From Adenophora triphylla var. japonica (Eukaryota; Streptophyta; Magnoliopsida; Asterales; Campanulaceae), in assembly GCA_022495995.1 (NCBI GenBank), contig JAFEMH010001471.1:248001-312000 (forward strand): DNA of 64,000 nucleotides. The letters run 5' to 3'. A program made the position numbers and the translations under genes. Positions 1 through 64,000 of the stretch are shown piece after piece. Under the pieces are notes generated by a model. That model was not told where the DNA came from, ran no database searches, and was given only the letters and a program-made list of their open reading frames with translations. Positions within the stretch are counted from its first letter, which is position 1. Each line of letters begins with the position of its first letter.

Positions 1-117
1 GCCGCCTTGATCTTCAAAATATCAACTTGATCCATAATAGGAATCATGATCTCTGAAACCTGTGGAAAAGAAGTGTTAACTCCCTATGAATTCTTTTGTA
101 TAAAGTTCAAAATCTTT

Positions 118-1310
118 TTATTTCACCTTGTCGATAAACTCTGTCATCGCAGCTTTGAACTTCTCTCTTGTCTTTTCCATATTCAAATCGCCACCCACAT
201 CTGTGGCTTCAGCCTCTGTCAATTTCCTCTCTTTGGTTTCCTCCTTCTTCTTGGACACTTTTGCTTCAGAGCTAGATACTGCAAAATGGGGAGTTGGGGG
301 CTTGTTATTTTTCTTCACAACCATCTTTGCCTTAGCTTCAGCCAGTAGGTCCGCAACGCTCACAGAGGTCTTAGAACGAGTGGCTGCGACAAAGGGATAT
401 AGTATTAAAACAACTTGAAAGAGTTAGAGTAAATTGGAGATAGGAAAAACTTTAAGAAGTTAGTCAAGACCTGTAGACATCTCGATGTGAGCTGGTAGAG
501 ACTCTTCGGGGTTGAGTTCTTCTTCTAAATCTGCAGAAAACAAGACCGGGAATGCTTTGAAAGACCTTATCAATGGATCCAACTCATAGATTTTCCTCAC
601 ATTCTCCTCAGTTTCATCTTTATAAGCAAAAAGCACGCTCAGCTTAGCCACTACACCAAAGGAAATTCAGATTGTTAGCTATCAAGATGTTAAGAAACAT
701 TAATAGAGTAAGAAAAATTATATGTACTACCTTGAGATCTCCACTTGGAAATTACACCCTCCTCTTGACCCAGGGTATCTCTCCTTGCAAAAAAAAATTT
801 GTTCCTCCAACCTCTATCAGCAGGGTCACTGTTCTCTTTCAAAAAAGGGGCTCCACCAGTCTTAACCCTAAAACCAAATCTCCCAAGGCCAAATCCCCTT
901 ATTTCAGTTGTATAAGCGAATTCTTCTAAACCAACTTTCAACCCAGTCTCCTCATTTAACCTAACTAGGGTTTGCAAGCACCTCCAGCCTTGATGCATGA
1001 TTTGGGCATAGTTGAGTTTTGAGGAAGCAAAAAACCTAGTGATTAAGTCTGGGAAGGGAAATTTTAGGCCAATAACAAAAGGATATTCAGGAAAGCACAC
1101 CCAATCGGGAGAATAGCATTCAGAGGTCAAGTCGGGGTGGGTGAAAAAGATGGTTTCATATGGCATTGCGTGATTTTTCTTAATAATCTCTAGGGTAGCT
1201 TTAGGGATCAAACATTTTTCTTTGTCCGGTTCTTTCAACATGTTTTGAGTTAAGAAACCCTCGGGCAAACCTTCGTTGCTTTCGATTATACACACCTTTT
1301 TTCTTCCCAT
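118..1310 (-). CDS. Antisense gene of gypsy element A, Transposase_28-type ('putative gypsy type transposon'), 341 aa, three exons
   Basis: The gene reads on the minus strand from ATG at 1308-1310. Proposed exons are 731-1310, 471-650 and 118-383. All junctions are GT-AG (donors at 729-730 and 469-470), and the join stays open for 341 codons to a TAA at 118-120. The first exon has the block FPEYPFVIGLKFPFPDLI followed by a helical stretch ending in WRCLQTLVRLNEE. This resembles the plant Transposase_28 family, annotated 'putative gypsy type transposon', whose function is unknown. The C-terminal exon is Lys/Glu-rich. The gene lies just inside a 3' LTR that reads on +, so it is antisense to its element. 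Some Ty3/gypsy Tat-lineage elements are known to carry extra, sometimes antisense, ORFs in this position. An AT-rich TATA-like tract lies at 1478-1490, about 170 bp upstream. Family assignment is from memory of the motif; the exon structure is well supported. Confidence 0.72.
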
Positions 1311-1654
1311 TTTTACAACTTGAGCAAAAAATCAAAGAGAAATTGAGAGGAAAACGAGAAACTCACCGGAAATTTCTACTTGATTTTTTCTCTCCGACCC
1401 TCTTCCTTGATTCTTCCTCTAGAAACCTCCGTTAAAGTTACTGTTTTGATTTTGTGAAAGGGAGAGTTGGAGAAGGATTGTATTTATTTAAGGAGAGATT
1501 GAAAGCGGTTGGGACTTTAAAAAACAATCATGACCTTTGCTTTGGAAAATACTCAAACCGTCCCATCAAAACCTTTTCATTTAAAACCGCCGTGCATCAC
1601 CTCCGTTTTTGGCAAACTTTTTAAATTTCTTGTCTCTTTATATTCTTCATTTTA
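1311..1654. other. Upstream region of the antisense gene, 3' UTR side of element A
   Basis: No gene is visible. Read on the minus strand this is the leader and putative promoter of the antisense gene, with a TATA-like tract at 1478-1490. Read on + it is the untranslated 3' end of gypsy element A, leading into its polypurine tract. Confidence 0.5.
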
Positions 1655-1677
1655 AATTTAAAAAGTTTGGGGGCAAT
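1655..1677 (+). other. Polypurine tract of gypsy element A
   Basis: A purine-rich stretch with the core GTTTGGGGGCAAT lies directly before the LTR start TGTTGGGCCC at 1678. This is the normal site of plus-strand priming at a 3' LTR and fixes the element in the + sense. Confidence 0.65.
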
Positions 1678-1853
1678 TGTTGGGCCCTACGTTTTCAAAT
1701 CAACTTGTTTACAACTTGCACCTAGAATCTTGGTACTAACAACTTGAGTTGTTCTATTACATCTTGATCGTTTGCAGGTTGAACTATTGTTACGTTAACC
1801 CTATTTTTCAGGGAACATGTCAAAGTAATTGAAGACCAATTCAAAGACGTCTC

Positions 1854-3273
1854 TGTTGGGTTTTATGGATCCATGCGCAGCGGAATTAAGCATAAAATTA
1901 ACACAAAACCCAAGCCCTAAGATCCGTTCTATACGATTAAATTGAATTACTATGAGATAGAATTTACCAACCTAAATTACTTTCCGGTCTTGAGCTATCG
2001 AACGGATAATTATGTGATTCGTAATCACAAACTTTTGATCTTCAAATCTTCGAATCTTCAACTCCTTTGGATCTTCAGATTTGAACTCTAGGTCTTTGAT
2101 TTGTTTGAACAAAACTAAGACCCTCTTTTGGTAATCCACACAAATATGAATGTCAAGAACAATTCTCGGGTTGGGAATTGCTAGATTCCTAAAAACTTAT
2201 GGAAGAATATTGAGAGTATTTTTGTTATGATTTTCCTTTTAAAATTTCGGCCAGACCTTAGGGTTGACAGACCTCACATATTTATACTACTTTAGTGTAA
2301 ATATGTTTCCTAATCGAATTAGGAGAACAGCCGTCAAAAGCGTCATGGCTAGTTATGTCGCACGACATAAGTAGCCAGTGGCTAGTTATGTCGCGTGACA
2401 TAACTAGCCAGTGGCTAGATATGTTGCGTTACATAAGTTGCCAAATACCGAAACTCTCAATCATTCTTCCCTTGGTTCAACCAACTCATTCTATTTGTGT
2501 GTGACCCAATAGGATTGTATTATGTTGGCAATGAGTCCGATCATATCGACCCTCATAAGACATAAGCGGACTCTAGCAAGCCATTATGTCCACCCAAATA
2601 ACACAACGTAAGAGTTCACGTTTCCAATGGTACACTTCCATTTTTCCCTTTGTCTCACGATGTTATATTGAACACAAGTCATGGTCCACGTCAACTTGTA
2701 TTTGTTCAATGCTTTCTCGATCTTGAGTATAATGATAGTCCAATCATATTGGGGTGTGGCCACACGCTTTCATCATTATCACTCATCGAGGGCCCAAGCA
2801 AAACATCTCTCTTTTGAGGGACAAATTCCATCTTGACTTATCATCCTTCCCATCATGAATCCGATCATGCCAAAGATAGCCTTTATAGATATCGTGTTAA
2901 GATACCGTTTGACTAAAATCAAACATAACTTTTCATCATATGTAAGGTCATGATAATCTCAGGTCTAGGGACTAAATGAAGTAACCTTATGAGATTTATG
3001 ACATTTGACCATGACATAAATCTCATACGGGTCAAGTCCAGTCACTTGTTCTCTAACAAGTACCCATAATTTCAATGTGCATCTCTATGCATATAATCAT
3101 CATATGATTATCCATTGACAACTATACTAATTATTCTCTTAATAATCAGGGACGGAGATTATTACAATAAATATGCAAACTATATAATAATCAAATAATA
3201 AACATAAACGATAAAGATGATACATAACGGTTTTCAGTTAAACATAACTAAAGCCTAGGGCATTACACCAACA
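1854..3273 (-). repeat. 3' LTR of the copia element
   Basis: This 1420 bp LTR matches 8598-10015 along its whole length. By eye I see about 20 differences, clustered in the first ~800 bp of the + strand; the rest looks almost identical. It contains hairpin units of the type TGTC-N4-GACA around 2355-2440, one of which has decayed. Confidence 0.93.
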
Positions 3274-3284
3274 GTCTCCCACTT
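3274..3284 (-). other. Polypurine tract of the copia element
   Basis: Read on the minus strand the sequence is AAGTGGGAGAC, directly before the 3' LTR start TGTTGG. This is the expected position and composition of a copia polypurine tract. Confidence 0.75.
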
Positions 3285-3285
3285 G

Positions 3286-3750
3286 CACTAGGCTCCATTT
3301 ATGTATCGAATACTCATGGATCTAACATGCCCATCATGCTTCTGCCTATGCGAGGATCTTTGTAAGTGAATCCCATATGTCATCATCGGTTGATACTTTG
3401 TATATTTTAACGTCTTCTCATTCTTTATGAATTCCTTGAAGAACGTCTAAGTGAGTGTTTGGATCACTGTTGTGACCTTGGTTCCATTGTTTGCACAAGT
3501 GGCACCACTATTTGTCATAACAAAAGTTTCACCGATTAGTGATACTTGGAACATTTCCAAAACACTAATGAACTTTTTGATCCAAGCTGCCTCTTTTAGC
3601 CACATCATATGTTGCCAAAATTCGGCCTTAGTAGTAGAATCGACTACAATTTACGCTTGGAACCCTTCCAATCAAAACTGCACCTCTAATAAGTATAAAC
3701 ACAAATCCTAATTGCGATTTTAAAATAACTTTGTTAGTTTGGAAGCTAGC
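3286..3750 (-). pseudogene. Copia RNase H remnant
   Basis: Minus-strand translation gives a decayed copia RNase H: a segment like STKAEF..HMMWLKEAAWIKKFIS, then a region resembling the DNSGA and LADSLTK blocks, and an end resembling KHDGHVRSMSIRY. The order and the adjacency to the polypurine tract are as in intact copia elements. Several in-frame stops and frame changes mean no functional enzyme can be made. Confidence 0.75.
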
Positions 3751-4830
3751 ACCTATGTAACGCTTACAACAAGATTAACTTCCAATCTTTCAAATTCCAA
3801 GAGCGTATCCTTAGTTCTTCTTAAGTACTTAAGGAACATCTTGACTGCCATCCAATGGTTCTCATCACAGGATCAGATTGGTATCGACTCATCATGCTTA
3901 GAGCATATGAAATGCCGGGTCTAGTACAAATCATGGCATACATGACAGATCCAAGTGCCGCAGCATATGGAACTTCATTCATTCCCTTTTTGCTCATCAG
4001 TTGTCATAAGACAATGAATATTGCTAAGAGAAATACCATGACCCATTGACAAGCTACTCTTCTTAGACTCTTCTAAGAATCTTGTCAATGTGAACACTTT
4101 GACTCAAACCAATTTATCCTTCTAGATCCATCTTTATAGATCTTGATGCCAAGGATGTAATCGGCTTCACCCATATCTTTCATTGAGAAACCTTTCCTTG
4201 ACCAAGACTTAACAGTCTTAAGTGTCGGAACTTGTTTTCCAATGAGTAAGATATCATTGTAATAAAACAATAGAAATAATATTACGCTCCCACTGAATTT
4301 CATGCATACACAAGATTCATCTTTGTTCTTTGATGAAGTCAAACTCTTTGACCAATTCATCAAAACGAAGATTCCAATTCCTTGAAGCTTGCTTCAATCC
4401 ATCTCATGGATCTTTGCAACATGCATACTCTTATTAGAGTTTCTTGGATCGTCAAACTATTCGGGTTGTGTACTATACACATCCTTAATAATCTTTCCAT
4501 TTAAAGAAAGTCGTTTGACATCCATTTGTCATATCACATAGTCACAATATGTAATAATGGCAACTGAAATTCTAACAGACTTCGACATTGTAACTGGCGA
4601 AAAGGTTTCAACATAGTCAATACTATGAATTAACCTAAATCCCTTTGCTATAATCCTTAGTCATGAAAGTATACACCTTCACATCCATGTCGGTCTTTGA
4701 AGACCTACTTGCACCCTTTAGTTTTTACACTTTTAGGTAGTCCAATCAAGTTCCAAACTTGATTGTTTAACATGGATTGTAATTTGGATTCCATGGTTCC
4801 TAACCATTTATCCAAATTAGGAGAGGACAT
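3751..4830 (-). pseudogene. Copia reverse transcriptase remnant
   Basis: The 3' half (4085-4363) is open and reads YNDILLIG in the position of the YVDDILLIG catalytic motif, followed by GFSMKDMGEADYILGIKIY, a highly conserved copia block. The catalytic box has therefore lost one of its two Asp residues. The 5' half (about 4500-4830) reads like the RT start, with LQSMLNNQVWNLIGLPK and a degraded GCKWVFK-like segment, but is broken by stops. The two halves lie in different frames. Confidence 0.85.
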
Positions 4831-5199
4831 CGCTTCTTGATAGCAAGTAGGATCGTCATTCTTAATGACTTCCACTTCATCACTTTCCGCAACGAGAAAT
4901 CACTATTTCTTGAGTTCGGATCGTAACCTATCCAATCTACGATGGACTTGTGCATCTTGAACCGGTTTCACAACTCCTTTGTGAACTTGGTTCTGTCTCT
5001 ACTCTTGGTTCCATATTATTTTCGGGTTCTTGAACTTCTTTCAAGATTAATTTTACTCCCACTAGATTCTTTATTGAGAAACTATTTCTCAAGAAACAAA
5101 TCGTGTAGAGCAACAAACATTTTGTTCTCTTTGTGATTGTAAAATCAATATTCGAAAATAACCTTGTCAGATTTGGTGCTAACTTATAAGAGACAAGTC

Positions 5200-5843
5200 T
5201 TCTTTACATAAGATTCGCAACCCCAAATCTTCATGAAAGACAAACTAAGTTTTCTTCCATGCCACATCTCATGTGGGGCCTTAGGAACCGATTTAGTAGG
5301 GACTCAATTCAGTGTAACCGCATTATTTCTAATGCATATCCTCAAAAGGAAATAGGAAATAGGAAAGTCTGATTGACACATCATCGAACGAACCATGTCC
5401 TACAAGGTTCAATTCCTCCTTTCAGACACCATTCATAGTGGTGTTCGGTTGGAGTCAACTCTTGAAACAATTTCATAGTTTTGAGATGATTGTCAAACTC
5501 TTGGCTCAAATATTCATCACCTCGATCTAATCGAAGTACTTAATAATTTTGCCAAATTGTTTTGTACTTCATCTTGAAATGTTTAAAACATTTCAAACGA
5601 TTCACCTTTGGACTTCATCAGATGGACATAGTCATATCTAGATAAGTCATTGGTAAATATGATGAAATACCGAAATCTTTCCCTAGCAATGCTGCTTAAT
5701 AATCATATACATCTTATGTATAATGACTAATAAGTCACTAGCCCTCCCACTACTTTAGTGTAGGGTGGTTTGGTCAATACTCCCAATAAATAAGATCCAC
5801 ATTCCTCAAATGATTCATGGTCATATGAGTCTAAAAGTCCATG
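5200..5843 (-). pseudogene. Copia integrase remnant
   Basis: On the minus strand, pieces match a copia integrase core: MKSKGESFEMF, then FQDEVQNNLAKLLST, and nearer the C-terminus PTKSVPKAPHEMWHGR. Stops interrupt each piece, for example directly after the first. The catalytic D,D,E residues cannot all be traced. Placed between the GAG-pre-integrase segment and the RT, as expected. Confidence 0.75.
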
Positions 5844-6089
5844 TTAATGGAGTTTAGATATATGTTTCTTATTTATTTGACCAAGCCGGCAATGCCATAT
5901 GAACGCTTTGTTCATATTGTTCGGTTTAGATTTCCCATTTATATCATAGATATCTTCAATATTATTTTGTTTCTCATCATCAAGGATATGAAGACCATTT
6001 AATGACATATGCATTACAATAAGGCATATTATTAAATAAATATAAAACTTCTTATTGAAAATAAGAAAATTATATCCTTCATCATCCAT
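5844..6089 (-). pseudogene. Copia GAG-pre-integrase segment
   Basis: An 81-codon open stretch ends with WHCRLGQINKKHISKLH, the hallmark of the GAG-pre-integrase domain in copia polyproteins. In an intact element it would be fused to protease and integrase. Here it is isolated by stops on both sides. Confidence 0.85.
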
Positions 6090-6397
6090 TTAAGAAACAG
6101 AAATAATACTCCTACTCAAATCTGGAACGTAGTCATACTTGTTCAAAACAAGTACTACTTCACAAGGTAAAGTGACTTCATAAGTCCCTTATGGCTAATG
6201 TTGCAACTCTTGCTTCATTCCCATGCATAGGTTTAATTTACCTTATTTGAGTAGCTTTCTATTCTTTGTTCCTTGCACATTTAAACAAATGTGGGATCCA
6301 ATCCTGTATCATATACCCAAGAACAAGAAGTCGAAAGGAAAATATCTATCATATAGATACTTGAAGTAGTAGCAATCATATTGCCCTTCTTCACCTT

Positions 6398-7100
6398 TTA
6401 GGCTTTCCTAATAAGCCTTGCAACTTTGCTTCCAATGACAATCTTATTGCAATGATAGCAAAATGCATCCTTTTGAGACACTTTGGGTTTAGCCTCTTCG
6501 GCTATGACAACATTTGTCCTAGGTTTAGCAACTTTTGCTTTACCTTCTTTTCCTTCCTTTATGAACCCTTTTATTGTGTCAACCATTAACGCAATTTGCG
6601 GATTGCTCCTTCTTTCATCATATGAATTAAGAGCTTTCACCACAACATATATCTTTTGCTTAGCTTGCACTTGGAACATTTCCCTTTTGCGGTGTGCTAG
6701 AACAAAAGTATTTATCATGTGCACAAGGTTCTTCATAAGTGCCTTTGAACATGGTGACAAATATAAGGCAAGCAATATTGTCAGAATCATCACTATGTTT
6801 CTAATGTTGCTTCCTTATTTGCCCTTTGCAACATTTGCAATAGGTTCAATAGGAACGGATTCGTAATGAACGTACAAATTTACCTAAGAACCATTCTTTA
6901 GGCTTTTGATCCAATCAAAATTATTTGTATCATTCATTTCGAACTTTGTCCTTCATAAGGACGAATCGCAATTATCATTATGTAATGCTACTTCTACAAC
7001 AAAATATACAAATTATATGAACACATATCAATATCAACACATTTATCATTTAAGAGCAAATAATGTATTTTACAAATACTCCCACTAAATCATACACCTT
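6398..7100 (-). pseudogene. Copia gag remnant with zinc-knuckle residues
   Basis: The open stretch 6398-6793 includes a basic linker and a CYHCN motif, the first half of a CCHC zinc knuckle. The second half (GHxxxxC) is missing. The upstream part is a region where gag would be expected but no conserved gag core is readable. It is the most 5' coding trace of the copia element. Confidence 0.6.
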
Positions 7101-7137
7101 CTAATGCTAATAAGCATAATATGCATTTAATGGGCTA

Positions 7138-7345
7138 AGATCCAACTTTAATTTAATCTCAAGTACGCTATGGCGCACCGCTCAAGATTAAACTAATTAG
7201 GTAGAAAAACATCAATCATATCGTATATGACTCTTAGGACTAAGATCCAACTTTAATTTAATCTCAAGTATGCTATGGCGCACCGCTCAAGATTAAACTA
7301 ATTAGGTAGAAAACATCAATCATATCGTATATGACTCTTAGGATC
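7138..7345. repeat. Tandem duplication in the copia leader, ~107 bp unit x 2
   Basis: A ~107 bp segment starting 'aagatccaactttaattt' is repeated head to tail at about 7138 and 7246 with few differences. It lies in the untranslated leader between gag and the 5' LTR. Confidence 0.85.
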
Positions 7346-7960
7346 TTTTATGAGATTTATTTAAGACATCATATGTCTAAGCATATTTTAATCTCATCTT
7401 ATGCCTTGGGTCCAAAACCATTTTGATAACCCAATTAAGTTCATTCATATTAAACGTATAGGAACCACCATTTCCTCATCTTGCTCGCAAACGGAATAGA
7501 ATCAAAGTACCTTGCTATGGCAAGCCCACCCAAAACTATCAGAGTGGTCTCAAGTGTTTAAATCATGGATTGGCATAAAGAACTTAAAAGTTAAATGAAG
7601 GTTCTTTAAGGTAGATTATAAGCATATCAGCAAAGATAGTCATAATCATGCACCAGGTAAGTTCCCAGGAAGATAGGTGAGCCACAAGGACTACTTAAGT
7701 ACCAACTCTTCCTTAGACAGAACTCTCCTAGTCATGCACAATTAGAAATCAACTCTGATTTGGCAACATAATCACTACCTTTTATAAACAATTAGTTTCC
7801 TTTTAAAATTTCGCGTAATTATGACTTGTTTCCATAAACAATCATAAAATCCAAAATTTACAATGTCTAAATCTAAACATATTAGGAAACTAAATATCAT
7901 GTTTCAACTAAACATCTAATTTAAAAAAAAATTCTTAACATGTAAGAACAAATAAAACAT

Positions 7961-8180
7961 GCATCGCAATAATTATTAAAATCATATTTTAATCAATTAA
8001 TCATGCATATCAATGAATCAATCTATCGCGGACTTATAAACTCAATTTTATAACATCCAGATTTTCATATACATTGCAATAATTATTAAAATCACATTTT
8101 AATCAATTAATCATGTATATCAATGAATCAATCTATCGCGGACTTATAAACTCAATTTTATAACATCCAGATTTTCATAT
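7961..8180. repeat. Tandem duplication in the copia leader, ~110 bp unit x 2
   Basis: A ~110 bp segment, from 'gcaataattattaaaatca' to 'catccagattttcatat', occurs twice in direct order, at about 7965-8070 and 8073-8180. It is part of the copia 5' leader (minus sense). No gene is visible in 7100-8580. Confidence 0.85.
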
Positions 8181-8239
8181 GAACATATCAGTTGTAAACA
8201 CAATCACGTAATAGCAGAAAAATTGAACAAACCGATTAC

Positions 8240-8365
8240 GCCGGTTTTGGCTTATTATGTCGCGTGACATAACTAGCCGGTGGCTAGTTATGTCGCGTGA
8301 CATAACTGCCAGTGACCAGATTTCCTCCTGTGGCCTACTATGTCGCACGACATAGGTAGCCGATT
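8240..8365. promoter_or_regulatory. Cluster of TGTC-N4-GACA hairpin units in the copia leader
   Basis: Three copies of TGTCGCGTGACA or TGTCGCACGACA lie within ~100 bp. The first sits in a longer imperfect inverted repeat (TTATGTC-GCGT-GACATAA). The same unit occurs in both LTRs of this element. Its function is unknown; a protein-binding or enhancer role is inferred only. Confidence 0.5.
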
Positions 8366-8580
8366 CGCGAGATTTCCAGATTTCAATCAATTCAGATTAC
8401 ATGCAATTAAATCATATAAAACAACCCTTTTACAGATTTAATTCAACATAATTCGAAAACGATTTTCACATTGTTTCACATAAACAATCAAAATTCTATC
8501 GCATACAAAAACATGCAACGAACATATAAACAATTTATATAATCATTCTAGCATGTTAATTCAAACTTAACCATACGAAC

Positions 8581-8596
8581 GGGGCTCACGATACCA
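8581..8596 (-). other. Primer binding site of the copia element
   Basis: Read on minus: TGGTATCGTGAGCCCC, one base inside the 5' LTR. It resembles the TGGTATCAGAGC site complementary to initiator tRNA-Met used by plant copia elements, with small changes. Confidence 0.8.
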
Positions 8597-8597
8597 C

Positions 8598-10015
8598 TGT
8601 TGGGTTTTATGGATCCATGCGCGGCGGAATTAAGCATAAAATTAACACAAAACCCAAGCCCTAAGATCCGTTCTATACGATTAAATTGAATTACTATGAG
8701 ATAGAATTTACCAACCTAAATTGCTTTCCGGTCTTGAGCTATCGAACGGATAATTATGTGATTCGTAATCACAAACTTTTGATCTTCAAATCTTCGAATC
8801 TTCAACTCCTTTGGATCTTGTATTTGAACTCTAGGTCTTTGATTTGTTTGAACAAAACTAAGACCCTCTTTTGGTAATCCACACAAATATGAATGTCAAG
8901 AACAATTCTCGGGTTGGGAATTGCTAGATTCCTAAAAACTTATGGAAGAATATTGAGAGTATTTTTGTTATGATTTTCCTTTTAAAATTTCGGCCAGACC
9001 TTAGGGTTGACGTACCTCACATATTTATACTACTTTAGTGTAAATATGTTTCCTAATCGAATTAGGAGAACAGTCAAAAAAGCGTCGTGGCTAGTTATGT
9101 CGCACGACATAAGTAGCCGGTGGCTAGTTATGTCGCGTGACATAACTAGCCGGTGGCTAGTTATGTCGCGTGACATAAGTTGCCAAATACGTAAACTCTC
9201 AATCATTCTTCCCTTGGTTCAACCAACTCATTCTATTTGTGTGTGACCCAATAGGATTGTATTATGTTGGCAATGAGTCCGATCATATCGACCCTCATAA
9301 GACATAAGCGGACTCTAGCAAGCCATTATGTCCACCCAAATAACACAACGTAAGAGTTCACGTTTCCAATGGTACACCTCCATTTTCCCTTTGTCTCACG
9401 ATGTTATATTGAACACAAGTCATGGTCCACGTCAACTTGTATTTGTTCAATGCTTTCTCGATCTTGAGTATAATGATAGTCCAATCATATTGGGGTGTGG
9501 CCACACGCTTTCATCATTATCACTCATCGAGGGGCCCAAGCAAAACATCTCTCTTTTGAGGGACAAATTCCATCTTGACTTATCATCCTTCCCATCATGA
9601 ATCCGATCATGCCAAAGATAGCCTTTATAGATATCGTGTTAAGATACCGTTTGACTAAAATCAAACATAACTTTTCATCATATGTAAGGTCATGATAATC
9701 TCAGGTCTAGGGACTAAATGAAGTAACCTTATGAGATTTATGACATTTGACCATGACATAAATCTCATACGGGTCAAGTCCAGTCACTTGTTCTCTAACA
9801 AGTACCCATAATTTCAATGTGCATCTCTATGCATATAATCATCATATGATTATCCATTGACAACTATACTAATTATTCTCTTAATAATCAGGGACGGAGA
9901 TTATTACAATAAATATGCAAACTATATAATAATCAAATAATAAACATAAACGATAAAGATGATACATAACGGTTTTCAGTTAAACATAACTAAAGCCTAG
10001 GGCATTACACCAACA
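8598..10015 (-). repeat. 5' LTR of the copia element
   Basis: This 1418 bp LTR is nearly identical to 1854-3273. It keeps three good TGTC-N4-GACA hairpin units at about 9097-9180, where the other LTR has two good and one decayed. The TSD gtctc follows at 10016-10020. Confidence 0.93.
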
Positions 10016-10482
10016 GTCTCACCATGCAAATACCCCGCAACGGACCATTATCTCCTTCATCAACAAAATGGCGAAGTTATCTCAACAAAGATCAACCTCT
10101 TTTCCGAGATTCTAGGCTTATTTTTCTCCTTGTATTTTAGCCATTGTTTGAGGTATAAAAAGGGAGAAACACTGTATTTTGCACACACGTTTTTTTACTA
10201 GCTTAAGCTCCCTCGCATACGCTCTTAGCTCTGTAATCATCTCAATCTTTAGTAAACTTTTGATCGAGGAAGGTACCAAAACCTCCCGGGGTTTTATGCC
10301 GGCGAACAAGTTGTTCAAGGGCTTTTCCTAGTCAACAAACACCTTGTGTTCATTTCTATTCAATCCGATAATCATTGTACCCTGATTCATATCACTTTAT
10401 TCATTTTTCTTGTCACTTGAAACACTTGTTGAAATTTGACCAAAACAAGATATACGTTTCTCCGGAAAAATGTACCAGTGTA

Positions 10483-10742
10483 CTCCCTCCGTCCCACTCC
10501 AATTGATACTTATTTCCTTTTTGGTCCGTCCCACATCAATTGATACTTATCCAAAATGGAAAGGAATCTTCACTATTTACTCCACTCATTCTCTCTCCTA
10601 TTTTACTTTTTCACTCACAATATTCTCTCTCCTATTTTACTTTTACACTCACAACATTCTCTCTCCACTTTTTCTCTCTCTTACCTTTCCTTAATATGTG
10701 TGCCCTTTTTTTTTGGTATCCATTGCTATGGGACGGAGGGAG
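10483..10742. mobile_element. Stowaway-type MITE
   Basis: The termini are CTCCCTCCGTCCCA and TGGGACGGAGGGAG as inverted repeats, flanked by TA (10481-10482, 10743-10744). This is the signature of Tc1/mariner-derived Stowaway MITEs in plants. It is 260 bp with a pyrimidine-rich interior and no coding capacity. Confidence 0.9.
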
Positions 10743-10745
10743 TAT

Positions 10746-11228
10746 ATGTTTTAGAATACCAGTGTATATGTATTTGAGTACCAGTTTGGGAATTTGCTGT
10801 TGGTGGGGGATTTGATGTGCCAGTATATGTGTTTTTGAATGCCAGTGCTTGTGTTTTTGAGAGCCAGCAAAAATGATTACCAGTGTTTTTGAGTGTCAGT
10901 GTATGTGTTTTTGAGTGCCAGTGCATGTGATTTTGAATTCCAGTGCATGTGTTTTTGAATGCCAGTGCTTGTGTTATTGAGAGCCAGGAAAAATGTTAGT
11001 GTAACAAAGTGTCAGTGTTAGTGTAACAGAGTGCCAGTGTGAAGAGTGCCAGTTCATGTATATAAAAGTGCTCGTGTAAAAAGCGCCAGTGCCAATTTAA
11101 CAAAGTGTCAGTGCCAGTTTACACTGGCACTTTGTTAAACTGGTATTGACACTTTTTTCACTGACACTTTGTTACACATGCACTGGCACTTTGTCACACT
11201 GGCATTTTGTTAAACTGGAACTGGCACA
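10746..11228. repeat. Degenerate CCAGTG tandem array with an orientation switch
   Basis: About 20 degenerate copies of a 20-30 bp unit built on AGTGCCAGTG...TGTTTTTGA run in one direction to about 11115. From the palindrome GTGCCAGTTTACACTGGCAC onward the units run in the opposite direction (CACTGGCACTTTGTTAAACTGG type). The array is bounded by two Stowaway MITEs. No coding frame is credible. Confidence 0.8.
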
Positions 11229-11364
11229 ACGGAAAAACACAAAACACGTACGGGGAAACACAAAACACGTTTTTTCTAAGTGCCAAAAAAAACGCATTTT
11301 TTATAAAACCAACTCCTCTTAAACTAATAAAAAAAAAAAAAAGAGGGACAATATTTAATATATA

Positions 11365-11602
11365 CTCCCTCCATCCCACCAAAATAGATACTTTTAGTCA
11401 AAAGGGTGTAACTTTGACCAATAATTTATATAAAAAAATAATGATCCTAATAAAAATCTAAAAATCATTATTGAAAGTATTATCAATCGTGATACAATAA
11501 TAATTTTTAAATTTTTATTAGAATCATTATTTTTTATATAAATTATTGGTCAAAGTTACACCCTTTTGACTAAAAGTATCTATTTTGGTGGGACGGAGGG
11601 AG
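11365..11602. mobile_element. Stowaway-type MITE, full-length foldback
   Basis: The 238 bp element has CTCCCTCC...GGAGGGAG ends and TA on both sides (11363-11364, 11603-11604). The two halves are inverted copies over about 100 bp each with few mismatches, so an RNA copy would form one long hairpin. It lies about 380 bp past the stop codon of the LIKE-COV gene. Confidence 0.92.
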
Positions 11603-11604
11603 TA

Positions 11605-11983
11605 GGTTTTAATGGGAAGCCCTCTTTTCTCAGGTAGAAATGAAAAACCAAGTAAAATAAAATAAATATATTATATTACAAACTGTACTAACTTATCTAG
11701 AAGTTCTACATAACATATTCCAGCATTTCCAGTGTTACAATGTACGCACCGGAAACAACTACACCAGCTAAAGAGAAACCTATCCCAGCATCATTCACAA
11801 ACCAATACTCTCGAGAAAAGCTAATGAAATAAGCCTCTGACAAAGTAAATGATACATATAACTCGTATTCTCCTTTTGATTCATCTCGACAAAGGAACTA
11901 CGAGAGAAAGTATAAACAACAATGCCTGTATGGGAATCACCACTAATACAATGCATTGAGAGGAATGATGCTTGGTTTTCCAT
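11605..11983 (-). other. 3' flank / probable 3' UTR of the LIKE-COV gene
   Basis: No ORF of note. It follows the stop codon at 11984-11986 of the minus-strand gene and is AT-rich. The exact polyadenylation site cannot be read. Confidence 0.4.
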
Positions 11984-14900
11984 CTACATCATTCTGTTTA
12001 GTGGGACCCTCTCGTTCTGCCGTGGAATCCTTTCTACAGGAGAAATAACTTGTGGCATCGACATCCCAACTGAAACAATTATCTCTGAAATACAAAAGGG
12101 AAATACATCATCAATCAAAGGGAAATACATCATCAATCAAAAGGAAAATACAAAAGGGAAATACATCATCAACAATTATCTCTACTGAAAGAATTAAAAT
12201 CATGATTGGGAAAAAAAGGTTGAATGCAACTCGTTTCATCTAAATTGAAGCTCGACTAGTTTGGCCTTTTTCATGATGATTCTGTGTATAATGAAACTGA
12301 CCATTGCTTGGATTGTCGTTCTCTTTTTCAGTGAATCGAGCTGAGTTCAGCGTGGAAAAAAGAAGAGCTCAAATCATGTTGGAGTTTGGCTTATTTAGCT
12401 TACAAGTCGAGCTCTAACCAAGGGGGGGGGGGCAAGCTGAAGCTAAGGATGCTTGACCTTTTCTATATAGAGCATGGTAAATAGAAAATCTCTAAATTGC
12501 TATAATACAATTAACCAACAATAAAAAGAATTGTGTTTAGAAACTTAGGCACGTGTGTTTGTGTCTGTATGCATGCGTAATCACAGTTGAAAGCTTCATG
12601 GTTTAAAAACAGGCTAATCATATTAAACCAAAGAGGGGAGGGTAAGAAAACCAACCTATGCCTTCTCGTATGGATAAATTTGGTCGTATGATCTCCTGAG
12701 AGTTGACCAGAAACACATCCCCTATGTACAGATGATTTGTCGGGACATAGACACTACATAACTCTTCATCTCCATCATCTCTCTGAAATTGACCAATTTT
12801 TAATCACGTTAAGAGAAGCAGAAATAGACTTTACCAACTAATGGCTTTTTTACATTGGAGAGCTATTCAAGACATTCTCGGGGTGGCAATCAAATAGCTC
12901 AATATTCTCAATTGCATACTCTTCATGTGCATTTTTGTAAACGATTTTTCCTATTATAATTAGGGGTGGCAAAATGGGTGTTTCGGTTACCTAATGTGTG
13001 TTATCCATTAAAACTATCATGCTTTAAACTATTTTACATAATACAATGTACAGTCGTTCAAAGCGTGGTAAAATCTTAATGGGTATACCCATTGGCCAGA
13101 AATCGCCACCCCAGATTATAATGTACTCAAATTTGATTTTCTTACCAATCAACAGTTCAAGCTTTTCTTCTCTCCACAAGATGTGATAGTTAAGAGGATA
13201 CGGTGGATAAGTATTAACCAAGAAAAAGTGAAAGAGGAAAAGAGAGGAGTAAAAATATTATTAAAACCAAAAAGAGAAACTCCGACCAAAGGTCTCCAAT
13301 CTCTCTGTCTTAATCTAAGGGTCTTGCATGAAGTGTCTCATCGCGTAGCACTAAAGAAGCCATGCAAATAACTTGTACTCTGAACGAAAGCAAAAAAAGA
13401 GAATGAGACCCAAAGATTCTTGCATTGCACTCATCTTAAAGTCACCAAAGAAGAGTAAAGCAGGACACAGTGCCACAAACTGATTACTATATATGACCAA
13501 TAGAAAATAAAAGCAGTCATACAAGCTGGTTCAGATGGAACTCTCAATATAAAACCCGTAGTATATAACACAGAATATAATCTAACAAAGACCTTTGATG
13601 AAGACCTTGCGAGTACCTGAAGCACAACAGATGATGTAATAAAGCCAATAGCATATTCACCAAGACGAGGATGACGGATGATAGCAACCTCCTTAAAAGC
13701 AGTGGTGTTCTGATCTGTAGCCAAAAGAAGGGATTATAACTAATTGAACTAGCGTATCCATTGAGACAAAAAATCCTACCTACTTCAGTCAATCACCATA
13801 TGTTTGCAGTTCTTCGCAAGAAACAAACAGGACACAAAAAGGCTACAGAAACAATAAGATTTTATCATGACTTGATATCATCTTTCGCCACACATTATCA
13901 TGCTGGCTATAAATTTTCTATTTTTAATTAATTCATGTTACTGCCAGCAAGGATCAATAATTTGGATCTATCACAAGTGATGCCCAAGAAAGCGTGCATA
14001 AAATTTGAACACATAAGACTACCACCATCCTTTAATGAATGAGCCTTTCAAGCTTGTCCTTATTTAATTGTCACTTCTTGACTTTCTTAAAGTCAATGAT
14101 TCAACCCTCAGTGACAATAATCTAGAGAAGAAATTGCAGTCATAAGATCATCTGGAAAAAGTTCGAGGTAAGCAAAGCAGTTTATGGAAGAAGTACAGTA
14201 TGCATACGACTGAGCTAGAGACTATAACTTTTCACTCATCAAGAACTAAAGCATGTAAAATAATCTTGCGAGCCTAACATAAGAGAAGAGCGAGCATGTA
14301 TCACTAGATTCAGGCTGTGGACATTCGCAATTCAAGCTACTGAGGCTGAAATTTGTTTTTGCAGCTGCAATTGGCTCTAATGCCACTTGTCTGGAAGTTA
14401 TCCATGCAAAGTTATCTAACAGCTTAAGCTCTAAGATTAATCGTAAGTTAACATGGTATGATTGTTCGTGGTTTCAAGTCATCCCACTTGCATTTGTCAC
14501 CCGCAGTCTTATGAGTGCACATGTTTACACATTGTTTGGTTTCTGATGATTCTCTCCGTGTCAGAGCGGACTGTGGGAATTAAGATTGAGTCGCTTGACA
14601 TACATTTTTGGGCCCCTACTAACAGCTTAAGCTTTTAGATGAGCTGGAAACTAAACACCTTTGAACAAGTTTTCTATGGAGGACTACCAGCACAGTTGAA
14701 TGCCTTCCTCAGATTTCACTTAGGCTTTCTCTATCAGTCAGCTACAATTATTTTTGCATTGTATGCAATGCATCAAAAGTAAGTTGATGGCCATAATTTA
14801 GCAAAAGTAAATTAATTTCCATTATTCCGCAAAGAGGAAGGTGCTTTAAAATCAAATATAAAACTCTAGTACATAGCTATAGTTAGATAGTTTACATTCT

Positions 14901-17900
14901 TAAATCATAAATTTAAGAACCACAACTAGTCTATAGCCATCAAATATGAGAACCCATCACACAAAACTCCAGCTAGAATGTGAAAATACAATGTGTAGGA
15001 TCAGCTGCATGGAACTATTTCCCATTGTAAAGCCGATCACCTAACAGATATTTATGTGCAGAGCAGATGACAACGAATTTTTAAGCAAATAATTATAAAA
15101 GACAAAATAATAAGAAGGAATTACCTGGAGCAATAGCAGCACTAATTTGTTTCGATGCTGAGTATAAGTGCTTTACAAAGGGCATTCGCTTTATAAACCA
15201 TTCCCCTAACCAGAAGACAGTTGAGCCCATCCATGATGATGCAAATATTCCAACAAAGAATATAAAGATTAATGATGTTACGAATCCGAGGCCTGCGCGA
15301 ACATTAAAAATGAATCTGAATAAGATAGGTAAAGTATTTTAACACTGAAGAATTAAAGTACAGATTGAGAGAAGAATAATCTTGAGCATTTATCTGAACT
15401 CCAAGGAAAGTAGGATCGAGAAAAGAACACATGAAAGCTCTGTATTCGTATTAGAGAAGCACCTTCAGATTCTGTAACCACAGGATATTTGGAGCTGAAG
15501 GAAACCAGATAAGAATTTAAAATCTCATATCCAGAATAGACTTAAAAGTGAACTCCTATAGCCAGAAAACAACCGACAACAACCACAAAAGATATACTCA
15601 AAACGAAAAGAAAATTCTTCGACATTTTATAAAGTAAACAGCTACTCTCCCGCCAATGATTGCTTTAACATGTGAACGTATAGAGCTCCATAGTGCGGAT
15701 CAGCATTCCTAAGGGTAGAACAGCAGAACTACACTATCTAGAGCTATCTACTCAAATCAGGTTGCATCATCCTACTGCCAATTAACACAGATATTGAAAG
15801 GCTTGGGTACGGTTTGCCTACATTTCACCCTTGTGGTGGGGACCCTTCCCTGGACCCTCGCTGGCGCAGGGATGCTTTGTGCACCGGGCGACCTTCTTTT
15901 ATTAAAAGGCTCGAGAGTGCAGGCACAAGAAAACGAAAAAAATCATGATATGGTTAGAAAATTATCTATGCACACTTGGGACTCATCTACTGCACCGATT
16001 TGAACTATAGCAGTCTAAAATCATGCAATTCGGAAACAGGAGAAAAAACTTTGGATGTCTGTTTGGTGAATCAAATTGGGTTTATCACTTTTTGGCCATA
16101 ATGACAAGTTTACCCTTTAAAATTACCCTTTTTACATTTGTTTATTAAGTAATAAATCTAAATAATCATACCATTTGCTCCCTCTAATCCAAAATAATTG
16201 TTCACTATTCTCTTTTAAGGTGATCCAAAACATGTTCATTTTCCTTTTTGGAATACTAGAATCACTCGTGTCCACAAGTTTTCTAGGGAGCCCACTTGTA
16301 AATAAAGCATTTGCATCGACTAGTTTTTTTTTTTAATTATTATTTTAAATGCGTCAAATGAGTTTTCTTAATTTGTGTGCCCGATCAAAGTGCTTACTTA
16401 TTGTGGATCGGAGGGAGTATAATATTAAAAAAAAATAAAAATTAAACATACTCATTTTCATGTATAAAAACAATTCTTTTATATTATCGTGAGCAAGGTT
16501 CTAAAAAGCGCTAGGCGGATGCTAGGCGGCGGAGCCGGGCCTAGCCGGGAACTAGTCGGGATTAGTCGGGACCTAGGCGGGGCTTAGAACTAGGCGTTGG
16601 AGGGGGCCTAGCGCCTAGGCGGGGCCTAGGCGCCCTTAGGCGGGGTCTTTTAGAACACTGATCGTGAGCCCGTTATTCTTCTCATACGGCACTTTCACCT
16701 TATCGTCACACATTCTACTCTAGATCCTCAAAGTGTGTCAAATAGTTAAGATAAATTTAAAGAAATATATATCTGATTTGACAACACGAGTGGAAATCTT
16801 ATAGGGGATACAAAATAATCCAATGCTGTTATAGATTTATTATTCTGAAAAAAATAGTATCTTATTGTTTTTTGATTTAACAATATTTAGATTTCATTAC
16901 AATTTTGGCAGCCTATCTACCTTCCCGAAGGCCGCAACAAAGGTAACTATGAATTTATGTTGATAGTTTGATTTTCGATACAAAATAAAGCATTTATTTA
17001 TTGGTACAAATGAACCCATCCTCTAACCAAATTAATTGAACCGACTCAACATTTTCAAAGAGCAAAAAAAAAAAAAAACCGGAAAGGTCCTATAAATTGA
17101 TGAAGTGAGATGACCTTCCCAATAATCTCATTCTTCCAAAGTACTCCATTCGGTTCGTTTTCAAATAATTCTTCAAACTAAATATCAGAAAAGGTATTCA
17201 ATTTTGAAACTTATGATTTCTTTCATCTACATTCTCCTTTATTTTTCAAATGTTTTGGCTTTCAGGTGTTTGAATAAAATTGTAGATGATTGTTGCTCCA
17301 AATTCTAAGGATACAAAGTGTTCAAATATGGACCATGACTCAATTGAAATGGTTTGCAAGGCTTGGAAGACAGTGGTGGTTAGAAATCGTGAGTTTGTTG
17401 ATGATCACCCTAGGTGGAGAAGATATGATTTATTTTTATTGACCGGGTTGGCGAGAGTTCCTCGAGAGTTCCTGAATTTTAGGATTAAAGAGTAAGTAAT
17501 ATCGTTTGGATCAAATTTTATATTTTGTTATAACTATGAAAAATACATGAACTCAAAGATCATGTCCTCTCCACCTAGGTGATCATTAACGTGCTCATGA
17601 CTTTCTAAGCGCTCCAAGCCTTACAAACCACTTCAACTGAGTAATGGTCCATATTTGAACATTATGGGAAGATGCAAAACTCCATTAGATCCTTATTGGA
17701 CGCAACCTCGAAGACAGATGAGTTCTCATCCGTCCCAGATATATAGTGCCTCATACCGGGATTCCTGAGGAAGTTGGGTGCACGCGCCTTCATTCTCGAA
17801 GATCTCACAGTTCCTCTTTCAGTTTGCACTTCAATGGAACATTTTGTGTCCTAAGAATTTGGAGCAACAACCATCTACAATTTTATTCAAACACCCAAAA

Positions 17901-20315
17901 CAAAATCAAACAAAACATTTAAAAAGTAAAGGAGAATGTAGATGAAAGAAATCATAAGTATGTTTCAAATTTGAATACCTTTTATGATATTTAGTTTGAA
18001 CACTCAAACAAAGACTTGAAGACTTGTTTGAAAACAAACCGAAATGAGTGATTGGAATAAGGTTGTTAATCGTCGCGAGCTGCACGCTCGACTCGAAAAA
18101 ACTCGAATTCGAGTGAGCTCGAGTTGTTGATCGACTCAAGCTCGAACAAGATCTTAAAACTCATTTAGATTTTTGAGACGATTGTGCTCGACTCGTGCGT
18201 TCGACGAGTCTCGTACGAACTCGGCTTGAAAAGCTCGCAAAAACTCAAAAATTTATTTGTTCCTTATTAATTATTTTTCGAGCTCGGCACAGTTAGTTCT
18301 TTAAAAATTCTTTTTTTTTTCATTGTTGAAGATCTCAAACTCGACTCGAATACTCTTTATGAACTCAATTGTTCATATTTTCTAAGAAAATGGGCAAAAG
18401 CGAGAGCTCGGCTCGTTATTACTCGAGTTCAATAATGGCTCAAGCTGTCCGCGAGCAGCTCGCGATCAACCCGAAACACGATTCAACTCGAATTCGGACC
18501 TACTCGAACTAAAAAAAAAAACTCGAACTCGATAATGCTCAAGTGAGCTTGAGCTCGAACGTGAAAAACTCGACCGAACTCGACTCGTTTACAGCCCTAC
18601 TTTGGAAGAAGGAGAGTAATGGAAGGTCATCTCACTTCATTAATTGATAGGGCCTTTACGATTTTTGATGCTCTTTGAAAATATTGTGCATGTTCAATTA
18701 ATTTTGTTGGATCATAGGTTTATTTTGTGCCAAAAAAATAAAAATAAAAATAAATGTTTTATTTTGTATCGAAAGTCAAAATATCAACATAACTTCATAA
18801 TTACCTTGCTCAGGGAAGGTAAATAGGCCAGCAAAATTGTTATGACCTTTAAATATTGTCAAATAAAAATACAATTTTATATCCCTTATAAGATTTCTAC
18901 CTGTCGTCAAATGAGTTATAAATATATTTCTTTCACTTTTTCAGAACTATTTGCAAACACTTTGAGGCTCTACTCTAGAGTAGATTGTGACGATGGTTTG
19001 ACATACCTGGATGTAGATAAATTAAACATAATCATTTTTTATGTATAGACATAATCATTTAATGATCCATAGTTTTAAGACCCTAAGTTTCACAACAGGT
19101 TGAAAATTTAGAGACTCGATAAAAATTTACTTTCCCTCTTTTGGTGGCAAAGCAGATTTTTCATTTTCCCTCTTGCATCTTTTTAAATTTTTTTGATTAG
19201 TCCCATATTGACTTTTTGATCCATGTAATGTATGAAATACATATCTTGCGTATATATACCCACAGGCCACAAGCCCCTTTTAACTTTCTTTGGGGATTCT
19301 TTTGTAATGAACCCTTTGAAGATTTGTTTTTTTGGAATTTATCGGTACTTGAAGAGGTGCGTATTCCTTTTTGGGCCATCCTGAGCAGCTTCCCTTTTTG
19401 AGTCGTCATTCTTAATCAATCTTTTATAGTAACCTATATTTCCTATCTAGTTTGAATTCCAATGTGGCCTCCTTGTTTGAGTTCAAATGTTTTTAAGGAG
19501 AAATTTAAAGAATTAATCAATGTCAACCACTTTCCTTGCGTGGTTGGACAAACCACACCTCTTCAAGTGGGACAAAGGGAGTAATTATTTAATAATACTA
19601 TTCAAGTGGGACGGAGGGAGTATTTGTTTAATAATACTATCTCCATCCCAAATTAAACGTTCTCATTTTCTTTTTGGGACGTCCCAAAACTAAAAGTTCA
19701 CTTTCTATGTTTAACACTTTTTTCATCCTACTTCTCCAATTACACCCATAAATTTTCACCTCCCTCCCGCTAAAACTCTTTGTTACCCTCCAAAATTAAA
19801 TGTTCTCTTTCTATATTTAACACTCTTTTTATCCTACTTTTCCAACTACAACCCTTACCTCCCTCCAGTTAAATTAATTTATCTTTTTTACTATTATACT
19901 CCCTCCGATTCAAACAAGTGATCACTTTGACTACACACAAATTAAGAAAACTTCTGGCTCATTTAAAATAAAAAAAAACTAGTTGATGCCAAAAAGGAAT
20001 GTGAACACTTATTTTTTGGATCAGATGGAGTAAATGGTATGTTAATTTTAAATTATTATTATCTAATAGTCCCCCGTCCCAAAATAAATGACTTGTCAAC
20101 GTTTTTAAGAAACAAGCTTTACTCGTTTATACATCGCTTGTACAAAGATAAAATTGCACTATGACTATTTCCTTATTTAGAAACGCGACAATTAGTTTGG
20201 GATGGACCAAAAAGCAAAGTACGGCATTTAACTTTGTGTGTGTGCGTGTGTCTCTGTGTGTGTGTGTGTGTGCGTGGGAGAGAGAAAGAGAGAGAGACAC
20301 ACACACTCACACACA

Positions 20316-20346
<31 letters not shown>

Positions 20347-22716
20347 AGAGAGAAGGAAACTGCATAAAAACAGATTTTCCTAAGCAACCCAGGAACATTT
20401 AACTTTGAGCTACCAATATTCTGGTCATGTTGATTGTGTTAGTCACTGTGACATGCATCAAGTAAAAGTTGCAAATGAGATGGATGGTTGCTTCCAGGTC
20501 ACATGGATAGTAATTTGAACTCAACATATCAAAGACAGACAAGGAGCATTCCCAGGGAGGTTAAATAGTAAAACTGGAAGCCTGTAATCAACCAAACAAG
20601 ATACTTTATGGTTTGATGACTCACCAAATATTTCAATCCCGAGCCTCTCATAAATGGGACTGAAGAAACCATCAAAAAATTGTACAAACCACCATGTGAC
20701 AAAAAATGTAACAGCCACTGGAAAGAGAACGACACTGCAAATTTTCAAGTAAAAGAAAAGTTACCGAAAGAAAGAAAATTGAAACCTTAGGGCATTATTT
20801 GCTAAGATTAGTACCATCCAGTCATGAACTTCTTTGAAACCCAGCTTTGGAGAACAGCATAACAAGCCTGAATCAATTCAAGAGTCAAATCAAAATCAGA
20901 CACATAAAAACTAACAATGTATAATTTGTCAACGGGCAACAAATAAACAGTTCTTTTGTGATTTAGGATTTTTTAAAGTGCAGGAATAAATGAGTCTGCA
21001 CGTGCCATTTACAGTGGAATGGCTATTAGTTCCATGCAGATCAACGGTATAAAGAGGGTGGATGCCCCAAATTTTCATAGACCTAAAACTACATGAAATG
21101 CAAACAGGACTCTGGATTCTTGAGGGGGAGGGGATGGCATTACCATTACACCCCCATAAGAAGTTTGTTTTTCTCAGAACAAATGGTTAGAAAGTTAATG
21201 CTCGTACAACCATCAAAGGCTCATTGACATGCCAAATAGCAACTTTACTTCCAGACATACTCAACCCAACCTGCTCAACAGCATGGTGTCTGGTAACTTA
21301 AATAGCAGAGTCAAGTCATCTCTGCTTCAGATTCATGTTCATAGTGATCTAATAAAGTTTCACACTTGCCATCACGCTATCTAATGAAACCCTCCTTGCT
21401 TGCACGGCTTGGGACTAGCTATGTAAGGGAATGACTCTAAGCGCAATTAAAAAGGGTTGAAGGTGCAACACAAGGTATTCCCAGTGAGCCACCCCTCCAA
21501 GTATTATTTTCTCACAAGCACTGCTGGTATGGGTAAGTGCATTAGTTAACTTGAGTTAAGTATAGAATATTTTGGTGAGAGAATACATCATTATAAGAAC
21601 ATCGCCAGATATCAGGAATCCTGATGGCCAACTAAGTTTTCAACCAGATACATAAGCACTACTTGAAAGAGATTTTTGTACGCGAAATGATTAAAAAAAA
21701 GAGGGTCCATTTCCTTGTGTTTACCCCAAAAAAAAAAAAAAAACATCTACAAAGTTATTATAAATCGTTTACTAATTAGTTATTACTAGAAAGTCTATCC
21801 AAGTGGTCATCAGTTGGTTGTTGACTTTACATATCCTCATAAACGTAAAAGTAACTGAGATGAAGTTGGCTTGGGCATAGATGGTTAGAGAAACTTGTCT
21901 TCTTATAAACACCGATCTTAGGTACCCAATGATATGTTTGGGGTGGTGATAGAAATAGCTTTCCTCAACCCAGTTGGGAATCAAGAAGTTTAACCTCGTG
22001 TAAGTGTGCTGCCACACCCCATTGGCATACCTACTTGACTTCTAAACACTACTTTATCCCCTATAAATACACTCCAATTCTGTATTAAGATTGAAACTTC
22101 GAACAAGCATGCACTAAAATTTGGTGTATTATTGGATAAACATATTATGTTACAGATTATAATCTAATCAAGTGTTACCCAGTCGATTGATCATATCCGT
22201 TGTCAAACGGTATGATCTTGGAAATTTAAACAAAACGCTAGCAGGTTTTAGCATTTATCTTTGCTTTACTGCATACAAAAGCTAAACGACCAACCGATGT
22301 TTGTTGGAGTTGCAAAATGATAAGGTCTTCAATAAATTCACCACCACATTCTGGTGCAGAAACAGAATTTCTATGAAATAATTAATGATCTCGTTCTCAA
22401 TGGTAATCCTAATCAGAGTGATAGATTTATCAGGATTACACCAACCAAATGAAGCATCCGCTAGCTAGTTCCAAATTCCAAGCAGATGTAAAAAAGAGGG
22501 TAAATCTAAGAATACAGATCTACCAAAAACATAAATTGTGCGAGAAATCAGACACGCGTATGTATATCTATAGAGAGAGAGAGAGAGAGAAAGAAGGGGG
22601 ACCTTGCGAGTGGAAGAATTGGGGGAATTTGGAGGAGACTTAGCAGTATCATCGGGATCTTCAACAAGTTCACCCTGACCCGGCGGATTTGACGTTGACT
22701 CCTTATCGTCGGCCAT
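11984..22716 (-). CDS. LCV2: LIKE COV protein (DUF502), 256 aa, seven exons; most like LCV2
   Basis: Host gene. Exons from the start: 22603-22716, 20815-20867, 20625-20734, 15125-15292, 13617-13714, 12656-12782 and 11984-12084. Every junction is GT-AG, phases agree and the join gives 771 nt with one terminal TAG. Family landmarks in order: a Ser/Pro-rich N-terminus starting MADDKEST; SWVSKKFMTG; membrane segment 1 (FPVAVTFFVTWWFVQFF) followed by DGFFSPIY; membrane segment 2 (LIFIFFVGIFASSWMGST); GEWFIKRMPFVKHLYSASKQ; DQNTTAFKEVAIIRHPR; and VYVPTNHLYIGDV. COV/LCV proteins are membrane proteins of the endomembrane system. Arabidopsis COV1 mutants have altered stem vascular patterning, and COV1 is tied to trans-Golgi and vacuolar trafficking. 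The length is normal for the family. Introns of 0.6-5.3 kb carry transposons. The LCV2 rather than COV1/LCV1 assignment rests on recalled similarity of the N- and C-termini. Confidence 0.93.
12961..13114. mobile_element. hAT-type MITE in a LIKE-COV intron
   Basis: The 154 bp element has ends TAGGGGTGGCAAAATGGGT and ACCCATTGG...GCCACCCCAG, and an 8 bp TSD attataat (12953-12960, 13115-13122). The 8 bp TSD and the imperfect inverted ends point to the hAT superfamily. It lies in the intron between exons 5 and 6 of the LIKE-COV gene. Confidence 0.85.
13715..15124 (-). other. Intron of the LIKE-COV gene between exons 4 and 5
   Basis: 1.4 kb of intronic sequence without a recognisable gene, RNA or element end. 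Only short non-coding open frames occur. Confidence 0.7.
15794..15906 (+). mobile_element. SINE fragment, Au-like, 5'-truncated
   Basis: The segment from GGCTTGGGTACGG through CCCTTCCCTGGACCC to TTTGTGCACCGGGC and a T-rich end matches the remembered 3' half of plant Au-type SINEs. The tRNA-derived 5' part with the A box is not seen. It lies in the large LIKE-COV intron, antisense to the gene. Identification is from motif memory and has not been searched. Confidence 0.65.
16178..16417. mobile_element. Degenerate Stowaway-like MITE
   Basis: The ends CTCCCTCTAATCC and GGATCGGAGGGAG form an imperfect inverted repeat continuing inward for ~30 bp. TA flanks the right end only. A shorter relative lies at 19899-20030. 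It is within the large LIKE-COV intron. Confidence 0.65.
16494..16660. mobile_element. hAT-type MITE, GC-rich CTAGGCGG element
   Basis: The 167 bp element is flanked by the 8 bp TSD atcgtgag (16486-16493, 16661-16668). Ends are CAAGGTTCTAAAA and TTTTAGAACACTG, imperfect inverted repeats. The interior is a run of CTAGGCGGGGC-like repeats, far more GC-rich than the surroundings. Confidence 0.85.
17286..17495 (+). pseudogene. Open frame in the left arm of the inverted repeat, unknown protein fragment
   Basis: 69 codons from ATG, with segments such as MVCKAWKTVVVRN and RRYDLFLLTGLARVPREFL. The composition is protein-like but I recognise no family. An inverted copy with frame breaks lies in the right arm. 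It is probably a captured gene fragment, not a working gene. Confidence 0.35.
17662..17874 (-). pseudogene. Coding-like fragment unique to the right arm of the inverted repeat
   Basis: Starting at the ATG equivalent to that of the left-arm frame, one stop follows seven codons. The frame is then open for about 60 codons to TAA at 17662-17664, including KARAPNFLRNPGMRHYIS and VFEVASNKDLMEF. About 200 bp of this has no counterpart in the left arm, which suggests the left arm lost it. Family unknown. Confidence 0.3.
18058..18597. mobile_element. CTCGA-rich non-autonomous element inserted in the right arm
   Basis: About 540 bp densely built from CTCGAACTCG-like words interrupts the right arm, which resumes on both sides. 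The right end reads TTTACAGCCCTAC, seen in reverse as GTAGGGCTGTAAACGAG, a common plant insertion end. Imperfect flanks TTGGAATAAGG and TTGGAAGAAGG look like an old target duplication. The superfamily is uncertain, possibly hAT. Confidence 0.55.
18841..19554. other. Intron sequence without a recognised feature
   Basis: Part of the large LIKE-COV intron. Only short open frames without protein character occur, and I see no element ends. Confidence 0.6.
19555..19870. mobile_element. Cluster of broken Stowaway ends
   Basis: Several partial CTCCCTCCGTCCCA-type ends occur in both orientations, for example GTGGGACAAAGGGAGTA and GTGGGACGGAGGGAGTA 45 bp apart. A repeated TTAAATGTTCTC segment follows. 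This looks like nested or rearranged Stowaway copies; no single complete element can be framed. Confidence 0.6.
19899..20030. mobile_element. Short Stowaway-like MITE
   Basis: The 132 bp element starts CTCCCTCCGATTCAAA and ends TTTTGGATCAGATGGAG, flanked by TA at 19897-19898 and 20031-20032. Its interior resembles 16178-16417, so both belong to one family. Confidence 0.75.
20236..20352. repeat. Compound microsatellite (GT/GA/CA/GA)
   Basis: Four adjoining dinucleotide tracts: (TG)n, (GA)n, (CA)n and (GA)n with small interruptions. It lies about 270 bp from exon 3 of the LIKE-COV gene, in the intron. Confidence 0.95.
20868..22602 (-). other. First intron of the LIKE-COV gene
   Basis: 1.7 kb bounded by donor GTCCCC at exon 1 and a CAG acceptor at exon 2. 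It contains an A-run at 21726-21743 and a (GA)n tract at 22573-22591 next to exon 1. No gene or complete element is recognised. The donor is a weak match to the plant consensus. Confidence 0.7.
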
Positions 22717-22901
22717 TTTCTCTAGTTCAGGGTTTACGGAGGGGACCGGTGGAAGGAGAGAGAAATTGGATGGGGATTGGTCGGCGCAATAATCGGCGGA
22801 GTCTACCGGAACAGTAGAGTTGGACTGGTGGACTAGGAGGAAGAAGGAAATCGATATGGTTTGTTTGACCGAAACTAGAGAGAGAGATTTAAGGGAACCT
22901 T
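22717..22901 (-). promoter_or_regulatory. 5' UTR / proximal promoter of the LIKE-COV gene
   Basis: Sequence upstream of the ATG at 22714-22716. It contains a GA/CT-rich tract around 22877-22889, common in plant core promoters. No clear TATA box is seen. The position is certain; the regulatory role is inferred. Confidence 0.5.
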
Positions 22902-23035
22902 ACTTCTAGCCCCCTTAAGTTATAGACATTTGTTACTTTCGCGCTAAGGTTTAAAAGACGACAAACAACAACCAACAACCAACAACTTAAACCCCTCTAT
23001 TTACAAAAAAGAGGTTGAGGGTATGCATTAATTAC
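22902..23035. repeat. Direct repeat, copy 1, upstream of the LIKE-COV gene
   Basis: The segment beginning CTTACTTCTAGCCCCCTTAA and ending near GAGGTTGAGGGTA recurs in the same orientation at about 24603-24722, with differences and small indels. The two copies bracket ~1.57 kb containing a Tourist-like MITE and a foldback element. Confidence 0.8.
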
Positions 23036-23226
23036 AAGGTAGAGGGAGTTTGGCATTATGGTTTTATATGTAATTATGTAAATCTTATGCGACCATTTTG
23101 ATGCAGCACTTCTTATGCGATTAATGGAGATTTGATCACAATTTTTTGTAAAATAATTAACGATTGAGATTAATCGATTGTATAAAGTGGTTGTACAAAG
23201 TATTTTGATGGGATCATATTTACTAA

Positions 23227-23355
23227 CGGTATGTTTGGCAACTCGATTTCAATTCGTTGAATTAAAATTGAAAGGGTTAAATTAGTTTCACGGAATTCAT
23301 TTTGTTCTTCTAATTTCAAATTCAAGTCTTGAAATTGAGGTTGCCAAACATACCC
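23227..23355. mobile_element. Tourist/PIF-Harbinger-like MITE
   Basis: The 129 bp element has ends CGGTATGTTTGGCAAC and GTTGCCAAACATACCC and the 3 bp TSD taa (23224-23226, 23356-23358). Only the outermost base of the inverted repeat mismatches. The TAA target and the end sequence favour PIF/Harbinger. Confidence 0.75.
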
Positions 23356-23567
23356 TAAGTAAATTTTGACCGATACTTATTCAAAATATGTTTCGTGGTA
23401 AAATCTTATTATTATATAAGAACGCTGCGGCAAATCATTACGAGAATGAGTAGTAGTTCCAAATTTGTATTTTGGAGGCTTATAAAAGTTTGGAGTTATT
23501 TTTTAGGGCCTAGAATCACCTCGGAGTCCAAAAATATTTTTTTCATTATACTTTACCGTCACGAGAA

Positions 23568-24492
23568 TTGTTATTTACCCCCGCAACATTACTGAATACC
23601 CCCGCAATACTAAGTCTATCCAACATTCAACACTAGTCACACCACCACTTTCCCTATTTTACCCCTTCTTTTTCATTCAACATCTCCTTTGCTCATTCAT
23701 CACCACCATCTTCCCTACCACCATTACTATCTCACCATGACCTTCACCACTATCATTATTGGAAACTTCATCATCAAAAAATTGCATAAACTATTCCTAA
23801 CATAAAAGGTTCGATAATTGTCACCCAATAAAAAAAAATCAACAGCAGATTTGCAAAAAAAAATGTATAAAACGATTTTCTTTTGGGAGTTTATTTAGAA
23901 ACATTTGAAAAAAAATTGAAAGAACGATTTTTTTTTTAAGGAATTAATTTAGAACATCAAAAGGGAAACTCATATGACTATTTCCAACCTACCAACCCAC
24001 CTTCACATATTGTCGTAGAAGAGAAGGTGAAAAGGTTTATTTCCAGATCTAAATACGAGAGAGGGAGACGACGCCGGAGAAAATGACATCGGCGGCAATG
24101 GAGATGAAGGGGGGGTAGTCCAGATCTAGACATGGGAAGAGATCGGAGGCGGCAGGGGCAACAAATACTAAATACTTGGATTTGGAGTTTTCGAATTATA
24201 GGACTAGATTTGGAGGTTTCTTGATTAATATGAAAAAAGAGAAGTGAGAGAGGAGGAGAGAAGAGATGATGGTGGGGTGGGTGGTTGGTTGGTTCATGGA
24301 GGAAGAAGAGATGAAGGAGGGAGAGGGACGGAGAAGACAGAGGTGAAGAATGGGGAAGAATGGCGGTGTGGTGGGCCGAAGAAGAAAGGGGTAAAATAGG
24401 GAAAGGGGAGGTGTGACTAGTGTTGAATATTTGATAGACTTAGTATTGTAGGGATATTCAGTAATGTTGCGGGGATAAATAACAATTCTCAA
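23568..24492. mobile_element. Mutator-like foldback element
   Basis: Inverted ends of about 120 bp: GAGAATTGTTATTTACCCCC on + at 23568 and its counterpart in reverse ending at 24492, continuing through the CAACATTACTGAATA and TATTTTACCCC blocks. Long inverted ends starting GAGAA fit non-autonomous MULEs. I could not confirm a 9 bp TSD. The interior (24040-24160) has a GC-richer patch with GACGACGCCGGAGAAAATG, possibly host-derived. Confidence 0.6.
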
Positions 24493-24602
24493 AGAGAAAC
24501 TCATTTTAGAAAAAGCTCTTTTTTGAAGTATTTAAATTAATCTTTGCCAATTTTCATGTTGAAAAAAAAAATCTACTTCTATCATTGTTAAAAAAAAAAC
24601 TT

Positions 24603-24722
24603 AAACCCTTACTTCTAGCCCCCTGGACTTTTGTTACTTTCGCGTCTAAGATTTAAAAAGATGATAAACATCAACTAATAATTTAAACCCTATAATTACA
24701 AAGAGGTTGAGGGTATTGTTCA
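24603..24722. repeat. Direct repeat, copy 2
   Basis: Counterpart of 22902-23035 in the same orientation, starting ACCCTTACTTCTAGCCCCCT. It suggests a segmental duplication of the gene's upstream flank, or that the bracketed 1.57 kb entered as a unit. Confidence 0.8.
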
Positions 24723-24790
24723 TTTTGTTTATATTTAATTTATAATTTTGTGAGTTTCTAATAAAATTATTATTTTGTCTTACTTCTCGT

Positions 24791-25234
24791 TAGGGACGGC
24801 AATTTGACAATTTGATCGAACTCAATATGAACCGAATGCGATTCAATGTTCGGTTTGCAAATTTTAAACCCGGATGGGTCGAATCGGGTTCGGATAATGC
24901 TGCTGATCCGACTAAAACTCGACCCGACTCGACCCAATCTTACCCAAACCCTAAATAATAGGTTAATATAAAATATAAGTAAAATATTGTTTAATATTTT
25001 CCTAAATTATATATTTTTTTTATTTTTTTTGTGAGTGAGAATTTTATTATTTTAAACTATTCTTTATTGAACATTCAACATTTTGCTAAAAAATGAATTT
25101 GGCTCAAATAAATTTGGGCCAAAAAAATAACTTTTGATATAAGCTCGGGTCGGAATGGAGCGTTCATGAAGTTCTTAAGTATTTGGGTCGGATCAGGGAT
25201 GGGTCCATAAATTTAAGATTTAGGGTCGGTCCTA
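24791..25234. mobile_element. Non-autonomous hAT element, 444 bp
   Basis: Flanked by the perfect 8 bp TSD cttctcgt (24783-24790, 25235-25242). Ends are TAGGGACGGC and GGTCGGTCCTA. The interior contains words such as CGACCCGACTCGACCC. No coding capacity. Confidence 0.85.
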
Positions 25235-25370
25235 CTTCTCGTTATATTGTATGTATCCTTAGTAGAGAAATTTTGTCTTCTTTTTTGTCGATAATCTTTT
25301 TCTTCTCTCAATTGTGAGATGTTTATATTTCTTCTTCTTGTTACAATGATTGGTGAACGGAAAAAAAGTG

Positions 25371-25966
25371 ACGGGCCAGGCCCAACGAATTATGAATTCC
25401 AACATTTCAGACATCACCAAGACACTACTATGGAGTGGGCTAGTCCAATTGATACAACGCCCATGGCCCAACAACAAAGATCAGTCAACCTAGCTCATTG
25501 TCCGACCATCCTTGGTCCCGACATAGCTTCGTCCGACATACGATTATTTACTTGTACAATTTCTATCAAGCAAAGGCACAATATCAGGTTGACTTTGAAT
25601 ACTCAAGCGACCTCGACCTACCAACACGTACGTCCGCCTACGTCGTTATTTGTAACCACCTCCTACATTCTCGGAGACAGTTAGGCCCACCACATCTCCG
25701 TGATTCTAGGAATTTACAATGATCCCATGACACCACTATAAATACCAGACAACATACAACGTTAAAAGATAATGTCTTATTTGCTATTCTGAATATATGT
25801 TATTCATTTCAGTTTATAAGCTCAATATACCATATCTCATCATCACGCCGGAGGGTCTTAGCCGGAAACCACCCCGACAAGTCGTTTGTTCGTGGTTTTA
25901 GGTCACATTAGCTGGAGATCAACCTAATTGCTGGACTAAGGCTGATCTGGATCATTTTCTACGTCA
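25371..25966 (+). mobile_element. LTR fragment of gypsy-like element B
   Basis: A promoter-like segment with CACTATAAATACCAG near 25733-25747 is followed by an LTR-end-like ACGTCA and then TGGTTCCATTGCCGGGAA at 25973, which looks like a primer binding site. The start near TGACGGGCC (about 25371) is a guess. The element is cut off at 26053 by the next LTR insertion, so superfamily and TSD cannot be confirmed. Confidence 0.45.
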
Positions 25967-25972
25967 TCTGTT

Positions 25973-25992
25973 TGGTTCCATTGCCGGGAAAC
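25973..25992 (+). other. Putative primer binding site of element B
   Basis: TGGTTCCATTGCCGGGAA follows the presumed LTR end by six bases and has the look of a tRNA 3'-end complement. An open frame begins with ATG at 26033, where a gag could start, but the next element interrupts it after seven codons. Confidence 0.45.
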
Positions 25993-26053
25993 GATAAACA
26001 TTAGACCTTGAAACTTTACTTAAACCACAAACATGGTGTCTGATGGTCATACT

Positions 26054-27356
26054 TGTAAGTACCCCAATCCGGATCGCTCTCCATCCGATCATGTGGAAAG
26101 GACATCGAGGGTATACTTCCTCGCGATCACAAAGTCCCGTGGCTTCCTAAGGATCAAACGGACCAAGCCAAACCAAGGAAGGACCTTTCAGGCATTTACA
26201 AACTTGAAGGACTTCTGCAGGAATGACACAAAAGTCAAAAAACTGACAGATTAAAGAGTGAGCCGTGCGGACCTCTTTGCTGCATGGTTAGTCCATACGG
26301 ACCACCTTGTCAACACGCCACATGACACAAAAGTCAAGATGTTTGATTGATTAAAGTCAAAGCCGTGCGGACCAAATGACTGATTAAACTCTCAAACGTG
26401 CGAACCACTTTGTCCAGGCCCAGACCCAGACCCTATAAATACTAGCCTCCAACAGCTTCAAAATCATTCAAAAACATCACAAACATCATCCCCCTTCATT
26501 CCCCTCCATTAGTTTCACTCATATTCACCCACATTCCCTCAAAATCCCCACGAAAACACCTACCGATCCATCCCAAGATCAACACACATCTCCATTCATC
26601 CCGATCCATCCCGAGATCCACACTACTCACAAACACCAACAAACACCAACGACACCCGACAATGACTCAAAAGCGGCCAAAACCCACAAGTTTAGCGAGT
26701 GTGAACGAGAGTTAATTAGGGGAGATTTTGTCATATGTGATGGCAAAACTTCTTTCCTCTTTAAAATCACCACAAATTGACCACGTTCCCCCGAGGAAGA
26801 TAGAAAGAAACCAACATTAGTGAGATCTCCTTCCGAACCCTAAATAACTGCTTTAATTTCCCGATCTTTAAATATTATTGTTTAAACACATCGTTTAAAA
26901 TGTTGACTTTACTATATATGTCATAGACCCAAACCATCTAAATGATCCTAAAAGATCTTCCAGGCACAATGTGCACAAGAATGGAGGTTTGACGGGGATA
27001 GTGGTTTGTTCCTGTTCCGTTGTATTTCCATTATTTATCCTCAAATATACTTCATTTCTTAAAACATACACACATACACAATTTTCAAAGAAGGGTTTAG
27101 GAAGACTCATGTATATGAGGCATTTCGGGTGAGCATTAAAAAATCTCTTCCCGAGGCGTAACCTGACCTCCGAACCAAAAAATCTCATCACACAACAAAA
27201 AGCCTTTTTTCAATGTTTTTGGCATAACTAAAAACGGTGTGGCGACTCTCTTTTCAAAGAAATTCATTCGTCCAATCTTTGAAACAACTTTTTCACCCTC
27301 CCAAGGAGGGAGGCCCCGACCTCATGCCACGGGTGCAGCCGGATTGGGTAATTTCA
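26054..27356 (+). repeat. 5' LTR of Tat-like gypsy element 2
   Basis: It starts TGTAAGTACCCCAATCC, almost the same as the LTR of element 3 (TGTAAGTACGCCAATCC at 54411, minus strand). It has TATAAATA at 26434-26441 and the family-typical GTGTGGCGACTCTC block near 27239, and ends GGTAATTTCA at 27356. A primer binding site follows at once. Upstream of the TATA box are repeats with GCCGTGCGGACC. The 3' LTR is not in the window, so the TSD cannot be checked; the left flank is atact. Confidence 0.8.
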
Positions 27357-27358
27357 GC

Positions 27359-27376
27359 TGGTGACTCTGCTGGGGG
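27359..27376 (+). other. Primer binding site of Tat-like element 2
   Basis: TGGTGACTCTGCTGGGGG, two bases after the LTR. It resembles the TGGCGACTCTGCTGGGGA site of element C at 33911. Sites of this type in Tat/Ogre-like elements are thought to pair with a tRNA-Arg. Confidence 0.75.
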
Positions 27377-27588
27377 AAGAAACTTGTTTTTAAAACTTCT
27401 AAGATTTTTAAAACATGGTGTGGGTCAAACTTTCGTTTTACCCCTTCTTTGACTATTGTGTGTGCGTGTGTGTTTTACTTTTTTTGTCTTGCTTATTCAA
27501 AATACAAAAAAAAAAATATGTATAATAATATGTTTGTGTACACACCTTTAAAACACATTTTGCAAAACTTATGTTTTACTCAAAAAAG
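27377..27588 (+). other. Leader of Tat-like element 2, left part
   Basis: Untranslated leader with GGGTCAAACTTTCGTTTT, matching GGGTCAGACTTTCGTTTT in element C. It is cut by CACTA-1 at 27592 and resumes at 51995. Confidence 0.7.
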
Positions 27589-27600
27589 GAACACTACAAG

Positions 27601-27995
27601 AATAAGGGTTTTTAGCCACAGTAGTCGGATCGTGGTAAATAGAGATAAAACTGTGGCTAATAGTATTTATCACTGTTTTGTCACGTTTTTATGTCCGATG
27701 CTTTTGTGAGCGTCGCTTATACTGTTCTACAGTTTCTAAACCGTGACAAATAGTATTTGCTACGGTTATGGTCACGGTTAAAAACCGTAATACAATTAGT
27801 ATGATATATGTTATTTTTTTTTATTTATCACGGTTGTTGTGACATTTAAAAACGGTGCAATTTTTAATACTTGTGACAATTTAGAACCGTCATAGAAGTT
27901 ATGTGCGACATATAAATTATTATTTGTATGTGCGACATATAAATTATTAACGTGGCAAATGATACCATAATGTGTGTTTTTATATTTGTAACACA
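27601..27995. repeat. Left subterminal repeats of CACTA-1
   Basis: Repeated direct and inverted words around CCGTGACAAATAGTATTT and GTCACGGTT. The matching set is at 51838-51985. Such subterminal repeats are transposase-binding sites in characterised CACTA elements; here that role is inferred. Confidence 0.7.
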
Positions 27996-28742
27996 ATTCA
28001 AAACTGTGATATATAGATTTTTTTAATTATAAAATCTAATGTACTATATATTCATTGTAATACATTTAGTAGGAATAAAAGAGTTAAATGACCATTTTAA
28101 CCGTAATGCATAAATTTCCATAAAAATCCACAAATGGTGATACAAGTGCTTAAACAAAAATCCTAAATAATTCATTCTAGTAAGTCAAATCTAACAACTA
28201 TTTATAAAGCATTTGCTACTATTAACCATTTGTCTGAAGTAAAACATGTACAAAAGTGTAATCATGGCCATAATCTAGTCTAAAACATTAAAGTTTTGAA
28301 GTTGAAGTTGATGTTGAAGTTAAAGATCAAAGAGACATCATCAAGGCTCCAATCCTGTCATGCATATACAGAAAAGCAAATCTTCATATGTGAATGAATA
28401 TCGTTGACAATTGAAAATATAAACAAAATCACGAGTACTTCATATTTTAGATTTAAAACAAATGGATAATAATTACTAATCGATGACATGACATATTATA
28501 AGTTTGAAAAAAACTAACAAAGAAATTATGTAAAAAAACTTGAGTATGAATTAAAAAAATTTACTTACAAAAAAAGTCATCTAACTACAAATCTCATCTG
28601 ACACATCATCACCCGATGTTGTAGGAATCTGTGAACAAGAAAATGATGTGGATTAGTCATAAGTAATCCTATGAAATAAATACAAGAATAAATAGAGTAC
28701 TCATTATATTGTAGTCAGTTAATACACAAATTCATCAATACA
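27996..28742 (-). other. CACTA-1 left internal part, possible last exon
   Basis: AT-rich. At about 28585-28632 the minus strand has a splice-acceptor-like TTGTTCACAG followed by IPTTSGDDVSDEICS and a stop, which looks like the acidic last exon of a CACTA gene. No other feature is seen. Confidence 0.35.
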
Positions 28743-28774
28743 CACTACAAGAAAGTTGGTTATTGGGCAACACG

Positions 28775-29175
28775 CGACCGCCGTATATAGTTATTATATA
28801 CGACGGATAAACGAAGCCGCCGTATATAGTTGGTTATATACGGCGGTATGCTATATCCGCCGTAAATATAAAGAATATATACGGCGGTATGCTATATCCG
28901 CCGTAAATATAAAGAGCATATACAGCGGTATGCTATATCCGCCGTTTATATAAGTTATATACGGCGGTCACATGGAGGCGTCGTATATACTTATATACGT
29001 ACATCGTATAAAATTGACATATACCGACCTTATATCGTAGTTATATACGGCGGTTGACAAGTAGCCGCCATATATATTAGTTATATACGGCGAAAAACAC
29101 GGAGCCACCGTAAATAGAGACTTATATACGGCGACATATACGTAAACCGCCGTATATATTAATATATACCGCGTA
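28775..29175. repeat. Left subterminal array of CACTA-2
   Basis: More than ten direct and inverted copies of TATATACGGCGG or its complement CCGCCGTATATA, often paired as small palindromes. One unit of about 54 bp is repeated in tandem at 28845-28930. Confidence 0.9.
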
Positions 29176-30559
29176 AAATAAATTTCCCCAAAATTCCCTC
29201 TCTATTCTATTGTTCCCGCAAAAATTCCCAAAACCTTACCTAGGTTTGATTCTCAATCGACGGTGAAGAACGCAGCTCCAATGAAGAACCCAGCTCCGGT
29301 GAAGACGGTTGCAGATCTGAAAACTATTAGCTTCGCCCTGAAGACCTGCCGCCGGTGACCATTGAAGGTATGTGAATATTTGCTCACTCTTGGTGTGTAG
29401 CTACTCATTTTGACCTTTTGTTGAATATTTGCTCATATTCAACAGGTTTGATTATCAATCGCCCTATTTTGTGACGTCGATCTCTGAGCCGGCATCCGAC
29501 CAAATTCCAGGTTAGTCTACCTCTTTCTCTTGAAAATTTTGAAGATATTTTTTAATCATTTTCCGGTTGAGTGGTTTGGTGGTAATTTTGACTGATGTTG
29601 TTATATTTTGTTGTTGGTGTTGTCCTAGTTATGTGAAACTTTTGAAATTTGCAAAATGCATTGCAAATTATGTGCCTCCGACAGATTTAAGTTTAATTAA
29701 CATATTTAAGGTTAATTACTGTATAAGCAGATGAGAGGTTAATTAACAGATCTAGTTTAACAAGTTTAACTAATTTGACTTTCTAAATTTGTTTCTGTTT
29801 GGTGTGCTTTTTACAGATTTACAGAAATAATATTTGGAAATTTTGCTAATCTAGGTTTTTCCTTCTTGGTTGGCTATCATTTCCTTCGTTATTTGCTACT
29901 CAATGTTTCCTTCAGAGTGAATTGTGTGATAGAATTGTGCTTTTTGAGATTTTGTATTATGTGCTTAGTGGATACATGTTAATTTTGGTGGTTGTTTATT
30001 AGTTCATATGTGAAGAGTTTGATATAGACCGTAGGTAGAGTTTTGAATTTATTTCAATGTCCAGAAATTGTCTTAGCCCTCTTTCTGCTCTAGTTCAGTC
30101 GCTTCCAACAATAGTAATTAATATGAACATAATAAAAGTAAGCAGATCAATTAAGCAAAAAGTGATAGTCTTTAACCCCACCCTGCATCGCCTCATTCAT
30201 AATGTATCATCATGTTTCTCTGTTCATTTCATATTGATTTACTTTCTATTCAATTTCATAATCCCAGTGATTCAGTTTCTATATATATATAGGTTGAGAA
30301 AAAAGCTTAGGTATCTTGGATCAACACATTACTTTATGAGAAAAAAGCTTAGGTATCTTGAATCAACTAATTTGTGTCTCTCGGTCTTATATATAGGTTG
30401 TATTTTAACGTTAAAAATATCAAATCATATATGGACAAAAGTTGGATTGATTTGGGTAACCGGATTTCAAATGAGTATATGTCTGGGATTGACAACTTCC
30501 TCATCTTTGCATTCTCAAAAAATTCTCTTGGTGCTAAAGAAATATATTGTCCTTGAAAA
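29176..30559 (+). other. 5' untranslated and intron region of CACTA-2
   Basis: No convincing coding exon. A 174-codon open frame at 30057-30581 has no family character and is interrupted where real tnp2 coding begins. A short direct repeat (AAAAAGCTTAGGTATCTTG) occurs at about 30300 and 30341. Confidence 0.55.
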
Positions 30560-32823
30560 AAATGCTCAAATCGTTACCTAAAAGACCGTGCAACCGTGAA
30601 ATCACATTGTATTGAAGTGGGATTTGAAACAGCTTACAAGAATTGGACTAGGTATGGGGAAGAGTACATTTCGTCGTATAAGAATGATAATAATGATAGG
30701 ACAACTGAAGATGGCATTGAAATTGACTTGGGCGTGCAAGATTGTATGAGGCAAATTGTACATGAAGGGATGGGTATGCCGGATAGTAACTAGCCAGGAA
30801 TTGAAGAAATCGTACAATCAGATGCAGCCACTGCAAAGTTTCTTAAGTTTTTGAGAGATTCTGATCAAGCCTTGTGGGAAGGGTGTGATAAGTTTACAGT
30901 ACTCTCATTTATTGCAGAACTTATGCACTGGAAGGCTAATTATCGAGTGACCGATAAGGGATTTACTTCTTTATTAAAGATTTTCATTAGGGCATTGCCT
31001 CAGTCAGCAAAAGTGTCAAATTTATATCGTGAGGTGTACAAGATGGCTGCAGATTTGGGTTTCAGTTATAAAACATGGGATACGTGCATTAATCATTATA
31101 TGTTGTTTCGAAATAAAACTGAAAAACTTACTAAATGTGAAATTTGTGGAGCCTCAAGATATAAGCAACAAGAAGAAGGGGGTAGCGGTGAAGGTGCGAA
31201 AACAAGTGGGAATAATAAACTTTCCAAGCAGGTAGCGATGGAGAAAGTATGGTATTTTCCCTTGAAGCCAAGGTTGCAAAGGTTGTATTGGTCATCTAAG
31301 ACCGCGACACTCATGAGATTGCATGCAAAGAAAAGAATAGACGATGGTGTGCTGAGACATCCTACAGACTCTCGTGCGTGGAAGGGATTTGATGAACGTT
31401 ATCCATTATTTTCAAGTGAAATTCGGAATGTTAGATTGGGATTAGCATCTGATGAATTTAATCCTTTCAAAACAATGACTATATCTCACAGTACTTGGCC
31501 GATTGTGCTTATGCCATACAATCTTCCACCTTGGTTATGCATGAAACAACCATATTTTTTCTTGTCGATGCTTACTCAAGGCCCAAAAGGGCCTGGCAAC
31601 AAGATAGATGTGTATCTCCAACCGTTAATTGATGAGTTGAAGGAATTGTGGGAAGATGGTATATCAACTTATGATGCATCAAGGAACGAGTTGTTCACTT
31701 TACGAGCTTCACTATTATGGACAATAAATGACTTCCTGCATATGCAATGTTGTCTGGATGGAGCACTAAAGGTGAATATGCTTGCCCTTGTTGCAATGTG
31801 AGACCTCAAGCACGATGGTTGGAACATGGTGGCAAGTATTGTTATATTGGTCATCGACGCTTCTTGCCTAGGAGTCATGCTTTTCGTAAGGATAAAATCT
31901 CTTTTGATGGTACTCATGAAGTGAGAGATAAGCCAAAGTTATTGTTTGGAATAAAATTGCTTAAACAAGTTGAAATATGGAAACAGAGTATAAATTAGAA
32001 GATGTTTTTAAAAAGAGGAAAAGAGAAGAGGGGGAGAAGCAACAAGCCAAGTTGGAGAAGAGAAAGGTTCCTAAGTTGTGTCACAATTGGAAAAAGAGGA
32101 GTATCTTCTTTGAGTTGTCATATTGGGCAAATAATAATGTTCGTCATGATCTTGATGTTATGCACATTGAAAAAAATGTGTGTGATAATGTTCTACATAC
32201 TCTGTTAGGTACTGCGGAGAAATCAAAAGATAATGAGAAATCAAGAAGAGACCTAAAAGAGATGAACATTCGGAAACCATTGCATCTACAAATGCTTCCA
32301 TCTCGCAAAGAAATTATGCCTCCGGCTCAGTTCACAATGAGTAAGAAGCATAAAGACACATTCTTGAAAGTTTTAAAGGGAGTCAAAGTCCCTGATAGCT
32401 ACTCGATAGTCATATTTTGCTCCAACAACTACTCCCCTTAGCTGTTCGAAAAACATTGCCTACTTTTGTTGTAAAAGCCATCATTGAGTTGACAAATTTC
32501 TTTAGGCAACTATCCTCAAAGGTGAATACATTTGCTGATCTCGAAAAGATACAAGATCAGATGGCTGTCACACTATGCGCTCTCGAGAAAATATTCCCAC
32601 CAGCTTTCTTTGATGTTATGGAGCACTTGCCGGTGCATTTAGCCGAGGAGGCCTTGCTAGCAGGCCCAATACAATTTCGTTGGATGTATCTGGTAGAGAG
32701 GTACATCCATATTAAATTTATTTTGAAAAAAGTTAAATTCCTTTTTACATCTGGTTTAGCACAAGTAAATGTTTTTGTAGGTTTCTACTTACATTAAAAT
32801 TATATGTTCGAAATCGAGCCCAC

Positions 32824-33909
32824 TGTTAGTACCCGTCCGAAAAAAGGCATTTTAAATGTTTGGCCCGGTTAATATTAAAGAAACCCTAAAAATCCCTTAA
32901 TCCCTTCATCCGTACCTGCGCCGTCATTGCTGCGTGGAAAGTACGCCAGATCAAAGTGCCGATCGGCCTTTTACCCGTGGTATGGCCGATCGACCCTTTT
33001 ATTTTGTGCCGATCGTACCTAGCATCCTTGTGCCGATCGACCCTTTGTTTTGAGCCGATCGACCCTTTATTTTAAGGCCGATCGACCCTTGCTCTGGCCC
33101 AGCCCAGATACCGAAGCACTATAAATAAGTGTGCCCGGCTCCCATTCTAGACACAAATTACTCGGGAGAAACGAGACTACTCTTGTTTTACCCACAGTTC
33201 TTTTTACTCTCTTCGAATCGCCCTAGATTCGACCCCAAAGTCTTGCTACAATTGGTAAGACTCTTTTTAATATTTTTGTTCCCTATTATTATTATTGTCT
33301 TATTATATTTGCATGCTTATTATATTTTAATTGTTCCTTTATGCTAGATTTAGGACTGTTTTAATATATTTAAATATGCAATAGCCGAGGATGATCTAAG
33401 GTTTCGCCCAAGGAACCCAATGGATCTAGGAACTATTTCTTACCTTCCACCTTAGTTATAATTATCCCATGATCAACAATGCCCCAAGGATGAACGTTGA
33501 TTAGTGCACCTTCCGAGGGCCTAACTCAAAGGTTCTAGGGTGTGATCATCAATTAATTCTTTCTCTCCCCTCCTCCTTATGCATGATCCCGTTTCTTCTA
33601 TCTATTCCTGTAAACACCGCACACAACCAACACCCCACATGCTAGAAAGACCGATCCGTCGGGCAATAGGAGTGATAGCGTTTCTTCTTACGGTTGTAAC
33701 TTGACCCCAGAACCCAATTAACTGTTTAGCCTTTTTTCAAAGCTTTGGGCTATATCAAAGTGGCGTGGCGACTCTCAAAATTTAAATTAATATTTTTAAT
33801 ATGGTTTAAAGCGAGTGTCACTAAATGAATATCCCATTTCGGTCCGACATTATATGATTAATTATTTCAAACCTCCGAATGCGCGTTGCATCGGGACGGG
33901 GTATTCACA
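32824..33909 (+). repeat. 5' LTR of gypsy C
   Basis: Starts TGTTAGTACCC, ends GGGGTATTCACA. It contains six GCCGATCG-type words between about 32968 and 33088, TATAAATA at 33120-33127 and GTGGCGTGGCGACTCTC near 33762. Confidence 0.95.
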
Positions 33910-33910
33910 G

Positions 33911-33928
33911 TGGCGACTCTGCTGGGGA
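33911..33928 (+). other. Primer binding site of gypsy C
   Basis: TGGCGACTCTGCTGGGGA, one base after the 5' LTR. It is of the Tat/Ogre type, considered complementary to a tRNA-Arg 3' end. Confidence 0.85.
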
Positions 33929-34643
33929 TTGTTTTGAAATTTTTTCAAACTAAGTGGGTCAGACTTTCGTTTTCTTGTGTGGTGTTGTATTTTACTTCCT
34001 TTTTCTTTTTCTCCTATTCTTAACTGTTGCATTGCATGCATGCATCTCATAAAAAAAAAATCTTTCTCTTTTTCCCTTAAAAAAGAATTAGACTTTTTAC
34101 CTCACACTACCACTAGAGTCCGTGTCACACTGCACAGACACCCTTTAACCCATCGGAGAAGCCAAAGTGCGGGAAGCGTGGTGATCATGTCGCCTCCCTT
34201 CCGAGTCTCACTTGGTCATCCACTCATCAGTGCGCTTCGGCTGCACGGTGGGAGCCTGAAATCTAACCCTTGTGTCACCCACTTTGTTAAGAGTACACTC
34301 CCTGTGACCGGTTGGTTTGACTAGCTTTTTTATATAGACAATTAATAAGGTCTTTGTGTTAAGTCACTACGAATCAATAATAGGTCAAGATCTATAGAGA
34401 GAATAAAGGGCACTAAAAATTGATTTCCTTTTAAAGGACGTGCCATGTAAAGTTGAATGCTTGATCTTGTCCTATCATGGGTCTATAGTACTCTCCATAA
34501 ATATCATATTAAATGTCTATATGAGACGGTTAATCGTTAGGATCCACCACTTTAGGACCTTTAGTTAGTTGCGAAAAAGGGGTATCCCTTCCAACCAAGA
34601 GTAGGTTCTATAAAAAAAAATAAAGGGCTTTTTTGTAAATAAA
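33929..34643 (+). other. Leader of gypsy C
   Basis: Untranslated leader. It resembles the leader of Tat-like element 2 (GGGTCAGACTTTCGTTTT; a CACAC-rich segment). No gene is seen. Confidence 0.6.
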
Positions 34644-34649
34644 ATGCTT

Positions 34650-35640
34650 AACCACTCCTCATTTTTAGGACCTTCCGAGGTCCACTCTTCATTTTTAGGA
34701 CCTTCCGAGGTCCGCTCCTCATTTTTAGGACCCTCCGAGGTCCGCTCCTCATTTTTAGGACCCTCCGAGGTCCGCTCCTCATTTTTAGGACCCTCCGAGG
34801 TCCGCTCCTCATTTTTAGGACCCTCCGAGGTCCGCTCCTCATTTTTAGGACCCTTCGAGGTTCACTCCTCATTTTTAGGACCTTCCGAGGTCCGCTCCTC
34901 ACTTCTAAGACCCTCCGAGGTCCGCTCTTCATTTCTAGGACCCTCCGAGGTCCGCTCTTCATTTCTAGGACCCTCCGAGGTCCGCTCTTCATTTCTAGGA
35001 CCCTCCGAGGTCCGCTCTCCATTTCTAGGACCCTCCGAGGTCCGCTCTTCATTTCTAGGACCCTCCGAGGTCCGCTCTTCATTTCTAGGACCCTCCGAGG
35101 TCCGCTCTTCATTTCTAGGACCCTTCGAGGTCCGCTCGGAGGGTCCGCTCTTCATTTCTAGGACCCTCCGAGGTCCGCTCTTCATTTTTAGGACCCTCCG
35201 AGGTCCACTCTCCATTTCTAGGACCCTCCGAGGTCCACTCTCCATTTCTAGGACCCTCCGAGGTCCACTCCTCATCCCTAGGACCCTCCGAGGTCCACTC
35301 TCCATTTCTAGGACCCTCCGAGGTCCACTCCTCATCCCTTGGACCCTTCAAGGTCCACACCCTCTACTACGGATCGCCCTAGGTCCAGTCTCTCTATCTT
35401 GGACCGTTCAAGGTCCACTCTTTGACCCTTCGTTGTGCTCTTCCTATACTAAGTCCACTCTCCCAATCTTAGAACATTCAAGGTCCACTCCTCAATTTAG
35501 GACCCTTCGAGGTCCACTCTCTCTATCTAGGACCATTAAAGGTCCACCCTTCCACCTGAGACTCTTCGAGGTCCACTCTCGTCTCTTGGACCATCCATGG
35601 TCCACTCCTCTACCTTAGACCCCCATGGTCTACAAGTTAG
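34650..35640. repeat. Tandem array 1 of gypsy C (30 bp unit)
   Basis: About 23 near-perfect 30 bp units (core TTAGGACCCTCCGAGGTCCG plus CTCCTCATTT) run to about 35350, then decaying units (GGTCCACTC) to about 35640. Each unit contains the near-palindrome GGACCCTCCGAGGTCC. The long open frames here exist because 30 is a multiple of three. Confidence 0.95.
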
Positions 35641-35951
35641 GACCCTTCGAAGTTCTACCTCTCATCTCTTAAACCATCCATAGTTTAGATCCTTTATCTC
35701 TAGCACCCTTCAGCCAAAGACCAACCAAGGCCAATCCTCACCCAAGACCAAATTAACTCACCTAGATCACCCTCATTTGACCAAGGATCGAGTCATCTTC
35801 CTCTCCCTTTTTCACCAAACGGACTCTTTTACATTCATCCTCTCTCTTTCTCTAAACTTAACCCTGGTTGTATCATCAATCGGGGCCCCCTCGAACTACG
35901 GTGACCTGAGACTCGTATCTTAAATGGTAAGGGTTACGTAGGCAACTTCAA

Positions 35952-36608
35952 ATGGCCAAACTCAAAATTGTGGAGGTCAAATATTTTCTCAAGGATGCCT
36001 TAAGATTAATTATGAATCTAATTCAACTCATTGGTTTGACTCCGCCATATGTTCTTACAGAATTCCACATCATGTCTCTGGAGAAAAGCATTGAAGCCCT
36101 CAAAGAAGTCTCAAACATGAGGTTGGGAGTGATCAACCTCCTCAAAGACATGCATGGAATTGAGCAGCATCATTTGTCCTACATCCAAGAATACTTGAGA
36201 AGAGTTCCTCCTCCTGTTCAATTCCAGGGTCCCTACCATTCGCATGCTTATGGTTCCCCTTATGGTCCTACACATCAGAATTTCTCATTCAGGATGCCTG
36301 CTGTGACCACCAACCAACGAAAGGCACCAATACCCGAGAAGAAGATCAACAAGGAACATTTTGATGACTTAGGAATGCCTGTGGGTGAGTTCTTCGACAT
36401 TTTGGTGGAAAAGAGTTTGATCAAGCCGCTCGAGAATTACAAGCCTGTTAATCCGAAAACTAACTTGGATACATCCAAGTTTTGCAAATACCACAAGTAC
36501 ATTGGGCATACCACTGACAACTGTAAGCAGCTGAAACGCTTGATTCAAAATTTGATCAACCAAGGCCTCATTGATGAAGAAGCCCTCGTACTTCAAGGAA
36601 GGATTTAG
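35952..36608 (+). CDS. Gag-like ORF of gypsy C, 218 aa, with zinc knuckle
   Basis: ATG at 35952, TAG at 36606-36608. The N-terminal half has helical character (EKSIEALKEVSNMRLGVINL), the middle is Pro/Tyr/His-rich (VPPPVQFQGPYHSHAYG), and the C-terminal part has CKYHKYIGHTTDNC, a CX2HX4HX4C knuckle typical of Tat-type gag, followed by LKRLIQNLINQGLI. Gag proteins form the retrotransposon particle and bind its RNA. The ORF is intact but short; the usual N-terminal capsid part is not visible, so it may be a C-terminal gag segment. No pol follows. Confidence 0.75.
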   Translation: MAKLKIVEVKYFLKDALRLIMNLIQLIGLTPPYVLTEFHIMSLEKSIEALKEVSNMRLGVINLLKDMHGIEQHHLSYIQEYLRRVPPPVQFQGPYHSHAYGSPYGPTHQNFSFRMPAVTTNQRKAPIPEKKINKEHFDDLGMPVGEFFDILVEKSLIKPLENYKPVNPKTNLDTSKFCKYHKYIGHTTDNCKQLKRLIQNLINQGLIDEEALVLQGRI

Positions 36609-39520
36609 ATTCATTCAGTCTTGTAGGTTCTAGTGTGTCTTTCTTACTTCCACTTTGGGCATTGGTTTGTAATGTCCACCTTTGAACTAGTTACTTCGAT
36701 AATAAAAAAGGTCTTTCTTTCTTTTCTCTCTAGACTTGAGACATAATCTCGCATTACTTTCAAGAAGATTGTTTTATTTATAATTATCACTTGGTTGCTA
36801 ATCTCACTGATAAACTCACCGGCTAATAAAGTAAACAATGAATGAATGCTTTGATTGGAGTAAACAACTCACCGTTCCTTCTTCATATACACCATCCCTA
36901 TACACCCCTCTCTCATACACTCTCTCCATACTCCACCATATACTTTTCATACACTCCTTGTACATACCCGTTATACCGTCTCAAACATACACTTCCCCAA
37001 AAACACTCTCCCCCGCTTGACCTCCTTTCCATATGATCAAGACAAGCACAAAGACCGTTGTTGCTCATCATCAGAAAATAGCTGCTCACGCCACTGCAAT
37101 TTAAAGAAGATGCAAGGAGTTGTTCCTATCCTTCACAAGTGCTGCATGAATATCAACTTGGGGCTCACCAACCCCCCAATCTCGCGTCTCCTCTGATTTT
37201 CCATTCGATCGATAAGCTTTCATTGAATATGCTCACATATCTTTCTCATGGTCTGAATATATTTTGCCTTACATTAATAAGTCGGTTAAATGAGTTTGCA
37301 TTTATTTTAAAAAATACTCTTTTGAGAATGCTATCCAGTAGCAATTGAAGCTTAAACCTCTCACCATAGGAAGCCATAACCTTATCCTCACTAAATAATA
37401 CCCTTTCATTTCAAGATCGACAAGTTTTGAGACCCTAAGGAAGAAGCCCATACTAGGGGCTCCCTCGACTCACAAAGGAAGTAATCACCTCAAAGCTCAA
37501 GAAAGGCGGAATGCGAAAGAAACTCATACAAGGGGCTCCCTCGAAGGGACTACCTCCAAGCCCAAGAGGGAAAAGGTAAAACCATCCCAAGGCATACACT
37601 AGGGGCTATCGCGAGCAAACAAATCCGAAGGCTTTTCTCGATAAGAGGGTGTTAAAAAAAAAAAAAAAAAAAAAACAACTTCATCACCCCGAAGTGAACC
37701 TCCCATCTCAAAGGTTGTGAAAACGAGACATCGAGTGAAGGTCCTATCGTGATCAAGTTACCTGCTGAAATCACAACAAACTCGCAAGAAGAAGCAACAA
37801 AAATTCCCTCTTGGACAAATCCCGTAAACCAATTCCAAAGTCCATCCTCTCACTTTTAGAGGATTCCATCACCACCCTTGACCTTATCAAAATCAAAGTT
37901 AACCTCACTCTTAGAGGTTCTGAAGAAGCAACAACAAGAAAATCCCCTCACCTTAGAAATTCCAAACACATCCCTCAAGCCAACCTCTCAGCAAAAGGCC
38001 CAGCCGACCTCTCACTTTAAGAGGTCATGTTAATCATCACCTAATGATCGATCGTAATCCAAAGCCCAGCTACAACCGCTACCGGATGGCATTCTCAAAA
38101 GATTATTTAAAAGAAATGCATATTCAGATTTTTGAGTCACTTGTTATCCTACGTGAGCATATTACATATTCTCTCAAAAGTTTGGGAACTCGTCCTATTC
38201 TTGAAATTCGTTCATTCGACTCCTCAAACACTGTCTGCAAAAGTCTCACTGGGGCTTCGCATCCGTGCCTCTCAGCGGCACTCCGGTAAAAGCAAGGAGA
38301 CGCGTGCCAGGGACTACTCCCCTCGGCTTGTGAGAACAAAGGAGCAACGAATCTTGAATTGAAAGACAGAAAAATAGAAGGGGCCATAATCAGTCAATTC
38401 CCACCTTTTCTTCCACCCCAATCTTTTTTCTATTTTTCATTCTATTTTTCGATCAATGTAGCGGCAGCCCGCACCACAATTATCACAATCAGCCCAGAGC
38501 AGCAAGCAACAACGGAACATCCTACTCCTTCTAAAGACAAGCCCAATTCCAGCTTCTAATCAAAACAGTCATTATTTGTTTACTCATATAATTGGAATTT
38601 GATAAACCAATCAGTGAGGTCCATTCACGAGCAATCAAAATATAATTCTGAATCAAACAATTCTTCAAATGTCTCGACAAGTCTTCTTCTCTACAATCTA
38701 GGAAGAGCCAAACACTGTCTTTCTGTCAGCAGGGGCTTCCATACACTTTTCCACACCTTGTGATGCTTACACTCTCCCAAAAGAGTCAAACCCAAAAGCG
38801 AAAGTGTCATACACGAATTCGGGATCCATTCCCACCTTCGAAAAATGTGCCCCTGCACATATACATTTCCGATTCTTGTCCGGCGATTGACCTTTGTTCG
38901 AAACGAGGATCGCCCGTGGCCACAAGATGACTCTCGTCCGCAATAGGGACACATTGAATCTCTCCAAGCCGGGGCTTTTGCTAAGCTGTTCTCTCAGGCT
39001 CTCTTTACCAGATTCCCTTCAGGCTTGCTTTGCATCATCAACTGGGGCTTCGCCATTCCCTTCAGGTTTGCTTTGCATTATCGACTGGGGCTTCGCCAAG
39101 GTCACTTCATCAAACAGTGGGGCTCCCCTCAACAAAAATGGGTCGACTATGTGGTTCTTCAGAAAAGGCCAAAGGGCTCTAATCGAGGCTCCGACGAAGT
39201 CATGTCTAGCAAGAAGGGCATCCCTTGTCATCAAGATCAGCATGTGGCAAACTCTTTGAGTCAGTTAGAAATATAATTGATCATAAGGCCTCCTTATCAA
39301 AGTAACATGCTTTCAAAATGCTATCCTCTTTGGCACCTTGTTTACAAAATCACTCTTTGGTCTCCACAAATTTTCAAACTCTTCAAGTCTATCAAAAACG
39401 CCTCTCTCTCAAGATGACTCGGTCCTTATCTCTGGACATCAAACTTACCTAATCCCATCTTCTCGGCCTCGCCTAGTTTAAACCATAACCTTTCTGCTCA
39501 AACTGCCTTGTCCAGACTTA
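36609..39520 (+). other. Non-coding interior of gypsy C in place of pol
   Basis: 2.9 kb where pol would lie. Only short unconvincing frames occur. It contains an A-run (37649-37672), recurring GGGGCTCCCTCGA words and a repeated CTTCAGGCTTGCTTTGCAT segment near 39017-39075. Confidence 0.65.
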
Positions 39521-39524
39521 CCAC

Positions 39525-40160
39525 AAATGTAAAACCCTAGCTCCAAGCCTAGGTAACAAATACATTTCTAAACCCTAGTCTCAAGCCTAGGTGACAAATC
39601 TCCTTTCTAAATCCTAGCCTCAAGCCTAGGTGACAAATCTCCTCTCTAAACCCTAGCCTCAAGCCTAGATGACAAAAAATACCTTTCAAAACCCTAACCT
39701 CAAGTCTAGGTGACAAAAATCTTTCTAAACCCTAGCCTCAAGCAAGCCTAGGTGACAAATACCTCTCTAAACCCTAGCCTCAAGCCTAGATGACAAATAC
39801 CTTTCAAAACCCTAACCTCAAGTCTAGGTGACAAAAATCTTTCTAAACCCTAGCCTCAAGCCTAGATGACAAAAAATACCTTTCAAAACCCTAACCTCAA
39901 GTCTAGGTGACAAAAATCTTTCTAAACCCTAGCCTCAAGCAAGCCTAGGTGACAAATACCTCTCTAAACCCTAGCCTCAAGCCTAGATGACAAATACCTT
40001 TCAAAACCCTAACCTCAAGTCTAGGTGACAAAAATCTTTCTAAACCCTAGCCTCAAGCAAGCCTAGGTGACAAATACCTCTCTAAACCCTAGCCTCAAGC
40101 CTAGATGACAAATACCTCTCTAAACCCTAGCCTTAAGCCTAGGAGACAAGACTCCTCTCT
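39525..40160. repeat. Tandem array 2 of gypsy C (~30-32 bp unit)
   Basis: About 19 units with the core AAACCCTAGCCTCAAGCCTA followed by GGTGACAAAT. Variants form a higher-order pattern of several units that itself repeats (for example 39661-39845, 39846-39975, 39976-40100). Confidence 0.93.
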
Positions 40161-40289
40161 AAGTCTTAGCAATGATCATCCCAAATTTTTAATCGCTTGG
40201 TTCTTCGGCTCGGGAAGCCATAGTAATCCCAATCAATTCACACAGCTATTCCTCATTAGTGGCCTAAGTCCTCCGGCAGCCACGAATCC

Positions 40290-40965
40290 AATTTTTCACA
40301 AGGGGTGACTCCCGCAGAAGTCAAAATTTTCACAAGGGGTGACTCCCGCAGAAGTCAAACTCTCACAAATCTTTGGGTGACTCCCGCATCAAATCTGGGT
40401 GACTCCCCGGGTGACTCAAATCTTTGGGTGACTCCCGGACAGTCAAATCTTTGGGTGACTCCCAAATCTGGGTGACTGTACAAATCTTTGGGTGACTCGG
40501 ACAAATAAATCTTTGGGTGACTCCCGTACACCAAATCTTTGGGTGACTCCTGATCAAATCTTTGGGTGACTCCCGTACAATAAATCTTTGGGTGACTCCC
40601 GTCTGATCAAATCTTTGGGTGACTCCCAGGACAAGTCAAATCTTTGGGTGACTCCCCGTCTGATCAAATCTTTGGGTGACTCCCGTACGATCAAATCTTT
40701 GGGTGACTCCCGGACGATCAAATCTTTGGGTGACTCCCCGTCTGATCAAATCTTTGGGTGACTCCCGTACAGTCAAATCTTTGGGTGACTCCCCGGACAG
40801 TCAAATCTTTGGGTGACTCCCCGGACAGTCAAATCTTTGGGTGACTCCCCGGACAGTCAAATCTTTGGGTGACTCCCCGGACAGTCAAATCTTTGGGTGA
40901 CTCCCCGTACAGTCAAATCTTTGGGTGACTCCCCGTACAGTCAAATCCTTTGGTGACTCCCGTGC
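40290..40965. repeat. Tandem array 3 of gypsy C (~20-25 bp unit)
   Basis: About 27 units of AAATCTTTGGGTGACTCCCG joined by short variable linkers (TACAGTC, GATC, GACAGTC). It lies just upstream of the 3' LTR and polypurine tract. Confidence 0.93.
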
Positions 40966-41240
40966 AGTCACGTATCCTTGACGCCACACGTCCGCCACTC
41001 TCGGGTATTAAACGCCCACTCTTTTGAACTAAGATTTGGCTTGATTCCTCTTGGGATACGTAGGTAGCCCGACGTGGGTCCAGCCGCTCGACCTACCTGG
41101 TCATCCTTTTGCGACTCAGCTCGAGTCCAAACCTCACATCCGCAAGATCATCGTTTCACCTCCTGAAATCCCTTTTTTCAGGACGGATCCTATTTTTTTT
41201 TTTTTTTATCGTCGACCCCACTCGTCTTACAAGAAGCGTC

Positions 41241-41253
41241 GCCGAGGGGCTAC
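41241..41253 (+). other. Polypurine tract of gypsy C
   Basis: GCCGAGGGGCTAC directly before the 3' LTR. Element 3 has the same GCCGAGGGGCT core before its LTR, so the two are related. Confidence 0.75.
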
Positions 41254-42339
41254 TGTTAGTACCCGGTCCGAAAAAAGGCATTTTAAATGTTTGGCCCGGT
41301 TAATATTAAAGAAACCCTAAAAATCCCTTAATCCCTTCATCCGTACCTGCGCCGTCATTCTTTGCGTGGAAAGTACGCTGATCAAAGTGCCGATCGGCCT
41401 TTTACCCGTGGTATGGCCGATCGACCCTTTTATTTTGTGCCGATCGTACCTAGCATCCTTGTGCCGATCGACCCTTTGTTTTGAGCCGATCGACCCTTTA
41501 TTTTAAGGCCGATCGACCCTTGCTCTGGCCCAGCCCAGATACCGAAGCACTATAAATAAGTGTGCCCGGCTCCCATTCTAGACACAAATTACTCGGGAGA
41601 AACGAGACTACTCTTGTTTTACCCACAGTTCTTTTTACTCTCTTCGAATTGCCCTAGATTCGACCCCAAAGTCTTGCTACAATTGGTAAGACTCTTTTTA
41701 ATATTTTTGTTCCCTATTATTATTATTGTCTTATTATATTTGCATGCTTATTATATTTTAATTGTTCCTTTATGCTAGATTTAGGACTGTTTTAATATAT
41801 TTAAATATGCAATAGCCGAGGATGATCTAAGGTTTCGCCCAAGGAACCCAATGGATCTAGGAACTATTTCTTACCTTCCACCTTAGTTATAATTATCCCA
41901 TGATCAACAATGCCCCAAGGATGAACGTTGATTAGTGCACCTTCCGAGGGCCTAACTCAAAGGTTCTAGGGTGTGATCATCAATTAATTCTTTCTCTCCC
42001 CTCCTCCTTATGCATGATCCCGTTTCTTCTATCTATTCCTGTAAACACCGCACACAACCAACACCCCACATGCTAGAAAGACCGATCCGTCGGGCAATAG
42101 GAGTGATAGCGTTTCTTCTTCTGTTGTAACTTGACCCCCGAACCCAATTAACTGTTTAGCCTTTTTTCAAAGCTTTGGGCTATATCAAAGTGGCGTGGCG
42201 ACTCTCAAAATTTAAATTAATATTTTTAATATGGTTTAAAGCGAGTGTCACTAAATGAATATCCCATTTCGGTCCGACATTATATGATTAATTATTTCAA
42301 ACCTCCGAATGCGCGTTGCATCGGGACGGGGTATTCACA
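41254..42339 (+). repeat. 3' LTR of gypsy C
   Basis: 1086 bp, nearly identical to 32824-33909. Visible differences include an extra g near the start, changes at the GCTGCGTGG and GCCAGATC sites, one C/T change in TTCGAATCGCCC, and a small block near 42120. Confidence 0.95.
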
Positions 42340-44399
42340 CCCACCCCGAGGCCTCCATAGCTAAGGCAATTGTGGCTGAAGAATGCATGACTTTTTTTTT
42401 GTACACAATATTTGAATGACATTGAGACAAAGTCCAATCGTCCTAGAAGAAATGATGATGAAGGTGACGAGTTAGGCCGCTTTGTAGGAAAGAAGAGGAA
42501 ATTACCCTTGATTACATCACACGAGTACAAGCGCATAGATATGTGCTTTTCAATACTAAAGATGTTGAACAATACCTAGAGTAAGTGATTCCTTACTTGA
42601 GGCTTACATTCCTTATATCTTTTATATTTTAAATTAATACTTAATTCATATTTCCAATATGCTCATAATGCATCGTGCACATTTGAGGGAGACACTACCT
42701 CGTAATCAATGACATCTTATAGAGAAAGAACATAATGATAAGTTTGTTAGCTGGTTTAAAGATTATGTAAGTATGAAACCACTTTCATATGATACTTTTT
42801 TTATTGTTATAAATATTTTCTTATTAAATTTTGTTTTTTATAAAAGGTATGTATGACGAAAGATGCAGTGCCCAAAAGAATTAAAAGTCTTGCATTGGGT
42901 CCTCATATGGATGCGAGGCGGTTTAAGTTTTACATAATAAATGGTTTTCGATTTCGAGTGAAGGATGTCGATAGATGGAGGAAAACCCAAAATAGTGGAG
43001 TCATGCTAAATGCAAGTGTGACAAATTTTGCAAGCCGAAAGGATAATAATCCAATTATAGGGGATGTTAACTTCTATTGGGAGTTGATTGAGATCCTTGG
43101 AATTCGTTATAGCAACTCAATAAGATTTGTATTGTTCAAATGTGAGTGGGTTGATAACCGGACAGGCAAGATGGAAGATGAGCAAAAATTTACTCTTGTA
43201 AACTTCAATCACAAGTTGTATAAGGATAATCGAGTTGGTGATGAACCATTCATATTAGCATCTCAAGCTGAGCAAGTTTGGTATGTTAAAGATCATATAG
43301 AAAGTGATTGGAAAGTTGTGATGAGGATTACACCAAGAGATAGTTTTGACATATATTCAAATGATGATAAACAAGTTTCAGATTCGATTCCACAACTGGT
43401 ATCATTTTGCTCACAAGATCTGGATGAAAATGTTACTAACGAAGAAGCATCGTGGGTGTGAGAGGGAGTTGATGGGGTCGAGATTGAAACTACTAATATC
43501 AATGATGATGATGTTGATATGGCCGATAATGATGATGATTAGTTTGAGTATTATTTGTTTAGATCTCATTTGCTTACTATTACTAAGACAATGTTATGAC
43601 TTATGTTTCATGTTTCAATCAAACTTGTTATTTTGTATGGTTGAATATTAATATTGTTAATTGTAATATGTATTTGTTTAGATCTTATTTGTTTACTATT
43701 ACTAAGACAATTTTATTACTTATGTTTCATGTTTCAATCAAACTTGTTATTTTGTATGGTTGAATATTAATATTGTTACTTGTAATATGTATTTGTTTAG
43801 ATCTCATTTGCTTACTATGCAATTTTACTCACATTTTTTATTATGACTTTGTAATATGTATTTTTATGTTTCTTATATTTTTTAGCCAGATATGCCGCCA
43901 AGGAAGCAAATAGGTGAGGTCTCATCAAGAAAAGGAAGAGGGTTGACAAAAAAAAAACAAAGAAATGGGGTAAAGAAAAGCTTAATGTCATATTTAATGA
44001 ATTTGGACAACCCTGTGGTGGCGAAAGTGCTCAACTAGCTACTCGGCTCGGGTATTTTGTGAGAAATGGGGAAAATTTCTCATTAACTAAAGATTGGTAT
44101 GAGATGGAACGTACAGTTCTAGAGAACATATGGAAAGATGTTCAAGTAAGTTGTAATCCATATTTCTTACATAAATCTCATGTTTACTTGATTATTTTTT
44201 CTTAGCTTTAGTTTTGTATTCTAGTAACTCTAGACGTGGCCGGTTCGGTTTAACCGCCGGTTCACGGTTAAAAACCGGCGGTTTCAACCTTGGAAAAACC
44301 TCAATCGGAACCGAACCGGATAACCGGATAAACCGGTTACGATTTGACGGTTATACGGTTTTAACGATTTTCCGATTAACCTCTGATTTATTCGGTTTG

Positions 44400-44580
44400 A
44401 ATCTGCTCGGCCGAGTCTTTGGTGTTGCTCGGTCAAGCATACCCTTTTAGGGTTTTGGGGTTGAGGGTTGCTCGGCCGAGTCATATATACTGCTCGGTCG
44501 AGCATACCCTTCAAAAAAATGTCAACTTTCTGTTCTCATATGCTCGGTCGAGTCTATAGTAGTGCTCGACCGAACATATC
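44400..44580. repeat. CTCGGCCGAG-type subterminal repeats of the hAT element, left
   Basis: Six copies or near-copies of GCTCGGCCGAG or GCTCGGTCGAG occur within 180 bp. The right-end set is at 47668-47785 (four or more). Paired subterminal palindromes fit transposase-binding sites. Confidence 0.75.
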
Positions 44581-45122
44581 ATTTTTCAACCTTGTAACAG
44601 TTAATTTTTTAACAGTTTTCGTTAACTTTGTATGTAGTATATCAACTTTATTTTTTTTTGGATAAAGATAACTAATTGAGATGTTGTTTAGTCCTAAATT
44701 TTTTTAGAAAAAGTTATATAAAAAAAGTTAAGAATTTTTAAAGATAAGAAAACAATTATCTTTTTAACAGTTTTCGTTAACTTGTATATAGTATATTAAC
44801 TTCTTTATTTTTTCAATTTTTTTTTGGATAAAGAAACGTATTTGAGATGTTGTTTTGTCCTGAAATTTTTTACAAAAAATTATACAAAAAAAATTAAGAT
44901 TTTTTAAATAAATAAAAGTAAATAAAAAAGGGACGGTACCCTTAAATTTTATTAATTAAAATAAAATTACAAAGAGGGAGACAACCAACCTTACCCTTTT
45001 ATAAATAAGGGGAGACATTTAGGAGCCTTTACCTCAACCTAACTATTACAATTAAATAAAAATAAACCTAATCTAAAGTCTAAACTAATCTAATTAAAAT
45101 AAAAATTAATCTAAAACATCAT

Positions 45123-47333
45123 TCATTCATCACTACTTTTCGTGGAGTCCTCGACATCGTATTGATATCTTGGATCCAATAGATCCTCATCATAAGGCAA
45201 GTCTTGTTGCCTTTTTTCCGCTCTAACCCAATCGCCAAGTAAAAGTTGATGTTTCAAGTTTTCACTTGTTTGTTGGGAACGTCTTTCATCCAAAACATTT
45301 CCACCAACGCTAAATGCCGATTCAACCGCCACCGTTGAAGCGGGAGAGGCTAAGACTTTTTTAGCAACTATGGAAAGTATAGGATAAATGTCTTCCCTTC
45401 TTGACCACCATTGTAAAATATCAAATTCATTTGAATTTGAGTCTTGGTTTAATTCAAAGTTTGTAGTGAAATAAGTTTCTAACTCCAAGGGAATGTTTGA
45501 TGATGATGAAGATGAACCTCGAGAAGGACCATATTTTACATACAAATTTGCAAAAAAAACTATATGAATCCCCACTAGTAAAACTTGGTTGAGAAATAGA
45601 GGAATCATCTTCATGTTGTTGGCTTTGAGAAGTGTTTTCATATAAGGCATTATACTCATTAAAAAGGTTAATCAAATTATTTTTTGTGTCATTAACAATA
45701 ATTGACGGAAGTTCATTACTACCGTCACCATCGGGATATAATTTCATATAATAATAAGTTATAATGGACTCTAAATCATCTAATTTAACTCGAGAATCTA
45801 ATAACTTTGCAACCAAGAAAAGAGATTGAATAGTGTCAAAATATTTAAGCCACTTTTGTCTCATGTTAAAAATGCATTCTTTTAAAATAGGGCATTCTTT
45901 TAAATTGTCAAAAATAGTAACAATTGCAACACAATGCTCTAGCACCAAAACGAAAGTTGGATAATAAACTTCCGAAAAAGCCAAAGTAGCGGTATTAAAA
46001 ATCTTTAACAATTCACATAAATTAATGCATGCATTCCAATGATAAGTAAATAGAGGTTCATGATAGCCAATTGACATAAAAAATTGCGTTAGGAGATCTT
46101 TATAAGCAAAATTATCGGTTAACATTTTGTAGGTGATATTCCACCTAGTTGGAACATCGTAAGTAAAATATTTGTTCGTCACACTTTTACTTCTTAAAAA
46201 CCTTATCTATTTTTTTGTATTAGAATTTTTTTTGAAATAAATTGAAGAGCTCGTCTAATTGGCTTAATATAAGTTTTTAATGCATCTAAATCATCTCTAA
46301 CACATAAATTAATTATATGACATAAACATCTAATATGAAAAAACTTACCCCCAAGTGAGGGTTGACAAACGGTAATTAAATCAGGTAAACTAACCGTATT
46401 AGCACTTGCGTTGTCAAATGAAATAGTAAATATTTTATTTAAAATACCATGCTCAAGAAAAATCTCAAGCAATTTCACACAAATATTTTTCGCGAAATGC
46501 GGTGGCTCAAAATCTTTGTAAGCAATTAATCTTTTTTGAATTTTCCATGAATTATCTATCCAATGACAAGTAACGCCCAAATAAGTATTTCTTTGCCAAT
46601 GATCACTCCAACCATCGGCACAAATTGAAACTTTATTTTCTAATTTTGATAAAATACCAATTAAACCTTTTTTATATTTTTGAACCACTCTAGCAATATC
46701 ACGTACGAGATTCGTACGTGGTACTCTCGTGGCGGCGAAATTTAAAGAAAGGTGAGCAAAATTTTCATAAAAATCACAATCCGCAAAATTAAAAGGTAGG
46801 CCTTTAACGCAAATAAATTTGGCTAGTTCATCCCTATAAACCCACCTATCAAATTTAAATAGGACGGAAGAAGGGGAAGACGAACCTTGTGCACCCGAAC
46901 CCGAACTACGTTGTTGAAATTGTAATTGAGTTTGCGTAGCGGAAATGCCAAGTTTCTAGAGATGTTTTGACGCCGTATGCCCGTTGAGCCTCCCATACCC
47001 TCCGCCTCTTTTGAATGAGTAAGACGTGGTACAATAGTTGCAAAATTCTCGAAGATTATAATCATCATCGGCATTAATTTTTCTTTTGGTGAAATGGATG
47101 GCGAAGGTATCGGATTGCGGCGCTCTTTCTGTAGGAGGTTGTCGTTGTCCCCGACCACCTCCCCTAGTAGCTCGGCTTCCCCTACCCCTCCTAGCACTAC
47201 CACTTTCAATTTCAACTTGTTCTTCTTTCTCATTTTGTTGAATATTTGGATTTTGATGATCAAAATCATCGTTGGGGGAGGAAGAACCAATATGTGACTT
47301 GCCTAAATTGCTTCTTCTTTGATTTCCAGCCAT
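45123..47333 (-). pseudogene. hAT transposase (BED finger, RNase H fold, hAT dimerisation), nearly intact but frameshifted
   Basis: Start ATG at 47331-47333 (MAGNQRRS). The N-terminus is a Gly/Arg-rich region, then a BED-type zinc finger in CNYCTTSYSFKRGGGYGRLNGHTASKHL order (C-x2-C...H-x4-H). The central part has ADGWSD...YLGVTCHWID and FTISFDNASAN, core hAT blocks, and VPTRWNITYKML. The C-terminus is the dimerisation domain: WWSRREDIYPILSIVAKKVLASPASTVAVESAFSVGG, ending at 45123. The pieces are open but fall in different frames, with breaks near 46950, 46690, 46195 and 45560, several at A/T runs. About 700 codons in all, normal for hAT. Probably inactive. Confidence 0.88.
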
Positions 47334-47667
47334 TTGTGTAAGATAAAATGAACTTTGGAACGGAACGGAGCTTAAAAATGGATGAAAATGAAGAAAAGCA
47401 CTAATTTCGTTAGAAAACTAACTGAAAATGGGACAATATTTAACTGAAAATTGGATGAGAGTGAGAGTATATGTGAATATTTGAGAGTAGAAGAGAAAGA
47501 GTAGAGAGAAATAATGTGGAAATAAAATGGGTGGAGGAAGATGATATTTATAGTTAGTAAATTAGGTAAAAAAAACTTTTTTTTAAATTTTTGTCAGCCC
47601 CCATTTAAAGTTCTGACGAACATAACGGCTAGTTTGTAAAAGTAGCCGTTGGAATGGGTTCTGGCGT

Positions 47668-47785
47668 TCTGCTCGGCCGAGCAACTCATATGACTCGGGC
47701 GAGCATGACCGTTATTGGAAATTTACACACTGGAAATGACCCCCTCGGCCGAGCAACTCATATGGCTCGGCCGAGCAACTCATAA
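47668..47785. repeat. CTCGGCCGAG-type subterminal repeats of the hAT element, right
   Basis: Copies of CTCGGCCGAGCAACTCATAT are repeated, with one variant GACTCGGGCGAG. Matches the left-end set. Confidence 0.75.
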
Positions 47786-48245
47786 AACCGGCGGGTAACC
47801 GGCGGGTAACCGGTTTTTCAAAAAGGCAAACCTTAACCGAACCTCCCATTTACCGGTTTCGGATAGCCGATTCCGTTTAACCAGCGTTGACCGGTTTTGA
47901 CCGGTTGAAAACTGTCCGGTTGACCGGTCCGGTTTATAAAATGGCCACGTCTACTAGTAAGTAGTCAAAAGTCTTATGATTCTCTAGCAATTGTTCTTTT
48001 CTTTGTTGAATTGTATATAGGACAAGGTCTTACCAAATCTAGGGTGTTTGGTAAAGCCTCAACATCTCAAAGTGATGCAGTCTGTGCACTTGAGTAGAAA
48101 GTTTCATCCATGGAAGTTGATTTTGAAAGGCGTCAAGAGGCCCAACGAGCAGAATTTGCAAAGCAACTTGAGGCTCAACAAAAAATGATAGAAGCTTTGC
48201 AACGTAATTATATGCAACAACATGGAAATGGCAATAATGGGCTGT

Positions 48246-48672
48246 GGTATGTTTTCTTAATCCTATAAATCTAATATCACTGGTTGTTGACTCATAATTC
48301 ATTTGTCTAATTTAATTAGAATTCTTGTTGAATTGGGTCATGCTACAATGGAACCTGCCATATCAAGTTTGAACCACTAGAGAGACAGATCCTTTTCAAT
48401 TTCTTCTGGTCACATTTATGTTTGTTGTTTATTCTAGTGGCTGTTTACTTGCTCCCATTTTCATTTCCATTTCTTTATACTGCAATCTGTTTGTTAATCT
48501 GAAAATAGAAAGAAAAAACCCTGGAAAGAAAGAACACATCTACAAACTTGTATTGGGTCAATTTCACTTGCCCAGTCTGTTTGTAGCTTAGTATTATTAA
48601 ATAATGTGGAGACAGTAGAAAGTATCAATCCGTTTGTCTTGGGCCTCTTGGTAGTAGAGGTTTATGTACTCA

Positions 48673-48717
<45 letters not shown>

Positions 48718-49400
48718 GTAGTAATAGTAGAAGGTGGATATCGAAGACGATCTTGTCCATGTTTTCTTTCAATGAATTATGTAATTAAACATCGTAAATC
48801 TTTATTCTCTTTAATGTATCTTATTCTATCTACAGTCTTTTCATACAACCTGTGTGCAGAGACAATAGTATGTAGTTGTTTAGCATCTTTCTGACATTTT
48901 CCTTTAACTATACCTTCTTTATGAGCAGATATGGTGGAGGCATGAGTTCAGCCAAGGCCGCTTTGGAGAGTGATACAAAGGTAACATGTTCTTAGATTAT
49001 ACTCCCTCCGTTCCAAATTAAATGTTGCACCTATTTATTTCATAAGTACTGATCTGAGGTAATTCATCTAACAGAGGAGGTGGGAAATGCTGCGGCTTAT
49101 CTGGCATCACCATTGGCTTCAGCAATAACCGGAACAGTCTTGTAATTTATAAAACATAAGTACAATCTTTTTGTTATTGGTTAGATTTTATGGCATGAGA
49201 CATGGATGGACCTATTGGTGCTCAATGCTATTACATGTATTTTATATGTAGTGTATTTAGTTTTTGACAATTGCAAATGGGCTATCCCTTATTGGCCCTG
49301 TTTTGGATTCCTGCTGATTTTCCAGCTTGTGCTCTATGTTGTTTCTGCTGGTGTATTTTTGGGTAAAACTAATAATACAGGGCTCACTGGGAAGAAAAGT
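48246..49400 (+). other. CACTA-2 3' region: microsatellite, partial MITE end, possible small exons
   Basis: A (CT)n microsatellite lies at 48676-48712. An exon-like piece, GGGMSSAKAALESDTK after an AG acceptor, lies at about 48930-48980 with a GTAAC donor. A Stowaway-type end (CTCCCTCCGTTCC) lies at 48999. A 71-codon hydrophobic frame (49206-49421) is unconvincing. Confidence 0.5.
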
Positions 49401-49404
49401 CTAC

Positions 49405-49915
49405 TTATTTACGGTGGATAAACGAAGCCGCCATAAATAGACTAGTTATTTACGGCGACTTCGTTTATCCACCGTAAATAAGTTCAATGGACGACTCGCC
49501 CCCAAAGGGGGACGAGGTTATCAAAGAGAGTTAAAATGGGGATGATTCATGCTGTGATGGACGAATCGTCTCTTATATACGGCGGCCTAGACCCGCTGTA
49601 ATTATATGTCATTATATACGGCGGTAACCTCAGCGCCGTATAAAACTTTCTCAAATACGGCTGTAATACATATGTCGTATTTGTATTTCATTATATACGG
49701 TGGTACATCAGTCGCCGTATTTGCCCTTGATTATATACGACGGATGTATTTCCGCCGTAAATATTATATACGGCGGTATATTCGCCGTAAATACTATATA
49801 CGTCGCGAATTTATATGCCGCCCAATATACGGTGGTATATCCGCCGTAAATACTATATACGGCGGCCCCGATCACTGTATACGGCGGATTTTAACCGCTG
49901 TAAATAGTGTATTAT
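49405..49915. repeat. Right subterminal array of CACTA-2
   Basis: Dense TATATACGGCGG / CCGCCGTA words in both orientations. At 49411-49475 it contains an inverted pair (GGTGGATAAACGAAG and CTTCGTTTATCCACC) that could form a hairpin. The mirror array is at 28775-29175. Confidence 0.9.
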
Positions 49916-49989
49916 CTTGTAGTGACAGGCTATAATAAACCCTTCTTTCACATAGAAATACAACGGTAGACTGAATCAAACAACTCAGT

Positions 49990-51160
49990 TCCCTCTACCC
50001 CAGACAACTTTACTATAACAACTCAAAATCACGACTATGTCTACCCGTTTCTCTAACACCCTTGCCCTAGCTTCTGCTTCTTCTCGCTTTTCCTCTGCAC
50101 GGCGAAGCTGAAGTGAAAACAGTGATAAGGATATGAACGAAACTAACTCTATTGAGCATGCCTGTTATAGTTGCTTCCAGTTTGATGAGGTCGGGAAAAA
50201 ACAAAAAGAAAATTGTTGCTCATCTTATCTATGACAATATCATTCTCTTCTTGTAGCATATCTAACTGCATGTGACAAGGTTAGTCATCTTATTTATCAG
50301 TTAATAAATGGGAGTGCAAATTCATGAAATTTCAAGCTCGGCCCTTGATACATCGTGACATTATACATTCTTCAGTGGGCTACTATACAAATAAGAAAGC
50401 AAAAATGAGAGCAGAAGAGTTATACTTCATCACGAAGTACATATGCCTCATGCTGATTTCCAGTGTTTTTCATATCAATCCATCCCATATCTGATGGATG
50501 TCTGAAAAAACATGCATATATACTTCATATACTGACATAAGATTACACCATAGCGTTCTTGCAACTTGAAGATACATGCATAAGCTTGCGGACAAGATGA
50601 TGAGAAGGTCAATCAGAAAATATCATGTACGGTGATTGTGGAACATACAAAGGCTATTTTTATTAGCAACTCTATTAGGATATGTATTGTACCTACACGT
50701 TGCTTATCAATATCAACATCAAGAATTACTCTATGTGTAACTTCATGCACCTCTTCCACCTTCAACTCCTTCTGAATTATAATATATTTACTAGAACCAT
50801 GAATTTGTGAGTACTACTGCTGGTGTCATTTTGATACAGTCCAGACACCAATGACATAGTACTGCCAATGAATCATTTGCTCCTTTCAGAATTTGACTAT
50901 CATTAACCATGTTCTTGCAATAACCCTCGTAGCTATATGCAATCTTCCATTTTAAAAATCAATCATTCAATTTGGGATGGAAAGAGTAAGATGTGATAAG
51001 ATTTTAAGAATAAATCCATCAGTTTTTAAGTAAAAGGAAAAATGAGAGAGTTGAGAGTACGTGTCAAAAGTGTACCAAACATGCTAGGTTTGCGACAACT
51101 TCAACAGATCGAGACTTATATCCCAAAGTCTCTACATTTTGGTCGACGCCTGAAAAAAGC
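49990..51160 (-). pseudogene. Exon-like coding traces of CACTA-1
   Basis: On the minus strand, blocks bordered by splice-like signals stay open: about 51060-51145 (GVDQNVETLGYKSRSVEVVANL after TTTTTTCAG), about 50695-50775 (QKELKVEEVHEVTHRVILDVDIDKQR before a GTAGGT donor), about 50430-50520 (HPSDMGWIDMKNTGNQHEAYVLRDE), and about 49985-50112 (LQLRRAEEKREEAEARARV, a coiled coil). I recognise no family. They could be the second gene of CACTA-1 or further captured sequence. Confidence 0.35.
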
Positions 51161-51354
51161 TATATGTAATAATCAAAATAAAACCACACATACCAACAAA
51201 AATAGATGTATATAAGAACGAATCTAAAGGAATTGATAGGGCGACATTAAAAAACCCATATCAATAAACACAACACAGAGAAAACACATAAATTAAAGGT
51301 TCACAAAATTATGATATTTTGACCAAAGTAAACACAAAAATTAAAGGTAAAGTC

Positions 51355-51674
51355 TCAAAATGGTTTGGGATCATTGGAGTTCTTACACAACACAGGGAAA
51401 TTCGTCTTTGTTTTATCTCCACGGAGACTCCAGGCGACGGCATCGTAAGCTCGAGCAGCACCCTCCGCCGAATCGAAAGTACCGAGCCAAACCCTAGTCT
51501 TCTTCCATGGATCTCTAATCTCCACAGCGAACTTACCCATGGTCTTTTTCTAACCCCTCTGAATCTAATCTCTTTCATGAATCCAAATCCATTGTTCGTC
51601 TTTTCGGCCGCCGGTTGTTGATGCGCCATCAACGTTTTCTTGGCGGTGGCCGCGACAGTTATGGCTCTCCGCAT
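51355..51674 (-). pseudogene. AP2/ERF transcription-factor fragment captured in CACTA-1
   Basis: ATG at 51672-51674 (MRRAITVAATAKKT), then [12 protein letters not shown], where the frame breaks, and in the next frame [48 protein letters not shown]. This is one complete ~58-residue AP2/ERF DNA-binding domain of the ERF subfamily (WLGTF and AYD elements, NFP end). The [14 protein letters not shown] form is like group VIII ERFs, which are often repressors with an EAR motif. The break is explained by loss of one G in a TGGGG run near 51541. The frame ends soon after the domain (NDPKPF-stop at 51355-51357), so the normal C-terminal part is missing. It lies between the CACTA-1 coding traces and its right subterminal repeats. 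Domain call strong; capture inferred from position. Confidence 0.88.
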
Positions 51675-51837
51675 AGGCAATTAGAAGGAATAGATAGGGG
51701 AAACGATTTGGATTTGGATTAGGATTTGGATTTAGAGGGATTTTTTGAAGGGAATTTGGAAATTTGGGAGGAGAATTTGGGGAAGGCGCTGGAGTTTTGG
51801 AGTTTGGAATTTTGGAGTAAAAATAAAATTAAAAGAA

Positions 51838-51985
51838 TAGTTAATAGGTAAACCACGGTCAATTCTTAAACCGGTGCAAAAAAAATTTATTTGCTCCGGT
51901 TAAAAAGATCGTGGTTTATAGTAAATTATTTGCCACGGTTAACGGACCGTGACAAATAAAATGTGACAAAAATACCTTTTTTCTT
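51838..51985. repeat. Right subterminal repeats of CACTA-1
   Basis: Words ACCACGGTC, CCGGTGCAAA, CGTGGTTTATAGTAAAT and GCCACGGTTAACGGACCGTGACAAAT mirror those at 27601-27995. Confidence 0.7.
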
Positions 51986-51994
51986 GTAGCGGAA

Positions 51995-52601
51995 TTCTAG
52001 TGAACGCACACTACGCGCACTCTTATCATGTACACTTGCACACTACAACCCCAAACCCAGGATGGTCTCAGTTGTAGTTCGAAAGGTGTTTCTATGCCTC
52101 TCTTGCACGCACAGGATCATTCCAAACATCCCATCCTAGCCAGTGTCAACCATGCACTATTTGCGTCACACTCTGTCCCAGACTTGGTTGGTTTTTGACC
52201 CATTCTGTGTCATAAAGCCTAGATATATATCCCAGGTCAATCATTTTCTGAGTCAAAACCTAAAAGTCAAGGTCACTTGCGAAAGCAAGCTCGGCAGAAT
52301 CACATGTTGACCCGATCTTGACTTATAGCGTTAACTCAGACACTGACCTATATTGGATATACGTTAATGCCCAATGTGACACCATGTCATCAAGTCCTTA
52401 ATGCGTCACCCATGAGAAATATGAACTAGTCAAAACTTAAAGTCAAAGATCTCTTGTGAAAGCAAGGCAAAGAGAGGTCATGCCAAATTTTTGACCCGAT
52501 CTTGACTCAAGGATGTTGTCTTTGTTCACTATTCACATGGCGGAAATATTGAAACTTACATGACAGGCTCGGTCCTTAGGTTTGTTTCTCTTTTCAGTCG
52601 G
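51995..52601 (+). other. Leader of Tat-like element 2, right part
   Basis: Continues the leader cut at 27589: it begins with a CACACTACGCGCAC-rich stretch equivalent to that in gypsy C. Two direct repeats with TGACCCGATCTTGACT lie at about 52255-52330 and 52430-52515. No coding sequence before element 3 starts at 52602. Confidence 0.55.
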
Positions 52602-54411
52602 TGGAAACCGCTTGCCCTATAGGACCTTTGCTCGGGGTTGTTCGCCCTGGGAGGTCGAAATACAGGTGAAAAATGAGGGGATTATAGACGCAGTGATGGT
52701 TTCCACTGACCCAGGATATAGAATAGTTGCGAAAAATAAGAGCAATATTTTCCAATCATTTAGGATTTTGAGAAAACATATTTTAAGTAAATTGAAACAG
52801 CCAAAAAAAAAAAGGAAATTGAATGTGCGCTCGCCCGAAAAATAAGATATAATGGAAAGGAAAGGAGTCGCCACGCCGTTTTAAGAGGAAACATTGAAAA
52901 CCTTTTTAAGAGAGAAAATGGGTTCGGGGGTCAGGTTACGTGTTGGGAAGAACCGAGAGTTCACCCAACACGCCTCGTCCATAGACGAGTCTTTCTAATC
53001 TAGACATCCAAATAATTCAAAAGACGTGCAAACAATGATAATGGAACAAAGTGTGATAAACATGCATTTTATTGAATAAAAGAGATCATTACAACTTGTA
53101 GACCAATTGTCCGGGAGACCACATCCCTTTACATCAACTAGAGACAGATTACAAGAACAAAAGGTCCTCTGCAAAGGGTCATATATGTCGCGTGACATAT
53201 GACTCCTTTGTCCCGATATGTCGCGTGACATATGTTCACCTTGCAGAGGCTCACAAATCAAACAGATCACCAAATCACTAGATAAAATGAACAGAAGCCA
53301 GATCTAGGAACTAAGCAACATGAATACAAAACTACATTCTAGAAAACTGAACAAAACAAGCTATAACTGAAATATGGTCCCTGCAGATGGTCACAACATG
53401 TCGCGTGACACAGGACTCCTCATGTCCACATGTGTCGCGTGACATATGTTTACCATCTGCAGGTACCTCACAGATTGAGATGCAGATCCAACAATAACAC
53501 AACGATTATATCATAGACAGTAATAACAACACGAATTAAACACGAATCAATCAAAGGGATGTGGATATGGGAGATCCACACTCCCTTGATGCCCAAATTG
53601 CAAATCCAAATAGATCACATCAATATCAAGCAATTGGACTCAAGTATAAGCTATTAAACTGAGAGATTGCAGTTGCCACTTGATAATTTGAGGCAGAAGA
53701 GGCCTGATTATCAAGTGGAGAGAGAGAGAGAGAGAGTAATTAGAACAAAATGGATGAGAGAGAGAGAGGGGGAGAGTGTTACCCTTGTAGTCCTCAACTC
53801 TTACACCAAGTTAGGTGTAGGAGCCTTCAATTCAACTTCGAGATGGAGATCTGAGCACTGATTGAGAGCTGAATCAAGGGGCTTCAAGTGTATAGGGGAG
53901 TAGAGATGGAATTGGGTTGAAGAGAGATGAGAGGTGATGGAAATTGGAGGGGAATTGTGAGGTTTTGGTATGAGAGAGAGAGAGAGAGAGAGAGTTTCTG
54001 GCGTAATTTGGGTAGAGTGACTTTAGGAAGGTCGAAAAGGGATCCAAAACTGAGAGGGGTAGGGTCTTATTTATAGCTGTTGTCTATGGTCACTATGTGT
54101 CGCACGACGTAACGTTACCACTTTCCATGCTTCAAGTTGTCGCGTGACACAAGGTGACAATAACCGTTTTTGGCGCCAAAACTGATTCTGGAAGCTTCCT
54201 AGGTAATACCCGAAAAGTCCAAAACAGTTTTATTCCCTCTAGGTCCTTTAACTCGAGCAAGTACAAAAAAGTACTTCCTTCGCGAGAAACATATGAAATG
54301 TTTCCGAAAGTCTCGGGATGGACCGAGAATTTACCAAAATGCCCCTAAATGCAATTTTATTATTTAAAATGCATCTTGGAAAGGTCGCGAATTTGGATTG
54401 GCGTACTTACA
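52602..54411 (-). repeat. 3' LTR of element 3
   Basis: 1810 bp. On minus it starts TGTAAGTACGCCAATCC at 54411, has TATA (CTATAAATAAG) at 54066-54076, the CTGACCCCCGAACCC and GGCGTGGCGACTCC blocks near 52925 and 52870, and ends GGTTTCCA at 52602. The left boundary is inferred from the CA rule. It contains six TGTC-N4-GACA-type units and several (GA)n tracts (53719-53736, 53974-53994). Confidence 0.75.
53163..53465. promoter_or_regulatory. Two nested-hairpin modules in the LTR of element 3
   Basis: Module 1 (about 53163-53250) is bounded by CCTCTGCAAAGG and CCTTGCAGAGG and holds two TGTCGCGTGACATATG units. Module 2 (about 53380-53464) is bounded by CCCTGCAGATGG and CCATCTGCAGG and holds the same pair. 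Two further units lie at 54099 and 54138, upstream of the TATA box. These form inverted repeats within inverted repeats. The role is unknown. Confidence 0.6.
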
Positions 54412-54424
54412 GAGCCCCTCGGCA
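54412..54424 (-). other. Polypurine tract of element 3
   Basis: On minus TGCCGAGGGGCTC, directly before the LTR start TGTAAG. Same core as gypsy C. Confidence 0.75.
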
Positions 54425-54669
54425 ACGTCACTTATGAAAGAAGTGAGGTTGTCGATAAAATAAGACCCAATCCCAATGAGCGGCTGGGAAATGAAGCGGA
54501 GGGCTAGGAAAGTAAGCTGGGGGAAAGGATGGCTGGACCTTTTGAGAAAGGATTCCTACGTATCCCGGGGAGGGAATCAAGCCAAATCGTAGTTCGTAAT
54601 AACTATAAGCAAGAAAGGGGTAGAGATGTATCTTCATACCTTTGCTGTGCTTACCTGTGACTTCTTGAG

Positions 54670-55445
54670 GGTTCTAAACCTGGTGGAAGACTATTTTGAG
54701 GCGTCTGAACCTAATGGGAGACTGTTTTGAGGCGTCTGAACCTGATGGCGAGACTATTTTGAGGCGTCTGAACCTGATGGCGAGACTGTTTTGAGGCGTC
54801 TGAACCTGGTGGCGAGACTATTTTGAGGCGTCTGAACACTATTTTGAGGCGTCTGAACCTGATGGTGAGACTGTTTTGAGGCGTCTGAACCTGGTGGCGA
54901 GATCGCTTGAGGCGTACGAACCCGATGGCGAGGACTGTTTTGAGGCGTCGAACTTGATGGCGAGACTGTTTTTGAGGCATCTCGAACACGGTGGTGAGGC
55001 TTGTTTTGAGGCGTCGAACGATGGTGAGAGATCGTTTTGAGGCGTCCCGAACTGATGGTGAGACTGTTTTGAGGCGTCTGAACCTGGTGGCGAGACTGTT
55101 TTGAGGCGTCTGAACCTGATGGCGAGACTGTTTTGAGGCATCTGAACCTGATGGTGAGACTGTTTTGAGTTTGAGGCATCTGAACCTGATGGTGAGACTA
55201 TTTTGAGGCGTTTGAACCTGATGGGAGGCATTTTGAGGCGTACGAACACGATGGAAGACTCGTTTTGAGGCGTCGAACTGATGGCGAGAATGTTTTGAGG
55301 CGTTCGAACTCGATGGCGAGGCTTGTTTTGAGGCGTACGAACACAGTGGAAGACTGTTTTGAGGCGTCTGAACCTGGTGGCGAGACTGTTTTGAGGCATC
55401 TGGACCTGGTGGAGAGACTATTTTGAGGCGTCTGAACCTGGTATC
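54670..55445. repeat. Tandem array of element 3 (~32 bp unit)
   Basis: About 24 units of GACTGTTTTGAGGCGTCTGA plus ACCTGATGGCGA, with indels. It lies between the antisense ORF and the 3' LTR. A second short repeat (AGCTGCCGGAGGGGTTGATG) occurs three times at 55450-55565. Long frames here are repeat artefacts. Confidence 0.93.
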
Positions 55446-55569
55446 TGGAATCTGTAGCTGCCGGAGGGGTTGATGCTACTACTGCTGGGGATAGGTGTAG
55501 CTGCCGGAGGGATCTCATGCTACTGCTTGTAATCATGGCTGCCGGAGGGGTTGATGCTACTACTGCTGC

Positions 55570-56260
55570 TGACAAGGACTTTTGCTTGCTGGGCAGCGAC
55601 TCTTGTTGATGGCTGACGGTGGGGCTTATGGCTTTTTGACGTGCTCTAGGAGTTTCAGGTAGGCGTGGACTTTTCCGTCTCGGCTCTGCTTTGAGGGGCA
55701 GTCTTGTAGATCTGCTCAGTTAACTGTGGTACCCTGCAGGGGGAAAGCGACACTCGAAACACTATAGTCTAATTATGCTAGCTTGTTAGCAAAGGTTAAA
55801 CTATGTTAGCTTGTGTGCGTGAGTCTGTTCATTCTGAGAGCGAGAGAAAGGTGTTCAGTTTATTATATGGAAAGGTCGGCTTTGTCGGCTTTGTACATAA
55901 GTTTCTGGAATTTCCTTTCGGGGTAATTGTGTATAGTGGTACATATGGTGGGGAAGGTTCCTCTCCCGTGCAGTAACATATGGGTGCAAGGTGTATTGCA
56001 GCGACGGCGAGTTAAAGGATGTCACGGAGATCACTTGCAGGACCCTGGTGTTTCCTGATGCATACCTAGTATGTCGCCCACACTATGTGTACGTACATCA
56101 ATATACGTCGCACGACTAGACGAGGCTCACGACAGGGTCTATTTAAAATCAGTGCCGGCCCCAAATCTGCAGGTCATTGCTTTTCCAGCAAAAGGGCAAT
56201 AGCAGTCTCAGCTTGACAAATAGGCGACTTTGGCAACAAAGGTTGGAACTTTCAATCATC
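55570..56260. other. Spacer between tandem array and antisense ORF
   Basis: No coding signal. Read on + it is the leader of the antisense ORF starting at 56261. Confidence 0.5.
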
Positions 56261-57603
56261 ATGGAGCAATATAACGAGGAAATAGCTTCTTGGGAACATC
56301 AATTTTGCCAAGACTTTATCGAGGTTTCACAATTTCACCAAAAGCATCATGGGAAAATCATTGGTAAGCGATATGGTATGCCGTGCCTCTGGCCTCTGAA
56401 GAACTGGAGAGTAGATTGGGACTTGCTCCGAGCAGCTTCGCAATTTTGGGACTCGGAGAGGCATGTGTTTACTTTCTCATACAATGATCTGACGCCAACC
56501 ATAGAGGATTTCTGGGCATTGACGGGTTTGAGTGAGGTGGCAACTGCGGCATTTCCTCGGGATAGGCGGCCAGTTGTGGAGCAGTTATCAGACTTCTTGT
56601 GCCTGCCAGTAGATCAGGTGGCTCCCATGGTTCTAAACAGTGAGTTTGTAGACTTGACCCGGATGGCTCGTCTGCGGTCTTCTAGCCCGGCATTGTTCAA
56701 TCTCTCTACTTCGCTGGATATGTATGTATTGTTCACCTTGTCGGCATACTACTTCTGCGGTCATGTCAGAGTCTGCTCAGGTGCGCTGCTGGAGGTTGTC
56801 AGACAGCTTAGGGGTGACTGAGGCGTGGATCTTTCTCAAATTCGGTTCGGCCAAGGGGAGATGGACATTATACCCCTGCTATTAGCTGAGACTTATCACG
56901 GCCTTGATAGACTAGCCGGAGGATCTGACTTCATGGGCGCGGGCAGCCCCACTCTGTTATCTTTATGGCTTTCTGAGAGACTGCGCTTGATTGGGCCATT
57001 ACCGGAGGGTCAAACAGCAATGCCTTGGGTGACCAGACAACGCAGATTACTGAGGGATGCAGCAGCTGATAGTTGGCAGGTGAGATTGATACGATACGAG
57101 ACTGCTGATCTGAACTTCTGGATTCCAACATGGGGATTAAAAACTATGAGAGACGTTCAGGATGGGTCGGTAGTAGTCAGACTGCCGGGGCTACATGTGT
57201 CCTCATTCTGTATCCCGTCATTGGTAAGCAGCAGCTGATAGTTGGAAGGGAATACTTAGGAGCAGAATATCCATCCAGTTGATCCTTTCGAGATGCAGAA
57301 GCCAGAGGGAATCCAGATAATGTTACCGGCGATACTGTGGGGGATTATGAGAAACGAGAGATCCGGAGGGCTGCTCTGAGGGATGATCCAGATGTGAGTG
57401 CTCGCAGAGAGGCTTTGCGATAAGAGAGGGCTGCCAGGGCTGTTTTGAGGGAGACTGGCTTAATCGAACCACCAACACGCAGTATACCAGAGCTGGGGCG
57501 AGCTCAAACCGATTTATTCGACATTCCTAAACCAAAGACCTCCCGGGGACCGAGGAAGAGGAAAGATAGGGGTGCGAGTTCGGGAGCGGGAACGAGCCTC
57601 TAG
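56261..57603 (+). pseudogene. Antisense ORF of element 3, plant-mobile-domain type
   Basis: The first ATG is at 56261 (MEQYNEEIAS). The frame is open to 57238 except for one TGA at 56819-56821. The block WDLLRAASQFWDSERHVFTF..NDLTPTIEDFWALTGL is characteristic of the plant mobile domain / aminotransferase-like family found in transposons and some host proteins. A GTAAG at 57221-57225 could be a donor. In another frame 57307-57603 continues with charged residues and a basic tail (SRGPRKRKDRG), with one more stop. It is antisense to the pol of its element. Function unknown. Confidence 0.75.
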
Positions 57604-58222
57604 ACGCTTTTCTGAGAGATGAAGGACTCTTTATTTTTCTTTCACTTGCTCATTGAGAGAGATATTTATTTGAAGAGAATTTGAGTATCCCTTAATTACC
57701 TTAATGCAGACAAAACAGATATTGAGATCTTATTATTATTATTTTTTATTCGCAGCAAGTTATTTGAATCAAAAGTAGGCCGTGCTTGAACTCATCAAAA
57801 AGAATATTAACTCCAAATAAACCTTTGAAAAAGCTTTAGAACTGTAGTCAAAACACATTTTGGCAAGATATACAATTTTGCAGCAATTTAGACCGAACCA
57901 CAAGTGGTTGCCTACGTTCCCCTTTTGTAAGAGAACTAAGGGGCTCAGGTCTCCGTAGTTCGACTCAATTAACTTTGGTGTTTAAGAAAGGGGAAGGTAG
58001 AAGGGGGACATGGTGCGACCCTATTTTTTACCTAGACCGCCCTTTTAGGGTTTTCGGCCTAGCTGGGTATATTCTTTTAGCACCGGGTGCGTCCCTTATT
58101 TTTGCATGGACTGCCTTTTCAGAGGTTTTCAGTCTCATCTGGGACAATTTTGTTGCGCCTTCATTTTATTTCTCTTTTTTTATATATATATATATATTTT
58201 TTATAGAGGGGAAGAGACTCAA
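57604..58222. other. Spacer between antisense ORF and pol end
   Basis: No gene. It contains the family-typical GGGGCTCAGGTCTCCGTAGT segment near 57939, with a counterpart in gypsy C at about 35890-35950, and a (TA)n tract at 58182-58197. Confidence 0.6.
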
Positions 58223-59140
58223 TTACACATAATACCTCCGCAACTTATCTCCGTTGACGGGGTGCAAAAAGGGATTACCATCCAGATCTGCTAGCTGCAT
58301 TGCTCCTCCGGAGAATATTTTCTTGACTAGAAATGGTCCGACCCAAACAGGTGCCCATTTACCCAACGCACTACTTTGATTTGCAGGCTTCATCTTGAGA
58401 ACCAAATCACCGACTTTGATGTCTCTGGGCTTTACCTTCTTGTCAAAAGCACGGGCCATTCTTTTCTGGTATGCCCGATTATGCTCCATGGCCTTTAATC
58501 TGTGTTCATCTAGCAGAGCCAATTCATTATATCGGCTTTGGAGCCAATCAATCTCATTCACCTCATTCTCAAGCAACACTCTGAGGGATGGAATTTCTAA
58601 CTCAATTGGCATGACCGCCTCCATTCCATAGGTCAAAGCGTAAGGGGTTGCACCGGTGGCCGTTCGAATAGAAGTGCGGTAGCCCCATAATGCTAAATGC
58701 AGCTTCTCTGGCCAATCCCTTCCACGTTCGGCCATTTTATTAATGATCCTTTCCAAATTCTTAGTAGCAGCCTCAACGGCACCATTAGTCGAGTGCAGCC
58801 AAGGCGAGGACTTGTGGCGCTTGACTCTGTATTCATTAAGCGGGCGATCGGTTTCTCCTCAAAATGGGTTCCGTTGTCGGAAATAATCTCATTTGGGACT
58901 CCGTAGCGTAAGATCTGTTCTTTTATGAAGCGGGCTACTTTTAGCCGTGAGCACTTTCAGTAAGATGCGGCTTCTACCCATTTCGTGAAGTAATCCACAA
59001 AGAACTAACACGAATGAGTGCCCATTGCTCCCGGATGGAGTTATTTTCCCAATGACGTCGATACCCCATGTTGCGAGGGCCAGGGAGTTGTCATACAGTA
59101 GAGGTCATGAGGAGGGATATGGTTCAAGTTGGAGAAGCGC
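58223..59140 (-). pseudogene. Integrase core and C-terminus of element 3
   Basis: The last 177 codons (58223-58756) are open and contain NKMAERGRDWPEKLHLALWGYRTS, ATPYALTYGMEAVMP and the chromodomain-less C-terminal block KVGDLVLKMKP..GKWAPVWVGPFLV. Upstream, in shifted frames, WGIDVIGKI, a YFTKWVEAAS segment and EIISDNGTHF mark two of the three catalytic acids. Frameshifts separate these from the C-terminal part, so no active integrase is made. Confidence 0.9.
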
Positions 59141-59341
59141 TGGCATTTATCACAGGTCCGCACAAATTGAATACAATCGGTTTCCATAGTAATCCGAAGT
59201 AGCCCGGCTGATAATGCTATGCATAAGAGATCTAGCGTTCATATGGGGTCCGGAAGCACCGTTATGAACATCTTCCATTATTCTTTGGGCCTTTTCCTTA
59301 GCCGTCTGAGTAGGAGAGGGCAACCTTCCCTTTTCTTCCAC
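59141..59341 (-). pseudogene. Integrase zinc-binding region of element 3
   Basis: The open stretch holds AKEKAQRIMEDVHNGASGPHMNAR and continues to YSICADLC-like residues followed by DKCQRFSNLNHIPPH. This is the HHCC-type N-terminal integrase domain, with the first His (VHNG) and the CDKCQ cysteines recognisable, but the frame changes near 59150. Confidence 0.75.
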
Positions 59342-59344
59342 AAT

Positions 59345-60376
59345 TCATTGCCGAGTATAACGTCTTGAGTCGGCTGACCTTTTCAACGCTTGCAGACTCT
59401 TGGCATGAATATCTTTTAGGTCTCCTTCTTTATCAACGGGGAAAGATGCTTCACCATGCTTGAGATATTGGAAAATCTGATTGTACCACGGCTCATCGAC
59501 GGTTTCGACCTCTATTTCATAGCAGTATGCAGGGTTCTCTCGCCTACCGACCCTGAATGGTTTGATCGACTTTCCCTCCGGGATTTCTACCAAAGAAGCT
59601 AAGGTGGCCAGGGCATCAGCAAATCTGTTCTTGTCTCGTGGTAGGAATTGAAATGACACTTCCTTGAACTGGCCGACGAGCTCTATAATGTAAGAATGGT
59701 ACTTCTGTAGACATGGGTCTGAGGTTTTCCATCTATTAGCTGCTTGGTTGATTATCAATTGGGAATCCCCGAACACTTCCAATTCTTCCACATGTCGCTC
59801 AAGGGCAGCTTCTAGACCGGCTATACAAGCTTCGTACTCGGCCGCGTTGTTGGTAACCGAGAAATTCAATCTTGATAGCGATGGGGTATGCATATCGTTT
59901 GGGTCTACAAGTACCATCCCAATGCCATTTCCTCTTTTGTTTGCCGCCCCATCGAAGAACAACTGCCATCGATTGCTATTTTCTATAACAAGAATCCCTT
60001 CATCTGGAAACTGGAGGTCCGGTCCTCGGGGTTCTGTGCTGGGGAAATCAGCCAATTGATCTGCCAGAGCTTGTCCCTTGATTGACTTCCGGATCACGTA
60101 CTTGATATCAAACTCAGCCAAAAAGAAGGTCCACTTCGCCAATCTGGTGGAAATGTTGCCTCTATCACCTTGAAACAAATATCTGATCGGGTCCATCTTG
60201 GAAACCAAGTGTACTGTGTGAGATAACATATAGTGCTTAAATTTTCCGACTACCCAAACTAACGTTGCGCATGTCTTTTCGAGGGTAGAGTAGTTCAACT
60301 CACTCCCTTGGAATTTGCGACTAACGAAATATATGGCATTCTCGATCTTAGAGTCTTTCTTCTCTTGCGCTAGCAT
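59345..60376 (-). pseudogene. RNase H and second RNase H of element 3 (343 open codons)
   Basis: The first part (ENAIYFVSRKFQGSELNYSTLEKTC..LVWVVGKFKHYM) is the gypsy RNase H. The second part has the acidic residues of an additional RNase H: LFFDGAANKRGNGIG, NNAAEYEACIAGLEAAL, VFGDSQLI and KNRFADALATLAS. A second RNase H is a feature of Tat-lineage elements. It is the longest open pol piece, but is separated from RT by a frame break. Confidence 0.9.
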
Positions 60377-61217
60377 GGCTCCGATAGTTTGTGTGTGGCC
60401 GTCGAGATACGAAGTAAAGGCTTGTCTCCGTGAGGTGGGCAGAGAATAGGAGGATTAACAAGGTAGGCTTTAATTCTCTCGAAAGCTAGTTGGCATTCCT
60501 CATTCCAAACCACTTCCTGATTCTTCTTCAATAGCTTAAAGATCGGCTCACATATAGAGGTCAACTGGTTGATGAATCTGCTGATATACTGTAAACGGCC
60601 CATGAAACCCTTCACTTCGTAGACAGGTTAAGGGGGCTTCATCTCGACGATCGCTTTGACTTTTACGGGATCTACCTCGATGCCTCGCTCCGTGACCCTA
60701 TATCCCAAAACTTTACCCCGGATAACCCCAAAGGTACACTTGGCTGGGTTTAACCTCATAGAATGCTCCCGGAGTCTGTTGAAGAACTTCCTTAAATCTG
60801 TGAAATGCTGCCCATCCGTCCCTTTCGAATGAATAATCATATCTTCCACATATACTTCAATCTCCTTGTGGATCATATCGTGAAACAGGGTGGTGACTGC
60901 TCTCTGGTAGGTAGCCCCAGCATTTTTCAACCCAAACGGCATCACAGTGTAACAGTAAGTACCCCAAGGAGTAGTGAATGCTTTGTCTTACCACGATCTT
61001 CTTACGCCATCTTAATGCAGTTATAGCCCATGCGAAACCAGTCGACAAAGGATTTGACTTCGTAGTTTGCGGTTGCATCTACCGGATGTTGATGTTCGGC
61101 GGGGAAGTCATCTTTGGGACTAGCCTTGTTAAGATCCCGGAGTCTACACAAACTCGAACCTTCCCATTCGCTTTTGTCTTTTGTCACAATGTTGGCCCGC
61201 CCAAGTCGGATATTCAA
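60370..61217 (-). pseudogene. Reverse transcriptase of element 3
   Basis: Pieces in order: RDLNKASPKDDFP (61002-61217); MPFGLKNAGATYQRAVTTLFHDM and YVEDMIIHSKG (60628-60945); RLNPAKCTFGV; and thumb residues with MKGFMGRLQYISRFI (60370-60615). The YVDD catalytic box reads YVED. Frame breaks lie near 60980 and 60620. Clearly an inactive gypsy RT. Confidence 0.9.
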
Positions 61218-61508
61218 TCACCTTGATAAAACCCACCCGTAAGAGTTTCTCAATCTCTTCTTTGACTTGTAGGGACCATTCGGGCTTGATCCGCCTCAAT
61301 TTACGCTTTATCGGCTTGATTTACGGATCGAGGGGTATCCGGTGTTCTACAATGGAAGTATCCGGCCCAGTGCATATCTTTGTAAGACCAAGCAAAGACA
61401 TCCATATACTCTTTAAGCGATTCAACTTGGGCAACCCGTTCATCTCACAGGAGAAAAGCTACCAATCCGTGTTTCTTTGGGTTCTTCGGTGTTCCCAGTT
61501 CGCTATTG
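61218..61508 (-). pseudogene. Region between spacer ORF and RT, degraded
   Basis: Expected to code the segment before RT. Minus-strand fragments resemble conserved lead-in residues (for example KRKLRRIKPEWSLQVKEEIEK, near 61240-61310), but are broken. Confidence 0.5.
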
Positions 61509-62873
61509 TTAATACCTCATCGGCGGCTTGGGCCGGCTTTCCTTTTGTTCGCAAACCTGCTTTGAATTATTTTCTAAAGTTTGTTCATCTATTAGGTCTG
61601 CATTATCTTCAATTGAATCTGGCTTAATTACTTTTAAATCTTGATGATTAACTTTATTTAAGCGATCAATTGTTAGATTGGCAATTACGGGATACTCAGA
61701 AAGATCGATCATTTTATTCAAAGCATAGGGAAACACAGTGTTTACAACTCGAAGACGATCTTCTGTCGTGAGGACATCGGATCGATCAGAAGACTCAAAT
61801 TCAATCACAAGAGACTCGGGAGCCGACTCGGGACACGGGGACGGATTTAGACTTAGATGGACATGGACGAGGTTTGAGCCCCGGCTTTTCGATCATAGTC
61901 TCCCTGTCCACATGCCTGTGGTCCACTGAAATGAAGTCCGGTTACGCAGCGGCTCCTCTGCGACGGTCTTCAAACCATTCAAATCTGACACTAGCCCCTC
62001 TTCAAACTCCAGCATGGCTACCACCTCACCATCGGAGGAGAAGTCAATCAAATCTCCGAGATTTTCAATCAGAATAACCCCTTCTGCAGGCAACTTTTCT
62101 GTAGACACATCATTCTCGAATTCTGACAGCCCCTGATTCTCAAACAATTATGCCAAATCACCATCAATATCTAAAGGATCTGCGCCACGGATCTTTTGCA
62201 CAACAGGTTCATCCAGAGCGAGCTTCTCAAGCTGGTTTACGTATTCGGGCCCCCAGACATGGTAACTATTCTCATAGGTGGCGGTCACACCTGGCCTTTT
62301 GGGCGAACTGTCTAACATTTCTTTCACCGGGTTTTGGCTGCTGGCAAACTTCCGGATCATCCTCATTCTATTTTCCACTTGACTCAACTTAGATTCAGGA
62401 CAGACAAACATATCACCATCTTCTTTGACAAAATGCTGATTTAAAGACCAACTGTACGGGCGCATCTCGAGCCTCTTGTACCTCTTTCCAGCCGCTGAGG
62501 TCATCTTTTCTTTAAAAGCTTCAGTTCTGTCATACATCTTATCTTCTTTTGTCACAACATACCCCAGACCTCGTTTATTCCTCTTAGCTTCTGGCATCAT
62601 AAGGTGACATGGTCCCTGCTGACGCTTTCCCAGCCCCAATCCAGGGATATAACTCATGCCTCTCATCATTTTTAATACTGGAGGGATCTTGTCAGAGTAA
62701 GTCGTCAAATCTATAGTGCAAACCTGTCCCTTGGGCTTCTCAATCATAAAACCGCTAAGCATCAAGTTATCCTGATCGAGTTTAATTTCCATCACTGGCA
62801 AGGTATTAATCTTTGGTTTCTCCAATCGTAACACTATCACCATAAATGGTCGTCGGGACTCCGTCTTGCACAA
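61509..62873 (-). pseudogene. Protease-RT linker of element 3 with G-patch-like motif
   Basis: The 241-codon stretch 62148-62873 contains MMRGMSYIPGLGLGKRQQG, a G-patch-like motif known between protease and RT in Tat/Ogre-type pol. It continues after a stop in 61893-62147 (acidic) and 61509-61808 (acidic). The region is mostly open but has two or more breaks. No enzymatic role is known for it. Confidence 0.75.
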
Positions 62874-63170
62874 ACTTTAGGCATTGGTGAAGAGTAGAGG
62901 CTACGGCTCCAATCTCGTGAATCCAAGGGTGCGCGATGCTTAACGCGAGAATGTGGCCGGAATATCGATAACTTGAAAATCTACCGTCATCTCTTTACAC
63001 TCCAAACATCAAATTCAAAGAGATTATTCCCGATCTTGCCCTAGGCGTGGAATCATAGGCTTTTATGGTTTGGTTGGATGGTTTAAGGTTACTGCTTAGC
63101 ATGGTGATATCCAACATCACTTTCATCATTTTTAGCCTAGGAACACATTCATAGCCTTGGCGACCCATCA
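62874..63170 (-). pseudogene. Aspartic protease remnant of element 3
   Basis: On minus, in changing frames: KAYDSTPRARSGIISL, DFQVIDIPATFS, HPWIHEIGAVASTLHQCLKFV and TTIYGDSV. These match the C-terminal half of a Tat-type retropepsin (HVMDI...LLGRPWLH...STLHQKLKY). The catalytic D-S/T-G site is not seen, and stops interrupt it. Confidence 0.7.
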
Positions 63171-64000
63171 AGTTCTATCAACACATGGGGAATCACGTCG
63201 TCATCCTTCTAGGGGTACTGGTGATGTGCACCTGATTCTCATTATGTTTTGCGCAGCTAAAGTGAGCAACCGTAATCAAGGTGCAGCGATAAAACTAATG
63301 ATGTTCCCATCTGCGCGGTTCGACCGGGCCAAGTGGCAGAACACCTTCCGGCGACTGGACATTGAAGAAACTTTTTGTTTTGGCACTCAGATGAGAAGCT
63401 TCTTCTAATTTCAACTTGTGAGGATACGGTGATGTGAGGAGAGACCATAAGGAAATATCGAAGCTTGGGTTATCTTTGATTGTGTCAAGATTGGATCTTC
63501 CTGAACTTCTTCATCCTTGGTTGATCTCGTGATGCTGGTGTTGAGAAGCACAAGAGATTCGCATTTATGGCAACTGAGCTTTACCTTTCCCGGATGGATC
63601 TATATTATCTCTGCATTCCCAACATTCTTCCGGGATGGAGTCAACAAATTAATTTACGAATCTTTTTCAACCACAAAATCTTTACGGCTTCCCTTGAGCT
63701 CTATTAATGAAATTGGAATAGGACGGAGTTGTGTTGGCTACGCAGCTCGCCTTATCTACATTTATAGACAATGGCGCCTCTACACTGTTTGCCGCTAGCC
63801 TCGAGCCTCCTCTAGAGAGATCGGAGAATCTCTAGGAATCACGAGGACATAGTGGTGGCAATCACGTGCTCTTTCATAATCATCAAAATCTAAGCAGCAT
63901 TATTCAAAACATAAAGATCCAATCTAGAGATACCCTGAAAACATAACAGAAGTTATCTTTCATTTCACCAGAAAAAAGGATTACATCATTTACATTCTCA
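63171..64000 (-). other. Upstream gag-pol part of element 3, not resolved
   Basis: Presumably gag-protease sequence of element 3, but no motif could be read with confidence on either strand. Short frames of 63-93 codons exist without family character. Confidence 0.4.

Follow-up and report, generated by a model that had tools for sequence, protein, structure and literature searches.

The window, i.e., the whole 64,000-nucleotide stretch of Adenophora triphylla var. japonica DNA that was analysed, contains CACTA-1, which is a non-autonomous Pack-CACTA element. The best reading, and one that we consider very probable, is that this element holds a captured piece of an ERF3-type gene, was moved in trans, and is without ERF protein function. 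The original prediction that a CACTA element had captured an AP2/ERF domain is borne out by an intact, closely similar ERF gene elsewhere in the genome (L014) and by CACTA copies with the same insert at other loci (L009-L013 and L015-L017). The genome search that it had proposed for a parent ERF gene and for sister CACTA inserts found both, and one of the two outcomes that it had named as speaking against capture, the absence of any further ERF copy from the genome, is excluded by the intact L014. The features of the region are collected in Table 1.

Table 1. Features of CACTA-1 and its surroundings in window coordinates
Feature	Position	Strand	Remarks
CACTA-1, whole	27592-51991		TSD GAA/GAA
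TSD GAA of CACTA-1, left copy	27589..27591	.	
CACTA-1, left arm (3' side in ERF sense)	27592..28742	-	CACTACAAG end at 27592
TSD ACA of CACTA-2	28740-28742 / 49925-49927		
CACTA-2, different CACTA family, nested in CACTA-1	28743..49924	+	tnp2, DUF4218, DUF4216
CACTA-1, right arm with ERF piece	49928..51991	-	CGCTACAAG end (reverse complement) at 51991
Second segment of CACTA-1	50773..51389	-	at L023 without ERF, 96-97% identity
Captured ERF3 segment, 307 bp	51394..51700	-	26 bp leader + 281 bp coding; 94.5% to L014; AP2 domain
Frame break in AP2 domain	51536..51538	-	GGG run without one G of GGGG, CATGGGTAAG
Terminal, subterminal and leader block of CACTA-1	51701..51991	-	common to large family
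TSD GAA of CACTA-1, right copy	51992..51994	.	

Structure of CACTA-1 and the elements nested in it

The view that the ERF piece lies in a TSD-flanked CACTA element is upheld by the GAA duplication on both sides and by the inverted CACTA ends, one of which carries a single change (CGCTA). The probability of one 3-bp TSD match by chance is 0.018, and the two ends, compared with each other, reach a score of 63 that none of 300 shuffled pairs equalled, with a thin margin over the largest shuffle at 62. Subterminal repeats, comprising CACGGT/ACCGTG and motifs of the GTGACAAA type, are present in both ends; these were picked by eye and also occur elsewhere in the window. The terminal block belongs to a large family, with at least 48 match rows in the genome, counting the window, 40 of them long (scored: 40 of 256 candidates). 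Among these 40 long rows, 38 lie on contigs without any row in the search with the ERF piece, and the window and C3730 (L009) alone lie on contigs matched by it. The CACTA end is much commoner in the genome than is the ERF piece.

CACTA-1 is split by CACTA-2, so its own DNA amounts to only about 3.2 kb (3215 bp in total). The tnp2 gene, corresponding to Transposase_21, sits in the nested CACTA-2, outside the DNA of CACTA-1 itself, in which no transposase domain was found among ten short frames scanned. CACTA-1 would have been mobilised in trans by a CACTA transposase. The likeness between the leaders of CACTA-1 and CACTA-2 was equalled by 13 of 500 shuffles and by 9 of 792 tiles, one of the latter being CACTA-2's own. 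CACTA-2 in turn encloses a likely LTR element, with LTRs at 32822-33909 and 41252-42339 that differ by 6 mismatches over 1086 columns, and this nesting means that CACTA-1 was in place before CACTA-2 and before the LTR element.

This likely LTR element (32822-42339) has the DUF4218 frame of CACTA-2 on one side and the DUF4216 frame on the other, and CCCAC flanks its TG...CA on both sides. In addition, two minus-strand frames at 45126-46206 within CACTA-2 show hAT transposase domains (the dimerisation region, and an RNase-H-like domain at the cut-off). Direct repeats at 1853-3281 and 8597-10024 are 98.4% identical and are possibly an LTR pair, and self-comparison of the window shows short direct-repeat arrays at 34652-35634, 39532-40162, 40284-40970 and 54659-55442, one of which is open in several frames.

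The captured ERF3 piece and its candidate source

From 51674 to 51394 on the minus strand, the window codes for an ERF3-type N-terminus and AP2 domain in two frames, with one G missing between them. The piece comprises the end of the 5' leader, the N-terminus and the AP2 domain, stops directly after NFP, and sits immediately inward of the conserved terminal block of the element. The second-half frame alone (51355-51540, minus strand) scores 30.3 bits against Pfam AP2, for which the cut-off is 33.3, and so falls short of it; the two frames joined with X at the break pass it with 42.1 bits. This match across both frames, together with a distance of 317 bp from the ERF start to the element end, agrees with the predicted placement of an AP2/ERF domain and its N-terminal leader (MRRAITVAATAKKT, which is present) near the right end of CACTA-1. 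The predicted extent of 51355-51674 overlaps the ERF piece, but the true limits are 51394-51700, and the last codons of the former interval belong to the next segment. In a protein search, 1751 of 1776 candidates passed and many of the named relatives among the 120 listed were ERF3; a near-identical protein copy was absent from the best 120 listed in each of two such searches.

ERF3-like genes are presumably members of ERF group VIII, for which we take the EAR motif DLNxxP as the group mark. The predicted lack of the ERF C-terminus is confirmed in that the three sense frames of 51360-49928 contain no DLNxxP, with two chance-like LxLxL strings present. The window copy thus has neither an intact AP2 domain nor the C-terminal EAR motif, whereas L014 has both: this gene, on contig C997, has an intact 218-aa open reading frame that encodes an AP2 domain and the motif DLNLPP. 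L014 matches exactly 51700-51394 at 94.5% over 308 columns, the match ending at both limits, and it provides a candidate for the source gene elsewhere that a Pack-CACTA element with host coding DNA calls for. The paralogs L021 and L022 are also intact, at 81%, and L014 aligns with L021 over 1241 bp at 78%; the similarity extends into the flanks on either side of the open reading frame, as it should if these are resident genes. Because the long CACTA-end matches start at 51692-51717 and the gene match starts at 51700, the capture border lies at about 51700.

L014 may not be the donor itself but the nearest gene still present, since the base three positions before the ATG is C in the CACTA copies covering the site and in L018-L020, three repeats that also carry ERF sequence, and G in both L014 and L021. 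This base hints that the donor of the CACTA piece may have been a relative of the L018-L020 copies instead of L014; a grouping of these with the CACTA copies has 70% support in the tree.

Three earlier interpretations of this region were revised. The stretch 51701-51830 is not the ERF gene's own leader, as this block is CACTA family sequence, and ERF homology beyond NFP, for which a likeness of NSNDP to ERF C-terminal parts had been considered, is ruled out by the occurrence of this stretch at L023 without ERF. Missense changes as a mark of decay, a comparison first made against only the best 120 of 1751 protein matches, are partly withdrawn: G72 and D87 are found in L014 as well, and V51, V80, W82 and T89 are absent from it.

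The neighbouring second segment, by its presence at L023, and an eIF3i-like WD40 frame in the sister element L010 (6022-6390), with a counterpart frame in L011, suggest that the CACTA-1 family carries more than one fragment. No CACTA ends were found within the 8.9 kb examined around L023. The L010 frame matches Pfam EIF3I with an E value of 7.3e-9 and 35.6 bits, far below the model cut-off of 200, as is the case for a short piece, and Pfam WD40 with 27.4 bits (cut-off, 27). Its PDB matches are WD40 proteins, among which eIF3 subunit I is included but is not the best. On the minus strand, 50051-50500 has splice-like borders and a coiled-coil look (LDMLQEEND, LRRAEEKREEAEARA) and is possibly a further captured gene; Pfam matches of the minus frames of 50500-50051 were weak and all below cut-off, and a PDB search with one piece was empty.

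Sister elements and alternative readings

Searching the genome (2.48 Gb in 8432 contigs) with 421 bp of the window (51300-51720) produced 39 match rows, the window itself among them. The 20 places examined account for 22 of these rows, counting the window and a second row on C87; the other 17 rows are each at most 170 bases long. Eight of the 20 places (L009-L013 and L015-L017) show the ERF piece linked to the CACTA end that adjoins it in the window, and the corresponding end is CACTACAAG at all eight. Both ends were delimited in L010-L013 and not in L009, L015, L016 or L017. The complete elements L010, L011, L012 and L013, which are 4827, 4820, 4813 and 3441 bp long, respectively, are flanked by matching TSDs in all four cases (TTC, TCT, TTA and GTA). 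As these TSDs differ from one another, the family has transposed with the ERF piece inside.

Over its full length L010 is 98.6% identical to L011 and 96.8% to L012. The right arm of CACTA-1 (51994/51989-50923) is approximately 91% identical to L010-L012, and 28356-27589, or nearly this interval, of its left arm matches the far end of L010-L013. The interiors vary: L010-L012 have lost 6 bases within the AP2 domain, in L013 the ERF piece is missing its first 81 bases and the leader has diverged (73%), and homology of L015-L017 ends at 51408, which marks these three as a second internal arrangement.

An alignment of 15 copies, nine from CACTA elements, the window among them, and six others (L014 and L018-L022), substantiates the predicted loss of one G from a TGGGG run. 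The G is missing from all nine CACTA copies aligned, whereas GGGG is present in all six non-CACTA copies; the frameshift is therefore as old as the family, and the reading frame was already broken when the family spread. Furthermore, a T at column 41 (counted from 0) is shared by the eight CACTA copies covering it and absent from the five others compared, L020 having a gap. The simplest reading of these shared changes would be one captured lineage that then spread. In a maximum-likelihood tree of this segment, which is short, support is low and L020, a non-CACTA copy, falls next to the window copy (34%), so the case for a single origin depends on the shared deletion and the one shared substitution. 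Terminal branches are 0.037 for the window copy and 0.005 for L014. Private substitutions fall at codon positions 1, 2 and 3 in numbers of 20, 11 and 14 (P 0.25 against equality) with no third-position excess, a weak test, because the intact genes L014 and L021 give 8, 11 and 16 and the same P.

Translation from the start codon of the ERF keeps to the ERF frame for 46 residues and then leaves it, and the 61-aa frame that opens at an inner ATG misses the beginning of the DNA-binding domain. Since every CACTA copy aligned has a broken AP2 frame, a function as an ERF protein is unlikely, and the captured piece would yield no working ERF. We propose that adjacent CACTA insertions were mobilised as one unit and so would have taken up the piece by transduplication, and that a single founder copy without the G then spread, its descendants probably drifting and becoming rearranged.

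Any effect of the captured piece would be through RNA, and this is less likely than no effect. An action on the parent ERF gene through small RNAs from the CACTA family is improbable in our estimation. The right arm of the window copy shares 93 21-mers and 84 24-mers with the parent gene, the eight sister loci share 87-133 21-mers with it, and the longest exact run between the window piece and the parent is 86 nt; with such shared 21-mers, small-RNA cross-talk with the parent may in principle occur. However, the hairpin that had been suggested was not found: there are two 12-nt inverted pairs in 51000-52000, and the folding z-scores are -1.07 and -0.01. The observed/expected CpG ratio of the piece is 1.12 (window, 0.73; rest of the CACTA-1 right arm, 0.53), which gives no sign of methylation-driven decay there.

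Pieces of the ERF gene also occur in further repeats with different flanks, corresponding to L014 positions within 4043-4604 (L018-L020), within 4043-4222 (L025, L026 and L028) and at 4146-4272 (L024 and L027). The left borders of these other repeats include TATTATACAATAC, TACAATA and ATCTATATTACAATAGG, which we take to resemble Helitron starts. Mobile DNA of several kinds seems to have acquired parts of this one gene. We give little credence to a broader scheme in which one ERF3-type repressor gene was captured by the CACTA family and by at least two repeat families with Helitron-like starts, possibly from carrier to carrier, and the numerous near-identical pieces jointly feed small RNAs that tune the parent.

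That a resident ERF gene or pseudogene is merely flanked by unrelated CACTA ends is highly improbable. The ends do lie 24.4 kb apart, one reads CGCTA and their likeness barely exceeds that of shuffles, yet the GAA duplications match and the distance is explained by the nested CACTA-2 with its own TSD. Moreover, eight further places show the piece next to the CACTA end that it has here, the homology of L014 stops at 51700 and 51394, and sister elements with the piece inside have their own TSDs. A micro-protein function for the 61-aa truncated AP2 peptide, which starts at the inner ATG (51540) brought into frame by the deletion and is open from ACCATGGGTAAG over 51355-51540, is scarcely credible: retention of the deletion in all nine CACTA copies aligned is predicted by common descent alone, the peptide is without the start of the AP2 domain, third positions show no concentration of private changes, and L010-L012 lack 6 bases of the domain.

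Relation to known systems

The reading of CACTA-1 as a Pack-CACTA element with a captured ERF3 piece makes this locus a well-resolved worked case of capture within one genome, in which a candidate donor gene, the capture borders, daughter elements and a mutation common to the family are all identified. The case suggests that amplification of a captured regulatory domain can still proceed once its frame has been broken, which argues against a benefit at the protein level.

Pack-CACTA elements are already established, as described in PMC8903248; the original report, in Arabidopsis, is that of Catoni et al. 2019, as cited in PMC8903248 and PMC13317346, and the tandem-insertion model of capture is set out in the review PMC13317346. 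Like the elements described in PMC8903248, those found here are non-autonomous, with CACTA ends, host coding pieces, differing interiors and conserved ends. Unlike them, the donor here is an ERF3-type gene, the frameshift is common to all copies aligned, and the route of capture is a proposed one.

In soybean Tgm-Express1, five fragments in a CACTA-type element are spliced into transcripts, according to PMC1947982. This element resembles the present one in being of the CACTA type with several unrelated host gene fragments. Splicing into transcripts has been demonstrated for Tgm-Express1, whereas CACTA-1 is known here from its DNA sequence.

Finally, PMC8978399 describes CACTA-like elements from three Chenopodium species whose 5' region holds an AP2 fragment of 80 bp, likewise a piece of an AP2-family gene near one CACTA end in several copies. 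In comparison, the piece in Adenophora is 307 bp long, contains the leader and nearly the whole AP2 domain, is of the ERF3 type, and lies in an element without a transposase; we do not claim that these are the same event. Gene capture at this locus is of a known kind, and an AP2 fragment captured in CACTA elements has already been published, in the account given in PMC8978399.
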